Assembly: GCF_022227845.1 (NCBI RefSeq)
Contig: NZ_JAJNQN010000010.1
Coordinates: 1-64,000, forward strand
DNA: 64,000 bases
Direction: 5' to 3'
Source: Ectothiorhodospira lacustris
GTDB lineage: Bacteria; Pseudomonadota; Gammaproteobacteria; Ectothiorhodospirales; Ectothiorhodospiraceae
Of the stretch, positions 1 through 64,000 are shown piece by piece. The position numbers and the translations under genes were made by a program. Below the pieces are notes generated by a model. The model was not told the DNA's origin and made no database searches. It saw only the letters and a program-made list of their open reading frames with translations. Every line of letters starts with the position of its first letter. Positions within the stretch are counted from its first letter, which is position 1.

Positions 1-14
1 CGGTTCGGAATACC

Positions 15-317
15 CTAAGGATCCTTTGAGCCATATTCCCTGATGTCCAGGCCCACCAGCACCCGTTGCCGTTCCGACAGGTCCCCCACCACCCGGCGGA
101 TGGGGGGCGGCAGTTTGCGGATCACCACCGGGGTGGCAAGGATGCGCTCGTCCTCCGCCAGTTGCGGGCGTTCCATGATGTCCACCACCTGGATCTCCAC
201 CCGTTCACCCTGTTGCCCCAGTTCCAGGGCCAGGGCTTCCAGGTTCTCGATGGCGCGTTTCGCCGCCGGGGTCATGCCGGCGATGTAGAGCCTGAGCTGG
301 TAATGGCCGGTGGTCAT
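15..317 (-). CDS. kaiB: KaiB-family clock/stress protein
   Basis: A 100-residue thioredoxin-like protein of KaiB size. The N-terminal stretch YQLRLYIAG followed by ENLEALALEL, then VEIQVVDI and the loop LATPVVIRKLPPP match the KaiB fold, including the conserved TP-x-V-(I/L)-x-(K/R) signature. In cyanobacteria KaiB binds the KaiC CI ring and drives the dephosphorylation phase; outside cyanobacteria KaiB-KaiC pairs are linked to stress resistance or timing without KaiA. The start ATG overlaps the kaiC stop (ATGA), so the two are translationally coupled, kaiC first. No kaiA is visible. Family assignment is secure; physiological role is inferred. Confidence 0.9.
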   Translation of the reverse strand: MTTGHYQLRLYIAGMTPAAKRAIENLEALALELGQQGERVEIQVVDIMERPQLAEDERILATPVVIRKLPPPIRRVVGDLSERQRVLVGLDIREYGSKDP

Positions 318-1990
318 CGGCGGCTCCTGGTGATGGCGGAGCGTGCCCGCTGGATGTTGGCCAGGCGACGCTCGATCTCGGTAATCTCCCGTTCGATGTT
401 CACCGCCCGGGCATCCCGCTCCGCCTGCGCCAGCCGCTCCGAGGCGGCATTAATCTCATCCAGCTCCCGGCGCCTTTGCCTGGCCCGGGACAATTCCGCA
501 TGCAACTGCTCGACGGCCTGTTCATCCTCGGACTGGCGTGCCTCGCGGGCCGTGCCGTAGGCAATGCCGCTTTCACCAACGTAAGGGTCTTCAATCACTA
601 ATCCCTTGTCGCTGAAACGGAATTCCTTCACCTGGCTGGAGATGGGCAGACCCCGGGCCTTGACCGCGGTGACCAGACGGTTCATCTCGCCGTTGCTTTC
701 GTGGCGGCGCAGCTTGATCCAGACGTCGATCATGGATGACACATCCAGATGACTCACGCCCAGGCTGTCATCGGCGAGTAACTCCGTCGCCACGGCGGTG
801 ATGCCCGCCTCCTTGATGAGGTGGATCAGGCGCAGCAGCATGTCCTTGGTGCTGTCCCCGGTGCGCCGGTTGGCCAGACTGCTGATGGGGTCCAGCACCA
901 CCAGGGCGGGCTGGTGCCGACGGATGGAACGCATGATGCGCATCAGGTGTTCTTCCAGGCCCATCTCCACGGCGCGGATCGGTTGCAGGATCAGGCGCCG
1001 GTCGGCCTCATGACCTTCGGTGTGTCGGCGCAGATCGGCGCCGATGCTCTGCTGGTTGCGTACCAGCTCATCCACGCTTTCTTCGAAGCTGATATAGAGC
1101 ACCTTCTCGCCCCGCTCGCAGGCACTATGGGTCATGGCTGTGGCCATGCTGGTCTTGCCGGTGCCGGCCTGCCCCGAGAACAGCAGGGTGGAACCTCGGT
1201 AGGGGCCCTGGCCGCCCAGCATGGCGTCCAGACCCGGGATGCCGGTGGAGATGCGTTCATTGGAGACCTTGGCGGAGAGTACGGAGCCGGTGACCGGGAT
1301 CATGAATATGCCGTCGCTGTCCAGCAGGAACGGCGTCTCACTGGTGCCGTGGGCGCCGCCGCGGCGCTTGACGACGCGCAGCAGCCGGGTCATGACCCGG
1401 TGATCCAGATCCTGCTTGAGGGCGATCACGCAGTCCGCCACGTAGTCCTCCAGGCCATAACGCGTGCTGAACTCTTCCTGTTCGCCGATGGTGATCAGAG
1501 TCGTGGTCCGGCGTTCCCGGAGCCAGTCGAACACCCGGGCCAGCTCGCTGCGCAGGGAGATCTCGGTGGAAAATGCGCCTTCCAGCACATCCAGGGCATC
1601 CACCACCAGGCGCCGAGCCCCGGTCTTTTGCAGGGCGTGATCCATGCGCGCCATGATGGCGGTGAGTTCCACGTACTCTCCGGCAACTTCACTGCGATCG
1701 GGGCGCATGTCCAGAATCCGCAAGCGCCCTTCCTCAATGAAACGGTCGGCGGCAAAGCCGAATCCGGCTGCGTGGCGGATCAGGGCCTCGGGGGACTCGT
1801 CGAAGGTGACCAGCACGCCGTTTTCCCCCTGCTGGATGCCGTGGCAAAGAAACGTAAGGGAAATAACGGTCTTGCCCGTCCCCGGTCCGCCACGAAGCAG
1901 GGAAGGACGGTCCCTTGGCAGACCGCCCTGCAGAAGGAAGTCCAGTCCCTGAATGCCGGTAGCGGCGGTATCGGGTGGTGGCGTGGTCAC
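314..1990 (-). CDS. kaiC: KaiC-like double-domain circadian/stress ATPase
   Basis: A RecA-like tandem ATPase of 558 residues. The CI domain has Walker A GGPGTGKT (residues 34-41) followed by FDES; the CII domain has a second Walker A GQAGTGKT (about 273-280) and the catalytic-type pair in FEES. At the position of the cyanobacterial S431/T432 phosphosites there is a Ser-Ser pair (residues 418-419, in SHLDVSSMID), the arrangement typical of the KaiC2 subgroup. After the CII core comes a C-terminal tail of roughly 85 residues rich in Glu/Arg/Ala heptads, probably a coiled coil replacing the KaiA-binding tail. I chose a GTG start at 1990 because it has GGAG ten bases upstream; the frame stays open further upstream only because it reads through palindromic repeats (false N-terminus containing VIPAQAGIQ). 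Confidence 0.88.
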   Translation of the reverse strand: MTTPPPDTAATGIQGLDFLLQGGLPRDRPSLLRGGPGTGKTVISLTFLCHGIQQGENGVLVTFDESPEALIRHAAGFGFAADRFIEEGRLRILDMRPDRSEVAGEYVELTAIMARMDHALQKTGARRLVVDALDVLEGAFSTEISLRSELARVFDWLRERRTTTLITIGEQEEFSTRYGLEDYVADCVIALKQDLDHRVMTRLLRVVKRRGGAHGTSETPFLLDSDGIFMIPVTGSVLSAKVSNERISTGIPGLDAMLGGQGPYRGSTLLFSGQAGTGKTSMATAMTHSACERGEKVLYISFEESVDELVRNQQSIGADLRRHTEGHEADRRLILQPIRAVEMGLEEHLMRIMRSIRRHQPALVVLDPISSLANRRTGDSTKDMLLRLIHLIKEAGITAVATELLADDSLGVSHLDVSSMIDVWIKLRRHESNGEMNRLVTAVKARGLPISSQVKEFRFSDKGLVIEDPYVGESGIAYGTAREARQSEDEQAVEQLHAELSRARQRRRELDEINAASERLAQAERDARAVNIEREITEIERRLANIQRARSAITRSRR

Positions 1991-2042
1991 GGGTGAGGAT
2001 CTCCGGAGCTTGAGTTTCAGAAAAAGTTTCTCGCCGTCGCTT

Positions 2043-2153
2043 GACTGGATTCCTGCCTGCGCGGGAATGACCCGTCCGGCACCGTCACTCCCGCGTAGGT
2101 GGGAGTCCAGGGTTTTCGGCCTGCGACCGGATCCCCGCTCTCGCGGGAATGAC
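2043..2153. repeat. Three ATTCCC/GGGAAT-type palindromic repeats
   Basis: Three units lie at about 2043-2071, 2083-2111 and 2127-2153, each an imperfect palindrome of the form GG(A/G)NTCC...CGCGGGAATGAC or its reverse complement. The same unit recurs at 39.5-39.7 kb and 41.8-42.06 kb. The core resembles the dRS3-like intergenic repeats seen in many proteobacteria. The cluster fills the gap between the divergent kaiC and ABC operons. Confidence 0.8.
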
Positions 2154-2170
2154 TTACTCAGAAACATCAC

Positions 2171-2200
2171 TTGAGTAGGGTCTTTATAGCCTGGGATACT
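2171..2200 (+). promoter_or_regulatory. Candidate sigma-70 promoter for the ABC export operon
   Basis: TTGAGT (2171-2176) and GATACT (2195-2200) are separated by 18 bases and lie 45 bases before the start of the ABC ATPase gene. The match is moderate (four of six in each box). It is the best candidate in the short gap left after the repeat cluster. Confidence 0.3.
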
Positions 2201-2244
2201 GACCCCATGGGCTTCATGATTCAAGAGCCGCTATCCTCAAATGC

Positions 2245-2961
2245 ATGAGCGAAAAGCGCGAAGTGGTCTTCCAGGCCCGAGGTGTCACCAAGACCTACCT
2301 GATGGGCGAGGTCCGTATCCACGCCCTGCGGGGCGTGGACCTGGAACTTCATGCCGGCGAGCTGGTGGTGATGCTGGGGGCTTCCGGTTCGGGCAAGTCC
2401 ACCCTGCTCAACATCCTGGGCGGCCTGGATCATGCCGACGGCGGTGAGGTGCGCTACCGGGATCAGGACCTGGTCCATGCCGGTGACCGGGCACTGACCG
2501 CCTACCGTCGGCATCATGTGGGGTTCGTGTTCCAGTTCTACAACCTCATCTCCAGCCTCACCGCGCGGGAAAACGTGGCCATCGTCACCGAGATCGCCCG
2601 CGATCCCATGTCCCCCGAAGAGGCCCTGGCCCTGGTCGGGTTGGAGGACCGCATGGACCACTTCCCCGCCCAGCTCTCCGGCGGTGAACAGCAGCGGGTG
2701 GCGATTGCCCGCGCCGTGGCCAAGCGCCCGGACGTGCTGCTCTGCGACGAGCCCACCGGGGCGCTGGATTCCCGTACCGGCACCCGGGTCCTGCAGGTGA
2801 TACAGGACATCAACCAGGAACTGGGCACCACCACGGCGGTGATCACCCATAATGCGGTGATCGGGGAGATGGCGGACCGGGTGGTCCGGCTGGCGGATGG
2901 CCGTGTGCAGTCCGTCGAAGAGAATGCCTCGCGCAAATCCCCCGATCAGCTGGTGTGGTGA
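2245..2961 (+). CDS. ABC transporter ATP-binding protein (LolD/MacB type)
   Basis: A 238-residue ABC ATPase with Walker [10 protein letters not shown] (about residues 46-54), Q-loop in FQFYNL, signature [14 protein letters not shown], Walker [13 protein letters not shown] and H-loop VITHN. The TGALD D-loop and small size place it with the LolD/MacB/FtsE group, which power mechanotransmission-type export rather than transport through the membrane pore. It overlaps the following permease gene (ATG inside the TGA stop region) and is the first gene of a three-gene operon with a permease and a HlyD-type adaptor. The substrate cannot be deduced. Confidence 0.92.
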
Positions 2962-5324
2962 TGAAGGCCCTCCACCGCAAGCTGCTGCGTGATCTGGCCC
3001 GGCTCAAGGGGCAGGTGGCCGCCATTGCCGTGGTGATCGCCGCCGGCGTCATGGTGCTGATCCTTTCGGTCACCACCCTGGATGCCCTCACCCTCTCCAA
3101 GGATCGTTTCTACGACAACCATCACTTTGCCGATATCTTTGCCGATCTCAAGCGGGGGCCGGAAGGGTTGGCACCGCGCCTGGAGGCCATCCCCGGCGTC
3201 AACCGGGTGCAGACCCGGATCAAGGCGCCGGTGCGGCTGGAGGTGCCGGGGTTCCATGAACCGGTGCGGGGCATGATCCTGTCGGTGCCCGACGGCCGTC
3301 AGCCCGAGCTCAACCGGCTTTATCTGCGTCGGGGCGGCCTGCCCGAGGCCGGTCGGGCGGATCAGGTGGTCATCAGCGAGCCCTTTGCCCAAGCCCATGA
3401 CCTGCATCCCGGCGACCGACTCACCGCCATCATCAACGGCCGCCTGGAACGGCTCACCATCAGCGGGGTGGTCCTGTCGCCGGAGTTCATCTATCAGGTG
3501 GGACCGACGGATCTGTTGCCTGACTACCAGCGCTACGGGGTCCTGTGGATGAACCGCCGGGGGCTGGCCCAGGCCATGGATCTGGACGGCGCCTTCAACA
3601 GTGTGCTGATCTCCCTCCAGGCCGGTGCGGTCGAGGCAGCGGTGATCGAGGCCCTGGACTTGCGGCTGGCGGCCTATGGGGGCATCGGCGCGGTGGGGCG
3701 GGAAGATCAGGTCTCCCACCGCTTCCTGTCCGATGAGCTGGATCAGTTGCGGGTGATGGCGGTGATCCTGCCCACCATCTTCCTGGGGGTGGCCGCCTTT
3801 CTGCTCAACATACTCATGGGGCGCATCATCCGCACCCAGCGTCAGCAGGTGGCCATCCTCAAGGCCTTCGGCTATCACGACGGGGACATTGCTCTGCATT
3901 TCGGTCTGCTCACCGGGCTGATCGTGCTGGTGGGCGCCATGTCGGGCATCCTGCTGGGGGCCTGGTCGGCACAGGCCATGGCCGGGGTCTATGCCGAGTA
4001 TTACCGGTTTCCGGAGATGAGTTTCCGGTTGCAGCCACGGATCATCCTGCTGGCCCTGGCGGTGGCCGCCGGGGCGGCCCTGTTGGGGACCTGGCGGGCG
4101 GTGAGGCAGGCCGTCACTCTGCCCCCCGCCCAGGCCATGCGGCCGCCGGCCCCGGAACGGTTCCGGTCCTCCCGGCTGGAGCGGTCGGCCCTGGGGCGCC
4201 GGTTGTCCCAGCCCAGCCGCATCATCGTGCGCAACCTATCCCGCCACCGTTTCAAGGCCTTCATGTCCATGCTGGGGATCGGACTGTCCGGCGGGTTGCT
4301 GCTGCTGGGCAGCTACCAGTTCAATGCGGTGGACCATCTGCTGGACATCCAGTACCGGCTGGTGATGAAGATGGATCTGCACCTGAGCTTCACCGATCCC
4401 GCCCCGGAGCGGGCTCTGGCCGAACTGCGAACCCTGCCGGGGGTGCAGTACGCGGAAGGCTATCGCACCGTCCCGGTGCGCCTGGTCCACGGGCGTCGGG
4501 ACTATCGAACCGCCATCCAGGGCATGGAGGCACAGCCCCGGTTGCGTGGGTTGCTGGATGCCGATCACCGGCCCATCTCCCTGCCGCCGGAGGGCCTGTT
4601 GCTCACCGGCTATCTGGCGGCATATCTGGGGGTGCGACCCGGTGAACATGTCACGGTGGAAGTGCTGGAGGGGCATCGCCGCACCCTCCAGGTGCCCTTG
4701 GCCGGTATCGTGGACGAGCCCATCGGCGTCAGTGCCTACATGGAGCGGCGGGTCCTGAACCGCTTGATGAGGGAGGGTCCGGCCCTTTCCGGGGCCTGGC
4801 TCATGGTGGCGGACCATGAGCAGGCCCGGCTGTTTGAGCGCCTGTGGGAGATGCCCCGGGTGGCAGGGATCGGCATGATCGATGATGCGGAACGTCAGTT
4901 CCGGGACTATATCGAGGACACGGTGCTGATCATGATGGGTATCCTGTTGCTGATGGCCGGTTCCATCACCTTTGCCGTGGTCTACAACAATGCCCGCATT
5001 GCCTTTGCCGAGCGGGAGCGGGAACTGGCCACCCTGCGGGTGCTGGGGCTGAGTCGCGGCGAGGTCAACTGGGTCCTGATCGGCGAGATGGCCCTGCTGA
5101 CCCTGCTGGCCATCCCCCTGGGATGGGTCGTGGGGACGGTCTTTGCCTGGCTGCTGAACCAGGCCCTGAGCATGGACCTGTTCCGCATACCGTTTGTCAT
5201 CACCCCGGCCACCTACGCCTTTTCCGCTGCCGGGGTGCTGCTGGCGGCGGCGCTGTCGGTGCTGTTGATCGCACGCCGGCTGGCGCGGCTGGATATGGTG
5301 ACTGCGCTCAAGAGCAACGAATGA
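2961..5324 (+). CDS. ABC transporter permease, FtsX/MacB type (two FtsX domains)
   Basis: About 787 residues. An N-terminal membrane helix (residues about 15-35) leads into a periplasmic MacB-PCD-like domain, then a first FtsX core with three helices near 260-390; the pattern repeats (helix near 435, periplasmic domain, three helices from about 650 to the C-terminus ending VTALKSNE). This 4+4 helix layout with two FtsX domains is typical of the larger LolC/E-like or YbbP-like permeases. Two GTG codons precede the ATG at 2961; I chose the ATG because it overlaps the ATPase stop as ATGA-style coupling. It acts with the upstream ATPase and downstream adaptor, probably exporting a lipid, peptide or small hydrophobic compound from the periplasmic face. 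Confidence 0.88.
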   Translation: MKALHRKLLRDLARLKGQVAAIAVVIAAGVMVLILSVTTLDALTLSKDRFYDNHHFADIFADLKRGPEGLAPRLEAIPGVNRVQTRIKAPVRLEVPGFHEPVRGMILSVPDGRQPELNRLYLRRGGLPEAGRADQVVISEPFAQAHDLHPGDRLTAIINGRLERLTISGVVLSPEFIYQVGPTDLLPDYQRYGVLWMNRRGLAQAMDLDGAFNSVLISLQAGAVEAAVIEALDLRLAAYGGIGAVGREDQVSHRFLSDELDQLRVMAVILPTIFLGVAAFLLNILMGRIIRTQRQQVAILKAFGYHDGDIALHFGLLTGLIVLVGAMSGILLGAWSAQAMAGVYAEYYRFPEMSFRLQPRIILLALAVAAGAALLGTWRAVRQAVTLPPAQAMRPPAPERFRSSRLERSALGRRLSQPSRIIVRNLSRHRFKAFMSMLGIGLSGGLLLLGSYQFNAVDHLLDIQYRLVMKMDLHLSFTDPAPERALAELRTLPGVQYAEGYRTVPVRLVHGRRDYRTAIQGMEAQPRLRGLLDADHRPISLPPEGLLLTGYLAAYLGVRPGEHVTVEVLEGHRRTLQVPLAGIVDEPIGVSAYMERRVLNRLMREGPALSGAWLMVADHEQARLFERLWEMPRVAGIGMIDDAERQFRDYIEDTVLIMMGILLLMAGSITFAVVYNNARIAFAERERELATLRVLGLSRGEVNWVLIGEMALLTLLAIPLGWVVGTVFAWLLNQALSMDLFRIPFVITPATYAFSAAGVLLAAALSVLLIARRLARLDMVTALKSNE

Positions 5325-5361
5325 TGCCGTCGACCCGACAACCGACAACCCGGTCCGAACC

Positions 5362-6576
5362 ATGCCGCTGTTCAAGAAGATCCTGATCGCCCTCATGGGT
5401 CTGGCCATCCTGGTGCTGCTGGGGTTGGCCCTGCGGCCCGCGCCCATCCCGGTCAGTGCCACCGAGGTGATCCGGGGACCCTTCGCGGAATATGTGGAGG
5501 ACGAGGGCCGTACCCGCCTGCGTCATGCCTACACCGTCACCGCCCCCATCGACGGCTACCTGCGCCGGGTGACCCTGGAGCCGGGGGACTCGGTGGACAT
5601 CGACGATGTCCTGTTCCTGCTGGAGCCGGCCCCGGCCCCGGGACTGGACCTGCGCAGCCGGGAACAGGCTCGGGAGGCCGTCCGAGCCGCGGCTGCCCGG
5701 CAGGAGGCCGCTCGGGCCGAGTTGGAGGTCCGCCAGGCTGAAAGCCGTCTGGCGCGACAGGAGCATGAACGCAGCGAACGCTTGTTCCGGCAATCCCAGA
5801 TCGCCGCCGAGGAACGGGATCGTCGCCTGGCCGTGCGGGATGCGGCCCAGGCGGCGGAGCGGGCGGCCAGGCACGGGGTGGATGTGGCGGGATTCGATCT
5901 GGCCGCCGCTCGCCTGGTGCTGGATGTGGCCGATGGTCGCCGCACCGGGGAGGAGATCCCGGCCGTGGCCGTCCGCGCCCCGGTCGCGGGGCTGGTGACC
6001 CAGCGGCACCGGTACGACGAAGGCCCGATTCAGGCCGGGGAGGCGGTGTTGGCGCTGGGCAACCTGGATGACCTGGAGGTCAAGGTGGACCTGCTGTCCA
6101 TGGAGGCGGTGCGCCTGCGTCCCGGCATGCGGGTCATCCTGGAACGCTGGGGTGGCGGCGACGCTTTGGAAGGCAGGGTGCGGCGGGTGGAGCCGGCGGG
6201 GTTTGAAAAGGTGTCCGCTCTGGGGGTGGAGGAGCAGCGGGTGTACGTCTGGTCCACCCTGGCGTCACCGCGGGAACAGTGGCGCCACCTGGGGGACGGC
6301 TACCGGGTGGAAGCCCGTTTCGTGCTCTGGGAAGGGGAGGATGTGCTCCAGATTCCCACCAGCGCCCTGTTCCGGCACGACGATGCCTGGGCCGTGTTCA
6401 TGATCCGGGACGGGCGTGCCCGCCTGCAGCGGGTGGAGATCGGCCGTCGCAGTGGATTGTGGACCCAACTCCTGGAGGGTCTGAATCCCGGGGAGCCCAT
6501 CATCACCCACCCGGGAGACCGGGTGCAGGAAAACAGTCGTGTCCGGGCCGAATTCCATCAGAACCCGTTCAGATGA
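5362..6576 (+). CDS. HlyD/MacA-family periplasmic adaptor of the ABC exporter
   Basis: 404 residues. One N-terminal membrane anchor (about residues 4-26), a half lipoyl motif (APIDGYLRRVTLEPGDSV), a long Glu/Arg/Ala coiled-coil hairpin (about 95-185) and a second lipoyl half (VRAPVAGLVTQRHRYDEG) followed by the beta-barrel and membrane-proximal domains. This is the standard membrane-fusion-protein layout. It lies 37 bases after the permease gene and would link that permease to an outer-membrane channel such as TolC, which is not in the window. Its 3' end overlaps the convergent kinase gene by 19 bases. Confidence 0.88.
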   Translation: MPLFKKILIALMGLAILVLLGLALRPAPIPVSATEVIRGPFAEYVEDEGRTRLRHAYTVTAPIDGYLRRVTLEPGDSVDIDDVLFLLEPAPAPGLDLRSREQAREAVRAAAARQEAARAELEVRQAESRLARQEHERSERLFRQSQIAAEERDRRLAVRDAAQAAERAARHGVDVAGFDLAAARLVLDVADGRRTGEEIPAVAVRAPVAGLVTQRHRYDEGPIQAGEAVLALGNLDDLEVKVDLLSMEAVRLRPGMRVILERWGGGDALEGRVRRVEPAGFEKVSALGVEEQRVYVWSTLASPREQWRHLGDGYRVEARFVLWEGEDVLQIPTSALFRHDDAWAVFMIRDGRARLQRVEIGRRSGLWTQLLEGLNPGEPIITHPGDRVQENSRVRAEFHQNPFR

Positions 6577-9185
6577 TCGTCCCCGTTCCCATGCAGGCTG
6601 TACTGTCCCTGGCGGGGGATTCTCCTGATGCTGTCACTGCAGTCTCGCAGGGCCTTGGCCATCTGGGCACCGTTCTGGTAACGCAGGTCGGGATTTTTCT
6701 GCAGTGCTTTTTTCACCATCACCTGGATCACCGGCCCCAGTTCCGGACGCAATGAGAGGATGTCGCGGGGCGGTGACTGGGCGATCCGGGATACCAGCTC
6801 GGTCAGAGTGTCGGCCTTGAAGGGCAGTTCTCCCGTCAGTAGCTGGTACAGGCAGACCCCCAGGGAAAACAGGTCGGCGCGGGCGTCCACCGTCTGGCCC
6901 GTGACCAGCTCCGGCGACATGAAGGCGGGGGTGCCCTGGCGCGGGCCGCTGTCGGTACGCTCGTGCCCGATGATGCCGGCGATGCCGAAGTCGGTGATCT
7001 TCACCGTCCGCCGCTCCCGGTCGTAGATGATGTTGGCCGGCTTGACATCCCGGTGCAGGACGCCCTGTTCATGGGCATAGGCCAGTCCCTCGGCCACCTG
7101 GGCGCACGCCTCCAGTACCTCGGGGATGGGCAGCAGGGTGTCCGGACGGGTAAAGACCTCCAGCGGCTCGCCTTCCAGGTAATCCATGGCGATGAAGGCC
7201 AGGTCGTGCTCCTCGCCCACATCGTAGACCGTCACGATATGACGGTGGTCAAGACGCCCGGAGGCCTCTGCCTCGCGGAAGAATCGCTGTTTTGCCTCCT
7301 CCCGGACCTCCGGTTCGAAGGTCCGGTCCAGGGCCAGGGTCTTGATCGCCACCCGGCGATTGATATGGGGATCCACCCCCAGGTAGACGATACCCATGGC
7401 GCCTTTGCCCAGCTGTCTTTCCACCCGGTAACGGCCGATCATGGGCTGGTCGGTGCCGTCATCGGACAGCAGCAGCTCCTTGCCGCCGCCGAGGTGTTTC
7501 ATGTCCCCCAGACGGGGCTGTCTGGAGCCGGCGAAGGGCTTGAGACGGGCCAGTCGTTGCTCGGTATCCTGGAATGCGGGATTCCGATCCTGCAGATACT
7601 GAAAGACCTCCACCGCACGGCCGTACTGACGTCTGCGTTCAAAGTCGCGGCCCAGTCGGTACAGTTCGCCGAACAGCGGCTCCAGGGGGGGATGACAGCG
7701 TTGCAGGGCCGCAAACGACGGCTCCAGGTGTCCCTGTTCCCGTAACTGTGTCCCCAGTTGCAGTCGGGCCTCGGCGGCATCAAGCCGGTCCCGCGCCAGG
7801 CGTCGCGTGAGTCGGGCCTGGATCACCAGTAGCCCGTGCCCCAGGCCGATGAGCAGGGCAGGGAGGACGAGCGGCAGCCACCAGCCCGTTGCCGGCAGCG
7901 CGGTCAGCGTCAACAGCAGCAGGCCAAGGACCAGGGCGCCGCTGCCGAGGACGGTGCGACGCGAGTCCGGCCCGCGGCTTGCCGGCCAGAGCAGGTAGAG
8001 GGCCGCCGCCACCAGCAGCCATCGCTCCAGGGCGTGAAATCCGCTGCCGACACGAACACGGTGACCTTCATGGACGGCCCCCGCGGCCCAGGCGGTCCAT
8101 ACGGCGGGGGGCAGGCTCAGGCCCCCATGGGTGATGAAGGGGGTCTGATGCGGTTGATTCAGGCCGATGACCACGGCCCGGTCCTGGATCGCACTCGCCG
8201 GTATCCGTTCCATCAACAGGTCGTCCAGTGTCCAGGTGTCCAGCGCCCGTCCCCGGGGGTCTTGTCGCGGCGGGAAGGTATGAAGCGACAGATCCGGGCC
8301 AAGGCTCAGAAAATCATTGCCCATTCGAACACCCCGGCCGGGCGTCACCACCAGGTCACCGGGCGCATGTCCCGCCAGGACGGCCGCCAGCCCCAGGGCC
8401 ATGCCCGGCAGGTGACCGCCGCGCACCGGCAGCAGAGCCGGGTCCGGTGGTTGCGGACGATCCGCGGAGGGTGTCACGGCCACGGTGGCGGCCTCGAACA
8501 GGTGCGGGACCGGCACCCGCAGGTGACTGTCCGTCCCGGGCAGGACGGCCGGGCGCGCCAGCAGGCGCAGGACCGGCCATTGCGGCCAGGCCGGGGAGGT
8601 GCTGTCCAGCCGTCCTTCCGGCAGAGAGGCCGGACCGCTGCCCCGATGCAGGGGGGCGGCCACAAGGGCATTGCCATGCCCGGCTAGAGCCCGGGCCAGC
8701 ATCCTGTCGGTATCCTGATCAGGGCGGGGCGCAAGGATGGGCGTTTCAGGATAGTCCAGATCCAGATGCAGGCCGATGCCGGCCGCCCCCATGGCATGGA
8801 GCCTGTCCACGGCCTGGGCCAGCGTGGCCCGGGAGAAGGGGACGTGTCGGCGGATATCCTCGTCTCGGATCTCGATCAGGACCATGCGTGGGAGCCGGTC
8901 CGGGCGGGGCAGCAACTGGGTGGCCGTCTGATAGGCGGTCTGTTCCAGGGAGCGCAGGGGCACGGTATAACTGCCCAGCAGCAAGATCAGCAGCAGGGCG
9001 ACGGTCAGTATCAGCGCCCATTTATCGGGGCGTGCCGGTGAGTGGGACAAGAGGCCGCGGACTCCGCGCAGGGGTTCCCCGTCAGTTATAGACTGCCGAG
9101 GCCGGCAAGTCATCCTGTGCCGGCAGCGGGTCCGGCGGTGCCTGAACGAACCCGGTCGACCCGGGTCAGACCTGAGAGCATCCAA
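6558..9185 (-). CDS. CHASE2-domain receptor Ser/Thr protein kinase
   Basis: Up to 875 residues. One membrane helix (about 56-73) is followed by a large extracytoplasmic CHASE2 domain (conserved MVLIEIRDEDIRRHVPFSR and DLDYPE), then three closely spaced helices (about 365-445), a short linker with tetratricopeptide-like residues, and a C-terminal Hanks-type kinase (about 585-845): glycine loop LGKGAMGIVYLG, VAIK lysine, HRDVKPANI (about 710-718), DFG (about 731), and TPAFMSPE. All catalytic residues are intact. CHASE2 senses an unknown periplasmic ligand. The true start may be the ATG at 9113, since the first 24 residues are Arg-rich and unlike the family. No PP2C phosphatase or FHA partner is adjacent. 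Confidence 0.88.
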   Translation of the reverse strand: MDALRSDPGRPGSFRHRRTRCRHRMTCRPRQSITDGEPLRGVRGLLSHSPARPDKWALILTVALLLILLLGSYTVPLRSLEQTAYQTATQLLPRPDRLPRMVLIEIRDEDIRRHVPFSRATLAQAVDRLHAMGAAGIGLHLDLDYPETPILAPRPDQDTDRMLARALAGHGNALVAAPLHRGSGPASLPEGRLDSTSPAWPQWPVLRLLARPAVLPGTDSHLRVPVPHLFEAATVAVTPSADRPQPPDPALLPVRGGHLPGMALGLAAVLAGHAPGDLVVTPGRGVRMGNDFLSLGPDLSLHTFPPRQDPRGRALDTWTLDDLLMERIPASAIQDRAVVIGLNQPHQTPFITHGGLSLPPAVWTAWAAGAVHEGHRVRVGSGFHALERWLLVAAALYLLWPASRGPDSRRTVLGSGALVLGLLLLTLTALPATGWWLPLVLPALLIGLGHGLLVIQARLTRRLARDRLDAAEARLQLGTQLREQGHLEPSFAALQRCHPPLEPLFGELYRLGRDFERRRQYGRAVEVFQYLQDRNPAFQDTEQRLARLKPFAGSRQPRLGDMKHLGGGKELLLSDDGTDQPMIGRYRVERQLGKGAMGIVYLGVDPHINRRVAIKTLALDRTFEPEVREEAKQRFFREAEASGRLDHRHIVTVYDVGEEHDLAFIAMDYLEGEPLEVFTRPDTLLPIPEVLEACAQVAEGLAYAHEQGVLHRDVKPANIIYDRERRTVKITDFGIAGIIGHERTDSGPRQGTPAFMSPELVTGQTVDARADLFSLGVCLYQLLTGELPFKADTLTELVSRIAQSPPRDILSLRPELGPVIQVMVKKALQKNPDLRYQNGAQMAKALRDCSDSIRRIPRQGQYSLHGNGDDHLNGF

Positions 9186-9222
9186 TCCTCAATCCGTACC
9201 ACCCCCATTTACAGGAGACATC

Positions 9223-10233
9223 ATGAGCCTGCTGATCAAGGGCCAGCTGCGCAGCGACTGGCTGGCCGAGGAAACCGAGGACGGTGAATTCATTCGCAAG
9301 GATTCCTTGTTTCGTCACTGGATCACCCCGGACGGCGCACCCGGACCCACCGGTGAGGGCGGCTTCCCCGCGGAGCCCGGCCGTTATCACCTCTACGTCT
9401 GCCTGGCCTGTCCCTGGGCCCACCGCACCCTGATCTTCCGCGCCCTGAAGGGGTTGGAAGAGGTTATCGGCGTCTCGGTGGTGAACCCGTTCATGCTGGA
9501 ACAGGGCTGGAGCTTTCATCCCTGGCCGGGTGCGACGGAGGATCACGTCAACGGCTTTGAATACCTGCATCAGGCCTACACCCTGGCGGACCCGGAGTAC
9601 ACCGGCATCGTCACCGTGCCCACCCTCTGGGACCGACATCGCCGGACCATCGTCAACAACGAGTCCTCCGAGATCATCCGCATGTTCAACAGCGCCTTCG
9701 AGGCGTACACCGATCAGCACGCAGATTTCTATCCCGAGGCCCTGCGGGGGCAGGTCGATGCCGTCAACCAAAGGATCTATGACACGTTGAACAATGGCGT
9801 GTACCGGGCCGGGTTCGCCACCGAACAGGCCGCCTATGAACGGGCCTTCGACCGCCTGTTCGAGACCCTCGACTGGCTGGAGGAGCGACTGTCCCGGCAA
9901 CGGTACCTGGTGGGTGACCGGATCACCGAGGCGGACTGGCGCCTGTTCACCACCCTGGTACGCTTTGATGCCGTGTACTACAGCCATTTCAAGTGCAATC
10001 GGCAGCGCCTGGTGGACTACCCGAACCTGTGGGCGTACACCCGGGAGCTGTATCAGGTGCAGGGGGTGGCGGCAACCGTGAACATGGATCACATCAAGAC
10101 CCATTACTACGGCAGTCATGAGCATCTGAATCCCGGTGGTATCATTCCCCGCGGCCCGGTGCTGGATTTCATGGCGCCCCACGACCGTGACCGTGTTGAC
10201 CCCCTCACCCCAACCCCTCTCCCCAAGGGATAG
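9223..10233 (+). CDS. yqjG: Glutathionyl-hydroquinone reductase (YqjG/ECM4 family)
   Basis: 336 residues. The N-terminal thioredoxin fold carries the xi-class GST signature CPWAHR with the catalytic Cys at residue 63, the same position as in E. coli YqjG. Further family marks are SVVNPFMLEQGWSF, the TVPTLWDR cis-Pro loop, NNESSEIIRMFN and the C-terminal helical domain with EADWRLFTTLVRFDAVYYSHFK. The enzyme reduces glutathionyl-hydroquinones with glutathione in the cytoplasm. SD ACAGGAGA is 6-7 bases before the ATG. The last dozen or so residues (DPLTPTPLPKG) are encoded by an intergenic palindromic repeat, so the original stop was probably lost or moved by repeat insertion. Confidence 0.93.
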   Translation: MSLLIKGQLRSDWLAEETEDGEFIRKDSLFRHWITPDGAPGPTGEGGFPAEPGRYHLYVCLACPWAHRTLIFRALKGLEEVIGVSVVNPFMLEQGWSFHPWPGATEDHVNGFEYLHQAYTLADPEYTGIVTVPTLWDRHRRTIVNNESSEIIRMFNSAFEAYTDQHADFYPEALRGQVDAVNQRIYDTLNNGVYRAGFATEQAAYERAFDRLFETLDWLEERLSRQRYLVGDRITEADWRLFTTLVRFDAVYYSHFKCNRQRLVDYPNLWAYTRELYQVQGVAATVNMDHIKTHYYGSHEHLNPGGIIPRGPVLDFMAPHDRDRVDPLTPTPLPKG

Positions 10234-10270
10234 GGGTATTGATTGCCCCCTTCCGCCCTTGGCGGAAGGA
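10199..10270. repeat. CCCTCTCCCC-type palindromic repeat
   Basis: A C-rich run (CCCCTCACCCCAACCCCTCT at 10201-10220) followed by GGGATAGGGG, a gap and the small inverted pair CCGCCC/GGCGG near 10254-10267. The same CCTCACCCCAACCCTCTCC string occurs at 23.89 kb and a degenerate copy at 15.03 kb. It supplies the 3' end of the reductase gene and the region just before the RND adaptor start. Confidence 0.7.
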
Positions 10271-10293
10271 TTCGATTTTGCCGAGGACTGAAC

Positions 10294-11376
10294 GTGACTG
10301 GAAAGAAACTGATCGCCCCGGGCATCCTGACCCTGGCCATCCTCGCGGGGGCGGCCTATGTGATGCTGGCGGATCACTCTGCGCCGCCACCGTCCGCCCG
10401 GGGGGCCCAGGGGCCGGTCCCGGTGGTGGTGGCCCCCGTTGCCCAGCGTTATTTCGAGACCAGCCTGGAATCCCTCGGCACCGCCGGCGCCAACGAATCG
10501 GTGGAAATCACCGCCCGCATCACCTCGCCAGTGGAGAGCATCGAGTTCCGCGATGGCCAGCAGGTGACCCGGGGCCAGGTGCTGGTGCGCCTGGCGGCCG
10601 CCGAGGAGATGGCCGAGGCCCGCGAGCGGCAGGTCGGCGTGGAGGAACAGCGTCGGGAGCTGGAGCGCATCCGCGGCCTGGTGGCCGACCGCAACCTGCC
10701 CCGGCAGCGCCTGGATGAGCAGCAGTCCCGCCTGAGCGAGGCCCAGGCCCGGCTGGAAGCGGCCCAGGTGCGGGTGGCCGATCGGGTGATCCGTGCCCCC
10801 TTTGATGGCGTCGTGGGTTTTCGTCGCGTCAGCCTCGGCGCCCTGGTCACGCCGGGTACTGTCATCACCACCCTGGACGACATCAGCATCATCAAGCTGG
10901 ATTTCAGCGTGCCGGAAACCTTTCTCCCCGGTGTCGCCGCCGGTCAGCGCATCGAGGCCCGCAGCGCCGCCTACCGGGATCGCACCTTCCAGGGCGAGGT
11001 CACCAGCGTGGATACCCGTGTCGATCCCGGCACCCGCGCCGCCATGGTGCGGGCCGCTATCCCCAATCCCGAGGGCGCCTTGCGCCCCGGCATGCTGATG
11101 ACGCTCACCCTGGTCAAGGATGAAACCGAGTCCCTGTCCGTGCCCGAATCGGCCCTCATGCAGGTGCGGGATCAGCACTATGTCTTCGTGGTCACCGACG
11201 AGAACCAGGTGCGTCGACAGGACGTGCAGGCCGGTCGCCGGGTCCCCGGCTACGTGGAAATCCTGTCAGGTCTGGAAGCGGGCACCCGGGTGGTCCAGGA
11301 AGGCACGGTCCGCATCCGTCCCGGCAGCGCCGTGGAAGTGGTGCGGGAATACCAACCCGACGGTGAACGCTCATGA
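10294..11376 (+). CDS. RND efflux periplasmic adaptor (membrane fusion protein)
   Basis: 360 residues from a GTG at 10294, chosen because GAGG lies seven bases upstream and the protein then begins with the expected cytoplasmic MTGKK and a signal anchor (residues about 6-25). Lipoyl halves (ESIEFRDGQQVTRGQVLVRL and VIRAPFDGVVGFRRVSLGALV), a short coiled-coil hairpin between them, a beta-barrel (SVPETFLPGVAAGQRIEARS) and a membrane-proximal domain are all present. It overlaps the pump gene by four bases (ATGA). It couples the inner-membrane pump to an outer-membrane duct, not encoded here. Confidence 0.92.
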   Translation: MTGKKLIAPGILTLAILAGAAYVMLADHSAPPPSARGAQGPVPVVVAPVAQRYFETSLESLGTAGANESVEITARITSPVESIEFRDGQQVTRGQVLVRLAAAEEMAEARERQVGVEEQRRELERIRGLVADRNLPRQRLDEQQSRLSEAQARLEAAQVRVADRVIRAPFDGVVGFRRVSLGALVTPGTVITTLDDISIIKLDFSVPETFLPGVAAGQRIEARSAAYRDRTFQGEVTSVDTRVDPGTRAAMVRAAIPNPEGALRPGMLMTLTLVKDETESLSVPESALMQVRDQHYVFVVTDENQVRRQDVQAGRRVPGYVEILSGLEAGTRVVQEGTVRIRPGSAVEVVREYQPDGERS

Positions 11377-14300
11377 TCCTTTCCGACGTTGCCAATCGCC
11401 GGCCGGTCCTGGCCGTGGTGATCAGCCTGCTGTTGGTCACCTTCGGGGTGCTGTCCTTTGATCGTCTGCCGCTGCGGGAATACCCGGACATCAACCCGCC
11501 GGTGGTGACGGTGCAGACCGATTATCGGGGCGCCAACGCCGCCATCGTCGAGACCAAGATCACCCAGCTTATCGAGGACCGGGTCAGCGGTATCGAGGGG
11601 ATCAAGTGGATTTCCTCGGAGAGCATCGACGGCCAGTCCCGCCTCACCATCGAATTCCAGATCAACCGGGACATCGACGCCGCCGCCAACGACGTGCGCG
11701 AGGCGGTGGCCCGGGTATTGCGGCAGCTGCCGGACGAGGCGGACCCGCCCCAGGTGTTCAAGGCGGATACCAATGCCGACCCCATCATGTGGCTCAACCT
11801 GGCCAGCGAGCACATGGACGGCCTGCAGCTCACCGACTATGCCGAGCGGTATCTGGTGGACCGCCTGTCCACCGTGGACGGGGTGGCCCTGATCCGGATC
11901 GGCGGCGCCAAGCGCTATGCCATGCGCATCTGGCTGGACCGGGAGGCCCTGGCCGCCCGGGCGCTGACCGTGGATGACGTGGAGTCGGCCCTGCGCCGGG
12001 AGAACGTGGAACTCCCCGCCGGACGGGTGGAGTCGGTTGAGCGTGAATTCAATGTGCGCCTGGCCCGAGGCTATCAGAGCGCCGATGACTTTGCCCGTCT
12101 GGTGATCCGGCGCGGCGATGACGGCCATCTGGTGCGCCTGGGGGAGGTGGCCCGGGTGGCCGTGGGGCCGGAAAACGACCGCACCGAACTACGCGGCAAC
12201 GGCGAGGACATGGTGGGCCTGGGGATCATCCAGCAATCCACCGCCAACACCCTGGCGGTGTCCCAGGCGGTGCGGGCGGAGGTGGACCTCATCAACCCCA
12301 CCCTGCCCGAGGGCACCCGCATCGCCATGAGCTATGACACCTCGGTGTTCATCGACGGCGCCATCAAGGAGGTATTCACCACCCTGTTCATCGCCATGAT
12401 GGTGGTGATCCTGGTGATCTATCTGTTCCTGGGCAGCATGCGGGCCATGCTGGTGCCGGCGGTGACGGTACCCGTCTCCCTCACGGCCGCCTTCATTGCC
12501 CTCTATGCCCTGGGCTTTTCCGTCAATCTGCTCACCCTGCTGGCGCTGGTGCTGGCCATCGGCCTGGTGGTGGACGATGCCATCGTGGTGCTGGAGAATA
12601 TTCACCGCCGCATCGAGGCCGGGGAACCGCCCCAGTTGGCAGCCTACCGGGGGGCGCGGCAGGTGGGCTTTGCGGTGGTGGCCACCACCTTGGTGCTCAT
12701 CTCCGTGTTCGTGCCCCTGGCCTTTCTGGAAGGCAATATCGGACGCCTGTTCACCGAGTTCGCCCTGGCCATGGCGGCGGCGGTGGCCTTTTCCAGCATC
12801 GTGGCCCTGACCCTGTCGCCGGTGATGTGTGCCCGCCTGATCCGCAAGGACACCGGCAAGACCGGCCTGAATCACGTCATGGCGCTGACCTTTGATCGCC
12901 TGTCGGGGTTCTACGGCAAGGCCCTGCGGGGTTCTCTCAAGGTGCCCGTGGTGACCGGCGTGGTCATGGTGGTTATGCTGGTGGCCATCATCGCCCTGGT
13001 CGAACGCATCCCCGATGAGTATGCCCCGCCGGAAGACCGGGGGGCCTTCTTCGTCCTGGTGGATGGCCCGGAAGGGGCGGGTTACGAACACATGCAGTCC
13101 CAGATGCGGCAGGTGGAGGCGCGCCTCATGCCCCTGATCGAATCCGGCGAGGCCATCCGGGTGCTGGCCCGGACCCCGCGGGGCTTCGGTGGCGCAGAGG
13201 CGGTGAATAACGGCTTCGGCATCGTGGTATTGGCCCACTGGAATGACCGTGAACGCTCCGCCTGGGAGATCATGAACGCCCTGTCGGCGGAGCTGGCCGA
13301 GATCCCGGATGTGCGGGCCATCAGCGTCATGCGCCAGGGGTTGGGCGGGCGTCGGGTGGGCCAGCCGGTCCAGTTTGTCATCGGTGGTCCCAGCTATGAT
13401 GAACTGGTGGAGTGGCGGGACCTGATCATCGAGCGGGCTTCGGAAAACCCCAACCTGAGAAACCTGGATTCCGATTTCAAGGAGACCCGACCCCAGCTCA
13501 TGGTGACCATCGACAAGGACCGGGCGGCGGATCTGGGGGTGTCGTTCGAGAGCATCGGCCGGACCCTGGAAACGGTCCTGGGTTCTCGGCGGGTGACCAC
13601 CTACATCGATCGGGGCGAGGAGTATGACGTGATCCTGGAAGGGGTTCCGGATCAGCGCCGGACCCCCGACGACATCCGCAACATCTACGTGCGTTCCGCC
13701 ACCACGGGGGCCTTGATCCCCCTGTCCAACGTGGTGAGTTTCGTCGAACAGGCGGATGCGGCCACTCTGAGCCGCTACAACCGCATGCGTGCCATCACCA
13801 TCACTGCGGGTCTGGCCCCTGGATATACCCTGGGGGAGGCCCTGGAGTACCTGGAGCGCATCGCCGGGGAGGAGCTGCCGGCGGAGGCACGCATCGACTA
13901 CAAGGGTGAGTCCCTGGAGTTCAAGGAGGCGGGTGGTGCCATCCTGTTCATCTTCGTGCTGGCCCTGGTGGTGGTGTTTTTGGTGCTGGCGGCCCAGTTC
14001 GAGAGCTTCGTCCAGCCGGCGGTGATCCTCACCACCGTACCGCTGGCGGTGGTGGGGGCGTTGGTGGGACTGCTGCTGACCGGCCAGACTCTCAACATCT
14101 ACAGCCAGATCGGGATCGTCATGCTCATCGGCCTGGCGGCCAAGAACGGCATCCTGATCGTGGAGTTCACTAACCAGTTGCGGGACACGGGGCGGGAGTT
14201 CGGGGAGGCCCTGGTGGAGGCGGCGCAGATCCGGCTGCGGCCCGTGCTGATGACGGCCTTCACCACGGTGATGGGCACCCTGCCGCTGATCCTGGCCAGC

Positions 14301-14489
14301 GGTCCGGGGGCGGAGAGCCGGTTTGTGATCGGTACGGTGGTATTTTCCGGGGTATTGTTCGCCACCTTGTTCACCCTGTTCGTGGTGCCGGTGGCCTATC
14401 AGACCCTGGCCCGCAACACCACCTCGCCGGGCGAGACCGGGCGGCGCATCGACGAGCTGGACCGGCAACATGGGGAAGCCGGGGTGTAG
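11373..14489 (+). CDS. RND multidrug/solvent efflux pump, inner-membrane subunit
   Basis: 1038 residues, normal for AcrB/MexB-type HAE1 pumps. Twelve helices in two halves, with helix-4 proton-relay aspartates in GLVVDDAIVVLENIHRR (about residues 398-412) and the helix-10 lysine in GLAAKNGILIVEF (about 920). Porter and docking loops lie at about 35-330 and 550-860. It uses the proton gradient to move amphipathic compounds from periplasm or inner-membrane leaflet outward. Gene pair with the adaptor only; a TolC-like partner must be supplied from elsewhere. Sequence feel (MILSDVANRRPVLAVVISLL start) is closer to MexF/VexK-like branches than to AcrB itself. Confidence 0.93.
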   Translation: MILSDVANRRPVLAVVISLLLVTFGVLSFDRLPLREYPDINPPVVTVQTDYRGANAAIVETKITQLIEDRVSGIEGIKWISSESIDGQSRLTIEFQINRDIDAAANDVREAVARVLRQLPDEADPPQVFKADTNADPIMWLNLASEHMDGLQLTDYAERYLVDRLSTVDGVALIRIGGAKRYAMRIWLDREALAARALTVDDVESALRRENVELPAGRVESVEREFNVRLARGYQSADDFARLVIRRGDDGHLVRLGEVARVAVGPENDRTELRGNGEDMVGLGIIQQSTANTLAVSQAVRAEVDLINPTLPEGTRIAMSYDTSVFIDGAIKEVFTTLFIAMMVVILVIYLFLGSMRAMLVPAVTVPVSLTAAFIALYALGFSVNLLTLLALVLAIGLVVDDAIVVLENIHRRIEAGEPPQLAAYRGARQVGFAVVATTLVLISVFVPLAFLEGNIGRLFTEFALAMAAAVAFSSIVALTLSPVMCARLIRKDTGKTGLNHVMALTFDRLSGFYGKALRGSLKVPVVTGVVMVVMLVAIIALVERIPDEYAPPEDRGAFFVLVDGPEGAGYEHMQSQMRQVEARLMPLIESGEAIRVLARTPRGFGGAEAVNNGFGIVVLAHWNDRERSAWEIMNALSAELAEIPDVRAISVMRQGLGGRRVGQPVQFVIGGPSYDELVEWRDLIIERASENPNLRNLDSDFKETRPQLMVTIDKDRAADLGVSFESIGRTLETVLGSRRVTTYIDRGEEYDVILEGVPDQRRTPDDIRNIYVRSATTGALIPLSNVVSFVEQADAATLSRYNRMRAITITAGLAPGYTLGEALEYLERIAGEELPAEARIDYKGESLEFKEAGGAILFIFVLALVVVFLVLAAQFESFVQPAVILTTVPLAVVGALVGLLLTGQTLNIYSQIGIVMLIGLAAKNGILIVEFTNQLRDTGREFGEALVEAAQIRLRPVLMTAFTTVMGTLPLILASGPGAESRFVIGTVVFSGVLFATLFTLFVVPVAYQTLARNTTSPGETGRRIDELDRQHGEAGV

Positions 14490-14530
14490 GTGCCGAGGGA
14501 TGAGGGGCGGGCGCCGGGGCGCGATGGGCG

Positions 14531-14941
14531 TTACTCGTCTTGCTCGCTGCTCCCATGAAACCGCAACGCCGCCGAGTTGATGCAGTAGCGCAGCCCGGTC
14601 GGCGGCGGGCCGTCCTCGAACACATGCCCCAGATGGGCATCGCAGCGGGCACAGCGCACCTCCACCCGGCTCATGAACAGTCCGCGATCCACATGCCGCG
14701 CCAGGGCCGACTCGCTCACCGGCTGCCAGTAGCTGGGCCAGCCGCTGCCCGAGTCGTACTTGTGCTCACTGCTGAACAGCGGGGCATCACAGCAGATGCA
14801 GTGATACACCCCCGGGGCCTTGTGGTCATGGAAACAGCCGGTGAAGGCCCGTTCCGTGCCCGCCTCCCGGGTGACGTGATACTGCTCCGGCGTCAGTTCG
14901 GCTCGCCACCGGCCCTCGGACTTGCTCACCTTCTCGTTCAT
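14531..14941 (-). CDS. msrB: Peptide-methionine (R)-S-oxide reductase MsrB
   Basis: 136 residues, complete. Zinc-binding pairs C48/C51 (CICC) and C97/C100 (CARC), the substrate motif [11 protein letters not shown], and [26 protein letters not shown] with the catalytic Cys at residue 120. The enzyme reduces R-methionine sulfoxide in oxidised proteins using thioredoxin. There is no signal peptide, so it is cytoplasmic. It is convergent with the RND operon and stands alone. Confidence 0.96.
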
Positions 14942-15002
14942 GCTGGAGGAACCTCGTTGTTTTTGCCCCTCGCCGGGGATCGGTTATGATCATATCGCCA
15001 CG

Positions 15003-15081
15003 CTTCCCTCCCTCCGTAGCAGAGAGGGCGGCTCCCCCCCCCTCTCCCCGTGGGGGAGAAGAGGCGGAAGGGAAGGCGCAG
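15003..15081. repeat. Degenerate CCCTCTCCCC-type repeat upstream of the EAL gene
   Basis: CTTCCCTCCCTCCG, AGAGAGGGCGG, CCCCCTCTCCCCGTGGGGGA and GAGGCGGAAGGGAAGGCG form overlapping inverted repeats; the central CTCCCC-gtg-GGGGAG stem is the core. It is a third copy of the family at 10.2 kb and 23.9 kb and lies between the divergent msrB and EAL genes. Confidence 0.55.
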
Positions 15082-15148
15082 TAAGTGTTCATCACACTAC
15101 ATTGGGACAATGCCGGATGGGAAACGATTCCCTGCAGAGGTGTCTGCC

Positions 15149-16222
15149 ATGACATGCCAAGATTGCCAGGTCATCGAGCGCTGCACCCCGGGACCGGGAC
15201 GGCTTTATCTGGCGCCGTTTCTTTCCCATACCCTCAAGGCGCTCCATAGTCACTTGCAGACTCGGGGCTATCCGGTCCACAACGGCACCCCGGGGGTACT
15301 GGAAGTCCGTCTGGACGACGGCGATCTGCAGCCGCTGGCCCATCTGCTTCGGGACCTCATGAGCGAGGCCGAGATCCGGGACTGTCAGGCCGCCCTGCTG
15401 CCCCGGGATCAGTCCTTCGGCATCGTCCATCTGCCGCGAACCCAAACCCTGCATACCCTCCTGGCACGGACCTGCAGCGACTGGCTGATAGACCTCATTG
15501 AGGCGGAAAGCCTGGTGTTCCATTTTCAACCGATCGTCCACACCCTGCGTCCGGATCAGGTCTTTGCCTATGAGTCCCTCATGCGCGGGCAACTCCCCGG
15601 AAAGAACTCGTTGATCTATCCGGACCGGCTACTGGAGCAGGCCCGGGCCGCCCGCCTCATGTTCCAGCTCGACCGCGTTGCCCGCATCAACGCCATCCGT
15701 CAGGCGACGGGGCACGACATCCGCTGCAACATCTTCATCAACTTCAACCCCACCACCATCTACGACCCGGCCTACTGTCTCCAGACCACCCTGCAGGAAG
15801 TCCGGCGACTGGGTGCCGATCCGGATCGTTTCGTGTTCGAAGTGGTGGAGACCGAGGCCGTGTCCGATACCGCTCACCTGCGCCGGATCGTGGATTTCTA
15901 TCGCGGTGCCGGCTTTCGCGTGGCCCTGGATGATCTCGGGGCCGGTTATGCCTCACTCAACCTGCTGGCGGAACTGCGGCCGGATTTCGTCAAGTTCGAT
16001 CGTGCTATGGTGAAAGGGATCGACCAGGACCCCTTTCGTCAGAAAGTGCTGGCCAAGCTGATCGAGATGGCCGGCGAGTTGGGCATCGCCACCATCGCCG
16101 AAGGCGTGGAAACCCGCGCTGAATGGGACTGGCTGCGTGGGCAGCAGGTGAACTACGTGCAGGGCTACCTGTTTGCCCGTCCGGCGACACCGCCGCCGGC
16201 CCCCGAGGTACCCAAAGACTGA
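15149..16222 (+). CDS. EAL-domain cyclic-di-GMP phosphodiesterase
   Basis: 357 residues from the ATG at 15149, supported by AGAGG eight bases upstream; the longer frame runs back through a repeat. An N-terminal segment of about 120 residues with an MTCQDC cysteine cluster and a C-rich start (YAQ1-like or YcgG-like, not identified) precedes the EAL domain. Catalytic features are present: ESL (E142, the EAL position), INFNPT, EVVETE, ALDDLGAGYASL, KFDR and EGVET, so active hydrolysis of c-di-GMP to pGpG is expected. The product is cytoplasmic with no membrane helix. c-di-GMP usually controls exopolysaccharide output, which is relevant to the downstream XrtA locus. Confidence 0.9.
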   Translation: MTCQDCQVIERCTPGPGRLYLAPFLSHTLKALHSHLQTRGYPVHNGTPGVLEVRLDDGDLQPLAHLLRDLMSEAEIRDCQAALLPRDQSFGIVHLPRTQTLHTLLARTCSDWLIDLIEAESLVFHFQPIVHTLRPDQVFAYESLMRGQLPGKNSLIYPDRLLEQARAARLMFQLDRVARINAIRQATGHDIRCNIFINFNPTTIYDPAYCLQTTLQEVRRLGADPDRFVFEVVETEAVSDTAHLRRIVDFYRGAGFRVALDDLGAGYASLNLLAELRPDFVKFDRAMVKGIDQDPFRQKVLAKLIEMAGELGIATIAEGVETRAEWDWLRGQQVNYVQGYLFARPATPPPAPEVPKD

Positions 16223-16243
16223 CCCGAGGTATTCAAAGACCGA
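16202..16243. repeat. 21-bp tandem duplication across the EAL gene stop
   Basis: Two adjacent 21-base copies beginning CCCGAGGTA (16202-16222 and 16223-16243) differ at three positions. The first copy encodes the last residues and stop codon of the EAL gene; the second is untranslated. Confidence 0.75.
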
Positions 16244-16264
16244 TATGACGAGGGAGACCCCCGC

Positions 16265-17641
16265 TTGACCGACCCCATCAGCTCCGCCTACCGCCTTCTG
16301 GAGGCCTCCCAGGTACATTATCAGGGCCGGGTGGTCGGAACCATCGCCAGTCTCGATGCCCAGGCGCCGGCCGACAACTACGCCGACTGCTTTGTCCGGG
16401 ACTTCGTCCCTTCCGGCCTGGTCTTCCTGCTGGACGGGCACCACGGGATCGTTCGCGATTTCCTGGCCCTGGTGCTCAAGCTGCGGGACCAGCAGGAAGA
16501 GGTGGAGGGTCATCGGGCGGTGGCCAAGGTGATGCCCGCCAGTTTTCGGGTGCTGTGCAACGAGGCCGGTGTAGAGGAGATCCATACCGATTTCGGCGAC
16601 CGGGCCATCGGCCGGGTGGCGCCGGTGGATTCCATGATGTGGTGGCTGATCCTGCTGGTGGCCTACGAACGGGTCAGCGGTGATACCGCCTTCACCCGTT
16701 CCCCCGAGTGCCGCCGGGGCGTGCGCATGATCCTCAATATCTGCCTGCAGGACCGTTTCGAGATCTTCCCGACCTTGCTGGTGCCCGACGGCTCATTCAT
16801 GATCGACCGGCGCATGGGGGTCTACGGTCACCCCCTGGAGATCCAATCCCTGTTCTTCGGCGCCCTGCGGGCGGCCCTGGAACTGCTGGACCCGGACGAC
16901 CCGGAAAATCAGGCCATCCATCTGCAGTCACGCAAGCGCCTGGACCAGCTCACCGAGTACGTGCGCCACTATTACTGGCTGGACGAGGACCGGCTCAACC
17001 GGATCCATCGCTACCGTACCGAGATCTTCGGCCATGATTCGGAAAATGCCCTGAACATTCACCCGGAGAGCATCCCCGACTGGGTCAGCGACTGGCTGCC
17101 CCCGCAGACCGGCTATCTGGTGGGCAACCTGGGGCCGGGACGGATGGATTTCCGCTTCTTCTCCCTGGGCAACCTGCTGGCGGTGCTGTTCGGTCTGGCG
17201 GACCCGGAGCAGGGGAAGCGCGTCATGGCCCTGTTCGACCAGCGCTGGAGTGATCTGGCGGGGATGATGCCGGTGAAGATCTGCTTCCCGGCCATGGAAG
17301 GGGACGAATGGCGGCTCATGACCGGCTCCGATCCCAAGAACATCCCCTGGTCCTATCACAACGGCGGCAACTGGCCGGCCCTGCTGTGGGCCTTCGTCGC
17401 CGCCGCCCTCCATGCCGGTCGGGAAGACCTGGCCCGCCGTGCCCATGACACCGCCGCCCCCCGTCTCTACGCCAACGGCTGGCCGGAATATTACGATGGG
17501 CGCAACGGCCGTCTCATCGGCCGGCGTTCGAACTTCAACCAGACCTGGTCGGCCGCCGCGCTGATCCTGGCACACAAGTTCATCGAGGACCCGTCCACCC
17601 TGGACGTCTTGAGCCTCAAGGGATACGAGACACCATCATGA
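16265..17641 (+). CDS. Alkaline/neutral invertase (glycoside hydrolase family 100)
   Basis: 458 residues, the usual length. It hydrolyses sucrose to glucose and fructose in the cytoplasm. Family landmarks are DNYADCFVRDFVPSGL, the catalytic-acid motif PVDSMMWW (D122, matching the Asp of cyanobacterial InvA), and WPEYYDGRNG...GRRSNFNQTWSAA with E408 as the second catalytic carboxylate. The TTG start at 16265 is backed by GGGAG eight bases upstream. Its stop overlaps the sucrose-phosphate synthase start (ATGA), so synthesis and breakdown enzymes are made together, allowing sucrose level to be adjusted. No signal peptide. Confidence 0.92.
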   Translation: MTDPISSAYRLLEASQVHYQGRVVGTIASLDAQAPADNYADCFVRDFVPSGLVFLLDGHHGIVRDFLALVLKLRDQQEEVEGHRAVAKVMPASFRVLCNEAGVEEIHTDFGDRAIGRVAPVDSMMWWLILLVAYERVSGDTAFTRSPECRRGVRMILNICLQDRFEIFPTLLVPDGSFMIDRRMGVYGHPLEIQSLFFGALRAALELLDPDDPENQAIHLQSRKRLDQLTEYVRHYYWLDEDRLNRIHRYRTEIFGHDSENALNIHPESIPDWVSDWLPPQTGYLVGNLGPGRMDFRFFSLGNLLAVLFGLADPEQGKRVMALFDQRWSDLAGMMPVKICFPAMEGDEWRLMTGSDPKNIPWSYHNGGNWPALLWAFVAAALHAGREDLARRAHDTAAPRLYANGWPEYYDGRNGRLIGRRSNFNQTWSAAALILAHKFIEDPSTLDVLSLKGYETPS

Positions 17642-19818
17642 AAAAGACACAAAGCAAGGCCCGTCAGGGCGAGGGCCTGTATATCGTTCTGATCAGTATC
17701 CACGGCCTGGTCCGTGGGGATGAACTGGAACTGGGGCGCGATGCCGATACCGGCGGCCAGATCAAGTACGTGGTGGAACTGGCCCGGGCCCTGGGCGCCC
17801 ATCCGGAAGTCGGCCGTGTGGACCTGCTCACCCGCCGGGTGGTGGACAATCGGGTCGCCGACGACTACGCCCAGCCGGAAGAGGACCTGGGCAACGGGGT
17901 GCGCATCATCCGCCTGGACTGCGGCCCGCGCCGCTATCTGCGCAAGGAAAAGCTCTGGCCCTATCTGGACTGCTTTGCCGACAATGCCATCAAGCATGTG
18001 CGCCAGGTGGGCCTGATGCCGGACGTGGTGCACGGCCACTATGCCGATGCCGGGCATGTGGCCGTGCGGGTGGCCGGCCTGATGGGGGTGCCGCTGGTGC
18101 AGACCGGCCATTCCCTGGGCAGGATCAAGCGGGAACGTCTGCTGGAGAAGGGGGCCTCGTCGGATGATATCGAGCGTCGCTACCATATCAGCCGTCGCAT
18201 CGAAGCCGAGGAAGAGGTTTTGGGCAATGCCTACATGGTCATCGCCAGTACCCGGCAGGAGGTGGATGAACAGTACGCCCTCTATGACCATTACCGGCCG
18301 GAACGCATGGTGGTGATCCCACCGGGCACGGACCTGAGCCGTTTTCATCCCCCCAGGGCCCGCGCCCCCCGGCCGACCATTTATCAGACCCTGCGACGCT
18401 TTCTCAAGGACCCGGACAAGCCCATGGTCATGGCCCTGTCCCGCCCCGACGAGCGCAAGAACATCCCCACCCTGGTCAAGGCCTACGCGGAGCACCCGGA
18501 GTTGCGCAAGACTGCCAACCTGGTCATTGTCGCCGGCAACCGGGACAGCATCCGCGAGATGGACCGGGGGGCTCGCGACGTCCTCACCGAAGTGATGATG
18601 CTCATCGATGACCATGACCTCTACGGCTCCGTGGCCTTTCCCAAGCACCACAGTGCCGACGATGTGCCCGATCTTTACCGTCTGGTGACCCGCACCCGGG
18701 GCGTCTTCGTCAATCCCGCCCTGACCGAACCCTTCGGCCTGACCCTGATCGAGGCCTGCGCCAGCGGCGCCCCCATCGTGGCCACGGAAGACGGGGGACC
18801 CCGGGACATCATGGCGCACTGCAACAGCGGTGAACTGGTACACCCCCTGGACAGCCGGTCCATGGCGGAGGCCATCCACGGCATCATCAGTGACCCGGCG
18901 CGCTGGAAGCGTCTCTCGGACAACGGGCTCAAGGGCGTGCGCAAGCACTATGCCTGGGAAGGCCATGCGGACAACTACATCAAGCGGCTCAAGGGGTTGC
19001 GTCGGGAGGCCAGCCGTCATCGCCGTGGTCAGCAGCGCCTCTCCGGCAAACTGTCCCAGGCGGATCGCGCCCTGATCTCCGACATCGACAACACCCTGCT
19101 GGGTGACCGGGCCGCCCTGCGGGTCATGTTGCAAAGGCTCAAGGAACAGGGCAGGGGCGTGGCCTTCGGCATCGCCACCGGCCGGCGTCTGGATTCGGCC
19201 ATCCAGGTGCTCAAGGAATGGGGGGTGCCCACGCCGGATGTGATGATCACCTCCGTGGGTGCCGAGATCCATTACGGCCCGGAGATGACCGAGGACCAGG
19301 GCTGGTCCCGGCACATCGACCACCGCTGGTCACCGGAGGCCCTGCGCCGTCTGCTGCTGGACCTGCCGGGCATCACCTCGCAGCCGGCGGTGGATCAGCG
19401 GCGTCACAAGCTCAGCTTCTTCGTGGACCCGACCAAGGCCCCCGGGATGAAGGACATCGAGCGGCTGCTGCACCAGGAAGACCTGCACGCCAACATCATC
19501 TATTCCCATGACCATTTTCTGGACCTGCTGCCGGTGCGGGCTTCCAAGGGCTTTGCCGTGCGCTACTTTGCCGACAAGTGGGGCATCCCCCTGGACCACA
19601 CCCTGGTGGCCGGGGACTCGGGCAACGACGAGGACATGCTGCGGGGCAGTACCCTGGGGGTGGTGGTCGGTAATCACCAGCCCGAGCTGGAACATCTCTA
19701 CGGCTTCAAACGGGTCTACTTCGCCGATGCCACCCATGCGGGCGGCATCGGCGAAGCCTTTGATCACTACGACTTTTTCGGCCGGTGCGGGGTGCCCGGG
19801 GATGACGACGAAGAGTGA
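17638..19818 (+). CDS. Bifunctional sucrose-phosphate synthase / sucrose-phosphate phosphatase
   Basis: 726 residues. The N-terminal GT-B glycosyltransferase (about 1-455) starts LYIVLISIHGLVRGDELELGRDADTGGQIKYV, has RPDERKNIPTLVKA and the E-x7-E donor site in EPFGLTLIEACASG (about 362-375). The C-terminal HAD phosphatase (about 475-715) has LISDIDNTLLGD, the ATGRR motif and AGDSGNDEDML, so both SPS and SPP activities are predicted: UDP-glucose plus fructose-6-phosphate to sucrose-6-phosphate, then sucrose. Unlike plant SPS, the HAD active-site aspartates are intact. Coupled to the invertase gene upstream. Sucrose is a compatible solute in salt-tolerant bacteria; that use here is inferred. 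Confidence 0.93.
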   Translation: MKKTQSKARQGEGLYIVLISIHGLVRGDELELGRDADTGGQIKYVVELARALGAHPEVGRVDLLTRRVVDNRVADDYAQPEEDLGNGVRIIRLDCGPRRYLRKEKLWPYLDCFADNAIKHVRQVGLMPDVVHGHYADAGHVAVRVAGLMGVPLVQTGHSLGRIKRERLLEKGASSDDIERRYHISRRIEAEEEVLGNAYMVIASTRQEVDEQYALYDHYRPERMVVIPPGTDLSRFHPPRARAPRPTIYQTLRRFLKDPDKPMVMALSRPDERKNIPTLVKAYAEHPELRKTANLVIVAGNRDSIREMDRGARDVLTEVMMLIDDHDLYGSVAFPKHHSADDVPDLYRLVTRTRGVFVNPALTEPFGLTLIEACASGAPIVATEDGGPRDIMAHCNSGELVHPLDSRSMAEAIHGIISDPARWKRLSDNGLKGVRKHYAWEGHADNYIKRLKGLRREASRHRRGQQRLSGKLSQADRALISDIDNTLLGDRAALRVMLQRLKEQGRGVAFGIATGRRLDSAIQVLKEWGVPTPDVMITSVGAEIHYGPEMTEDQGWSRHIDHRWSPEALRRLLLDLPGITSQPAVDQRRHKLSFFVDPTKAPGMKDIERLLHQEDLHANIIYSHDHFLDLLPVRASKGFAVRYFADKWGIPLDHTLVAGDSGNDEDMLRGSTLGVVVGNHQPELEHLYGFKRVYFADATHAGGIGEAFDHYDFFGRCGVPGDDDEE

Positions 19819-19827
19819 CCGTTTTTT

Positions 19828-20973
19828 ATGACCCTGCCGGATGATCCGACCCCCGTCGCCACCCTGAATCTCATCACCGGCTTTCTGGGCGCTGGCAAGA
19901 CCACCACGGTGTTGCACCTGCTCCGTCAGCGGCCGGCCCACGAGCGCTGGGCGGTGCTGGTGAACGAATTCGGCGAGGTGGGCATTGATGGCGCCGTGAT
20001 TGCGTCGGCAGGCACGGACGCGGTGCCGGTCAGGGAAGTGGCCGGCGGCTGCATCTGCTGTACCGGAGCCATGAGCCTGCGGGTGGCCCTCACACGGCTG
20101 TTGCGGGACATCCGTCCCGACCGCCTGCTGCTGGAACCCACGGGTCTTGGGCATCCCGCCGGCATCATCGACACCCTGCGGGATCCCTGGCTGGCCCGGG
20201 CGGTCACCCCGGGCAACAGCCTGTGCGTGGTTGATCCCGGCGGCTTTTCCGCGGATCGTCTCTCCCGTTCCGCCATCTACCGGGACCAGATCAGCCTGGC
20301 GGACGTGGTGATCATCAACAAGACGGACGTCTCCACCCCGGAGCAGATTCAGGCCCTGGACGATCACCTCAAGGGCCTTTATCCGCCCAAGCGGGCGATC
20401 ATTCATGCCCGGCGGGGCGAGGTGGATGCGGCCATGCTGGACCTGCCGGCCGTGGGTGCCCCCGGACCGATCCTGCGTCCGCTGGACCGAGGCGCCCAGG
20501 CCCCGGCGGCGGATACCGCCCGGGGCTGGCACTTTGACCATGGGCAGTGCTTTGACCTATCGCGGGTGCAGGCCCTGTTCACGGCCTCGCCCTGGCGGGA
20601 CCTGCTCCGGGCCAAGGGGGTACTGCGGACCGGCCGTGAATGGCAGCGTTTCGACTGGGCGGAAGGGCGATTCAGCACCGAACCCATGGTCTGGCGCCGT
20701 GATAGCCGGGTGGAGTGCATCGCGCCGCGGGCCGCCATGGATTGGGCGGCCATCGAAGCCGGATTCAGGGGGGCGATCGCCGTCGCTTCCCCCCGCCCCG
20801 GCACGGGGGAGATTCGGCCACCCGGCCTCCCCGGGCCGCCCATTCCTCCGGTGTCAGGGTATGCAGCGCCAGGGCATGAACGCCCCCGGACAGCTCCTCC
20901 GCCAACAGGCCATAGACCTGCCGATGCCGTGCCGGCAGGCGTAGGCCTTCGAACCGGGGCGAAGCGACGGTGA
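19828..20973 (+). CDS. COG0523 (CobW/ZNG-type) GTP-dependent metallochaperone
   Basis: 381 residues. G3E-family GTPase: Walker A GFLGAGKTT (about 18-26), the metal-binding CxCC in GGCICC (about 72-77), LLLEPTGLGHP switch and NKTD (about 169-172), then a CobW C-terminal domain (WHFDHGQCFDLSRV to DWAAIEAGFRGAI). Such proteins deliver zinc or cobalt. No cobalamin genes or Zur box are near, so a general zinc/metal role is as likely as cobalamin. The frame runs about 60 residues past the usual end, opposite bolA; this Pro/Arg/Gly-rich tail is unlike the family and is probably a read-through after loss of the original stop. Confidence 0.87.
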   Translation: MTLPDDPTPVATLNLITGFLGAGKTTTVLHLLRQRPAHERWAVLVNEFGEVGIDGAVIASAGTDAVPVREVAGGCICCTGAMSLRVALTRLLRDIRPDRLLLEPTGLGHPAGIIDTLRDPWLARAVTPGNSLCVVDPGGFSADRLSRSAIYRDQISLADVVIINKTDVSTPEQIQALDDHLKGLYPPKRAIIHARRGEVDAAMLDLPAVGAPGPILRPLDRGAQAPAADTARGWHFDHGQCFDLSRVQALFTASPWRDLLRAKGVLRTGREWQRFDWAEGRFSTEPMVWRRDSRVECIAPRAAMDWAAIEAGFRGAIAVASPRPGTGEIRPPGLPGPPIPPVSGYAAPGHERPRTAPPPTGHRPADAVPAGVGLRTGAKRR

Positions 20974-21094
20974 TCTTGAAATGGGATTCTGAACCCGGCG
21001 GTACGTTGTGCTTGCTGCTCTCATTGAGCACGTCCAGATGAACCGGGTCCAGCCCCTCGAGCAGTTTCTGCTCGATCCGTGCCTGTGTGCTCAT
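20765..21094 (-). CDS. bolA: BolA-family Fe-S/transcription regulator
   Basis: 109 residues from the ATG at 21094. The body (RIEQKL, PVHLDVLNESSKHNVPPGSESHFK, GLRLPARHRQVYGLLAEEL, VHALALHTLTPEEW) and even the tail SPPCRG closely match E. coli BolA, which binds [2Fe-2S] with monothiol glutaredoxin and affects cell shape and biofilm genes. The conserved tail shows the stop at 20765 is right, so the 209-base overlap with the convergent GTPase gene is caused by the tail of the latter. An in-frame ATG further upstream (21157) would add 21 unrelated residues and was rejected. Confidence 0.93.
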   Translation of the reverse strand: MSTQARIEQKLLEGLDPVHLDVLNESSKHNVPPGSESHFKITVASPRFEGLRLPARHRQVYGLLAEELSGGVHALALHTLTPEEWAARGGRVAESPPCRGGGKRRRSPP

Positions 21095-21159
21095 GGTATA
21101 TCCTGGTGCAGTGGTCGGGTATGGGGCTATGATCGTTAAGGACTGTCCGTTTGGCAAGC

Positions 21160-21190
21160 TTGGACGCCCCCCATCCCGAAACGCTATAGT
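21160..21190 (+). promoter_or_regulatory. Candidate sigma-70 promoter of pepN
   Basis: TTGGAC (21160-21165) and TATAGT (21185-21190) with a 19-base spacer lie 47 bases before the pepN ATG. The -10 box is strong; the spacer is slightly long. Confidence 0.4.
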
Positions 21191-21236
21191 GCACCATGGA
21201 AGTCAGGCACACGCTCAACCCGGTTGTTCGCACAAG

Positions 21237-23870
21237 ATGATGAAAGAGACCGTTCCCGCCGCCATCCATCTCAAGGATTACGCACCGCCGCGGTGGCGTA
21301 TCCTCTCGGTGGACCTGTGCTTTGTGCTGGACCCGGAGGATACCCGGGTCAGATCCCGCCTGACCCTGGTGCGCAACGGTCAGGGGGAGGCCCCCCTGCA
21401 GCTCAACGGCCAGGATCTGGTGCTCCACGACATCCGTCTCGATGACCGTCCCCTGCAGTCGGGTGACTATCATCTGGAAGGCGAGACCCTGACCCTGCAC
21501 GATCTGCCCGAGCACTGTGAACTCAGCCTGGAGACGGGCATCGCCCCGGCGGCCAACACGGCGCTGGAGGGCCTCTATGTGTCCGGCGGTAACTTCTGCA
21601 CCCAGTGCGAGGCGGAAGGGTTCCGGCGCATCACCTGGTTCCTGGACCGACCCGACGTGATGGCCGTCTACACGGTGCGCATCGAGGCCGACAAGGCCCG
21701 CTACCCCGTGCTGCTCTCCAACGGCAACCTCACCGACAGCGGCGACCTGCCCGAGGGCCGCCACTTCGCCGTCTGGCACGACCCCTTCCCCAAGCCCAGC
21801 TATCTGTTTGCCCTGGTGGCGGGGGATCTGGTCTGCCGGCAGGACTTCTTCACCACCCGCTCCGGACGCGAGGTGGATCTGCGCATCTACGTGCAGCGTC
21901 ACAACCTGGACAAGTGCGACCACGCCATGCGCTCCCTGCAGGCATCCATGGGCTGGGACGAGGACACCTTCGGCCGGGAATACGATCTGGACATCTACAT
22001 GATCGTCGCGGTGGACGACTTCAACATGGGGGCCATGGAGAACAAGGGGCTCAACGTCTTCAATTCCAAGTACGTGCTGGCCCGCCCCGATACCGCCACC
22101 GATGACGACTTCGTGGCCATCGAGAGCGTCATCGCCCATGAATATTTTCACAACTGGTCCGGCAATCGGGTCACCTGCCGCGACTGGTTCCAGCTCTCCC
22201 TCAAGGAGGGGCTGACCGTCTTTCGCGACCAGGAGTTCACCGCCGACCAGAGCCTGCGTGCCGTCAAGCGCATCGGTGACGTACAACGCCTGCGCACCCT
22301 GCAGTTCCCCGAGGACGCCGGTCCCATGGCCCACCCGGTGCGCCCCCAGTCTTACATCGAGATCAATAACTTCTACACCATGACGGTGTATGAAAAGGGT
22401 GCCGAAGTGGTGCGCATGATCCAGACCCTGGTGGGCCGGGAGGGGTTCCGCCGCGGGCTGGACCTGTACTTCGACCGTCATGATGGTCAGGCGGTGACCA
22501 CGGACGACTTCGTCAAGGCCATGGAAGATGCCAATGCCCGTGATCTTTCCCGGTTCCGCCGCTGGTATGACCAGGCCGGAACGCCGTTGCTGGAGGTGAA
22601 CGGGGAGCATGACCCGCGGACCGCCACCTACCGGCTCACGGTGCGCCAGTCCTGCCCGCCCACCAAGAGCCAGCCGGAAAAGCTGCCCCTGCACATTCCC
22701 CTGGTCATGGCCCTGCTGGATGCCCGGGGGCAGGAGATCCCCCTGCGCCTGGAGGGGGAGGGCAGTGCCGTTGCCGGTGAGCGCACCCTGGAGCTGACCG
22801 CACCCACCCATGTCTTTGTATTCCAGGATGTGCCGGAGCCGCCGGTCCCCTCGCTGCTGCGGGGATTCTCGGCCCCGGTGAATCTGCGGTTTCCCTACAC
22901 CGATGCGCAGCTGGCCTTCCTCATGGCCCATGACACGGATGACTTCAATCGCTGGGAGGCGGGCCAGCAGTTTGCCCTGAAGGTGTTGCAGGGACTGATC
23001 CAGGCCATCCAGGCGGGGCGGCCCCTTGAGCTGGATGCCCGCTTTGAGCAGGCCTTTGGCCAGGTGCTGGCCAATCGGGAACTGGATGCCGCCCTGGTGG
23101 CCGAGGCCCTGACCCTGCCGGGAGAGGGCTATCTGGCGGAGCAGATGGCGGTGGTGGACGTGGATGCGATCCATCAGGCCCGACAGTTCCTGCGCCAGGC
23201 CCTGGGCGCCACCCTGAGGGATCGGTTCCGTGCCGTCTATGAGGCCATGGCGGGTGCCGAGGGCATGGATGCGACGGCCATGGGGCGCCGTCGCCTGTGC
23301 AATCTGTGTCTGGCCTATCTATGTGCCACCGGCACGGTCGAGGCGGTGGCGCTGGCCCGGACCCATTACGATGTCGCCGACAACATGACCGATGCCATGG
23401 GTGCCCTGCGGGCCTTGCTGGACTGCCCCGGTGATGAACGGGATCAGGCCCTGGCCCATTTCGAGACCCGCTGGCGGGACGAGCCCCTGGTACTGGACAA
23501 GTGGTTCGGGCTGCAGGCGATGGATGCGGCGCCGGGGGCATTGGCGCGGGTGGAGAAATTGCTGGCCCACCCCGGCTTCAGCATCCGCAATCCCAATCGG
23601 GTGAGGGCGGTGCTGGGTACCTTTGCCATGGCCAATCCGGTACATTTCCATGCCCTGGATGGGTCCGGTTACACGCTGATCACCGACAACGTCCTGGCTC
23701 TGGATGCGCTCAACCCGCAGATCGCGGCCCGGCTGGTGAGCAGCCTGAGCCGCTGGCGGCGTTTTGATGAGGCGCGTCAGGGCTCGATGCGGCGCTGTCT
23801 GGAGCGGATCGTGGCCCATCCGGGACTGTCCCGGGACGTGTACGAGATCGCCTCGCGGAGTCTTGATTGA
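21237..23870 (+). CDS. pepN: Aminopeptidase N (M1 zinc metallopeptidase)
   Basis: 877 residues, close to E. coli PepN (870). GAMENKGLN binds the free amino terminus; HEYFHNW (H301, E302, H305) and the downstream glutamate in LKEGLTVFRDQEF form the zinc site. The all-helical C-terminal domain runs from about residue 550 to the end (EIASRSLD). It removes N-terminal residues during cytoplasmic peptide turnover. The start is one of two adjacent ATGs at 21237 and 21240; the longer frame from 21087 reads through the bolA promoter region and is not supported. Confidence 0.96.
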   Translation: MMKETVPAAIHLKDYAPPRWRILSVDLCFVLDPEDTRVRSRLTLVRNGQGEAPLQLNGQDLVLHDIRLDDRPLQSGDYHLEGETLTLHDLPEHCELSLETGIAPAANTALEGLYVSGGNFCTQCEAEGFRRITWFLDRPDVMAVYTVRIEADKARYPVLLSNGNLTDSGDLPEGRHFAVWHDPFPKPSYLFALVAGDLVCRQDFFTTRSGREVDLRIYVQRHNLDKCDHAMRSLQASMGWDEDTFGREYDLDIYMIVAVDDFNMGAMENKGLNVFNSKYVLARPDTATDDDFVAIESVIAHEYFHNWSGNRVTCRDWFQLSLKEGLTVFRDQEFTADQSLRAVKRIGDVQRLRTLQFPEDAGPMAHPVRPQSYIEINNFYTMTVYEKGAEVVRMIQTLVGREGFRRGLDLYFDRHDGQAVTTDDFVKAMEDANARDLSRFRRWYDQAGTPLLEVNGEHDPRTATYRLTVRQSCPPTKSQPEKLPLHIPLVMALLDARGQEIPLRLEGEGSAVAGERTLELTAPTHVFVFQDVPEPPVPSLLRGFSAPVNLRFPYTDAQLAFLMAHDTDDFNRWEAGQQFALKVLQGLIQAIQAGRPLELDARFEQAFGQVLANRELDAALVAEALTLPGEGYLAEQMAVVDVDAIHQARQFLRQALGATLRDRFRAVYEAMAGAEGMDATAMGRRRLCNLCLAYLCATGTVEAVALARTHYDVADNMTDAMGALRALLDCPGDERDQALAHFETRWRDEPLVLDKWFGLQAMDAAPGALARVEKLLAHPGFSIRNPNRVRAVLGTFAMANPVHFHALDGSGYTLITDNVLALDALNPQIAARLVSSLSRWRRFDEARQGSMRRCLERIVAHPGLSRDVYEIASRSLD

Positions 23871-23885
23871 AGATTTTCCCTACCG

Positions 23886-24026
23886 TGTCGCCCCTCACCC
23901 CAACCCTCTCCCCGGCGGGGAGAGGGGGATGGGAAGGCACTGCCCAGCTTCATTGGCGCAAAGGGTAGGGGAGTATTCTCCCTTCTCCTCTTGGGGGAGA
24001 AGGGCCGGGGATGAGGGGGGAGCATG
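23886..24026. repeat. CCCTCTCCCC/GGGGAGAGGG palindromic repeat pair
   Basis: A near-perfect palindrome CCCTCTCCCC-ggc-GGGGAGAGGG (23904-23926) preceded by CCCCTCACCCCAA, and an imperfect partner with TTCTCCTCTTGGGGGAGAAG ending GGCCGGGGATGAGGGG (about 23978-24018). The outer arms CCCCTCACCCC and GGGGATGAGGGG are themselves complementary-like, so the whole 140 bases can fold as one long structure. It sits just after pepN and may also end its transcription. Confidence 0.75.
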
Positions 24027-24086
24027 CAGAGGATGAACGGTTTTGGGTGGCCAGTACCCTATCAGGGAGATTGCAAGAATCAATTT

Positions 24087-24101
24087 CAATAATCATTCTC
24101 A
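24087..24101. promoter_or_regulatory. Predicted Fur box
   Basis: Read on the minus strand the site is TGAGAATGATTATTG, matching the 7-1-7 Fur consensus TGATAATNATTATCA at 11 of 14 informative positions; the flanks AA and AAATTG extend the AT-rich symmetry. It is 50 bases before the DUF2061 gene start, a good position to block the promoter of the DUF2061-recQ pair when iron is plentiful. Confidence 0.65.
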
Positions 24102-24150
24102 TTTAGCTATTCTCTCAATCAAGGACACATCTGATTCGGGAGACGCCGCC

Positions 24151-24369
24151 ATGACCAAGACCGCCACCTTCGCCGTTGTTCACTTCACCGTCGCTTTTGG
24201 CGTGGTTTACGCCTTGACCGGCAGCCTCGTGATCGGGGGGCTCGCCGCCCTGATCGAACCGATGATCAACACCGTGGCCTATCACTTCCATGAAAAGGTC
24301 TGGGATCGCATCCGTGCCCGTCGCGCCGCCCGCGACCAGGCTGCCGGCATCTCCCGGGTCGCCATCTGA
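24151..24369 (+). CDS. Small DUF2061 membrane protein
   Basis: 72 residues from the ATG at 24151 (GGGAG eight bases upstream). The motifs TKTATFAVVHFTVAFGVVYALTG, GGLAALIEPMINTVAYHFHEKVW are the signature of DUF2061 proteins: two short membrane segments with a conserved EP and a terminal HEKVW. Function is unknown in the family. It is eight bases upstream of recQ and downstream of the Fur box. The longer frame from 24043 starts inside the Fur box region and is rejected. Confidence 0.9.
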   Translation: MTKTATFAVVHFTVAFGVVYALTGSLVIGGLAALIEPMINTVAYHFHEKVWDRIRARRAARDQAAGISRVAI

Positions 24370-24377
24370 GGGAACCG

Positions 24378-26189
<1,812 letters not shown>

Positions 26190-26204
26190 CAGGCAGGTCG
26201 CCGG

Positions 26205-26220
26205 CGCCCGTTACCGGGCG
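26205..26220. terminator. Short hairpin between convergent recQ and crp
   Basis: CGCCCG-ttac-CGGGCG is a perfect 6-bp stem with a 4-base loop that covers the crp stop codon. It has no U-tract on either side and may be a weak bidirectional terminator. Confidence 0.3.
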
Positions 26221-26849
26221 TTGAACACCACGATGGTCTTGCCATGGGCCGTGATCAGCCCCTTTTCTTCCAATTCCTTGAGCACCCGACCGGCCATCTC
26301 CCGCGAGCATCCCACGATCTTGGCCAGCTCCTGTCGGGTGATGCGGATCTGCATCCCCTCGGGGTGGGTCAGGGCATCGGGTTGCTGGGCCAGCTCCATC
26401 AGGGTGCGGGCGATGCGTCCGGTGACATCCAGGAAGGCCAGGTCGATCACCTTGCGGCTGGTTTCGCGCAACCTGGCCGCCAGTTGGGTCGCCAGCAGGA
26501 ACATGATCTGGGGGTCCTGCATGGCCAGATCAAGAAATTTGGGGTAGTGGATCTCGGCGGTTTCGGTAGCGGCTCGGGTCATCACTCCGGCGCTGCGGGC
26601 CTGGGCGGCAAAAATGCCCATTTCACCAAAAAACTGCCCCGGGTTGAGATAGGCCAGCACGATTTCATGGCCGTGCTCATCCTCTATGGTCACGCTGACC
26701 GAACCCTGGATGATATAGTACAGCGTTTCCGGTCGATCCCCGGCGTGAATGATGGTGGACCGGGCGGGATATTGTCGCCGATGACAATGAGATAGCAGTT
26801 TTTCCAGCGCCGGGTCAGGCATCTGCTTTTGCCTTGGCAACATGCTCAT
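26211..26849 (-). CDS. crp: cAMP receptor protein (Crp/Vfr)
   Basis: 212 residues and very close to E. coli CRP along its length. The cAMP pocket is conserved: GE (75-76), RS (85-86) and TS (130-131); the recognition helix ITRQELAKIVGCSREMAGRVLK keeps the RE..GR DNA contacts, so it should bind TGTGA-N6-TCACA sites. The start at 26849 is chosen over 26861 because AGGTGG lies six to seven bases upstream. Next to yhfA in the same divergent arrangement as in enterobacteria. It likely regulates carbon use and possibly biofilm functions. Confidence 0.94.
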   Translation of the reverse strand: MSMLPRQKQMPDPALEKLLSHCHRRQYPARSTIIHAGDRPETLYYIIQGSVSVTIEDEHGHEIVLAYLNPGQFFGEMGIFAAQARSAGVMTRAATETAEIHYPKFLDLAMQDPQIMFLLATQLAARLRETSRKVIDLAFLDVTGRIARTLMELAQQPDALTHPEGMQIRITRQELAKIVGCSREMAGRVLKELEEKGLITAHGKTIVVFNAR

Positions 26850-27008
26850 CGTCCACCTCATAGAGAAGGACCGGTGGGGTGCCGTCGTATTGTGACGGGT
26901 TGAATCGTTGGGGATCGTTGTTCTTTTTACCCCGCCACAGTTTATGGTAAAGCCCCCACCTTGTCGAATCAGAGGGTTTCAGCCCTCGTCAAAGAGGAAC
27001 TCAGAAAG

Positions 27009-27428
27009 ATGAAATCAAGGGTGAAGTGGGTGGACCACATGACTTTCGTGGCCGAGTCCGGTAGCGGTCATGCCGTGGTCATGGACGGGCCGCCGGAGTT
27101 TGGTGGACGGAATCTGGGTCCGCGCCCCATGGAGATGCTGCTGATGGGTATGGGGGGGTGTTCCGCCTTCGACGTGGTTCAAATCCTGCAGAAATCCCGT
27201 CAGGCCATCAGTGACTGCGAGGTCCTGCTGGAGGCCGAGCGTGCGGACACGGACCCCAAGGTCTTCACCCGCATCCATGCCCATTACGTCGTCACCGGTC
27301 GAAATCTTTCCGAGAAGCACGTGGCCCGGGCGGTCGAGCTTTCCGCGGAAAAATACTGCTCCGCCTCGATCATGCTGGGCAGGACCGCCGAGATCACCCA
27401 TGACTTCGAGATCCGCGAGCCCGACTGA
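27009..27428 (+). CDS. yhfA: OsmC/YhfA-family peroxidase-like protein
   Basis: 139 residues from the ATG at 27009. Nearly every block matches E. coli YhfA: RVKWVDHMTFVAESGSGHAVVMDG, SPMEM-like RPMEMLLMGMGGCSAFDVV, the second redox cysteine in LSAEKYCSASIMLG and ITHDFEI. OsmC-type proteins use the two cysteines to reduce organic hydroperoxides, though YhfA itself has no proven substrate. The first 16 residues of the longer frame do not match the family. Divergent from crp, a conserved neighbourhood. Confidence 0.93.
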   Translation: MKSRVKWVDHMTFVAESGSGHAVVMDGPPEFGGRNLGPRPMEMLLMGMGGCSAFDVVQILQKSRQAISDCEVLLEAERADTDPKVFTRIHAHYVVTGRNLSEKHVARAVELSAEKYCSASIMLGRTAEITHDFEIREPD

Positions 27429-27544
27429 TCCGTCTACCGGGAGGGAAGGGCACGGTGATAAACTGCCCCGGGGGCTGCACATCCACCAGGCAATACACGC
27501 GATGTGTCAGGAAGAATATTCCCGGGCATGCCGGTCCTGGTCTG

Positions 27545-27574
27545 TTGATTTGTGACGCAGCTCTCATTTATGCT
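27545..27574 (+). promoter_or_regulatory. Candidate sigma-70 promoter of the XrtA exopolysaccharide operon
   Basis: TTGATT (27545-27550) and TATGCT (27569-27574) with an 18-base spacer lie about 100 bases before the first operon gene. This is the best match in the 248-base gap after yhfA; the leader of roughly 95 bases leaves room for post-transcriptional control. Confidence 0.42.
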
Positions 27575-27676
27575 CCTTTCGCGGGGCATTTTATTGATTG
27601 AGTCGGTTGCATTCCAGGCTGGTCTGGGGAGCAGGCAAGGGCCTTGGAGACCTGGGGTCGTGAAAAGGAGGAGCAC

Positions 27677-28300
27677 GTGAACAAGCGTTGTCTGTCAGGC
27701 TTTGTGAGTCTTCTCGTTGTTTCGTTGCTGATCCTGGTGCTGAGCGGTTGCGCCACGAGGCACCCGCCACTGGAAACCGTGGAGTTTGCCGGCAGTCCCG
27801 ATTACATCATCGGCCCGGGCGATAACGTCAATATCTTTATCTGGCGCCAGCCGGAGTTGTCCATGTCGGTGCCGGTCCGGCCCGACGGCAAGATCACTAC
27901 CCCCCTCATCGAAGATGTTCCCGCCGCCAACAAGACCCCGACCCAACTGGCCCGGGACATGGAAGAAGTCCTGTCCGTCTATGTGCGTGACCCGGTGGTC
28001 ACCGTGATCGTCACGGGATTCCGCGGACCCTTCGATCAGCAGATCCGGGTGGTGGGGCAGGCGGCCAATCCCCAGGCCATCCCCTATAACGAGAACATGA
28101 CCCTGCTGGATGTCATGATCGCCGTGGGCGGGGTGACGGAATTTGCTGCCGGCAACCGTGCCTCCATCGTGCGCAACATCAACGGGGAGGCTCAGCAATT
28201 CAGGGTCCGTATCAATGACCTGATCAACAGGGGGGATATCCAGGCCAATGTGGCCGTGCTGCCCGGCGATATCCTCATCATTCCCGAGTCCTGGTTCTAA
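27677..28300 (+). CDS. XrtA-system polysaccharide export lipoprotein (Wza/EpsE-like)
   Basis: 207 residues from a GTG at 27677, which has a perfect AAGGAGG seven bases upstream. A lipoprotein signal peptide ends in the lipobox LSGC. The body carries the polysaccharide export sugar-binding domain (DYIIGPGDNVNIFIWRQPELSMSVPVRPDGKITTPLI) followed by a SLBB-like segment (FDQQIRVVGQAANPQAIPY...MTLLDVMIAVGGVTEFAAGN). It forms the outer-membrane/periplasmic export channel of the exopolysaccharide. First gene of the XrtA operon. Confidence 0.93.
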   Translation: MNKRCLSGFVSLLVVSLLILVLSGCATRHPPLETVEFAGSPDYIIGPGDNVNIFIWRQPELSMSVPVRPDGKITTPLIEDVPAANKTPTQLARDMEEVLSVYVRDPVVTVIVTGFRGPFDQQIRVVGQAANPQAIPYNENMTLLDVMIAVGGVTEFAAGNRASIVRNINGEAQQFRVRINDLINRGDIQANVAVLPGDILIIPESWF

Positions 28301-28337
28301 ATAAATACACGATCTGTCCCGCAGGTGGGGGTAGCGC

Positions 28338-28385
28338 GGCGTCATCCCCGGCTTTCAGGTCGAGCCGGACTTACAGGGTGACGCC
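28338..28385. other. Nested inverted repeat in the 5' part of the XrtA operon
   Basis: Outer arms GGCGTCA (28338-28344) and TGACGCC (28379-28385) enclose inner arms CCGGCT (28348-28353) and AGCCGG (28363-28368). Together they predict a strong RNA hairpin in the 164-base gap between the export lipoprotein and chain-length genes. There is no U-tract, so partial termination or an mRNA-stability barrier is more likely than full termination. Confidence 0.6.
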
Positions 28386-28464
28386 GTCCTGAGCCAATCT
28401 GCACGCTTCAGTAATACGCATGCCGGATCAGTGTTGTGCGGTATGCGAAGGCGAGGAGACCGCC

Positions 28465-30027
28465 ATGCAGGAAATCATCTCTCAGATTCTGGGCTACTTG
28501 CGTGATATCTGGCGTTATCGCTGGGTGGTCCTGGTGGTCGCCTGGGTGGTGAGCTTGGCCGGCTGGCTCCATGTCTCCCAGATTCCGGATCAGTATCGCT
28601 CATCCGCCCAGGTGCATGTGGATACGGATTCCATGCTGCGTCCCCTGCTTCGGGGGCTGGCGGTGGACACCAACGTCTCCCAGCGGGTGGCCTTCATGAC
28701 CCGCACCATGCTCACCGGCCCCAATCTGGAAGAGGTGGCCCGAGCCACGGATCTGCACCTCCAAGCCCATACCGATGCCGACATGCAGCGGATCGTCGGG
28801 CGGCTGCGCAGCGGCATCAGCATCTCTGCCGGGCGTCAGGACAACGTCTATACCATCGCCTACACCCACGGTAATCCACAGCATGCCTATGACGTGGTCC
28901 AGGCGTTGCTGAACCGTTTTGTGGAAGGGGCGTTGGGGGATTCCCGGACGGATACCGATGTGGCACGGCGTTTTCTGGATCAGCAAATCCGGGAATATGA
29001 GGAACGACTGATTGCCGCGGAGCGGCGCCTGGCGGACTTTCGTCGTGACAACGCAGGCATGATGCCCGGAGATCAGGGAGGATACTATTCTCGCCTGCAG
29101 CAAGCCCGCAATCTCCTTCAGGAAACCCAGCTGCGCCTGAGGGAAGCGGAGAACCGTCGTGACGAGATTCGCCGCCAGCTGGTAGGTGAGGAGCCCACCT
29201 TCGGCATCATGGGCGGTACCCGCACCACTCAGGCCACCGCCGCCATCGACGGTCGCATCCAGACTCTTCAGGCGCGCCTGGATGAGTTGTTGCTGACCTT
29301 CACGGAGCGACATCCGGACATTCAGAGTATCCGCCGCACCATCGAAGACCTGCAGGCCCAAAGGGAGGAGGAGATCCGCCTGGCCCGCCAGAGTGGCCCC
29401 AGCATGGAGCAACTGGACACCAACCCGGTATATCAGCAGATGCGCATGACCCTGTCCAACGCGGACGTGGAGATCGCCAGCCTGCGGGTACGCCTGCAGC
29501 AGCACCAGGGCGCAGTGGAGGAACTGCAGCGTCTGGTGGACATCATCCCCGATATCGAGGCGGAGATGACGCGGCTGGACCGGGACTACAACGTCAACCG
29601 TGAACAGTATGAGCAACTCCTGCGCCGCCGGGAGTCGGCCGCCCTGAGCCGCAGCGTTGAAGAGCGGGGCGAGCAGGTGCAGTTCCGGGTCATCGAACCG
29701 GCCCGGGTCCCGAGATCGCCCTCCGCCCCCAACCGTCCCGCCATGTTCTCCATGGCCCTGCTGGCGGGCCTGGGCCTCGGCGGTGGGCTGGCCTTTCTCA
29801 TCGGCCAGCTCAGGCCGGTCTTCGACAACCGCCGCTCCCTCAACAAGGTCACGGGCTTCCCGGTGCTGGGCATGGTGAGTCTGCTCGCCAGCCCGAAGCG
29901 GCGCCTGCGCGAACGGATCGAACTCATATCCTTCGCCGGCGTAGGGGGGCTGCTGGTGGCGGCGTACTTCGCCGTGGTGGCGGCCGGCGGTATTCACCTG
30001 TCCATCGTTGAGAGGCTGCTGGGATGA
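28465..30027 (+). CDS. XrtA-system polysaccharide chain-length determinant (Wzz/PCP family)
   Basis: 520 residues from the ATG at 28465 (GGAG upstream). A Wzz N-terminal domain with the first membrane helix (about 21-38, WVVLVVAWVVSLAGWL) leads to a large periplasmic coiled-coil region (about 175-420, Gln/Arg/Glu rich), then a second helix (about 430-450) after the Pro-rich ARVPRSPSAPNRP motif typical of PCP co-polymerases, and a third hydrophobic segment at the C-terminus. It sets the polymer length with the kinase encoded next, whose ATG overlaps its stop. Confidence 0.92.
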   Translation: MQEIISQILGYLRDIWRYRWVVLVVAWVVSLAGWLHVSQIPDQYRSSAQVHVDTDSMLRPLLRGLAVDTNVSQRVAFMTRTMLTGPNLEEVARATDLHLQAHTDADMQRIVGRLRSGISISAGRQDNVYTIAYTHGNPQHAYDVVQALLNRFVEGALGDSRTDTDVARRFLDQQIREYEERLIAAERRLADFRRDNAGMMPGDQGGYYSRLQQARNLLQETQLRLREAENRRDEIRRQLVGEEPTFGIMGGTRTTQATAAIDGRIQTLQARLDELLLTFTERHPDIQSIRRTIEDLQAQREEEIRLARQSGPSMEQLDTNPVYQQMRMTLSNADVEIASLRVRLQQHQGAVEELQRLVDIIPDIEAEMTRLDRDYNVNREQYEQLLRRRESAALSRSVEERGEQVQFRVIEPARVPRSPSAPNRPAMFSMALLAGLGLGGGLAFLIGQLRPVFDNRRSLNKVTGFPVLGMVSLLASPKRRLRERIELISFAGVGGLLVAAYFAVVAAGGIHLSIVERLLG

Positions 30028-31037
30028 GCGACAAACAGACCGATCTGAGCCTCATCGAAAAAGCAGTGCGTCGACTGGAGGCCAGGGACGACCCCAAGGA
30101 CCGGCCCCACGGGGAAAACGATGTGCAAGCACGCCGACCGGCGGACCCCGGCGAGGCCATCCATAGGGATCAGGATAGTGACCGGGGCTCTGCGCGCGCG
30201 GTCACAATGCCGCCCTTTGAGCCCTTGCCGGACATTCCCCCTCCGCCGCCGGACGTGGATCTCACCTCGGACCGGTATGTGGAGCTGGATCTGGCCCACC
30301 TGCGCGAGCAGGGCTTCATCACCGCGAACTCCGAACGCAATCATGCTTCGGAAGAATTTCGCATGATCAAGCGCCCGTTGCTGGCTAATGCCTTCGGGCG
30401 CGGCGCCGAACTGGTCAAACACGGCAATCTGATCATGGTGACCAGTGCCAAATCGGGCGAAGGTAAGACCTTCACCGCCATCAACCTGGCCATGAGCATC
30501 GCCATGGAAATGGACAAGACGGTGCTGCTGGTGGATGCGGACGTGGGTCGGGCCAGAGTCCACCAGGTCCTGGGTACCCCCCAGGGGCCTGGGCTGATCG
30601 ACCTGCTGCTGGACAAGGACCTGGACGTGGGTGACGTCATCATCAAGACCAACATCCCCAAGCTGCGGGTCATCCCCATGGGGCGTTACCACCCCCACTC
30701 CAATGAGCTGCTGGCCAGCGAAGAGATGCTCCGCCTCACCCGGGAGCTGGCGGACCGTTATCCGGACCGCGTGGTGATCTTCGATTCCCCACCGCTGCTC
30801 ATGACCAGTGAGTCGGTGGTGGTGGCAGGCCTGGTGGGCCAGATCGTGTTCGTGGTCGAATCCAGCCGCACCTTGCAAAGCTCGGTCAAGGATGCCTTGG
30901 CCATGCTGGATAGCTCCAAGCCCATCGGGCTGGTACTGAACAAGGTCCGCCGCACCCTGGGCAACTACGGGTATGGGTATGGGTACGGCTATGGTTACCA
31001 CGGCAAGTCCGATACCGCCAAGGAAACCCCGGCATGA
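30024..31037 (+). CDS. XrtA-associated bacterial tyrosine autokinase
   Basis: 337 residues. BY-kinase motifs: Walker A SAKSGEGKT (about 141-149), Walker A-prime VLLVDADVGRA, Walker B VVIFDSPPLL. The C-terminus has a tyrosine-glycine ladder (YGYGYGYGYGYHG, about residues 314-326), the autophosphorylation cluster. An N-terminal segment of roughly 100 residues is Asp/Arg/Pro rich and probably disordered. It phosphorylates itself in turn with the chain-length determinant and so controls export. ATGA overlaps on both sides show tight coupling. The Tyr tail is encoded by short GGGTAT/GGGTAC repeats. Confidence 0.93.
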   Translation: MSDKQTDLSLIEKAVRRLEARDDPKDRPHGENDVQARRPADPGEAIHRDQDSDRGSARAVTMPPFEPLPDIPPPPPDVDLTSDRYVELDLAHLREQGFITANSERNHASEEFRMIKRPLLANAFGRGAELVKHGNLIMVTSAKSGEGKTFTAINLAMSIAMEMDKTVLLVDADVGRARVHQVLGTPQGPGLIDLLLDKDLDVGDVIIKTNIPKLRVIPMGRYHPHSNELLASEEMLRLTRELADRYPDRVVIFDSPPLLMTSESVVVAGLVGQIVFVVESSRTLQSSVKDALAMLDSSKPIGLVLNKVRRTLGNYGYGYGYGYGYHGKSDTAKETPA

Positions 31038-32440
31038 AGATCACCCCGTTCGGCACCCTGTTAGGATCTCTGGCGCTGGTGCATGCCGGCGCCGTTCAGG
31101 CCGGGAGCTGGGACTTCACGCCCCGTGTCTCCGTGTCCCAGACCTATACGGACAACGTGAATCTGGCCGCTCGCGGGGAAGACAAGGAAAGTGATTCGGT
31201 CTCCCAACTCAATACCGGCTTTTCATTGCAGCGCGCCGGCGGACGTACCGACCTCTCCCTGGGCTACAACCTGCAGAGCCTGGCCTATTGGGATGATGAC
31301 AGCCGCAATAACGTCTATCACCAGCTTGCAGGCACCAGCACCTCCACCCTGATCCGTGAAACCCTGTTTCTGGACGCCTCGGCCACCTACGGGCAGCAGC
31401 TGCTGGATGCCCGGGATGGATTTGCCGGTGACAACATCTCCACCGGTGCACGCTCCGATGTGGCCCGTTATTCACTGTCCCCCTACTGGCGCCAGGGGTT
31501 TGGCCGTTTCGCCGCGGGGGAGCTGCGCTACACCTGGGACCAGGTGGACTATCAGTCTGGAGGCATCACCGGCAATAACAGTGAGAACCAGCGGATTCAG
31601 GCCTCGCTGAACAGTGGTCCTCAGTTCACTACGGTGGCCTGGACCCTGTCCTATAGTTGGGACGAGTCCACCTATGACGACGGCACCGATGTCACTCTGG
31701 AATCCCTGGAGGCCCTGGTTCGATTGAACATCAGCCCTCAGTTCAGTGTCTATGCGGCGGGCGGTGAAGAACGTAACGAGTACAACCGGGCCGCCGGAAC
31801 GGTGGATCCGGACGATAACTTCTGGCGCGCGGGATTCACCTGGTTGCCGGGACCTCGCACCAGCCTGGACGCCTTTTACGGTGAACGCTTCTTCGGTGAT
31901 ACCTACGGCCTGAGCTTCAGCCATCGCTTCCGCCATGCCACCTGGCAGGTGAATTACTCCGAGTCCATCACGTCCCTGAGCCGCATCGAGTTCGTGCCCA
32001 TCGGCTTCATCGTGGTGGACGACGAGCTCCTGCTGATAGTTGATCCCCAGCTGGTACCCGATGCCTATATCTCCAAGCGCCTGGACGTCTCGGTGGCGGG
32101 ACAGCGTTCCAAGCTTTCCTGGGGGCTTGCGGCCGCCCTGGAAGAGCGTCTCTACCAGACGGACCGGGGCGATCAGGAAATCAACAGCGTCAGCGCCAAC
32201 CTGGGTTGGCGGGTCGCCCCGCGTACCCAGGCTACCCTGTCATCCCAGTGGCAGCGATCCGATTACGACCTGGACAGCCGCAAGGACGACCTGTGGAACG
32301 TGAGTCTGGGCGTCAGCCGCACCCTGGGGCCTTCCACATCGGCTACGCTGCAATACCGCTACCAGGAGCGTGACTCCAACCAGGAAGGTTTCGAGTACCA
32401 GGAGAACCGTATCACCGCCACCCTGAGCAGGACCTTCTAG
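31034..32440 (+). CDS. XrtA/PEP-CTERM-associated outer-membrane beta-barrel (TIGR03016-like)
   Basis: 468 residues. A signal peptide (MKITPFGTLLGSLALVHAGAVQA, cut after about residue 23) is followed by alternating hydrophobic/hydrophilic beta strands to the C-terminus, which ends ENRITATLSRTF, a terminal Phe as in outer-membrane barrels. The start SWDFTPRVSVSQTYTDNVNL is typical of the PEP-CTERM-system-associated outer-membrane protein family. It may form the porin-like exit or anchor for the exopolysaccharide. Overlaps the kinase gene by four bases. Confidence 0.88.
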   Translation: MKITPFGTLLGSLALVHAGAVQAGSWDFTPRVSVSQTYTDNVNLAARGEDKESDSVSQLNTGFSLQRAGGRTDLSLGYNLQSLAYWDDDSRNNVYHQLAGTSTSTLIRETLFLDASATYGQQLLDARDGFAGDNISTGARSDVARYSLSPYWRQGFGRFAAGELRYTWDQVDYQSGGITGNNSENQRIQASLNSGPQFTTVAWTLSYSWDESTYDDGTDVTLESLEALVRLNISPQFSVYAAGGEERNEYNRAAGTVDPDDNFWRAGFTWLPGPRTSLDAFYGERFFGDTYGLSFSHRFRHATWQVNYSESITSLSRIEFVPIGFIVVDDELLLIVDPQLVPDAYISKRLDVSVAGQRSKLSWGLAAALEERLYQTDRGDQEINSVSANLGWRVAPRTQATLSSQWQRSDYDLDSRKDDLWNVSLGVSRTLGPSTSATLQYRYQERDSNQEGFEYQENRITATLSRTF

Positions 32441-32448
32441 GGCCCCCC

Positions 32449-33471
32449 ATGTACGAAGCCTACTTCAACCTAGACCGCAAGCCCTTCCAGCTCAGCCCCG
32501 ATCCCCAGTTCTTTTTCGGCAGTCGCATCCATAAGCGGGCCCTGGCCTATCTGCGATACGGTCTGAGCCAGGGAGAGGGGTTCATTGCCATCACCGGGGA
32601 CGTGGGGACGGGCAAGACCACCCTGGTACGCATGCTGTTCAACGACATCTCCGAACGGGACTATTTCGCTGCTCAGATCGTGACCACTCAGCTCCACGCC
32701 GATGACCTGCTGCGCATGGTGGCCATGGCTTTCGGCATGCAGGTGGGCAGTGACAGCAAGGCCAACCTGCTCACCCGCATCGAGCGCTTCCTGGTGGACA
32801 AGTCCCGGGAAGGCAAGCGGGTTCTGTTGGTGATCGACGAGGCCCAGAACCTGCCGCCCCATGCCCTGGAAGAACTGCGCATGTTGTCCAACTTCCAGCT
32901 TGCCGGTCGGCCGCTGTTGCAGAGCTTTTTGCTGGGACAGAACCAGTTCCGGCGTACCCTGCAGATGGCCGAACTGGAACAGTTTCGCCAGCGCTTCATC
33001 GCCGCCTGCCATCTCACGCCGCTGTCACAGGAAGAGACCGAGGAATACATCCGTTACCGGCTGGAACATGCAGGCTGGAAGAACGACCCGGCCTTCGAGG
33101 CGGAGGCCTTTGCCGAGGTCTACCGGCAGACCCAGGGCATCCCCCGACGCATCAACAGTCTGGCGGATCGGCTGTTGCTGTATGCCTTTCTGGAGGAGCG
33201 CCACGAGATCAGTGCCGAGGTGGTGCAGACGGTGGCCAGGGAGCTGGGCGAAGAGATCAGCGCCATCTCGGAAGAGGTGGGCGTCGGGCCGGTGGAAGAC
33301 AGCATGAACCGGGGCATCTATGACGGCCAGGGTCTGCCTGCCCACTATTCCTGGGGCAACATCGAGTTACGGGTATCCGCCCTGGAAAGCCGGATCCAGT
33401 CCCTGGAGAAGTCCTTTTACCGGGAGATCTCTTTGTTGCGGCGGGCAGTGAAGCATTTGATGAAGGAGTGA
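32449..33471 (+). CDS. XrtA-associated AAA ATPase (ExeA/GspA-like, TIGR03015-like)
   Basis: 340 residues. MYEAYFNLDRKPFQLSPDPQFFFGS is the conserved start; then Walker A GDVGTGKTT, Walker B VLLVIDEAQNLP, sensor arginine LRMLSNF and the C-terminal lid PRRINSLADRLLLYA. Close relatives are GspA/ExeA ATPases and the ATPase common to exosortase-A loci. Near the C-terminus a coiled-coil piece (about 305-335) may mediate oligomerisation. Likely energises assembly or sorting of the export machinery. Confidence 0.9.
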   Translation: MYEAYFNLDRKPFQLSPDPQFFFGSRIHKRALAYLRYGLSQGEGFIAITGDVGTGKTTLVRMLFNDISERDYFAAQIVTTQLHADDLLRMVAMAFGMQVGSDSKANLLTRIERFLVDKSREGKRVLLVIDEAQNLPPHALEELRMLSNFQLAGRPLLQSFLLGQNQFRRTLQMAELEQFRQRFIAACHLTPLSQEETEEYIRYRLEHAGWKNDPAFEAEAFAEVYRQTQGIPRRINSLADRLLLYAFLEERHEISAEVVQTVARELGEEISAISEEVGVGPVEDSMNRGIYDGQGLPAHYSWGNIELRVSALESRIQSLEKSFYREISLLRRAVKHLMKE

Positions 33472-33505
33472 TCTTCTTGCAGACAATCAGGGGAGGCAGT
33501 ACCTC

Positions 33506-34381
33506 ATGAACACAGCCGGACGCGCCCCCACCCACGGCATCCGCAACGCGATGACCGTGGACGTGGAAGACTACTTCCACGTCTCCGCCTTTGAAAACCA
33601 CATCTGCCGTGGTACCTGGGACGAGCTCCCCTGCCGGGTGGACCGCAACGTGGACCGCATCCTCCAGCTCTTTGCGGACCACGACACCAAGGCCACCTTC
33701 TTCTACTTGGGCTGGGTGGCAAAACGCTATCCCGAACTGGTCCGGCGCACCCAGGCCGAAGGCCACGAGATCGCCAGCCATGGCTGGTCCCACATCCGAG
33801 CCACGGAACAGACCCCCGAGGCCTTCCGCCAGGACGTGAGCCGTACCCGGGCCTTGCTGGAAGACACCGTGGGCGCCCCGGTGCTGGGCTATCGGGCCGC
33901 CAGCTACTCGATCGGCCGCGACAACCTATGGACCCTGGACACCCTGCAGGAGACCGGTTACCGCTACAGCTCCAGCATCTATCCCGTTCACCACGACCTC
34001 TACGGGATGCCCGAGGCCCCCCGTTTCTCCTTCCGGCCGGGGCAGGGGGATCTGGTGGAGGTCCCCGTTACCACTGTGGAGATCCTGGGCAAGAAGCTCC
34101 CCTGCGGCGGCGGCGGTTATTTCCGCCTGCTGCCCTATGAAATCTCCCGCTGGGCCATCCAGCAGGTCAACCAGCGGGACCGGCAGGCTGCCGTGTTCTA
34201 TTTTCATCCCTGGGAGATCGACCCCGAGCAACCCCGTCAGACCGGGCTCGGGCTCAAGACCCGGGTGCGTCATTACCTCAACCTGTCCCGCACCGAAGGC
34301 CGGCTCAAGCGGTTGCTGTCGGATTTTCAGTGGGGACGCATGGACCGGATTTTTCTTGAGCAGGCAGTGAATCCCGCATGA
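33506..34381 (+). CDS. XrtA-system polysaccharide deacetylase
   Basis: 291 residues. NodB-like carbohydrate esterase-4 fold: catalytic Asp in MTVDVEDYFHVSAF, metal-binding HEIASHGWSH, and the second motif GYRAASYS. The C-terminal DUF3473 extension (YFHPWEIDPEQPRQ) marks the exosortase-A-associated subfamily. It removes acetyl groups from N-acetylhexosamines in the polymer. No signal peptide, so it acts at the cytoplasmic face or on lipid-linked intermediates. GGAGG is nine bases upstream of the ATG. Confidence 0.93.
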   Translation: MNTAGRAPTHGIRNAMTVDVEDYFHVSAFENHICRGTWDELPCRVDRNVDRILQLFADHDTKATFFYLGWVAKRYPELVRRTQAEGHEIASHGWSHIRATEQTPEAFRQDVSRTRALLEDTVGAPVLGYRAASYSIGRDNLWTLDTLQETGYRYSSSIYPVHHDLYGMPEAPRFSFRPGQGDLVEVPVTTVEILGKKLPCGGGGYFRLLPYEISRWAIQQVNQRDRQAAVFYFHPWEIDPEQPRQTGLGLKTRVRHYLNLSRTEGRLKRLLSDFQWGRMDRIFLEQAVNPA

Positions 34382-35448
34382 ATGCAGTCATGGAGACCAA
34401 GGGCAGTGACGCCCGGACGGCACTGAACATCCGTCAACTCGAGGATGTTGACGAGGCCCGCTGGGATGCCTATGTCATGGCATGCCCGGAGGCCACTTTC
34501 TTCCACCGCAGCGGCTGGCGCCGGGTACTCCGGGAGGCCTTCGGGCACCCCAGCCATTTTCTGTATGCGGAACAGGACGGCCGGATTCGAGGCATCCTGC
34601 CCCTGGGGCATGTGAAGACCCTGCTGTTCGGCAATGCCCTCATCTCCATGCCCTTTTGCGTCTACGGCGGCGTGGCCGCCGACGACGAGGCCACGGCCGA
34701 TACCCTGATCGAGGCGGCCCGGATGCTGGCGGAGGAACTGCAGGTGGATTATCTGGAGTTGCGCCATCTCCAGCGCCGCTGTCCCCAGTGGCCCTGCAAG
34801 GACGATCTCTACGTCACCTTCCGTAAACCCATCGAGCCGGAGGAAGAAGCCAACCTGCTGGCGATCCCGCGCAAGCAGCGGGCCATGGTGCGTAAAGGCA
34901 TCAAGCACGGGCTCGTGTCCGGGTTCGAGGATGACGTATCCACGTTCTTTACCATCTACGCCGACAGCGTGCGTCGCCTGGGCACCCCCGTGTTCTCCCG
35001 CCGCTATTTCCAGTGCCTGCTGGACACCTTCGGTCAGGATGCCCGGATCCTCACCGTCACCCATCAGGACCAGCCGGTGAGCAGCGTGCTCAGCTTCTGC
35101 TTCCGCGACGAGGTGCTGCCCTATTACGGTGGCGGCATGCCCGCGGCCCGGGAACTGGCCGGATTCGATTTTCTCTATTGGGAAGTCATGCGCCACGCCT
35201 GCGCCACCGGTTATCGGTGCTTCGACTACGGTCGCAGCAAGCGGGGCACCGGCTCCTTCAGCTTCAAGAAGAACTGGGGCTTCCAGCCCCGGCCGCTCTA
35301 CTACGAGTACCATCTGGTGAAGGCGGACGCCATCCCCGAGATCAACCCCCTGAATCCCAAGTACCGCCTCTTCATCGAGGCCTGGAAACGCCTGCCCACA
35401 CCGGTGGCCAACCTCATCGGTCCCCGTCTCTCCCGAGGCCTGGGATGA
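34378..35448 (+). CDS. FemAB-family XrtA/PEP-CTERM-associated protein
   Basis: 356 residues. Two GNAT-like folds as in FemA/FemB peptidyltransferases: WDAYVMACPEATFFHRSGWRRVL at the start and FDYGRSKRGTGSFSFKKNWGFQPRPLYYEYHLV near the end. In Gram-positives FemAB adds amino acids from aminoacyl-tRNA to peptidoglycan; in exosortase-A loci the substrate is unknown, possibly an amino-acid modification of the polymer. ATGA overlaps with both neighbours. Confidence 0.9.
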   Translation: MNAVMETKGSDARTALNIRQLEDVDEARWDAYVMACPEATFFHRSGWRRVLREAFGHPSHFLYAEQDGRIRGILPLGHVKTLLFGNALISMPFCVYGGVAADDEATADTLIEAARMLAEELQVDYLELRHLQRRCPQWPCKDDLYVTFRKPIEPEEEANLLAIPRKQRAMVRKGIKHGLVSGFEDDVSTFFTIYADSVRRLGTPVFSRRYFQCLLDTFGQDARILTVTHQDQPVSSVLSFCFRDEVLPYYGGGMPAARELAGFDFLYWEVMRHACATGYRCFDYGRSKRGTGSFSFKKNWGFQPRPLYYEYHLVKADAIPEINPLNPKYRLFIEAWKRLPTPVANLIGPRLSRGLG

Positions 35449-36659
35449 ACGGCACCACACGCCCGGCGCTGCTCTATCTGGTCCACCGGATCCCGTACCC
35501 GCCCAACAAGGGGGACAAGATCCGGTCATTCAACCTACTCAAGCATCTGGCGGGCCGCTACCGCATCCACTTGGGTGCTTTCGTGGACGATCCCCACGAC
35601 TGGCGCTACCAAGAAGACGTCACCCGCCTGTGCGAGAGCACTTGCCTGCTGCCGTTGCGGCCGCCGCTGGCCAAGCTCGCGAGCCTGCGGGGGTTCATGG
35701 ACGGACGCCCCCTGTCGGAGCCTTACTACGACAGCCGGCCCATGCGGCAATGGGTGCGCCGGATCCTGGATCAGGGCGTGGGACGGGTCCTGGTCTTCTC
35801 GTCCGCCATGGCCCAGTACCTGCGGCCGGAGGACCATGCCGGTCGCCGGGTGGTGGTGGATTTCGTCGATGTGGACTCCGATAAGTGGCGCCAGTACGCC
35901 GCTTCCCACCGTTTTCCCATGAACCGGATCTACGCCCGGGAATCTCGGTATCTACTGGACTTCGAGCGGCGCGTTGCGTCCCTGGCGGATGCAGGTGCCT
36001 TCGTCAGTGAGCAGGAAGCCGCCCTGTTCAGGACACTGGCCCCGGAATCGGCCGGTCGCATCCATGCCATCGACAACGGGGTAGATGTGGACTATTTCAG
36101 CCCGGCGCGTGAGTATCCCCGCCCGTACGGCGTGGGTGAGCAGCATCTGGTCTTCACCGGCGCCATGGACTACTGGGCCAACGTGGATGCGGTGTGCTGG
36201 TTTGCCCGGGAGGTCTTCCCCCTGGTGCGGCTGGAACATGGCGATGCCCGTTTCACCATTGTCGGCGCGAGGCCGGCCAGGGAAGTCAAGCAACTGGAGC
36301 AGATCGACGGCATCCAGGTCACGGGCGCGGTCAAGGATGTCCGTCCCTACCTGGCCCATGCGGAGGCGGCGGTGGCACCGCTGCGGATTGCCCGCGGGAT
36401 CCAGAACAAGGTGCTGGAGGCCATGGCCATGGGCAAGCCCGTGCTGGTGACCCCTCAGGCCCTGGATGGACTGCGCGCCTGCCAGGGGCTGGAGTGGCCG
36501 GTGAGCGAGGACCCGGTCACCCTGGCCAGGATGGCCTGCGATGTCCTGTCCGGCGCCCTGTCCCCGGAACCGGGGCGGCTGGGGCGGGCCTGTGTCTGTG
36601 AACATTACAGCTGGGCCGAGCACATGGAGCGGTTCGTGACCTTGTTGGAGTCGCCATGA
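35445..36659 (+). CDS. XrtA-system group-1 glycosyltransferase (TIGR03087-like)
   Basis: 404 residues from the ATG at 35445 that overlaps the FemAB stop; the frame stays open for 144 codons upstream but only as a shadow of femAB. GT-B fold with LVHRIPYPPNKGDKIRSFNLLKHLA, the C-terminal donor half starting HLVFTGAMDYWANVDAV, and PLRIARGIQNKVLEAMAMGKPVLVT. This start motif is characteristic of the PEP-CTERM-associated transferase. A related paralogue lies at 48.3-49.5 kb. Confidence 0.92.
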   Translation: MNGTTRPALLYLVHRIPYPPNKGDKIRSFNLLKHLAGRYRIHLGAFVDDPHDWRYQEDVTRLCESTCLLPLRPPLAKLASLRGFMDGRPLSEPYYDSRPMRQWVRRILDQGVGRVLVFSSAMAQYLRPEDHAGRRVVVDFVDVDSDKWRQYAASHRFPMNRIYARESRYLLDFERRVASLADAGAFVSEQEAALFRTLAPESAGRIHAIDNGVDVDYFSPAREYPRPYGVGEQHLVFTGAMDYWANVDAVCWFAREVFPLVRLEHGDARFTIVGARPAREVKQLEQIDGIQVTGAVKDVRPYLAHAEAAVAPLRIARGIQNKVLEAMAMGKPVLVTPQALDGLRACQGLEWPVSEDPVTLARMACDVLSGALSPEPGRLGRACVCEHYSWAEHMERFVTLLESP

Positions 36660-38263
36660 CCACCAGTATCTCAACATCGGCTGAAAACACATCAGCAGCA
36701 TCAGCGGCATCGGCAGCCCCCCGGACTCCGGACCTGTCATGGCCCCTGGCCCTGGGGCTCCTGGTCGCAGGCATGGGAGCCATGGTGCTCCTCTACTGGC
36801 CCAGCGTGCAGAAGTTGGTGCATATCTGGCTCAACTCGGATACCTATGCCCACGGCATGGTCATCCTGCCCATCAGCCTGTTCCTGGCCTGGCGCATGCG
36901 CCACCAACTGGCCGCGCTGACCCCGCGCCCCAGCTACCTGGGCATCCTGCTCATCGCCGCCCTGGGGCTGGGCTGGACCTTGGCTCGAGCCGCCGATGTC
37001 ACCGTGGTCCAGACCTTCGTCGTGGTCGCCATGGTGCCCACCCTGGTCATCACCGTTCTGGGACTGGGCATCTCCCGGGCGCTGACGTTTCCCCTGGCCT
37101 ATATCTTTTTCGCCTGGCCGGTGGGGAGCTTCCTGGTCCCCATCCTGCAGGACTACACCGCCTGGTTCACCGTGCTCATGCTGCGTCTGACGGGGCTGCC
37201 GGTCTACGCGGAAGGTTATTACATCAGCATTCCCGCCGGGGATTTCGTGGTGGCCGAGGTCTGCAGCGGCATCCGCTATCTCATCGCCTCGGTCGCCCTC
37301 GGGCTGGTCTATGCCTATCTGATCTACCGCAGCCTCTGGCGGCGGCTGGTGTTCACGGCCTTTGCCATCGTCATTCCCATCGTGGCCAATGGCCTGCGGG
37401 CCTACGGCATCATCATGATCGCTCACTGGACCGACATGGAGCACGCCGTGGGAGTGGACCACCTGATCTACGGGTGGCTGTTCTTCGGCGTGGTGATGTT
37501 CCTGCTGTTCTGGGTGGGCAGCCTGTTCCGGGAAGATGATCTCCCGCAGCCTGAGGACCAGCGCCGGGCAATGATGAAGGATGAGATGTCACCCTCCAAG
37601 GCAGCCGCCTCTCCCGTGTTCCTGCCCCTGACCCTGGCGGCCGTGGTGCTGGTCATGGCGCCCCTGGCCGAACTGGGGATCAACCAGCGCATGGCGGCCT
37701 TGGCCGGTGACCGTTATCCGGCGGCGCCCCAGGTCATGGGCTGGACCGCGCCCCGGCAGGATGAGACGCCCGCCTGGCAGCCCCGGTTTGCCGAGCCGGA
37801 TTATCAATCCCAGCATGCCTACAGGTCTGAAAACGGGCATGAGCTGGCCCTGCATGTCCTGCACTATCACCATGATCAACCGGGTACGGATCTGATCACC
37901 CACGGCAACCGGATTTACGATGGTCAGACCTGGCGCCGGGTTTCCAACTCGGGGCGCACCGTGACCCTGCCCGGCGGCGAGCAACACGGGGTCCGTGAAA
38001 CGATCCTGCGTGGTCCCGGAGATCGCGGGCGCATCGTCTGGCACTGGTACCAGGTGGCAGATCGTCCCACCGCCCGCCCCATTGAGGTGAAGCTCTTGGA
38101 GGCCTGGGCCCGGCTCAGTGGCCATCGGGACGGCTCGCTGTTGGTGGCTGTGACCACGGAGTTCCAGCTCACTCCCGACGAGGGGCGTGTCGTATTGCAG
38201 GAATTTCTCATCCGCATGCCCGGACTGATTGACGTGGAATACCGGCCGGAGTCAGGCTCATGA
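36656..38263 (+). CDS. xrtA: Exosortase A with fused EpsI domain
   Basis: 535 residues. An exosortase core of about 300 residues with eight or so membrane helices carries the catalytic triad seen in the family: Cys203 (EVCSGIRY), Arg248 (NGLRAYG) and His269 (DHLIYGW). The remaining 230 residues form a periplasmic EpsI/DUF3485 domain after one more helix. Exosortases process PEP-CTERM proteins, thought to be cut at the Pro-Glu-Pro region and linked to the exopolysaccharide. Gene sits between two glycosyltransferases with ATGA overlaps. Confidence 0.95.
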   Translation: MTTSISTSAENTSAASAASAAPRTPDLSWPLALGLLVAGMGAMVLLYWPSVQKLVHIWLNSDTYAHGMVILPISLFLAWRMRHQLAALTPRPSYLGILLIAALGLGWTLARAADVTVVQTFVVVAMVPTLVITVLGLGISRALTFPLAYIFFAWPVGSFLVPILQDYTAWFTVLMLRLTGLPVYAEGYYISIPAGDFVVAEVCSGIRYLIASVALGLVYAYLIYRSLWRRLVFTAFAIVIPIVANGLRAYGIIMIAHWTDMEHAVGVDHLIYGWLFFGVVMFLLFWVGSLFREDDLPQPEDQRRAMMKDEMSPSKAAASPVFLPLTLAAVVLVMAPLAELGINQRMAALAGDRYPAAPQVMGWTAPRQDETPAWQPRFAEPDYQSQHAYRSENGHELALHVLHYHHDQPGTDLITHGNRIYDGQTWRRVSNSGRTVTLPGGEQHGVRETILRGPGDRGRIVWHWYQVADRPTARPIEVKLLEAWARLSGHRDGSLLVAVTTEFQLTPDEGRVVLQEFLIRMPGLIDVEYRPESGS

Positions 38264-39432
38264 CCGACGGCCCGCGGGGGGCACCGCCGCTGGTAGCCCA
38301 CATCATTCATCGTCTGGACGTGGGCGGCATGGAGAACGGTCTGGTCAACCTGATCAACCACATGCCGGCGGATCGCTACCGTCATGCCATCGTGTGCATG
38401 ACGGACTACACCGATTTCAGTCGCCGCATTCGCCGCGACGACGTGACGCTGCATGCCCTGCACAAGCAGGAGGGTAAGGACCTCAAGGTCCATGGCCGGC
38501 TCTGGCGGTTCCTGCGCCGACAGCGGCCGGACATTGTCCATACCCGCAACATGGCCACCCTGGAGACCCAGGCCATTGCCGCCCTGGCGGGGGTGGGGCG
38601 GCGTGTCCATGGCGAACATGGCTGGGACATCGGTGACCTGGACGGCTCCAGGGCCAAAACCCGGCACCTGCGTCGTCTGTTCCGGCCCCTGGTGGGCCAG
38701 TACATCGCCCTGTCCCGGCACCAGCTGGGTTATCTGTCGCAAGAGATCGGCGTGGCGCCGGCCCGTTTGAACCACATCTGCAACGGGGTGGATGTCACCC
38801 GTTTTTCCCCCCGGGACAAGACCCAGGCCCGATCCGTTCTGCCGGAGGGATTCGCGCCCCCGGAGGCCGTCGTCATCGGTGCGGTCATGCGGATGCAAGC
38901 GGTCAAGTCCCCGGACATTCTGGTGGCGGCCGTGCTTGCCCTGCTGAGGCGGGATGAAGGGCTGAAGCGCAGGCTGCGTCTGGTGATGATCGGAGACGGT
39001 CCTCTGCGGGAAGGGCTGCAGGCCCGTCTGCGGGAAGCCGGTGTTGCCGACCTGGCCTGGCTGCCCGGCAACCGTGATGACATTCCCGACCTGATGGCGG
39101 CGATGGACCTTTGTGTGGTGCCTTCCCTGGCGGAAGGTATCTGTAACACCATATTGGAGGCCATGGCCACCGGCCTGCCGGTGATCGGCACGGCGGTGGG
39201 GGGCAATCCCGATCTGATCGAGCCGGGGCAGACCGGGACCCTGGTCCCCGCCGGCGATCCCGAGGCCCTGGCCGACGCCCTGGGTGGCTATCTGGACGAC
39301 CTGGCCCTGGCCCGACGCCACGGCAGCATCGCCAGGGAGCGGGCGCAGCAGCGCTACAGCCTGGAAGCCATGGTGCAGGGCTACCTAGACGTCTATGACA
39401 AGTTCACTATGCCCTCAAGTCAGGGGGCATGA
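38260..39432 (+). CDS. XrtA-system group-1 glycosyltransferase (TIGR03088-like)
   Basis: 390 residues. GT4 family: PLVAHIIHRLDVGGMENGLVNLINHMP at the acceptor half, GIGAVMRMQAVKSP-type linker (VIGAVMRMQAVKSPDILVAA), and the donor-binding VPSLAEGICNTILEAMATGLPVIGTAVGGNPDLI. It extends the lipid-linked sugar chain. Start overlaps the xrtA stop. It is the last tightly coupled gene before a 447-base repeat-filled gap. Confidence 0.92.
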   Translation: MTDGPRGAPPLVAHIIHRLDVGGMENGLVNLINHMPADRYRHAIVCMTDYTDFSRRIRRDDVTLHALHKQEGKDLKVHGRLWRFLRRQRPDIVHTRNMATLETQAIAALAGVGRRVHGEHGWDIGDLDGSRAKTRHLRRLFRPLVGQYIALSRHQLGYLSQEIGVAPARLNHICNGVDVTRFSPRDKTQARSVLPEGFAPPEAVVIGAVMRMQAVKSPDILVAAVLALLRRDEGLKRRLRLVMIGDGPLREGLQARLREAGVADLAWLPGNRDDIPDLMAAMDLCVVPSLAEGICNTILEAMATGLPVIGTAVGGNPDLIEPGQTGTLVPAGDPEALADALGGYLDDLALARRHGSIARERAQQRYSLEAMVQGYLDVYDKFTMPSSQGA

Positions 39433-39466
39433 GGGGGCACAAGCCATACTCGACTCGCGAGGGTGA

Positions 39467-39849
39467 CCCTTGGCCGCGAACAGGGATGGTGAAGACATAT
39501 TCCTGCCAGGGACGCCCTGAATCGGTCATTCCCGCGAATGCGGGAATCCAAATACCACGTCATTCCCGCGAACGCGGGAATCCAGCGTCATGGCCGGTAC
39601 GGGTTCGCAGCAATACCACGTTATTCCCGCGAATGCGGGAATCCAGTCGGGGGCGGAGAACCTGGGCTCCCGCTTTCGCGGGAGTGACGAGGGGAAGGGG
39701 CGGGAATGACGAGGTGATGGGGCGGGAGTGACGAGGGGGCGGGAGTGGTGAAGGGCAGGAGGAGTGACGGAACAGGGGTATGCGCCTGACTTGTGGGAGC
39801 GGCCCTTGGCCGCGAACAGGGGCGATGGTGAAGGCAGTCTCCTGTAGGG
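39467..39849. repeat. Two REP-like copies with shared downstream sequence
   Basis: CCCTTGGCCGCGAACAGGG occurs at 39467-39485 and 39803-39821, each followed by ATGGTGAAG and then TCCTG(C/T)(C/-)AGGG. The second copy is more complete: GTGGGAGCGGCCCTTGGCCG with the palindrome GCGGCC-ctt-GGCCGC at 39799-39813, similar to Pseudomonas-type REP elements. The stretch between the copies holds the ATTCCC-type array. Confidence 0.65.
39525..39689. repeat. Array of four ATTCCC-type palindromes
   Basis: Units such as GTCATTCCCGCGAATGCGGG followed by AATCCA. Centre loops vary (GAAT, GAAC, TTTC) while the arms CATTCCCGCG/CGCGGGAAT are conserved, the pattern expected of a dispersed repeat with compensatory stems. 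Confidence 0.85.
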
Positions 39850-39879
39850 TTTATTTCATCGTGAACAAGAGACAAAAAC

Positions 39880-41772
39880 ATGTGCGGCATCACCGGGATC
39901 TTCGACACCCAAGGCCAGGCCTCCATCAACCGGGCTCTGCTGGAACGTATGAACCAGACCCAGTTCCACCGAGGCCCCGATGAAGGCGGCGTCCACCTGG
40001 AACCCGGGGTCGGGCTGGCCCACCGCCGACTGTCCATCATCGACCTCTCCAGCGGCCAGCAGCCCCTGTTCAACGAAGACCATACCGTGGCCGTCACCTA
40101 CAACGGTGAGATATACAACTTCCCGGCACTGACCCAAACCCTCAAGGCCGCCGGACACACCTTCCGCACCCATTGCGACACCGAAGTCATCGTCCACGCC
40201 TGGGAAGAATGGGGCGAAGACTGCGTGCGTCACTTTCGCGGCATGTTCGCCTTCGCCGTCTGGGACCGCAACCGCCAAAGCCTGTTCCTGGCCCGGGACC
40301 GCCTGGGCATCAAACCCGTCTACTACGCCCATCTGCCCAATGGGCAGTGCATTTTCGCCTCCGAACTCAAAGCCCTGATGGCCCACCCGGATCTGCCCCG
40401 GTCGCTGGACCCCCGGGCGGTGGACGAATATTTCGCCTATGGCTACGTGCCCGAGCCACGCACCATCTACCAGGGCGTACACAAGCTGCCCCCCGGCCAC
40501 ACCCTGCTGCTGCAGCGGGGTCGCACACCGGGGGAGCCGCGGGAATACTGGGATGTGCCGTTCCAGCCCCATGCCCCCATGGGTGAGGCCCAGGCGATGG
40601 AGGAACTGGTGGAACGCCTGCGCGAAGCGGTACGTATCCGCCTGGTGGCCGAGGTACCCCTGGGGGCCTTCCTGTCCGGCGGCGTGGACTCCAGCGCCGT
40701 GGTGGCCATGATGGCGGGCCTGATGGACGACCCGGTCAAGACCTGCTCCATCGGCTTCAGCGACCCCCGCTACGACGAGTCCGCCCATGCCGCCCAGGTG
40801 GCCGAGCGCTACCATACCAGCCACCGGCAGCGGCAGGTGGACCCGGACGACTTCAGCCTGTTGGACCGGCTGGCGGATCTCTACGACGAACCCTTTGCCG
40901 ACAGCTCGGCCCTGCCCACTTACCGGGTCTGCGAACTGGCCCGGCAGGACGTCACCGTGGCCCTGTCGGGGGATGGCGGGGATGAGACCCTGGCCGGATA
41001 CCGGCGTTACCGATTCCATCTACAGGAGGAACGGGTGCGCAACCATCTGCCCCTGGGGTTGCGGCGTCCCCTGTTCGGCACCCTGGGACGGATATATCCC
41101 AAGCTGGACCAGGCCCCGCGGATGTTCCGCGCCCGCGCCACCTTTCAGGCCCTGGCCCGAGACGCGGTGGAGGGGTATTTCAACAACATCGCCGTCATTC
41201 GTGACGAGCAGCGCCTGAAGCTTTACAGCCCCGCCTTCCGGCGGCAACTGGAGGGACACACGGCGGTGGACGTGCTGCGCCGCCACGCCGCCCGTGCCCC
41301 GGTGGAAGACCCCCTGTCCCTGGTTCAGTACCTGGACATGAAGACCTATTTGCCCGGCGACATCCTTACCAAGGTGGACCGAGCCAGCATGGCCCATGCT
41401 CTGGAGGTACGGGTGCCCATCCTGGATCATCCCCTGGTGGAATGGATCTCGGGCCTGCCGCCGTCGCTCAAGCTCCGGGGCGGGGAAGGGAAGTACCTGC
41501 TGAAGAAGGCGATGGAGCCGCACCTGCCCAGCGATATCCTGTACCGGCGCAAGCAGGGCTTTGCCGTGCCCCTGGACCAGTGGTTCCGCGGTCCCCTGAA
41601 ACAGCGCCTGCAGGACACCATCCTCGGCGACCGGTTGCAGGATGCCGGCCTTTTTGAGATGAGCACCCTCCGGCATCTGGTGGATGCCCATGTGAGCGGG
41701 TGCCGGGATTACAGTGCCCCCCTGTGGTCCCTGTTCATGTTCGAGGCGTTTTTGCGGCGCAACGAGGGCTGA
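39880..41772 (+). CDS. XrtA/PEP-CTERM-system amidotransferase (asparagine-synthase type)
   Basis: 630 residues. Class-II glutaminase with Cys2 as nucleophile (MCGITGIF), RGPDEGG and NGEIYNF; then the synthetase domain with the PP-loop SGGVDSSAV (about 266-274) and CSIGF, DEPFADSSALPTY. It transfers glutamine nitrogen to a carboxylate; in exosortase-A loci the acceptor is probably a uronic acid of the polymer rather than aspartate. It would complement the GDP-mannose dehydrogenase at 47 kb, which makes a uronate. Separated from the rest of the operon by the repeat gap. Confidence 0.93.
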   Translation: MCGITGIFDTQGQASINRALLERMNQTQFHRGPDEGGVHLEPGVGLAHRRLSIIDLSSGQQPLFNEDHTVAVTYNGEIYNFPALTQTLKAAGHTFRTHCDTEVIVHAWEEWGEDCVRHFRGMFAFAVWDRNRQSLFLARDRLGIKPVYYAHLPNGQCIFASELKALMAHPDLPRSLDPRAVDEYFAYGYVPEPRTIYQGVHKLPPGHTLLLQRGRTPGEPREYWDVPFQPHAPMGEAQAMEELVERLREAVRIRLVAEVPLGAFLSGGVDSSAVVAMMAGLMDDPVKTCSIGFSDPRYDESAHAAQVAERYHTSHRQRQVDPDDFSLLDRLADLYDEPFADSSALPTYRVCELARQDVTVALSGDGGDETLAGYRRYRFHLQEERVRNHLPLGLRRPLFGTLGRIYPKLDQAPRMFRARATFQALARDAVEGYFNNIAVIRDEQRLKLYSPAFRRQLEGHTAVDVLRRHAARAPVEDPLSLVQYLDMKTYLPGDILTKVDRASMAHALEVRVPILDHPLVEWISGLPPSLKLRGGEGKYLLKKAMEPHLPSDILYRRKQGFAVPLDQWFRGPLKQRLQDTILGDRLQDAGLFEMSTLRHLVDAHVSGCRDYSAPLWSLFMFEAFLRRNEG

Positions 41773-42067
41773 GCGTCACCGTCCCCTTCCGTCATTCCCG
41801 CCCTTTTCCGTCACTCCCGCCTTCCTCCGTCACTCCCGCGAACGCGGGAGTCCATGCCCCCCCCATCCTTGACTGGATTCCCGCGTTCGCGGGAATGACG
41901 GGGGCCGTGAATGGGTTCCCGCTTTCGTGGGAATGACGGGGGCCGTGAATGGATTCCCGCGTTCGCGGGAATGACGAGACTGGCCCATTGCCGTCACTCC
42001 CGCCCTTTCTTCCGTCACTCCCTCTCTTTCCTTCCGTCACTCCCGCGAAAGCGGGAGTCCAGGCTTT
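41773..42067. repeat. Dense array of ATTCCC/ACTCCC-type palindromes
   Basis: At least five complete units (41828-41854, 41871-41899, 41911-41938, 41949-41975, 42034-42062) plus four half-units reading CGTCA(C/T)TCCCGCC fill the gap between two convergent genes. Two inner units are repeated head to tail with the same GGGGGCCGTGAATGG linker, indicating local duplication. The last unit abuts the DAHP synthase stop and may serve as its terminator. Confidence 0.88.
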
Positions 42068-43144
42068 TTAAGCCGAGATACGATCGTCGATCAGCTCCCG
42101 CAGCATCTGCGCGCCGTTGCGGATCATCTCTTCCGTGGTCACCCAGTTCACACAGGCGTCGGTGATGGAACAGCCGTAGCGCAGCCGGGTGCGATCCGCG
42201 GTCAGCGGTTGATTGCCCGCCTCCAAGAAGCTTTCGACCATCAGCCCCACGATGGAACGGTTACCCTCCCGAATCTGGTGCAACACGTCCTTCATTACCA
42301 GAGGCTGCAGTTCCGGGTTCTTGGAGGAATTGGCGTGGGAGCAGTCCACCACGATATTCCGGGGGATTCCCGCCTTTTCCAGGGCCTGCTCAGCCAGGGC
42401 CACGGAGACGGTGTCATAGTTGGGTTGCCCGTTGCCGCCGCGCAGCACCAGATGCCCGTAACGGTTGCCCCGGGTGCGCAGAATCACCGACTGCCCGTCA
42501 TTGCCGATGCCCAGGAAACTGTGGGGACTGCCGGCTGACAGTATGGCGTTGATCGCCACGCTCAGGTCCCCGTCGGTGCCGTTCTTGAAGCCCACGGGGG
42601 TGGACAGGCCCGAGGACATCTCCCGGTGGGTCTGGGATTCCGCCGTGCGTGCGCCGATGGCCGTCCAGGCGATCAGATCGCCGTAGTACTGGGGCGCAAT
42701 GGGGTCCAGGGCCTCGGTGGCCGCCGGCAGGCCCAGCTCATTGATGTCCATCAGGAAGCGCCGTGCCTTGGCCATCCCCTCATCGATCCGGAAGGTGTCA
42801 TCCAGGTAGGGATCGTTGATGAATCCCTTCCAGCCCACGGCGGTGCGGGGCTTTTCGAAATAGACCCGCATCACCAGCAGCATGACATCCGATACCTCGT
42901 CCGCCAGCGCCTTCAGGCGCCGCGCATAGTCCATGCCAGCCTCGGGATCGTGGATGGAGCAGGGACCCACCACCACGAACAGGCGCGGGTCCCGGTGATC
43001 CAGGATATCGCACAGGGTCTTGCGCCCGGTGAGGACGGTGCGGGCCGCGGCATCGGACAGGGGGAACTGTGTCTTGATCTCCCGGGGGGAGGGCATGTAG
43101 TCCATGGCGGCGATGTTGAGGTTTTCGGTCTGAGCTGTGGTCAT
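42068..43144 (-). CDS. 3-deoxy-7-phosphoheptulonate (DAHP) synthase, class I
   Basis: 358 residues, like E. coli AroF/G/H. Landmarks: VVVGPCSIHDPEAGMDYARRL, MRVYFEKPRTAVGWKGFINDP, QTHREMSSGLSTPVGFKNGTDG, VDCSHANSSK and SITDAC. The GPCSIHD Cys and the KPRT...GWKG and DCSHAN metal/substrate residues are intact. It condenses phosphoenolpyruvate and erythrose-4-phosphate, the first step of aromatic amino-acid synthesis. Similarity by eye is highest to the AroF/AroH branch, so feedback by tyrosine or tryptophan is possible but not shown. It is unrelated to the flanking polysaccharide genes. Confidence 0.95.
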   Translation of the reverse strand: MTTAQTENLNIAAMDYMPSPREIKTQFPLSDAAARTVLTGRKTLCDILDHRDPRLFVVVGPCSIHDPEAGMDYARRLKALADEVSDVMLLVMRVYFEKPRTAVGWKGFINDPYLDDTFRIDEGMAKARRFLMDINELGLPAATEALDPIAPQYYGDLIAWTAIGARTAESQTHREMSSGLSTPVGFKNGTDGDLSVAINAILSAGSPHSFLGIGNDGQSVILRTRGNRYGHLVLRGGNGQPNYDTVSVALAEQALEKAGIPRNIVVDCSHANSSKNPELQPLVMKDVLHQIREGNRSIVGLMVESFLEAGNQPLTADRTRLRYGCSITDACVNWVTTEEMIRNGAQMLRELIDDRISA

Positions 43145-43201
43145 GCGGATAATCCGGCGTAAAAGGGTGACAATCTTGACAGTCTAACGCGAAAATGCAT
43201 T

Positions 43202-43215
43202 GCATTGTGCAATGC
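43202..43215. promoter_or_regulatory. Perfect inverted repeat between DAHP synthase and methyltransferase
   Basis: GCATTG-tg-CAATGC is a 6-2-6 inverted repeat with an extra GCATT just before it. It lies in the 121-base divergent gap. TTGCAC on the DAHP-synthase strand overlaps it and could be a -35 box, so the site is a plausible operator. No known regulator consensus was recognised. Confidence 0.4.
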
Positions 43216-43265
43216 GGTTCCAAGCCTCAAACTATCAGCCCGCCCAGAATTTTCCCGAAGATTTC

Positions 43266-43994
43266 ATGCCCCGCCCAAAATTCGAAGAACAATGGCGTCA
43301 GCGCTTCATTCAGCGCGGTACGGTCTGTCAGGATGACGCCGACATCGCCGGCTGGACGCGGTCCGGGCTGGAGGCCCGGCTGAGAAACTTTCAGCGCCTC
43401 TGGCCGGGGGATGTGCCGGGCGCCCTGTGGCTGGATGTGGGCTGCGGGGCCGGCAGTTATACTCGCTATCTGGCGGAGCAGGGCGTCAGTCCCATCGGCA
43501 TGGACTACTCCCTGCCCTCGGTAGGGAAGGCCCGGGCACGCAGTCCGGCGGCGGTGACCTGGGCCGTGGGGGATGTGACTCAGCTGGCGATCCGCCCCGC
43601 CTCCCTGGACGGTGTCCTGTGCTTTGGTGTGATGCAGGCCCTGTCGCGGCCGGAGCAGGCGGTAGCAGAACTGGTGGGAAGTGTTAGAGATGGTGGCGAG
43701 GTGTGGGTCGATGCCCTCAATCGTGACTGCCTGTTCACGCGGATCAAGCAGGTCGTTGCCCGATTGCGCCGGCGCCCCTTGGGCTTGCGTTATGACACCC
43801 CTGGCGAACTGTCATCCTGGATGAGGCGCCACGGCGCCAGGGAGGTAGAGATCCACTGGATCCCGATTCTTCCCGCACGTCTGCAAGGGCTCCAGCCCTG
43901 GGTGGAGAGCGGGTCGTTTCGGGCCCTTCTGTCCCGCTTGCCCGTGTTGGGTTCTCTGCTGAGCCATGCCGTACTCATTCGGGCGCGAGTGTAA
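43266..43994 (+). CDS. Class I SAM-dependent methyltransferase
   Basis: 242 residues from the ATG at 43266; the frame extends 22 codons further to 43200 but that start lies inside the inverted repeat. Motif I LWLDVGCGAGSYTRYLAEQGVSPIGMDYS, the acidic end of strand 2 in GMDYS, motif post-I WAVGDVTQLAI and motif III are typical. It is related to class I methyltransferases of glycan clusters; the substrate is unknown. It precedes the PEP-CTERM gene region but has no overlap with a neighbour. Confidence 0.8.
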   Translation: MPRPKFEEQWRQRFIQRGTVCQDDADIAGWTRSGLEARLRNFQRLWPGDVPGALWLDVGCGAGSYTRYLAEQGVSPIGMDYSLPSVGKARARSPAAVTWAVGDVTQLAIRPASLDGVLCFGVMQALSRPEQAVAELVGSVRDGGEVWVDALNRDCLFTRIKQVVARLRRRPLGLRYDTPGELSSWMRRHGAREVEIHWIPILPARLQGLQPWVESGSFRALLSRLPVLGSLLSHAVLIRARV

Positions 43995-44324
43995 CCCGGC
44001 TCCGGCTGCTTGCATTGGGGCGCTGTGGTCTGAGGTGTCACCGGATTGCCTGTCGGAACTGTTTACAGCTTATCAAACGCTCGGATTCGGTCTGTTGGTG
44101 CGGTCTGCCCCCCGTCCGTCCGGCGAAGATTTCAGTGGTTATCGGCTTCTGAAGGAAGCAGATGCTTGAGATGGGTGTAGGCTTTTTTTACAGGTGGCCT
44201 CAGAACTTAAGTCTGAGTAGCACGTTGGTGCCTTGGTTTATTTGAAGTGCATCACATTTTTTGTTTTGGCGCATTTTTTGCCTTGGCTTTGTGTCTTCTT
44301 CATCTCCATCCAAGGAACACTATC
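43995..44324. other. 330-base gene-free region upstream of the PEP-CTERM gene
   Basis: No supported gene. The first two thirds is of mixed composition with no palindrome of note; an AT-rich stretch from about 44180 onward holds the sigma-54 promoter and the leader of the PEP-CTERM gene. Confidence 0.7.
44266..44282 (+). promoter_or_regulatory. Sigma-54 (RpoN) -24/-12 promoter of the PEP-CTERM gene
   Basis: TTGGCGCATTTTTTGCC matches the consensus TTGGCACGNNNNTTGCW with the required GG and GC dinucleotides exactly ten bases apart; mismatches are only at three less conserved positions. Transcription should begin near 44293, with an AAGGA ribosome site at 44311-44316 and the ATG at 44325. PEP-CTERM genes are known to be controlled by RpoN through PrsK/PrsR, which fits; those regulators are not in the window. 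Confidence 0.8.
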
Positions 44325-45050
44325 ATGCGCCCCAAAAAACGCGCCCTTCAGGCAATCCTACTGGCATCAGTCATGTTGTGCTCGGCGGCTGTTTCCGCTG
44401 CACCAGTGCTTCTGGGGGCTCTGGAAAAGGATTATGGCATGGGCGCGGGTAAGGTGGCTGCCGCCAGCATGGGCGCGGGAAGCTGCGATGGCCGTGGCGG
44501 CAATTCCATCACCATACGCAATTCTTCCGGGTGTCAGCGCTTCTACGACGCGTTCGATTTTTCCGGTTTCTCCTTTGGCGAGATCGATCATCTGGCGCTG
44601 ACGATCAGCTACAGCAATACCAATGCTTCTTTTTTCTTCGTGCCGACGGAGTTCTGGAATGTACGCCCGGCCGCATCCCCTGTTCTGGCCAGTGACTCGC
44701 TGTATTCAATGACTCGGGTGGGTGGCGGGGGTACCAGCAGCACCTTCGTGTTCGACGGCACGCTGGACATCTTCGACGAGATCGTTGCCAGCCAGAGCCT
44801 CTTCCTATGGTTCGCTCATACGGGGGCGGGTTCGCAGAACTTCAATCTCTTTTCCGCCCATTTGGAAGTGTGGGGGACGGCCCCCCTTCAGGAGCAGCCT
44901 TCCGCCGTCCCGGAACCGAAAGTCATCGGGCTGCTGTTGATGGGGTTGTTGGCAATGGCAGCGGGGCTGCGCCGGAGTGCCCGTAGGGCCGGCCATGGTG
45001 TCATCGGCCGGCAGCCCTTTCTGGGGCAGGGTAGGGCGCTTCGCGGTTGA
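44325..45050 (+). CDS. PEP-CTERM sorted extracellular protein
   Basis: 241 residues from the ATG at 44325 (AAGGA eight bases upstream). A signal peptide (MRPKKRALQAILLASVMLCSAAVSAAP, cleavage about residue 26) is followed by a beta-rich domain resembling other small PEP-CTERM passenger domains (no enzyme motif seen). The sorting signal is VPEP (195-198), a hydrophobic helix (VIGLLLMGLLAMAAGL) and an Arg-rich stop RRSARR. Unusually about 20 residues follow the Arg cluster, where most family members end. Expected to be cut and anchored by the exosortase A encoded 7 kb upstream. Confidence 0.9.
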   Translation: MRPKKRALQAILLASVMLCSAAVSAAPVLLGALEKDYGMGAGKVAAASMGAGSCDGRGGNSITIRNSSGCQRFYDAFDFSGFSFGEIDHLALTISYSNTNASFFFVPTEFWNVRPAASPVLASDSLYSMTRVGGGGTSSTFVFDGTLDIFDEIVASQSLFLWFAHTGAGSQNFNLFSAHLEVWGTAPLQEQPSAVPEPKVIGLLLMGLLAMAAGLRRSARRAGHGVIGRQPFLGQGRALRG

Positions 45051-45058
45051 AAGATGAA

Positions 45059-45090
45059 GCCTGCCGGCGGCATGGAACTCGCCGGCAGGC
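45059..45090. terminator. Bidirectional hairpin terminator
   Basis: An 11-bp perfect stem GCCTGCCGGCG/CGCCGGCAGGC (45059-45069 and 45080-45090) with a 10-base loop sits between the convergent PEP-CTERM and asparagine-synthase-like genes. No clear U-tract follows, but stem strength and place make it a good terminator for both. Confidence 0.7.
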
Positions 45091-45091
45091 T

Positions 45092-46921
45092 CTAAAGGGG
45101 TGAATGTCGGCGTCCGGCCAGCCACAATTCCAGCACCATCAGCACCCACACCAGCTCTCCGTAATAGGCGGCGTGCTTGTCCCGGTGCAGGCGGATCAGC
45201 TCATCGATGAACTCGGGCCGGATGATGTCCCGCCCCTTGAGGCGGGTCAATGCATCCAGGGCCAGATCCCGCAGGGGCGGATGGTCCCGCAGCCAGATGC
45301 CGAAAGGCAGGCCGAAACCATGCTTCTTCTTGTGAATGATGGCCTCCGGCAGAAAATCCCGGCAGGCCTGCTTGTAGAACCACCGCAACTGGTTGCCCTT
45401 GAGCTTCTGCGCCGACGGAATCCGGTTGGAGAGCATCATCAGGTCTTCGGCCAGCATCGGATAGGCCACCTCCACCCCGGCCAGCCGGCAGGCGGTATTC
45501 ACCTTCACCAGATCATTGTCGTGCAGGGTGAAATGCCAGTCCAGATACAGCATGCGGTTGAGCAGGGAAGCGCCTTCCGGCGCCGCAAACAGGCCCCGCT
45601 TCAGATCCCTGGGGGCGTGCAGGTCCACCGTGTCGATGAACCCCGCCGCGAAGACCTCCCGAGGATCGTGACGCTCCAGAAAGGCATAGGTGTCCATCCG
45701 GTCCGGCAGCGGAATGCGTGCTTGGCTGACATAGCTGTGGGCCTTGCGCAGCAGCGGCAGAGGCGCCAGCGGGGCCGTGCCCGCGATCAGCGTCTGTCTG
45801 GCCCAGCTGGGTAGGCGGTTGAAATGCTCGAACACCCCCTGCTTGGCATAGCGTTCGTTGCCGGCAAACAGCTCATCCCCGCCGTCACCGGCCAGCAGCA
45901 GGTCCACCCCTTCCTCGCGAGCCTTGCGGGCGCACAGGAACGCCGGCAGGACGGAAGAATTGCCGAATGGCTCATCGCAGGCGGCCGCCACGTGAGGCAG
46001 CCAAGTGGTGATGTCGTCCGGCGTGACGTAATACTCATGCCCGACGGCCCCGAAATGGCCACGGGCAAGCCGGGCATATTCCATCTCGTCGTAACCGGGC
46101 ACATCAAAACCGATGGAATAGGCATGGGCCTCGTCGCTCACCCTGGCCAGCATCCCGGTGACGGTGGAGCTGTCCAGGCCGCCGCTCAAAAATGCGGCAG
46201 TGCGCGGCGCCTCCGGCGCTGCGGCGGCATCACGCACCGCCTGCTCGATGATCGCCAGCATCTCACGTCCCGACCCGGCCACATCCACGGGAGTTTCCTC
46301 AAAGCGGGGCAGCCAGTAGGGGTGCACCCGATGCGTCCCGCGCTCCCACTCCAGCACGTGCCCGCCGGGCAGCTTGCGGATGCCCTGGTAGATGCTGCGG
46401 GGGCTGGGGATGAAATGACAGTACACATAGTCGTGGATCGCCTGGGCATCCAGATCGCCGCCCAGCCCCGCCTCCACCAGTGGGGCCAGGGCGGTGCAGA
46501 AGCTCAGCCCGGTGCCGTCCTGGGCGTAATAGAGCTGCCGGATGCCGATCTTGTCCACTGCCAGCAGGCCGCGCCCGTGTTCCGGTTCCAGGATCGCCAG
46601 CGCGAACGCTCCCTTGAGCGAGGTCAGGGCCGCCGTGCCCTGCCGGCGGTAATCCCGGGCCAGCGCTTGCAGGACGGCATCCACGCTGGTAGCGTCGCCA
46701 TGATGCACCCGGCCTGTCAGGGCCAGGATCAGCCCATCGGTTTGCAGCACTCCCCCTCCGGTACCGGCACAAAAGGCCGGACCCTGACTGGCAAGGGCGC
46801 CGCCCTCCAGTCCCCGGGGCAGTGCGGAACGGATCACGGCGTCGATGTCGGCAGTCGTGGTCAGCGCCCCTGCAATGCCCTGGGCTGGATGCACGTCGTG
46901 CAGGTTGGGGGAGTCGGTCAT
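45092..46921 (-). CDS. Asparagine-synthase homologue lacking the glutaminase nucleophile
   Basis: 609 residues from the ATG at 46921. The synthetase domain is intact: LSGGLDSSTVTG PP-loop (about 264-275), YSIGFDVPGYDEMEYAR, DEPFGNSSVLPAFL, GDGGDELFAGNERY. The N-terminal glutaminase domain is recognisable but the usual Met-Cys-Gly-Ile start is replaced by about 15 residues followed by QGIAG, so the position of the catalytic Cys is Gln and no N-terminal Cys can be exposed. It could use free ammonia or a partner glutaminase. The longer starts at 46942 (ATG) and 46948 (TTG) do not restore a cysteine. It is divergent from the GDP-mannose dehydrogenase gene. Confidence 0.85.
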   Translation of the reverse strand: MTDSPNLHDVHPAQGIAGALTTTADIDAVIRSALPRGLEGGALASQGPAFCAGTGGGVLQTDGLILALTGRVHHGDATSVDAVLQALARDYRRQGTAALTSLKGAFALAILEPEHGRGLLAVDKIGIRQLYYAQDGTGLSFCTALAPLVEAGLGGDLDAQAIHDYVYCHFIPSPRSIYQGIRKLPGGHVLEWERGTHRVHPYWLPRFEETPVDVAGSGREMLAIIEQAVRDAAAAPEAPRTAAFLSGGLDSSTVTGMLARVSDEAHAYSIGFDVPGYDEMEYARLARGHFGAVGHEYYVTPDDITTWLPHVAAACDEPFGNSSVLPAFLCARKAREEGVDLLLAGDGGDELFAGNERYAKQGVFEHFNRLPSWARQTLIAGTAPLAPLPLLRKAHSYVSQARIPLPDRMDTYAFLERHDPREVFAAGFIDTVDLHAPRDLKRGLFAAPEGASLLNRMLYLDWHFTLHDNDLVKVNTACRLAGVEVAYPMLAEDLMMLSNRIPSAQKLKGNQLRWFYKQACRDFLPEAIIHKKKHGFGLPFGIWLRDHPPLRDLALDALTRLKGRDIIRPEFIDELIRLHRDKHAAYYGELVWVLMVLELWLAGRRHSPL

Positions 46922-46981
46922 GGCGGGTGCATAATGGGGCATGAGCAATCATGGTAATCCGAACCACCGGGATGGACCAGC

Positions 46982-48298
46982 ATGAGAATCGCGATCTTTG
47001 GGATGGGGTACGTGGGGGCGGTCTCGGCCGCGTGTCTGGCAAGGGATGGCCATGAGGTCGTCGGGGTCGACATCGACCCGCACAAGCTGGATCTGTTGCG
47101 CCGGGGGCATTCTCCCATCGTGGAGGAAGGCATCCAGGAACTGACCGCCCAGGTGGTACAGGCGGGCCGCCTGACGGTCACCGATGATGTGAGCGAAGCC
47201 ATCCGCCGCTCCGAGGTGTCCTTCATCTGCGTCGGCACCCCCTCCAGCCGCAACGGCAGCCAGGATCTTGCCGCCGTGCGCAACGTGGCCCGGCAGATCG
47301 GCGAGGCCCTGGCCTTGACGGACCACTATCACACCGTGGTGCTGCGCTCCACCGTCAAGCCCGGCACCACCCTGGAACTGGTGGGGCCGACGCTGGAATC
47401 CGCATCCGGCAAGCGGGTGGGGGAGGGCTTCGGCCTGGCCTTCCAGCCGGAGTTCCTGCGGGAAGGCTCCTCCATCAAGGACTACGACCATCCTCCCTTC
47501 ACCGTGGTGGGCACCGACTCCGAGCGGACCCTGGACCAGGTGAAGCCCATCTTCGAACACCTGCCCTGCGAGTTCGTGGGCACCGGGATCGGCACGGCGG
47601 AAATGGTCAAGTACGCCTGCAATGCCTTCCACGCCCTCAAGATCGTCTTCGCCAACGAGGTGGGCCGCCTGTCCCAGTCCCTGGGGCTGGACTCCCGCGA
47701 GGTGATGGAACTGGTCACCCGGGATCGTCAGCTCAACATCTCCCCGGCTTACCTGCGCCCCGGCTTCGCCTTCGGCGGTTCGTGCCTGCCCAAGGATTTG
47801 CGGGCTGTCCTCTACATGGCCAAGGAGCAGGACACCGAACTGCCCATGCTCGGCAGCCTCATTCCCAGCAACCAGCAGCAGATCGACCATGCGGTGGATT
47901 TTGTCCTCGACAGCGGCAAGCGGCGGATCGGCCTGATCGGTCTGAGCTTCAAGAGCGGCACCGACGACATGCGGGAAAGCCCCCTGGTGGAACTGGCGGA
48001 GCGTCTGATCGGCAAGGGCATGGATCTGAAGATCCACGACCCCAACGTGCAGCTGTCCCGGGTCATCGGCGCCAACCGGCGCTACATCGAGGAGACACTG
48101 CCCCATATCGCCTCCCTGCTGCTGGAAGACTGCCGTGCCCTCATCGAGCACTCGGAAGTGATTGTCCTGGGGCTGAGTGATGCCCCGCTGGTGGCAGAGC
48201 TGCTGGCCCACGCCGGTCCGGAGCAGCAGGTGCTGGATCTGGTGGGGCTCAAGGACCGCGGCGCCCTCAAGGCCGCCTATCAGGGGATCTGCTGGTGA
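46982..48298 (+). CDS. algD: GDP-mannose 6-dehydrogenase (AlgD type)
   Basis: 438 residues. NAD-binding MRIAIFGMGYVGAVSAACLARDGHEVVGVD, VGTPSSRNG, NPEFLREG-like FQPEFLREGSSIKDYD, and the catalytic Cys268 in FAFGGSCLPKD at the same residue number as in Pseudomonas AlgD; the protein also ends GICW like AlgD. It oxidises GDP-mannose to GDP-mannuronate, a uronic-acid donor. UDP-glucose dehydrogenases share the fold, but the pattern of conserved residues favours GDP-mannose. No other alginate genes are present, so it likely feeds the XrtA exopolysaccharide. Confidence 0.88.
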   Translation: MRIAIFGMGYVGAVSAACLARDGHEVVGVDIDPHKLDLLRRGHSPIVEEGIQELTAQVVQAGRLTVTDDVSEAIRRSEVSFICVGTPSSRNGSQDLAAVRNVARQIGEALALTDHYHTVVLRSTVKPGTTLELVGPTLESASGKRVGEGFGLAFQPEFLREGSSIKDYDHPPFTVVGTDSERTLDQVKPIFEHLPCEFVGTGIGTAEMVKYACNAFHALKIVFANEVGRLSQSLGLDSREVMELVTRDRQLNISPAYLRPGFAFGGSCLPKDLRAVLYMAKEQDTELPMLGSLIPSNQQQIDHAVDFVLDSGKRRIGLIGLSFKSGTDDMRESPLVELAERLIGKGMDLKIHDPNVQLSRVIGANRRYIEETLPHIASLLLEDCRALIEHSEVIVLGLSDAPLVAELLAHAGPEQQVLDLVGLKDRGALKAAYQGICW

Positions 48299-49509
48299 GC
48301 AAGCGCCCGTCCCTGGTCTTTGTGTCACCCCGGTTTCTGTTTCCCACCGACGAAGGCGGCAAGATCCGCACCACCCAGATCCTCCGGGGCATGAAGGGCG
48401 GGCGGTTTCACATCACCCTCATGTCGCCGGCCACGCCCGAGCAGACGGCCCGACATCGGGAAGAGATAGAAGCGGTCTGCGACCGCTTCATCGCCTGGCC
48501 GGCCCGCACCGGTGGGCCGTTGCACAAGATCACCCGGCTGCGCCATTTGCTGTCTTTCAAGCCCTTCTCGGTAGCCGCCGGCGTGAATCCCGTCGCCCGG
48601 CGTCGGGTCCGTGAACAGCTTCAGCAGGGCGCCCAGATTGCCGTATTCGATTTCATCCACGCCGCCACCCTGGCCCCCATCCACAGCCTGTGCCCCACCG
48701 TGATGTTCACCCACAACGTGGAGGCGGAGATTTTTCGCCGTCATGCCGAGGTGGCCGGCCATCCCTTGAAACGCTACGTCTGGCGGGGCCAGCATCGCAA
48801 GATGGCTCGTTTCGAAGCCCGGGAACTGCCCCGTTTCGATACCGTGGTGGCAGTCTCGGAACGGGATGCCGAGGCATTCCGGGCCATGCCCCGGAACCGT
48901 CGGGTGGCGGCCATCCCCACCGGTGTGGATCTGGACTTCTTTGCCTATCTGCCGCCCGGTGACGGGGACCACCTGATCTTCACCGGCGCCATGGACTGGC
49001 AGGCCAACATCGACGGCATCCGCTTTTTCATGGACGAGGTCTGGCCCTTGCTGGTGCAGCGTCGTCCCGGCGTGCGCATGACCGTGGTGGGGCGCAGGCC
49101 CCACCCGGAACTGGTAGAACAGGCGGCCCGGCGCAACCTGCCCTGGACCTTCACCGGCTTTGTGGATGACATCCGTCCCCATGTGTACGGCGGTGCGGCC
49201 TATGTGATCCCCCTGCGGGTGGGGGGCGGCACCCGCATCAAGGCCTACGAGGCCATGGCCATGGGCCTGCCGGTGGTTTCCACCGGGCTGGGGGTGGAAG
49301 GCCTGCCGCTCACCGACGGCGAGCAGTTTTTGCAGGCGGATACCCCGGAGGCCATGGCCCAGGCCCTGGACCGGCTCCTGTCGGATTCGGCCCTGCGGTT
49401 GCGGCTGTCACAGGCCGCCCGCCGCCACGTGGAAGATCACTGCTCCTCCCTGGCGGTGGCCAGGTGTTTTGAGGATATCTGCCTCAGGACCATGAACGGG
49501 CAAGGGTAG
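48295..49509 (+). CDS. Group-1 glycosyltransferase, paralogue of the XrtA transferase at 35.4 kb
   Basis: 404 residues from a GTG that overlaps the algD stop (GTGA). The start (SLVFVSPRFLFPTDEGGKIRTTQILRGMKGG) and the HLIFTGAMDWQANIDGIRFFMDEVWP donor half are clearly related to the transferase at 35445-36659, with VIPLRVGGGTRIKAYEAMAMGLPVVST. The two probably add successive sugars. Coupled to algD, suggesting it uses the uronate or the mannose it makes. Confidence 0.9.
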   Translation: MSKRPSLVFVSPRFLFPTDEGGKIRTTQILRGMKGGRFHITLMSPATPEQTARHREEIEAVCDRFIAWPARTGGPLHKITRLRHLLSFKPFSVAAGVNPVARRRVREQLQQGAQIAVFDFIHAATLAPIHSLCPTVMFTHNVEAEIFRRHAEVAGHPLKRYVWRGQHRKMARFEARELPRFDTVVAVSERDAEAFRAMPRNRRVAAIPTGVDLDFFAYLPPGDGDHLIFTGAMDWQANIDGIRFFMDEVWPLLVQRRPGVRMTVVGRRPHPELVEQAARRNLPWTFTGFVDDIRPHVYGGAAYVIPLRVGGGTRIKAYEAMAMGLPVVSTGLGVEGLPLTDGEQFLQADTPEAMAQALDRLLSDSALRLRLSQAARRHVEDHCSSLAVARCFEDICLRTMNGQG

Positions 49510-49519
49510 GGGGTGTTTC

Positions 49520-50863
49520 ATGCATGAAGGGTTCGTTCGCTCGGTGGTGTTCCCCCTCCATGAACGCCTTCGGGGACGCAGCACTGCCGCCTGTTATGCC
49601 TCGCTGAGGGGCAGTGAGCGCCTGTCTCCGGACGCCCTCAAGGCCCTGCAGGACCGCAAGCTGCAAAGGCTCATGACCCATTGCTGGCATCATGTTCCCT
49701 TTTACCGTCGGCGCTTCGAGGCGCTGGGGGTGTCCCATCCGGAAGAACTGGGCCGGGAGGTTCTGACCCGGCTGCCCCTGCTGGAGAGGGCCGATGTGCG
49801 CGAATACCTGGACGATCTGACGGCCGATGACCACCGGGATCGGCTGATTCGTCATGCCACCAGTGGCTCCACTGGTCAGCCCCTGGTGTTCTACACCGAT
49901 CCCCTCAAGGAGTCCTGGCATAATGCCGCCAAGTTACGGGGTCGGGCCTGGTTCGAAATCGAACCCGGGTGCCGTCAGGTGGATTTTTGGGGCTCACCGG
50001 TGGAACTGAGCAAGCAGGACGCCTTGCGTCGCTTCAAGGACCGCTGGTTTCTCAATCAGGTGGTGATCTCCGGTCTGGATCTGCGTGACGAGGCCCTGGC
50101 CCATGGGGCTGACCTGTTGCGGCGATTCCGCCCTCGATTGATCTACGGCTACCCCACCGTGCTCTACCATGTGGCCCTTTACATGGAGCGCCACCCGCAG
50201 GCCTTCGGCGGCTGGCGGCCCGAACTGGTGACCTGCACCTCCGAAGTCCTCTACCCGAACCAGCGGGACAAGATGCTGGAGATCTTCCAGTGCCCGGTGG
50301 GCAACGAATACGGCTCCCGTGACGGCGGACACCTGGCCCACGAATGCCCCGCCGGACACCTGCACATCGCCGCCGAGCATGTGCTGTTGGAAACGGATGA
50401 ACCCGACGCCCAGGGCGTGGGCGACTTGGTGGTGACCAATCTGGACGGCTACGGCATGCCCCTTCTGCGCTATCGGCTTGGCGACCAAGTGGCATTGGAG
50501 CGGGAGCCCTGCTCCTGTGGGCTCACACTGCCCACTCTGAGACATATCATGGGGCGCATGACGGACTTCATCGTGGGTCGGGACGGCAACCTGATTCATC
50601 GCACTGCCTTGGTCGGCATCCTGAGGGATGTGCCGGATCTCAAACAGTTCCGTATCATCCAACGTCGGGATCTGTCCATCGAGATCCTGCTGGTGCGCGA
50701 TGCCCCGTTCCCCCAGACCCTGCTGGATGACGTGCGCCGCAAGATGCAGGGCATGATGGGCACGGATCTTCCCATCACGTTCTCGTTCCCCGACCACATC
50801 CCGGCGGAGAAGTCCGGCAAGTATGCCACCCTGGTTTCGGAGGCCTATGCCGCGAGGCAGTGA
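49520..50863 (+). CDS. CapK/PaaK-like adenylate-forming enzyme
   Basis: 447 residues. Resembles phenylacetate-CoA-ligase-like proteins of capsule clusters: LQRLMTHCWHHVPFYRRRFEALGV start, the AMP-site ATSGSTGQPLVFYTD (about 113-128), NEYGSRDGG, and the TNLDGYGMPLLRYRLGDQ and GRMTDF motifs. It probably activates a carboxylate (an acyl or amino-acid group) for attachment to the polymer; an acyl carrier protein is encoded 3 kb downstream. It is within the glycosyltransferase series but not overlapping the upstream gene. Confidence 0.87.
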   Translation: MHEGFVRSVVFPLHERLRGRSTAACYASLRGSERLSPDALKALQDRKLQRLMTHCWHHVPFYRRRFEALGVSHPEELGREVLTRLPLLERADVREYLDDLTADDHRDRLIRHATSGSTGQPLVFYTDPLKESWHNAAKLRGRAWFEIEPGCRQVDFWGSPVELSKQDALRRFKDRWFLNQVVISGLDLRDEALAHGADLLRRFRPRLIYGYPTVLYHVALYMERHPQAFGGWRPELVTCTSEVLYPNQRDKMLEIFQCPVGNEYGSRDGGHLAHECPAGHLHIAAEHVLLETDEPDAQGVGDLVVTNLDGYGMPLLRYRLGDQVALEREPCSCGLTLPTLRHIMGRMTDFIVGRDGNLIHRTALVGILRDVPDLKQFRIIQRRDLSIEILLVRDAPFPQTLLDDVRRKMQGMMGTDLPITFSFPDHIPAEKSGKYATLVSEAYAARQ

Positions 50864-50937
50864 GTGACGGTGAGACGCAGTCAGATCATGCCTGGCCCTG
50901 TTTATACAGGGGCCGTAACGGTTCATTGGAGACGGTT

Positions 50938-52188
50938 TTGACATCTGATTCCCGCCCCAACCTGGTGGTTTACACTCGCGTGTATCCCAACGCCTTGCAG
51001 CCCAACTTCGGGTTGTTTGTGCGAGAGCGCATGCGGCGGGTGGCAAAGGAACTGAACGTAACGGTGGTGGCGCCCGCGCCCTGGTTCCCGTTCCAGAAAC
51101 TCCTGGGTCGGTTTCGTCCCCATGCCCGGCCGCCCATCCCCTACCGGGAAGAACAGGACGGGATCACGGTCTATCATCCCAGGTTCTTCTGCATTCCGGC
51201 GGTGTTCAAATGGACCGATGGCTGGTTTCAGGCCTTGGGTTCCTACAGACTCATGCGGAGGCTGCGGCGGGAAGGGGCATGCGACATCATCGACTCGCAC
51301 TTCATCTATCCCGATGGCGTGGCTGCGCGCCTGCTGGCCGGATGGCTGGGTTGCCCCTATACCATTACCCTGCGGGGCAGTCTCAACCGATTCCATCCCA
51401 GTCGTCCGCACCGGCACCAGATCTCCCGTGCCTTGACCGATGCCACGCGAGTGTTTTCGGTGGCGGATTCCCTGCGGCAAGAGGCAATTACCTGGGGGCA
51501 GCATCCCGACCATGTGCAGGTAATGGCCAATGGCGTGGATCTGGAAAAGTTCAGGCCGGAAGACCGCGCAGAATCAAGACGACGTTTCGGTCTGCCCCAG
51601 GAGGGACGTATCCTGATTTCCGTCGGTGGGTTGATGGAACGCAAGGGTTTCCATCATGTGATTGCCGTTTTACCGGCGCTGATGAAGGCTTGGCCGGACC
51701 TGCACTTCGTGATCGCGGGCGGCCCCAACCCGGAGGGCAACAACGAACAGAGCCTGCGTGACCAAGTCCGGCGCCTGTCCCTGGAAGACCGGGTGCATCT
51801 GCTGGGGCCGGTGTCTCCGGATCAGCTGAGGTACGTCTATTCCGCGGGGGACGTGTTCGTGCTGGCCACCCGTTTTGAAGGTTGGGCCAACGTATTGCTG
51901 GAGGCCTCGGCCTGTGGTCTGCCGATTGTGACCACGGATGTGGGCGGCAATGCAGAAGTGGTCAATTCAGACGCAGTGGGCATCATCGTGCCCTATGGAG
52001 ACAACGACGCCCTCCTGACCGGTTTGCACGAGGGCCTGTCCAGAGCCTGGGATCGGTCCGCGATACTTGAGCATGCACGGCGCAATGCCTGGCAGACCCG
52101 TATTCCGCTGCTGGTCGACGCCTTTCTGGAGATTCATGTAGCCCGGGGAGGGGTTGATCCGCTGGCCATCGAGGAGGGGAGTGACTGA
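50938..52188 (+). CDS. Group-1 glycosyltransferase
   Basis: 416 residues from the TTG at 50938, which has GGAG six bases upstream and puts the conserved LVVYTRVYPNALQPNFGLFVRERM near the N-terminus. A GTG at 50860 overlapping the previous stop (GTGA) is an alternative that would add 26 residues unlike the family. GT-B fold: SHFIYPDGVAARLLA, VGGLMERKGFHHVI, and donor motif ATRFEGWANVLLEASACGLPIVTTDVGGNAEV. Related to GT4 enzymes of exopolysaccharide clusters. TGATG overlap with the next gene. Confidence 0.9.
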   Translation: MTSDSRPNLVVYTRVYPNALQPNFGLFVRERMRRVAKELNVTVVAPAPWFPFQKLLGRFRPHARPPIPYREEQDGITVYHPRFFCIPAVFKWTDGWFQALGSYRLMRRLRREGACDIIDSHFIYPDGVAARLLAGWLGCPYTITLRGSLNRFHPSRPHRHQISRALTDATRVFSVADSLRQEAITWGQHPDHVQVMANGVDLEKFRPEDRAESRRRFGLPQEGRILISVGGLMERKGFHHVIAVLPALMKAWPDLHFVIAGGPNPEGNNEQSLRDQVRRLSLEDRVHLLGPVSPDQLRYVYSAGDVFVLATRFEGWANVLLEASACGLPIVTTDVGGNAEVVNSDAVGIIVPYGDNDALLTGLHEGLSRAWDRSAILEHARRNAWQTRIPLLVDAFLEIHVARGGVDPLAIEEGSD

Positions 52189-53171
52189 TGCCGGATATGT
52201 CTCTGCTGACCCGTCCTGTCCTGAACCGACTGTCCCCCGCCGGACCCCGCAGCCGTTTGTCCATCCTGATCTTTCACCGTGTGCTGCCCGAGGCTGATCC
52301 GTTATTGCCGGGTGACCCGGATGCCCGGCGGTTTCAATGGGTGGTGGCGCTACTGGCCCGTCATTTCACGGTCCTGCCCCTGGACGAGGCCGTGGATCGC
52401 CTGCGTCAGGGCTCGCTGCCTGCCCGCGCCGCCTGCATCACTTTTGACGATGGCTATGCGGATAACGCCCAGATAGCCCTGCCCATCCTGCAGGCTGCCG
52501 GTTTGCCTGCCACGTTTTTTGTTGCCACGGGTTTTCTTGGCGGTGGGCGGATGTTCAATGACACCGTGATCGAGACTTTCCGTAGGCTGGATGACGGCCT
52601 TCATGATTTCACCGGACTGGGGCTGGGCCAGTACCCCATTCACGATCCGCAAAGCCGCATCCAGGGTTACACGGATGTCATCCGGCGCATCAAGCATCTG
52701 CCTCAGTCGGAGCGGGATGCCATTGCGGGTAAGCTATCCGAACATGCCGTGGGGGCATTGCCCGATGACCTGATGATGTCCGAGGAGCAGGTGCGGGCAC
52801 TGCGGGCGGCCGGGATGCTGGTGGGTGGGCATACCGTCACCCACCCCATCCTGTGCCGTCTGGACGATGCCGAGGCGCAGAGGGAGATCCACCAAGGGCG
52901 TGCCGAGTTGGAGGACATCTTGGGAGAGCCTGTTGGTCTGTTTGCCTACCCTAACGGCCGGCCCGGTGAAGACTACGAGGCACGGCATGTGGAAATGGTC
53001 AGGCGTGCCGGTTTCCGGGCCGCCGTGAGTACCGCGCATGGTGTATCCGGGAGGGGCTCGGACCTATACCAGCTGGCTCGCTTCACCCCCTGGGACGAGA
53101 CACCGCTGCGCTATCTGGTGCGGTTGGGGCGCAATCTTCTCTCGCCGCCGCCGGTGCAATGCAAGGCGTAA
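52188..53171 (+). CDS. Second polysaccharide deacetylase
   Basis: 327 residues. NodB fold with LSILIFHRVLPEADPL, CITFDDGYADNAQIALPILQAAGLPATFFVATGFL (catalytic Asp-Asp), GGHTVTHPILCRLD, and FAYPNGRPGEDYEARHVEMVRRAGF. This subtype (HRVLPE start) is found often in exosortase-A loci and differs from the DUF3473-type enzyme at 33.5 kb. It would remove N- or O-acetyl groups from the polymer. ATG overlaps the preceding TGA (TGATG). Confidence 0.92.
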   Translation: MPDMSLLTRPVLNRLSPAGPRSRLSILIFHRVLPEADPLLPGDPDARRFQWVVALLARHFTVLPLDEAVDRLRQGSLPARAACITFDDGYADNAQIALPILQAAGLPATFFVATGFLGGGRMFNDTVIETFRRLDDGLHDFTGLGLGQYPIHDPQSRIQGYTDVIRRIKHLPQSERDAIAGKLSEHAVGALPDDLMMSEEQVRALRAAGMLVGGHTVTHPILCRLDDAEAQREIHQGRAELEDILGEPVGLFAYPNGRPGEDYEARHVEMVRRAGFRAAVSTAHGVSGRGSDLYQLARFTPWDETPLRYLVRLGRNLLSPPPVQCKA

Positions 53172-53212
53172 GCACAGGCGTCCCACCATATATCCGACCG
53201 GGGCATGTAGCA

Positions 53213-53243
53213 TTCAGAATGGATATGACCCCTGCGGTATACT
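53213..53243 (+). promoter_or_regulatory. Candidate sigma-70 promoter of the acyl-carrier/hydrolase genes
   Basis: A strong -10 TATACT (53238-53243) with a weak TTCAGA (53213-53218) 19 bases before it; the acyl carrier ATG is 45 bases downstream. Confidence 0.4.
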
Positions 53244-53287
53244 GCGTTTTCACCGACTACCTGATACTTCATTCTTGAGAAAAATAC

Positions 53288-53548
53288 ATGTCGAGTTCCA
53301 CCATTGATCAGATTAAAAACCTGCTGGACAGCCTGCTGGGGCTGAACGGGCGCGCCGCCTCATTTGATGAATCCACCGCCTTGCTGGGGAATGTGCCTGA
53401 ACTCGACTCCATGGCCGTGGTGACCATCATCACCTCTCTGGAAGAACAATTCGGCATCATGGTGGATGATGACGAAATCAGCGCGGAAACCTTTGAGACG
53501 CTGGGTTCTCTTACCGAGTTCGTGGATCGTAAACTGGCCGAGGCCTGA
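53288..53548 (+). CDS. Acyl carrier protein of the XrtA locus
   Basis: 86 residues, acidic, four-helix type. The phosphopantetheine site is Ser41 in ELDSMAVVTII (DSM rather than the DSL of fatty-acid ACPs). DESTALLGNVPELDSM and EEQFGIMVDDDEISAETFETLGSLTEFVD match carrier proteins found in exosortase-A clusters. Likely loads an acyl or amino-acyl group activated by the CapK-like enzyme. It is followed within 12 bases by the hydrolase genes. Confidence 0.9.
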   Translation: MSSSTIDQIKNLLDSLLGLNGRAASFDESTALLGNVPELDSMAVVTIITSLEEQFGIMVDDDEISAETFETLGSLTEFVDRKLAEA

Positions 53549-53559
53549 GCCCTCTGAGC

Positions 53560-54384
53560 ATGCAAGCCACCCAACTGGATGTGGACTTTTTCGCCGGCAC
53601 GCTTGGGCGATTGTTCCGCGTGACTCACACCCCCGCCCAGGGTGTCGCGCGGGGGAAGGTGCTTTACTGTCAGGCTCTTTTTGAAGAGCAGAACAAATCG
53701 CGCCGCATGGTGGCACTGCAGGCCCGCCAACTGGCATCCCGGGGATGGGTTGTGGTGCAACCGGATCTCCATGGCTGCGGGGATAGCGAAGGCGATTTCG
53801 AGCAGGCCCGTTGGTCCGCATGGGTCGATGACCTGAAGTGTTGCGTGGATGATCTGGAGATGCGTTACCCCGGACCTCTGGTGCTGTGGGGGCTGAGAGC
53901 CGGATGCCTTCTGCTGTCTGACCTGACCCATATCCACGGACTCAATCCCGCGCTCAACATCCTTTGGCAGCCGGTCAGCAATGGTGATCAATACCTGAAT
54001 CAGTTGCTGCGTTTGCGGGTGGCCGCGGCGATGATGGGGCAGGGCAGGGAATCCACCAAGGATCTGCGGGCGCAACTGGATTCGGGTCATTCCCTGGAAG
54101 TGGCGGGTTACACCCTGCACCCCGAGTGGGCGCGTGCCCTTGCCCAAACGGACCTGCGACCTCCTCAGGGTGAAGCCATCAGCTGGTTCGACGTGTCGGC
54201 CAATGACCTGCAGCCCCTTCCTCCCGTTAGTGACCGTCTGATCCAGGCATGGCGGCAATCCCAGGTAAACGTGGATGTCCTGCGAGTGAACGGTGAGGCT
54301 TTCTGGAGTACCCAGGAGATTTACGAGCTGCCGGAATTGCTGGAACGAACCACCGAACGAGTGGCGGAGATCACGGGACCATGA
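53560..54384 (+). CDS. Exosortase-A-associated alpha/beta hydrolase 2 (TIGR03101-like)
   Basis: 274 residues. Alpha/beta-hydrolase fold: LYCQALFEEQNKSRRMV, VVVQPDLHGCGDSEGDF, and the nucleophile elbow WGLRAGCLL (in place of GxSxG the elbow reads G-L-R-A-G, so the classical serine is absent at that position). It is the type called hydrolase 2 next to acyl carrier and hydrolase 1 in XrtA loci. Overlaps the next gene by four bases. Its catalytic ability is doubtful. Confidence 0.85.
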   Translation: MQATQLDVDFFAGTLGRLFRVTHTPAQGVARGKVLYCQALFEEQNKSRRMVALQARQLASRGWVVVQPDLHGCGDSEGDFEQARWSAWVDDLKCCVDDLEMRYPGPLVLWGLRAGCLLLSDLTHIHGLNPALNILWQPVSNGDQYLNQLLRLRVAAAMMGQGRESTKDLRAQLDSGHSLEVAGYTLHPEWARALAQTDLRPPQGEAISWFDVSANDLQPLPPVSDRLIQAWRQSQVNVDVLRVNGEAFWSTQEIYELPELLERTTERVAEITGP

Positions 54385-55250
54385 CCGCCGAGGCCTTTAT
54401 CTTTCACGTGGGTGATACCCCCTTGGTGGGCGTCATGCACCCGGGCAAGCCTGAGGCCCGGCAGGGTGTGCTCATCGTGGTCGGCGGCCCTCAATACCGG
54501 GTGGGCAGCCACCGTCAGTTCCTGCTCTTGGCGCGTCACCTTGCCGAGGCCGGCATACCGGTGATGCGATTCGACTATCGGGGAATGGGGGATTCCGGCG
54601 GTGCCCAGCGCAGCTACGAGGACATATCCCAGGACCTTCTTGCTGCGACAGATACCTTCATAAATCGTAACCCCGGCCTGGAAAGCGTGGTCATCTGGGG
54701 GCTGTGCGATGCGGCCTCCGCCGCCCTGCTCAATGCCTGGCGAGACCCGCGCATTACCGGGCTGGTTCTCCTCAACCCCTGGGTACGTACAGAGGCGGGA
54801 CTGGCCCGAGCCTATCTCAAACAGTACTACCTCAGGCGCCTGATGAGCCGGGAGTTCTGGTCCGGACTGATGGGCGGGCGTATCAACCCTCTGACATCCG
54901 CGCGTTCCCTGGTGGGCATGACCCGCCGCGCCCTGCGCCGGCAACAATCCGGAGGCACTCCTGTGGGCATACCCAATGCCCAGCGGGAAATTGACCCGGG
55001 AAAGCCGCTGCCTGAACGCATGGCGGAAGGTTGGCGGCGCTTCTCCGGCCCCATTTTGCTCATCCTGAGCGGTGATGATCTGACGGCGGAGGAATTCCGG
55101 GGCTGCGCCCGGCAATCGGCCGTCTGGCGGGAACTACTTGACGAGAGACGGGTAACCGTGAGGGAATTGTGTGACGCAAATCACACTTTTTCCCGATTGG
55201 AATGGCGGGATCAAGTAGAAAAATGGACCCTGGAGTGGCTTGGGCAGTGA
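54381..55250 (+). CDS. Exosortase-A-associated alpha/beta hydrolase 1 (TIGR03100-like)
   Basis: 289 residues. GVLIVVGGPQYRVGSHRQFLLLARHLAEAGIPVMRFDYRGMGDSGG is the conserved block with oxyanion-hole glycines; the elbow is WGLCDAASAAL, with Cys-Asp in place of the usual Ser. Companion to hydrolase 2 with an ATGA overlap. The pair may transfer or remove acyl groups carried by the adjacent carrier protein. It is the last gene of high-GC, tightly packed coding before composition changes. Confidence 0.87.
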   Translation: MTAEAFIFHVGDTPLVGVMHPGKPEARQGVLIVVGGPQYRVGSHRQFLLLARHLAEAGIPVMRFDYRGMGDSGGAQRSYEDISQDLLAATDTFINRNPGLESVVIWGLCDAASAALLNAWRDPRITGLVLLNPWVRTEAGLARAYLKQYYLRRLMSREFWSGLMGGRINPLTSARSLVGMTRRALRRQQSGGTPVGIPNAQREIDPGKPLPERMAEGWRRFSGPILLILSGDDLTAEEFRGCARQSAVWRELLDERRVTVRELCDANHTFSRLEWRDQVEKWTLEWLGQ

Positions 55251-55425
55251 TTCATAGTGTGCCATTTCCTTGGCCTTCACTTTTGATTCGTGATTTTTAT
55301 GATCAGTCGGCTTTGGATGGAAAAGAGTCCTCCAGTTGTGAGCGTAGGTACCATTTTGGATCGGGGCTAGTACGGAATCCATCTGATGTGGTGCGATCAC
55401 CATGATTCGTGTCGTAGGAAACCTG

Positions 55426-56094
55426 ATGTCCACGCTGAAGCACATGGGCAGGGGAAATGGGGTGCTGTACCTGATGTCCCGGGCGTTATGGCTGTCTAGT
55501 CGTGGCTGGATACGGATTGTCAAATACTATTTTATTGCTCAGCCTATCGCTAATGGATCCACTCACTGTCACGGAAAAAAAAGTGCAATCGAGATCAGGG
55601 AGCTCCGATCTGGTGATCCATTACTGAGTCAAGTGCGGCATCTTGGCGAGATTGTCACACAGCGATTTCGACAAGGTGCGACGTGTCTCGCGGCCATCAG
55701 GGAAGACGAATTGGTTGGTTTTTTATGGTGGGTGCCCGGGCCATATGAAGAAGATGAAGTGCGTTGTCTTTTCATTCCTTGCCCGGTGGGTTTGGCGGTT
55801 TGGGACTTCGATGTGTATGTCCATCCTGAATATAGGTTGGGCACAACGTTCAGCCGCTTATGGCATGAAGCCAGTAAACGACTTTACGAGAACGGGTTTC
55901 GTTTTACCTGCAGTCGCATCTCGGCTTTTAACCCCAGTTCCCTGGCGGCACATCGAAGGCTTGGCGCTAAAATTGTAGGTTCCAGGACATTTGTATGCCT
56001 GGGGCCCCTGCAACTGAGTTGGTCAGGCCAAGGCCCTTGGCTCCATTGCTCAATATCCTCTCGCAGCCGGCCGACAGTCAGAGTATCACCTTGA
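55426..56094 (+). CDS. GNAT-family acetyltransferase-like protein
   Basis: 222 residues from the ATG at 55426 (AGGA six bases upstream); an ATG at 55402 would add eight residues. The C-terminal half has GNAT features: LAAIREDELVGFLWWV (strand beta-4), WDFDVYVHPEYRLGTTFSRLWHEASKRL (acetyl-CoA pyrophosphate loop region) and RISAFNPSSLAAHRRLGAKIVGS. The first 60 residues are Arg-rich with no recognised domain. GC falls noticeably from here onward. A role in acetylating a sugar or amino sugar of the glycan is inferred. Confidence 0.75.
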   Translation: MSTLKHMGRGNGVLYLMSRALWLSSRGWIRIVKYYFIAQPIANGSTHCHGKKSAIEIRELRSGDPLLSQVRHLGEIVTQRFRQGATCLAAIREDELVGFLWWVPGPYEEDEVRCLFIPCPVGLAVWDFDVYVHPEYRLGTTFSRLWHEASKRLYENGFRFTCSRISAFNPSSLAAHRRLGAKIVGSRTFVCLGPLQLSWSGQGPWLHCSISSRSRPTVRVSP

Positions 56095-56114
56095 GATCTT
56101 TTGATAAATTTAAA

Positions 56115-57296
56115 TTATCGAACCATTTGGCGCAGCTTTCGTATAGTACGCTGGACGAGGCTAGTGAACAGCCGAACGAGGGCAACTAAGGAAGGTAATG
56201 GGTCTGTTCTGTCCCAGTAGGCAAACCGCGGGCGCCAAGTGTCATGTGTCGGTTTGACATTTCGATTCAGGTGAAGTCTCAGATAACTGAGTGGGCTACG
56301 CTCGGTGTCAAACCATATGGTTCCGGACGTCTGGGAGCAGGCTGGAACGGGCGCCTTTTTTTGTGAGAGAAACTCTATCAGTGGCAGGTTGACACCATTG
56401 GCAACGCATACATCCAACCAATAGTCTGTTCTTCCCAGCGTGGGTTCGATGATCCAGAAACGGCCTTCATGGTCGATCTTTGCTTCAAGGGAAACGGGTC
56501 CGGATAAGTGCAACGGTGCAAAAAATCGCTCAGCCAATTTATGCATTCTAGGGTCCGGGACAGACTCCGCAACGGTGGTTTGTCCCATGGCAGGTGGATG
56601 TGAGGCGAGTTTTCTTCCATCAAAGCTGGCTAAAATCCGTCCGTTATCCAGATACAGCGCTGTAAAGAAAATATGATCATCGCCACCAGGAACCCACTGT
56701 TGTACGAGAAAAGGTAGCGCTGTTGGGTAATCATCTACTAGGGACTGGAGTTGATCCTTGGAATTGATCCTGCGCACTTTGAAGCCCGAAAGCGGCTGTG
56801 TGGGTTTGGCAATGAGGGGGGTGTCAAAGGCATCAGCAGGGATTTGGTCCAGTTGCTCCCGCCGCTGCAGCATCCAGTTCTTCGGATAGGGAAGGTTATG
56901 GGTGGAGCAATGTGCTTCCAGCGCCCCTTTGTCAAGAAGCCGGAGCACATTTTCCCGACAATCCGACCAGCTCAGATGATAAAGTCCACGCAGCAATGGC
57001 CAATGTGCTCCGACAATCCGGACCATGTTGTCGTTTGTAAGGAAAAGTACGGGCGTTTCCTGGCTGGGCAGTTTTTTGCGAAGTTGGACCAAGGCCTCCA
57101 ATAAGCCGGGGCCATTGATGTCCGGGACGAGATGAACAGGGGCCAGACGAGTGTGGGCGCCTGGCAATCGTGGATCGGCTTCCAGCGCAGTCACGGACAC
57201 TTTGGCACTGGCAAGTGCCCTGACAACCGCAAGCCCATGGGCGCAAAGGCCTACGACAACGGCAGAAGGCGCACCGGTGGGGCTAGGAGCGCTCAC
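56115..57296 (-). CDS. ATP-grasp ligase of a glycan cluster
   Basis: 393 residues from a GTG at 57296 (no strong ribosome site). The N-terminal segment SAVVVGLCAHGLAVVRALASAKVSVTALE is a preATP-grasp fold; PLIAKPTQPLSGFKVRRI and PFLVQQWVPGGDDHIFFTALYL form the ATP-binding lid and hinge, and VSLEAKIDHEGRFWIIEPTLGRTDYW contains the metal-binding Glu/Asn-type site (IEPTLGR). It likely ligates a carboxylate to an amine, as in amino-acid decoration of exopolysaccharide. It is the only minus-strand gene in this part of the cluster. Confidence 0.82.
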   Translation of the reverse strand: MSAPSPTGAPSAVVVGLCAHGLAVVRALASAKVSVTALEADPRLPGAHTRLAPVHLVPDINGPGLLEALVQLRKKLPSQETPVLFLTNDNMVRIVGAHWPLLRGLYHLSWSDCRENVLRLLDKGALEAHCSTHNLPYPKNWMLQRREQLDQIPADAFDTPLIAKPTQPLSGFKVRRINSKDQLQSLVDDYPTALPFLVQQWVPGGDDHIFFTALYLDNGRILASFDGRKLASHPPAMGQTTVAESVPDPRMHKLAERFFAPLHLSGPVSLEAKIDHEGRFWIIEPTLGRTDYWLDVCVANGVNLPLIEFLSQKKAPVPACSQTSGTIWFDTERSPLSYLRLHLNRNVKPTHDTWRPRFAYWDRTDPLPSLVALVRLFTSLVQRTIRKLRQMVR

Positions 57297-57324
57297 GCTG
57301 AGCGTCTTTCATTGATCATTGCTC

Positions 57325-57650
57325 TCATCCGCCGATGATACGCCTTTGTGGCTGGTAGGGTAAAGTTTGAAGTGCGCGATCTGTGACGGGAGGCAAGCGC
57401 ATGATGTGAATTTTCCCTTGAGCCCTGGGAACTTCTTGGTAGTCTGGTAGCCTACCGACGAGTAATCTGTGGTAGAGAGAGGTTGGCCTGTACGGGTAGA
57501 ATCAGCCCAGTGCATCAGGTAACTACGCGCTTTCTGCCGGAGTGACTGGTAAGTCGCAAAAATTGGCAATCCAGGCTCCTGGCTCTCATTCCCGTTTTGT
57601 ATACCATCACCATGTCCCATGTTCTCTAAAGCCCGGATAACGCCCTTATC
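57325..57650 (-). pseudogene. Possible frameshifted small gene
   Basis: The last 58 codons before a TGA at 57325-57327 read like a protein C-terminus (FYPYRPTSLYHRLLVGRLPD, then GKIHIMRLPPVTDRALQTLP and PQRRIIGG). The upstream part lies in another frame that contains LPIFATYQSLRQKARSYLMHWAD. A single-base shift near 57500 would join them into about 100 residues. I do not recognise the family. It is on the same strand as the ATP-grasp gene and just before it, so it may have been its operon partner. The 354-base gap 57297-57650 holds nothing else. Confidence 0.4.
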
Positions 57651-59456
57651 ATGTTGCAAAGCATTGTCAAACTGAACGCATTGCTTGAGCCTCGAGACCG
57701 ATTCAAGGTTTTGGCGCTGGCGCTTCTGATGATTATTACTGCCTTTATGCAGATGGCGGGTGTCGCCTCGGTCATGCCCTTTCTAACGGTACTTTCAGAT
57801 CCAAGTGTTGTAGAGCGTAACGCTTGGCTGAACTTTGTATACATGGCAATCGGTTTTGAATCGGTGGATGGGTTTCTCTACTTTCTGGGCATCATGGCTT
57901 TTGTCATCTTCATGTCCGGCACAGCGCTACAGGCATTGACTAATTGGGCTATTACCCGATTTTCTCATATGCAGCAGTATGAGCTTTCACGCCGCCTTAT
58001 GGCGGACTATCTACGCAGGCCATACACTTTTTTTCTTACCCGGAATTCGGCTGATTTGGCCAAAACGGTGCTACAGGAAGCGAATCGGGCCATCAGTGGC
58101 GTGCTGATGCCCGCGATGCGGCTACTCAGTCACGTGCTCCTGGCTGCCGCAATTATTCTGCTCCTTATCGTGGTCGAGCCTTGGCTGTCTCTTGGTGTGG
58201 CTGTCGGGTTGGGAAGTATCTACGGCGCCATATACCTGGCGGCCCGCACTTGGCTGCACCGTATTGGCAGGGACCAAGTCGAGGCCAATCGTGAGCGTTT
58301 TACCGCGGCAGCTGAAGCCTTTGATGGCGCTAAGGAGATACGCCTGCTGGGGCGGGAGGGCGACTATCTGGAGCGTTTTCGGGATCCATCAAAGCGATTT
58401 GCCAAAAACCAGGCGAATGTGAGTCTTCTCGAAACGATTCCCCAGTACGCGATCGAAGCCATCGCTTTTGGTGGTGTACTGCTGCTGGCTTTGTATCTGA
58501 TGTCAGGCCCGGGTGGGGTCGCTCAGGCGTTGCCGTTGATCGGTCTTTATGGGCTTGCCGGAAAACAGCTCATACCAGCCTTCCAAAAAATCTTCAGCAC
58601 TAGCGCCGCGTTGCGATTCAACATGCCTGCTGTGGACAACATTCTTGATGACTTGGGTGATCGAGCGGGTTCGCGTCCCCTGATGTTGCGAAACCATAGC
58701 GTAAAACCATTGGCGCTTCAGCGGGATATCACGATCAATAATCTGACATATCACTATCCGGGCAGCGACAAGCCGGCGCTACATAACCTGAATCTGAGCA
58801 TTCCAGCGCGTACAACGGTCGGATTTGTCGGGGCTTCGGGGGCAGGAAAAAGTACGCTCATCGATTTGTTGCTGGGCTTGCTGGATCCTGATGAAGGAGA
58901 TATCCGGATTGACGATGAACGTCTGACGTCCACAAATATTCGTGCCTGGCAGGCAAGCCTGGGGTATGTGCCCCAGCAAATCTTTCTTGCTGATCAGAGT
59001 GTTGCGGAGAATATTGCTCTTGGTATACCCGCGGGAAGGATTGACCATGATGCGGTACGCAAGGCTGCGCGCTTGGCCAATCTGCATGACTTTGTTGTAA
59101 AAGATCTGCCATACGGCTATGACACAGTCATTGGCGAGCGAGGCGTTCGACTATCCGGTGGACAACGTCAAAGGATCGGTATTGCCCGGGCCTTGTATCG
59201 TGACCCTGCTGTACTTCTGTTCGATGAGGCCACCAGTGCGCTCGACAATGCAACAGAGCGAGCTGTTATGGACGCGATTCATAATTTATCAAAAGAAAAA
59301 ACTATAATTCTAGTTGCCCATCGGCTGAGTACTGTTGAGCCTTGCCAGTGTATCTATGTGCTGTCTCAGGGGCGAGTGGCTGAACAGGGAGCTTGGCAGG
59401 AATTGCTTAATGCTGGTTCACATTTGCAGAAACTGGCATCTGGAGCCGAGCAATGA
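57651..59456 (+). CDS. ABC-type lipid-oligosaccharide exporter/flippase (PglK/MsbA-like)
   Basis: 601 residues, a half-transporter. Six helices in the N-terminal half (about 20-320), then the nucleotide-binding domain with Walker A GASGAGKST, Q-loop VPQQIFL, signature RLSGGQRQRIGIARAL, Walker B VLLFDEATSALD and H-loop VAHRLS. Similar length and the YVPQQIFLADQSVAENIALG motif are usual in PglK-type flippases of lipid-linked oligosaccharides. It would translocate the glycan built by the surrounding glycosyltransferases and offers a Wzx-independent export step. Confidence 0.88.
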   Translation: MLQSIVKLNALLEPRDRFKVLALALLMIITAFMQMAGVASVMPFLTVLSDPSVVERNAWLNFVYMAIGFESVDGFLYFLGIMAFVIFMSGTALQALTNWAITRFSHMQQYELSRRLMADYLRRPYTFFLTRNSADLAKTVLQEANRAISGVLMPAMRLLSHVLLAAAIILLLIVVEPWLSLGVAVGLGSIYGAIYLAARTWLHRIGRDQVEANRERFTAAAEAFDGAKEIRLLGREGDYLERFRDPSKRFAKNQANVSLLETIPQYAIEAIAFGGVLLLALYLMSGPGGVAQALPLIGLYGLAGKQLIPAFQKIFSTSAALRFNMPAVDNILDDLGDRAGSRPLMLRNHSVKPLALQRDITINNLTYHYPGSDKPALHNLNLSIPARTTVGFVGASGAGKSTLIDLLLGLLDPDEGDIRIDDERLTSTNIRAWQASLGYVPQQIFLADQSVAENIALGIPAGRIDHDAVRKAARLANLHDFVVKDLPYGYDTVIGERGVRLSGGQRQRIGIARALYRDPAVLLFDEATSALDNATERAVMDAIHNLSKEKTIILVAHRLSTVEPCQCIYVLSQGRVAEQGAWQELLNAGSHLQKLASGAEQ

Positions 59457-59560
59457 AACGGCGGGTCTTGGTTGAGTTTGGGTATCTCCATGATGCTGGT
59501 ATTTGAGTTTTTCACCGATGATATCAAAGGCATGCCGCAAGGTTGCCAGGAAGGATTAAG

Positions 59561-60604
59561 ATGGGAACACCTCTAGTTAGTGTGGTGATGTCAGTCTATA
59601 ACGCCGGCCCTTATCTGGGCGAAGCCGTTGAAAGTATATTGCGCCAGACCTTTCGAGACTTTGAATTCATCATCATTAATGATGGGTCAACGGATGGTAG
59701 TTTAGAGCTCCTTGACTACTATGCAGGTCTTGATAAGAGGATTCGGCTTGTTCATCAGCATAATCAAGGAATACCTGCTGCACTAAATAGGGGAATTGAT
59801 CTTGCGAAAGGGGGGTACATTGCGCGCATGGATGCGGATGATATATCTCTACCAGAGAGATTGGAGAAACAGTATGCGTTTTTGGAAAGCCATCCACAGG
59901 TGGCGGTGCTTGGTAGTCAAATTGATAGTATAGATCATGCAGGGTTACAGATAGACAGGAAATGGGCACTGCCATCATCAGCCGGGTTGGTTGCATGGCG
60001 AATGTTGTTTCGCACGAGTGTTGCGCATCCCACAGTGATGATGCGATCAGATGTGGTCAGGAAATTTAATGGGTATAGTTTAGCATGTCGAGTGTCGCAA
60101 GATCATGAGTTGTGGACGCGAATGATTTCTTCCTGTCGTATTCAAAACCACCAAGATGTCCTTTTAAAACGCAGAGTCTGGGGAGGAAATGCGACATTTA
60201 CAAAAGCGATCTCTGCAGATGGTCCGCTCCTGCCAAGTCTTCAGGAGTTGCACGGTCGCTATGTTGATCAACTTGCCGATTTAAGGGATTTGCAGTTTTG
60301 CCGTAACTTTGTGTATTACGGTATGAGTAAGTCCATGGAGTACGCAAAGTATTCTGTTGCAGATCTTCAGCGAGTATTTAGCTATATTCAAGAATTAAGA
60401 AAAGGGTTTGTCAGGAAACACCCATATGCCTATGAGGATGAGGCTAAGATTCTCAAGGATGAGCATAAAAAGCTCATGGATATCGCGTATGGAGTCGATA
60501 GTTTTAGTCGTGTGAAAGGCCTCGCGCTCAAGCTCAAGACGCCTTTTTTTGTTTCTCAGGTTAAATCACGTCTTCACGATCGATATTTTTTTCGTCATGG
60601 TTGA
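59561..60604 (+). CDS. Family-2 glycosyltransferase
   Basis: 347 residues from the ATG at 59561 (GGAAGG six bases upstream); a TTG at 59543 is less likely. GT-A fold: PLVSVVMSVYNAGPYLGEAVESIL, the nucleotide-binding DFEFIIINDGSTDGS, the DxD metal site in YIARMDADDISLPERLEKQ, and the acceptor-side VSQDHELWTRM. It adds a sugar from a nucleotide donor to the growing chain. AT-rich codon use differs from the XrtA core. Confidence 0.88.
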   Translation: MGTPLVSVVMSVYNAGPYLGEAVESILRQTFRDFEFIIINDGSTDGSLELLDYYAGLDKRIRLVHQHNQGIPAALNRGIDLAKGGYIARMDADDISLPERLEKQYAFLESHPQVAVLGSQIDSIDHAGLQIDRKWALPSSAGLVAWRMLFRTSVAHPTVMMRSDVVRKFNGYSLACRVSQDHELWTRMISSCRIQNHQDVLLKRRVWGGNATFTKAISADGPLLPSLQELHGRYVDQLADLRDLQFCRNFVYYGMSKSMEYAKYSVADLQRVFSYIQELRKGFVRKHPYAYEDEAKILKDEHKKLMDIAYGVDSFSRVKGLALKLKTPFFVSQVKSRLHDRYFFRHG

Positions 60605-60740
60605 TGGTTGGAAGAGTTTTCTTGATGTTTTTGGGTTGCGGTTTATTTGATTCATCTGCAGGGCATCGATGGCGAATTAAATCAATTGGTGCGTGTGTGA
60701 CCGCGGCTGCCTAGCCAAAGATGCCATAAGTCGGGGGCGT

Positions 60741-61535
60741 ATGATTAAGTCATTGGCAAAAAAAATAATTAAGCATGAGCGTTGGTGCTTTTTATCCTGG
60801 TGCAGAAGTCGTTTTGGGCTTTTTTCGTCGATATTCGCTTATATCCATTTTTTGTTGGGTGGGAAAGCGGTTCGTGTAACGGATCATGTTACTGGGGTTG
60901 GCGTATTTTTACGACCCTGTACTGCAGATCAAAAAGTATATGATGAAATCTTTAAGGCTCAAGAATATCGGCTTGATGTGGGGGAGCCTGTGGTGATTGT
61001 AGATGCGGGAGCTCATATCGGTCTTTCTTCGGTTTATTTTGCCCAACGTTACCCACGAGCGATGATTATTGCTGTGGAGCCTGAAAGCTCAAATTTCGAG
61101 TTACTAAAAAAAAATGTAAGTGTATATGCCAACATTAAGCCAGTTCATGCGGGTCTATGGAGTAGAACGACTTGCCTAGCAATTCAGGATGAGGGGGTTG
61201 ATACATGGAGTTTTCGTGTCGTAGAGGCCGACTCTGAGCATGGCATTATGGCAACCAGTGTGCCTGATTTAATGAGTGATTTTAATATCGATCGTATTGA
61301 TGTATTAAAGATTGACATTGAAGGCGCCGAGCTTGAAGTCCTTGGTGATAGTGGTTCGTGGATTGATTCGGTTGATACGATAATTATTGAATTGCATGAC
61401 CGCTTCAGGCCTGGCTGCAGAGCGGCCCTTGACGATGCCCTTTCCGACTTCGAATACAGTGAGTCATTTTCTGGGGAGAGTATAGTCATTAGTAATATGA
61501 AGCGACTCTCTGTTGATAAAAATATTGCCTCTTGA
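60741..61535 (+). CDS. FkbM-family methyltransferase
   Basis: 264 residues from the ATG at 60741 (GGGGGCG upstream). SAM-binding VVIVDAGAHIGLSSVYFAQRYPRAMIIAVEPE is the FkbM signature, followed by IDVLKIDIEGAELEVL, which is the conserved KIDIEGxE motif. FkbM enzymes O-methylate sugars in polyketide and exopolysaccharide pathways. The frame extends back to 60693 but those residues lack family similarity. The 136-base upstream gap holds nothing notable. Confidence 0.87.
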   Translation: MIKSLAKKIIKHERWCFLSWCRSRFGLFSSIFAYIHFLLGGKAVRVTDHVTGVGVFLRPCTADQKVYDEIFKAQEYRLDVGEPVVIVDAGAHIGLSSVYFAQRYPRAMIIAVEPESSNFELLKKNVSVYANIKPVHAGLWSRTTCLAIQDEGVDTWSFRVVEADSEHGIMATSVPDLMSDFNIDRIDVLKIDIEGAELEVLGDSGSWIDSVDTIIIELHDRFRPGCRAALDDALSDFEYSESFSGESIVISNMKRLSVDKNIAS

Positions 61536-61631
61536 TTTTTAGGTATTTTCTGGTGCTGTTTTTATGAATTTTGTGGCTGCCTTGTTTTCTGTGGGCTAAA
61601 TTCCTAATTACTTAAAGTTTATTTGGTTCTG

Positions 61632-62606
61632 ATGATGACAACAGAAAGTAATGCAGAATCTATCTCGCTGCCACTGGTTTTAGTAATACCAACCCATGAC
61701 CGTGTCCTGCTCCTTGAACGAACCCTTGATTCAGTGCTGGCATGCAGGGCGCCTGAGGGGAGATCTGTTCGGGTGGTTGTTATAGAAAACGGAGGGAGGT
61801 ATGGTGCCGAGGAAATCGTCAGGCAAAAAAGAACATGGGTCGTGCCTGAGTATCACTATACGGCAGGTGGTAATAAGAGCTTGGCGCTGAATCAAGTCCT
61901 GCAAACCGTTCCGGATTCACTGCTGGTCTTTCTTGATGATGATGTGCGTGTTGATCCAGACTTGCTCATCCATTATTCCAATGCTGCCGGACATGATTGC
62001 GAAGGACGTTTCTTTGGTGGGGGGCTATTGGTTGACTACGAAAAAACTCCCCCCGAATGGTTGCGTGGATATTTGCCGAGATCATCGACGGGATGGCACC
62101 CAGAAGAATATGCTCCCTTGGGGCGCATGTACTTTTTCGGGGCCAACTGGGCGGCTTTTTCAAGAGATTTGAAGAAAGTGGGCGGTTTTGACCAGCAGTT
62201 TGGGCCTGGGGGGCTCTCTGGTGGGACAGGTCAGGAAACGGTGACGCAGCAGCGATTGTCACAGGCTGGCATCAGACCCGAGTACATCAGGGGCGCCATT
62301 GTCTGGCACTATGTGCCTGAATGTCGGTCTTCGCCTCAATGGGCACTGGAAAGGGCCTATAAAACGGCCATTTCCAGTGGCTATAATCTTTCCAAAGCCG
62401 AATGTGGCAAGACAATTTCAGGAATTCCACTTTGGCTTTTCCGTGCGATGGTTTTGGCGTGGTTAAGGTCTATCAAGGCCGTGTTGATGGGGAATCCGGT
62501 GGATCGCTTTCATGCGAAATTTAAATTCACTGAAAGATTGGGCCATATGAGAGGTGTGCGTAGGCGTCATCTCGAAAGCCGAAATTCTACTAAAGATGAG
62601 CATTGA
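61632..62606 (+). CDS. Family-2 glycosyltransferase (galactosyl/mycofactocin-like)
   Basis: 324 residues from the double ATG at 61632. GT-A motifs VIPTHDRVLLLERTLDSVL, YTAGGNKSLALNQVL, the DxD site LLVFLDDDVRVDPDLL, and the GGFDQQFGPGG acceptor loop with GQETVTQQRL. No membrane helix except a hydrophobic patch near 280. Likely adds one residue of the repeat unit. It stands between the FkbM and TupA-like genes in the same direction. Confidence 0.85.
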   Translation: MMTTESNAESISLPLVLVIPTHDRVLLLERTLDSVLACRAPEGRSVRVVVIENGGRYGAEEIVRQKRTWVVPEYHYTAGGNKSLALNQVLQTVPDSLLVFLDDDVRVDPDLLIHYSNAAGHDCEGRFFGGGLLVDYEKTPPEWLRGYLPRSSTGWHPEEYAPLGRMYFFGANWAAFSRDLKKVGGFDQQFGPGGLSGGTGQETVTQQRLSQAGIRPEYIRGAIVWHYVPECRSSPQWALERAYKTAISSGYNLSKAECGKTISGIPLWLFRAMVLAWLRSIKAVLMGNPVDRFHAKFKFTERLGHMRGVRRRHLESRNSTKDEH

Positions 62607-62704
62607 TGCAATTTTTCTTCTCTGACTATCCGACTGTCGTTACTTATCTGTCTTTGCGATTCCAGTAGGGTAGGCAACGTAGCGCCGTTTCTCCGGGAGG
62701 TAGT

Positions 62705-63595
62705 ATGCGATCGCTAAGTATGGCGGTGGGCAGTTTTTCTGATCGAGTGATGTTGAAATACTATCCCTGGAGGCGCCCATCATTTCAAGAAAAGATCATG
62801 GAGATTGAAAGGTTGAGAAAAGTATATGCTTTCTCACATGCGCAGGCCTTAGGGAAAGGTGGTGCACGTTCCGTGATCGATCAGCTTGGATTCCGAAGGC
62901 CCGCCGTCATCGGCGGGGAAAAATCGCCGCTGGATATCAAATATGACAGCTTGCCTGATGCATTTGTCATCAAACCTTCTGAAGGCTCTACCAGTCGTGG
63001 CGTATTTCCCATTATCAGAGATGAGGCAGGCTTGAAGTGCCTGTTTGAGGGTTATGTCACGCCTGATTACATTTCATCCACGATATTACGGCATGCAAAT
63101 GATATCTCGTATCATACGGAATCAGTCACGATAGAGGCGTTGGTTCAGGATCCACAGCGCCAAGGGCAGATTCCGTATGACTGGAAATTTTGGTGTTTTC
63201 AAGGGCGAGTGGGGGTGGTTTGCCAGAATTCATGGAAAACGCGAAAAATCAGGGATGTTAAATGGTGGGATGGACAATGGGAGGATCTTGGCAAGGCAAG
63301 AAATGATGCTCCTGTCCTGAGTACACTTCCTGCTCCCCGGTTCCCGAAGGAGTTGACTGAGGTCGCGCAGAGCATTTCGCGAAAAATTCGTTTTCCATTT
63401 GTTCGCGTGGATTTGTACGAGGACCACATCGGGCCGATGGTAGGAGAAATCACGCCGTTTCCCGGGTTCAAGGCACCATTTCGAAGAGACATCGACCGCA
63501 TGTTGGGCAAAGCCTGGGAAGAGGCGTGGGCGGAACTAATGTCACAGGATGGGTATATCCTTCCTTTGTCTCAAAACAAGCAAGCCGGTGTGTAG
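62705..63595 (+). CDS. TupA-like ATP-grasp protein
   Basis: 296 residues with a strong GGGAGG four bases before the ATG. Features of the ATPgrasp_TupA group: FVIKPSEGSTSRGVFPI, IEALVQDP, YDWKFWCFQGRVGVVCQ, and RVDLYEDHIGPMVGEITPFPG. TupA takes part in teichuronopeptide synthesis, adding amino acids to a uronic-acid polymer. Together with a uronate-producing dehydrogenase upstream, this suggests amide-linked decoration of the exopolysaccharide. Confidence 0.86.
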   Translation: MRSLSMAVGSFSDRVMLKYYPWRRPSFQEKIMEIERLRKVYAFSHAQALGKGGARSVIDQLGFRRPAVIGGEKSPLDIKYDSLPDAFVIKPSEGSTSRGVFPIIRDEAGLKCLFEGYVTPDYISSTILRHANDISYHTESVTIEALVQDPQRQGQIPYDWKFWCFQGRVGVVCQNSWKTRKIRDVKWWDGQWEDLGKARNDAPVLSTLPAPRFPKELTEVAQSISRKIRFPFVRVDLYEDHIGPMVGEITPFPGFKAPFRRDIDRMLGKAWEEAWAELMSQDGYILPLSQNKQAGV

Positions 63596-63674
63596 GACTG
63601 AATCCGGGCTTGTAGAGACTAATACCTAGGTTGGGTGAGCTCGCGCACGCACGATGAAAGGAAATAGATCACAC

Positions 63675-64000
63675 ATGAGTAATGCGACACCGGAAATTGC
63701 GGTTGTTATCCCGTACTATCAGCGACAGGCTGGTCTTCTGCGGCAGTGCGTGCTCTCCATCATAGAGCATTCCGGAACCACAAATTTTCAGATTATCGTT
63801 GTGGATGATGAGTCGCCTGTCTCGGCAGCCGAAGATTTGGCAGGGCTAGAGCCTCTCATGCTGGAACGAATCTGTATTATCCGTCAATCCAATGGCGGCC
63901 CTGGTGCGGCCAGAAACCGGGGTTTGGATGAAGTTCCTGCGGGAACTCCCTATGTGACTTTCCTTGACTCAGATGATCAATGGACCGCTGATTTTCTAAG
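63675..64000 (+). CDS. Family-2 glycosyltransferase, truncated by window end
   Basis: 108 codons visible, open to the edge. From the ATG at 63675 (AAAGGAAA upstream) the product reads EIAVVIPYYQRQAGLLRQCVLSIIEHS, then FQIIVVDDESPVSAAED and GGPGAARNRGLDEVPAGTPYVTFLDSDDQW, i.e. the N-terminal GT-A half including the DxD site. Belongs to the same cassette as the two family-2 enzymes before it. Confidence 0.82.
   Translation, partial: MSNATPEIAVVIPYYQRQAGLLRQCVLSIIEHSGTTNFQIIVVDDESPVSAAEDLAGLEPLMLERICIIRQSNGGPGAARNRGLDEVPAGTPYVTFLDSDDQWTADFL

Follow-up and report, generated by a model that had tools for sequence, protein, structure and literature searches.

Two predicted ATP-grasp ligases in an exchangeable glycan cassette of the XrtA polysaccharide locus of Ectothiorhodospira lacustris

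According to the available text of PMC11800379, glucuronic acid is amidated in Campylobacter jejuni by a TupA-like domain that forms one protein with a GT2 glycosyltransferase. The accessible portions of two sources describe TupA-like ligases of known activity as linking glucuronic acid to the phosphate of an amino alcohol (PMC11800379, PMC13276843): the Cj1438 C-terminal domain/HS19.11C places serinol or ethanolamine phosphate onto GlcA, after which a phosphatase acts, Cj1435 being the one for serinol phosphate in C. jejuni. The teichuronopeptide (TUP) of Bacillus halodurans is given, in the available part of PMC8153356, as poly-gamma-glutamate with polyglucuronic acid. The third system is the XrtA/PEP-CTERM exopolysaccharide locus of the EpsH type, and published excerpts tie PEP-CTERM genes to floc formation. 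We analysed a window of 64,000 nucleotides from Ectothiorhodospira lacustris that holds such a locus. To our knowledge, the cargo of the XrtA polysaccharide and its need for amidotransferase-type enzymes are poorly known. A search of the open-licence literature found no report of ATP-grasp ligases at XrtA loci.

In common with EpsH-type loci, the E. lacustris locus has XrtA along with eleven other NCBIfam families of the XrtA system, and the core models TIGR03007, 03018, 03016, 03015, 03006, 03019, 03087, 03109, 03088, 03108, 03101 and 03100 all score over their cut-offs, which places it among XrtA/PEP-CTERM exopolysaccharide loci (Table 1). What sets it apart from typical loci of this type is a cassette that is exchangeable and encodes two ATP-grasp ligases, one TupA-like and one (hereafter ligase 1) recognised by its predicted fold. 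The host of this glycan cassette is a gammaproteobacterium and a purple bacterium.

Table 1. Features of the XrtA locus and of the left part of its glycan cassette (positions in the window unless marked C2 or L002).
Feature	Coordinates	Strand	Basis
XrtA (PEP-CTERM) exopolysaccharide locus, core part	28420..55250	+ (some inner genes -)	ends with hydrolases 2 and 1
FemAB-type XrtA protein	34378..35448	+	TIGR03019 500 bits, cut-off 260
Exosortase XrtA with EpsI domain	36656..38263	+	TIGR03109 340.5 bits, cut-off 208
XrtA-system Asn-synthase-type amidotransferase	39880..41772	+	TIGR03108 1090 bits, cut-off 817
Second Asn-synthase-type amidotransferase	45092..46948	-	PF00733 1e-69
Nucleotide-sugar 6-dehydrogenase	46982..48298	+	TIGR03026 390 bits, cut-off 190
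Polysaccharide deacetylase	52188..53171	+	PF01522 8.8e-22
Left cassette border	55238..55240		blastn vs relative G007
GNAT-like acyltransferase, weak call	55402..56094	+	PF00583 0.0014, 19.4 bits, under cut-off 20.7
ATP-grasp ligase 1 (predicted), 393 aa	56115..57296	-	predicted model pLDDT 94.9; structure search; XrtA linkage
ABC transporter, PglK/MsbA-like, probable flippase	57651..59456	+	PF00005, PF00664
GT2 glycosyltransferase	59543..60604	+	PF00535 1.8e-35; in-frame ATG at 59561
FkbM-type methyltransferase	60693..61535	+	PF05050 1.9e-16
GT2 glycosyltransferase	61623..62606	+	PF13641 and PF00535; 98 bases upstream of TupA-like gene
TupA-like ATP-grasp ligase (predicted), 296 aa	62705..63595	+	PF14305
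GT2 glycosyltransferase, cut by window end	63654..64000 (continues to C2:64667)	+	L002:3655-4668, PF00535 3.3e-24; 58 bases after TupA

The cassette is 21 kb long (C2 55.24-76.27 kb) and extends beyond the end of the window, the interval 56115-63595 being its left part. It has been exchanged between relatives inside the XrtA polysaccharide locus: in blastn comparisons, the relative G007 is collinear and 92% identical over 42035-55238 and unalignable just beyond, and G008 is alignable at 93-98% from 76265 onward. GC content is 0.44-0.54 in the cassette genes between 55402 and 74124, against at least 0.60 in most of the flanks. In swapping an entire glycan cassette between members of the genus, the locus resembles capsule loci. 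The sequence-only reading had set both ligases in a glycan cluster of an XrtA system, and the shared locus and the cassette borders bear this out.

Several cassette genes recur at XrtA loci of other members of the family. Among the 21 XrtA regions found elsewhere in the family, 10 have a homologue of the GNAT-like gene (28-52% identity); in G001, G003, G004, G005, G007 and G009 it adjoins hydr1 or the gene for the O-ligase. The ABC transporter, for which the PglK model is the best match even though the PglK and MsbA models both score under their cut-offs, has a 57-72% identical homologue in 14 of these 21 regions. The genes L002:5524-6435 and L002:6450-8357 were without a family match in the Pfam scan of the cassette, and promoter and terminator scans gave nothing outside the spread of shuffles.

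The earlier reading also drew on a FemAB-like protein, asparagine-synthase-type enzymes and a uronate dehydrogenase. All exist in the same XrtA locus, but the FemAB gene, both asparagine synthases and the dehydrogenase lie outside 56115-63595. The FemAB and TIGR03108 amidotransferase genes are stock components of XrtA loci and thus add nothing specific to the case for an amide-modified polymer. The dehydrogenase gene is indeed present, as a nucleotide-sugar dehydrogenase rather than, strictly speaking, a uronate dehydrogenase: its predicted product is a UDP-uronate, of which it is the likely source. Against the narrower models for UDP-glucose dehydrogenase it stays below the cut-offs. The glycan would thus be uronate-containing by prediction. 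Two plus-strand ORFs at 45104 and 45824, which had no family match, are probably spurious given the minus-strand asparagine synthase gene at the same place.

The product of 62705-63595 matches PF14305 (ATPgrasp_TupA) at 1.4e-18 and 67.7 bits (cut-off 25), which identifies it as a divergent TupA-like ATP-grasp at the level of sequence. As the match covers profile positions 36-238 of 241, leaving the first 35 unmatched, the N-terminal end of the protein is unlike the family. It keeps K51, Y136, E144, D159, R234, D236, E248 and T250, residues called invariant in a 13-row alignment that itself includes the window protein. Over residues 61-280, identity to its closest relative is 33%, with values up to 38% in shorter stretches. 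A single-sequence model (pLDDT 38) was too poor for a structure search, sequence searches of solved structures returned nothing useful for this protein or for ligase 1, and a TupA search of plasmids gave three weak matches.

The setting of this gene resembles that of the Cj1438 C-terminal domain/HS19.11C, with a TupA-like ATP-grasp beside GT2 genes, which flank it on the same strand, and a nucleotide-sugar dehydrogenase in the locus, here encoded outside the cassette at a distance of 14 kb. The C. jejuni capsule locus has a nucleotide-sugar dehydrogenase as well. In a relative, G652, sugar dehydrogenase, GT2 and TupA genes are consecutive, according to gene calls from a crude script that was also used for some of the other neighbour surveys. 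Unlike its C. jejuni counterpart, the E. lacustris protein is separate (unfused) and divergent, and Pfam named no phosphatase domain among the scanned cassette genes, the small ORF L002:12053-12475 lying outside the scan. With TupA of B. halodurans it has only the Pfam family in common, and it differs in standing in an XrtA locus of a Gram-negative host; the likeness to teichuronic-acid-peptide synthesis comes down to the family name. The amino-acid or peptide modification first proposed finds no support in the characterised ligases of those sources, which use an amino alcohol phosphate and glucuronic acid.

The TupA-like gene is a sporadic cassette gene that is not XrtA-linked in general. A tie to XrtA was rejected, XrtA being present in 4 of 12 TupA genomes against 122 of 370 overall (p = 1), and the TupA profile found no match in 68 named loci of ligase 1. 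Seven family genomes have a TupA gene over the cut-off, and it lies within 30 kb of TIGR03097, a gene of the XrtA system, only in G000 and G003. A tie to uronate genes was also tried and not upheld: sugar dehydrogenase matches were found in only 2 of 29 TupA loci and glycosyltransferase matches in 10, counted at 45 bits or more with a partial reference set, so that TupA-like genes elsewhere often stand apart from recognised glycan genes. The 29 loci came from two samplings (25 + 4), several from one genome and with some further TupA matches left out.

Ligase 1 had no Pfam match at 0.1, and its NCBIfam matches are weak, the best being to a PRK12767-type model (2e-7, 30.2 bits); with a cut-off of 218 bits, it misses assignment to this CPSase-like equivalog. 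Its AF2 model (pLDDT 94.9) has an ATP-grasp fold throughout. In the structure search, the rows among the 50 matches listed have Z of 22-26 over 285-336 residues, with VIA Z of 25.9 to 2pn1, 25.6 to PurK, 23.9 to PylC and 23.0 to L-amino-acid ligase. By predicted fold it is thus a second ATP-grasp, and with the PF14305 match at the other end of the interval, the earlier call of two ATP-grasp ligases, one of them TupA-like, holds. Although the whole fold is shared with PRK12767-type proteins, PurK, PylC and L-amino-acid ligases, identity to these fold relatives is 9-16%, scores are far under the NCBIfam cut-offs, and ligase 1 reads E-P-T at the position of the usual ATP-grasp motif E-x-N. K123, K164, E271, E284 and R289 are invariant in 40 of 40 alignment rows. 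The shared fold alone does not show a function.

Four relatives of ligase 1 are fused to a PF13480 acyltransferase (L121, identical to L169; L141; L170; L204), three of them next to XrtA markers, and an unfused PF13480 gene adjoins the ligase gene in L164 and L213. The Pfam family of the window's own GNAT-like gene, matched below its cut-off, differs from that of the fused domains. Recurrent neighbours are polysaccharide genes, namely deacetylase, glycosyltransferases and O-ligase; relatives of the window's deacetylase gave a match of at least 60 bits in 27 of the 68 loci.

Ligase 1 belongs to a group of ATP-grasps with several separate recruitments to XrtA loci; the survey that the earlier reading proposed thus showed recurrence next to XrtA for this type and not for the TupA-like gene. 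Matches lie within 15 kb of TIGR03097 in 12 of 17 cases in the family and within 35 kb of XrtA in 9 of 16 cases in 76 XrtA genomes, and a strict XrtA marker, with cut-offs chosen after viewing an earlier marker survey, occurs in 20 of the 68 named loci; the counts for the family, the class and the named loci are interdependent, since the window's gene is counted in each and the ligase-1 profile has rows from counted genomes (L162 = G001; L187 and L197 apparently G179 and G106). The p-values calculated for this linkage presuppose even placement and independence of the genomes, and are rough. On a ligase-1 tree built from a quick search, the XrtA label is clustered, with 12 changes against 27.3 in shuffles and 0 of 500 shuffles as low (window's gene included), a test biased toward clustering because most of the G rows were picked for nearness to XrtA; a further count of 9 changes left out 23 of 85 rows with short or doubtful loci. 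A ligase-1-type gene was found in 10 of the 22 XrtA regions of the family and is therefore dispensable. The homologue in E. haloalkaliphila is 59% identical to ligase 1.

XrtA is frequent, scoring over the cut-off in 76 of 370 class genomes; these 76 were set against a non-random block of 76 XrtA-less genomes of the class sample. No genome-level tie of the broad ligase-1 group to XrtA was found (15/76 vs 11/76, p 0.52). Only the nearest relatives (>340 bits) leaned towards XrtA genomes, occurring in 5 of the 76, the window's included, against 0 of 76 (p 0.06).

We favour, with moderate confidence, the reading that two ATP-grasp ligases of different histories each add their own decoration to an XrtA polysaccharide by forming an amide bond. 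For E. lacustris we infer the activities, substrates and partners as follows, with both ligases acting on the XrtA polymer. The TupA-like ligase would most likely use ATP to activate a uronic acid of the growing glycan at its carboxylate and then join a small amine to that residue, and by analogy with the Cj1438 TupA-like domain and its GT2s it would work with the two flanking GT2s. Ligase 1 would most likely act on the same polymer, either N-acylating an amino sugar or amidating a uronate; its candidate partners are an acyltransferase and a deacetylase. A wider view is more tentative: XrtA exopolysaccharides may form a class of amide-decorated glycans, XrtA loci having repeatedly recruited ATP-grasp ligases, in some cases as fusions with a PF13480-type acyltransferase and often with a deacetylase nearby, to attach acyl or amine groups to the polymer; the window's cassette would add a second, TupA-like amide ligase. 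In either case, a recurrent unnamed ATP-grasp ligase, in places fused to its probable partner, supplies named genes for the question of amide groups in the XrtA polymer.

Among the alternatives, ligase 1 could instead make a small molecule, lipid or peptide, such as an amino-acid amide for PEP-CTERM protein sorting, which its acyltransferase partner then acylates, with no polysaccharide decorated. PurK, PylC and L-amino-acid ligases among its nearest folds would suit such a role, as would the acyltransferase fusions and, in L207, a fusion to an FAD monooxygenase-like domain; the recurrent polysaccharide neighbours argue against it, and we consider it rather unlikely. Slightly less probable again is that the cassette, having merely landed in the XrtA locus, directs the synthesis of its own capsule- or O-antigen-like glycan, which the TupA-like ligase decorates with XrtA uninvolved. 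The lack of general XrtA linkage of TupA-like genes, none of which was found in the 68 ligase-1 loci, and a pattern of low GC and exchange that recalls serotype loci are consistent with this, but TIGR03097 lies inside the cassette (C2:68369-69784), the ABC transporter and the u6450 gene (19 of 21 regions) recur in other XrtA regions of the family, and the cassette begins directly after hydr1.

That the transferred cassette carries one ligase gene, or both, as a decaying or inactive passenger is improbable: low GC, the unmatched N-terminus of the TupA-like protein and, in G003, a remnant-like ORF that is weakly similar to ATP-grasps and is fused with a phosphatase domain point that way, but both reading frames are intact and both ligases keep residues invariant among their relatives. 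Least probable is that the TupA-like protein helps to make a genuine teichuronopeptide, with poly-glutamate linked to polyglucuronate, as an adaptation to alkaline habitats, a reading suggested by the family name, the sugar dehydrogenase of the locus and the alkaliphile's name of the congener E. haloalkaliphila, whereas a PF14305 gene is present in only 3 of the genus's 10 genomes, counting that of the window, and is absent from G001, which matches E. haloalkaliphila, so that alkaliphily in the genus is independent of the TupA-like gene.

As the sequence-only reading had proposed, two ATP-grasp ligases share one locus at the right end of the window, and both genes are intact open frames. The TupA-like protein scores above the Pfam cut-off for PF14305, and ligase 1 is called an ATP-grasp from its predicted structure rather than from Pfam. 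The pairing is real and more than a coincidence of labels, while its chemistry is a proposal; the amino-acid- or peptide-modified polymer that had been suggested is one possible outcome and not the best supported one. The model of ligase 1 has a pLDDT of 94.9 (40-row alignment). Foldseek placed PurK-type enzymes at the top (E 7e-16), and VIA-align gave Z 23-26 for 2pn1, PurK, PylC, and an L-amino-acid ligase. Residues K123, K164, E271, K273, E284, and R289 are invariant in 40/40 rows. Following the last conserved acidic residue, ligase 1 reads E-P-T, at a position where E-x-N is usual.

Ligase 1 belongs to an unnamed ligase group that recurs at loci of XrtA, the exosortase of the PEP-CTERM/exopolysaccharide system. 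This is the more novel part of the pair, and no report of such a group at XrtA loci was found in the open-licence literature searched. The 40-row profile gave 17 matches in 15 of the 47 family genomes. In 12 cases, a gene for the XrtA-associated O-ligase TIGR03097 (slightly below cut-off in genome G043) lies no more than 15 kb away; the remaining five lie elsewhere (G007 has two, and G013, G041, and G044 have one apiece). An ATP-grasp at E < 1e-10 is present in 10 of 22 XrtA regions surveyed in the family, which come from the 24 genomes above the TIGR03097 cut-off with G040 and G041 left out, some regions ending at contig ends. Across the class sample (370 genomes), a two-row profile gave 48 matches in 44 genomes, nine of them within 30 kb of XrtA; in its five best genomes, including that of the window (G000), the gene lies 7-20 kb from XrtA. 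The 76 genomes above the XrtA cut-off hold 16 ligase-1-type matches, nine within 35 kb of XrtA. Since the broad group is about equally common without XrtA (11/76 XrtA-free vs. 15/76 XrtA genomes), it looks like a general group, certain clades of which sit in XrtA loci.

In the sequence available, a strict XrtA marker occurs in 20 of 68 named ligase-1-type loci; 19 of these belong to the 45 loci with 15 kb or more of DNA. Among the hosts are Azoarcus, Pseudothauera, Methylobacillus, Herbaspirillum, Massilia, Plasticicumulans, and Salinisphaera. On an 85-row tree, rows with the XrtA label group together (12 changes vs. a shuffled mean of 27.3). Because at least seven changes are required on starred branches, the tree points to repeated recruitment to XrtA loci rather than a single origin, with gain and loss undistinguished. 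The window's clade (11 rows, support 100) has seven XrtA-linked rows, two that are not, and two on short loci.

A PF13480 acyltransferase is fused to the ligase-1-type domain in four loci (L121/L169, a single gene; L141; L170; L204) and encoded next to the ligase in L164 and L213. XrtA markers lie near the first three fusions, and none was found within the 15 kb of L204. Relatives of the window's deacetylase occur in 27/68 loci. Ligase 1 itself adjoins a convergent GNAT gene 20 bases away, a weak match to a family other than PF13480. A study of Thauera aminoaromatica, a relative of some hosts, describes an EPS composed of rhamnose, galacturonic acid, GlcNAc, and FucNAc, tied to flocculation via a deacetylase, and does not contain the word PEP-CTERM (PMC4784049). 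Given these acyltransferase and deacetylase partners and the Thauera EPS, ligase 1 would acylate a freed amino sugar or else amidate a uronate. Other domain combinations were also observed: in an Acidobacteriaceae MAG, an ATP-grasp of the ligase-1 type forms one protein with an FAD monooxygenase-like domain (PF13738, PF13434; L207:2745-5156), and three proteins of XrtA regions combine an ATP-grasp part with a phosphatase domain of the low-molecular-weight phosphotyrosine type (PF01451): L082:8033-10009 (G017), L080:9734-11662 (G025), and L065:3798-5381 (G003). In the G003 protein, PF01451 is the sole Pfam match and ATP-grasp similarity is weak.

Features of the XrtA locus and glycan cassette on contig C2
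Feature	Coordinates	Strand
XrtA core	28420-55250	
DAHP synthase	42068-43144	
267-aa protein	44247-45050	
Second Asn-synthase	45092-46948	-
Nucleotide-sugar 6-dehydrogenase	46982-48298	
Deacetylase	52188-53171	
Ligase 1	56115-57296	-
TupA-like ligase	62705-63595	+
u6450 (L002:6450-8357)	C2:66449-68356	
XrtA-associated O-ligase TIGR03097	C2:68369-69784	

In G000 (3.28 Mb, 49 contigs; window C2:1-64000), the core holds XrtA and eleven further XrtA-system families above NCBIfam cut-offs. The shared locus of the sequence-only reading stands insofar as FemAB, an amidotransferase, a second Asn-synthase, and a sugar dehydrogenase are present; XrtA-specific families, however, account for both FemAB (TIGR03019) and the amidotransferase (TIGR03108), which are thus not special to this locus. 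The DAHP synthase gene is retained within the locus in G001, G005, G007, and G009 (85-97% identity). The 267-aa protein has a weak PEP-CTERM motif (PF07589, 17 bits, below the cut-off of 20.7) and is a possible XrtA substrate.

Relative G007 shows 92% identity over 42035-55238, where similarity ends, and G008 shows 93-98% from 76265 onward, with some weaker stretches; the stretch between is therefore a swapped cassette, only the first 9 kb of which lies within the window. GC is 0.44-0.54 in genes from 55402 to C2:74124, 0.60-0.68 in most of the window to their left, and ~0.61 in the beta-helix and VanZ genes on the right, the beta-helix gene falling within the cassette borders despite its high GC. 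Past the window end, the cassette includes the remainder of one GT2, two more GT2, another FkbM, the O-ligase, and a PMT_2 protein. When 21 further XrtA regions from the family were compared, 14 proved to contain a homologue of the ABC transporter (57-72%) and 19 a homologue of u6450 (34-42%; 635 aa, no match to Pfam at 0.01 or NCBIfam at 1e-8), while plain tblastn finds none for the TupA-like gene.

PF14305 is matched in 8/47 family genomes (above cut-off in seven) and, above cut-off, in 12/370 class-sample genomes. The proposed survey of ATP-grasp genes beside XrtA loci bore out ligase-1 types and not TupA, as XrtA is no commoner among TupA genomes (4/12 vs. 122/370 overall). G000 alone among the 12 has both on a single contig. 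Within the genus, the TupA gene of G003 adjoins an FkbM-like gene and lies about 24 kb from the O-ligase gene; in G008 the TupA and O-ligase genes are on separate contigs. The closest relative found (G644) shares 33% identity over residues 61-280, and shorter stretches reach 38%. Against a partial reference set, 10 of 29 TupA loci have a glycosyltransferase match and two a sugar dehydrogenase match; several copies have neither, so PF14305 alone is no proof of glycan work. Around the PF14305 genes of L262, L264, L265, L267, and L268, which come from genomes with multiple copies (five matches in G285, four in G077), no reference-set glycan gene was matched at ≥45 bits, which suggests that the family has other roles as well.

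Another relative, G652, has a sugar dehydrogenase gene (assigned by similarity), then one for an 835-aa GT2 protein, then TupA; in the window, same-strand GT2 genes flank the TupA-like gene at 98 and 58 bases. The best precedent is the TupA-like ATP-grasp domain of C. jejuni, which amidates GlcA with serinol phosphate and also ethanolamine phosphate (PMC11800379); a 60% identical counterpart is likewise described as using serinol phosphate (PMC13276843), and the amide as required by the next GT2 (PMC11800379, PMC13276843). By analogy, the window's TupA-like ligase, a divergent representative of already known ligases, most likely has the same role and would amidate a uronic acid with some amine, possibly a different one.
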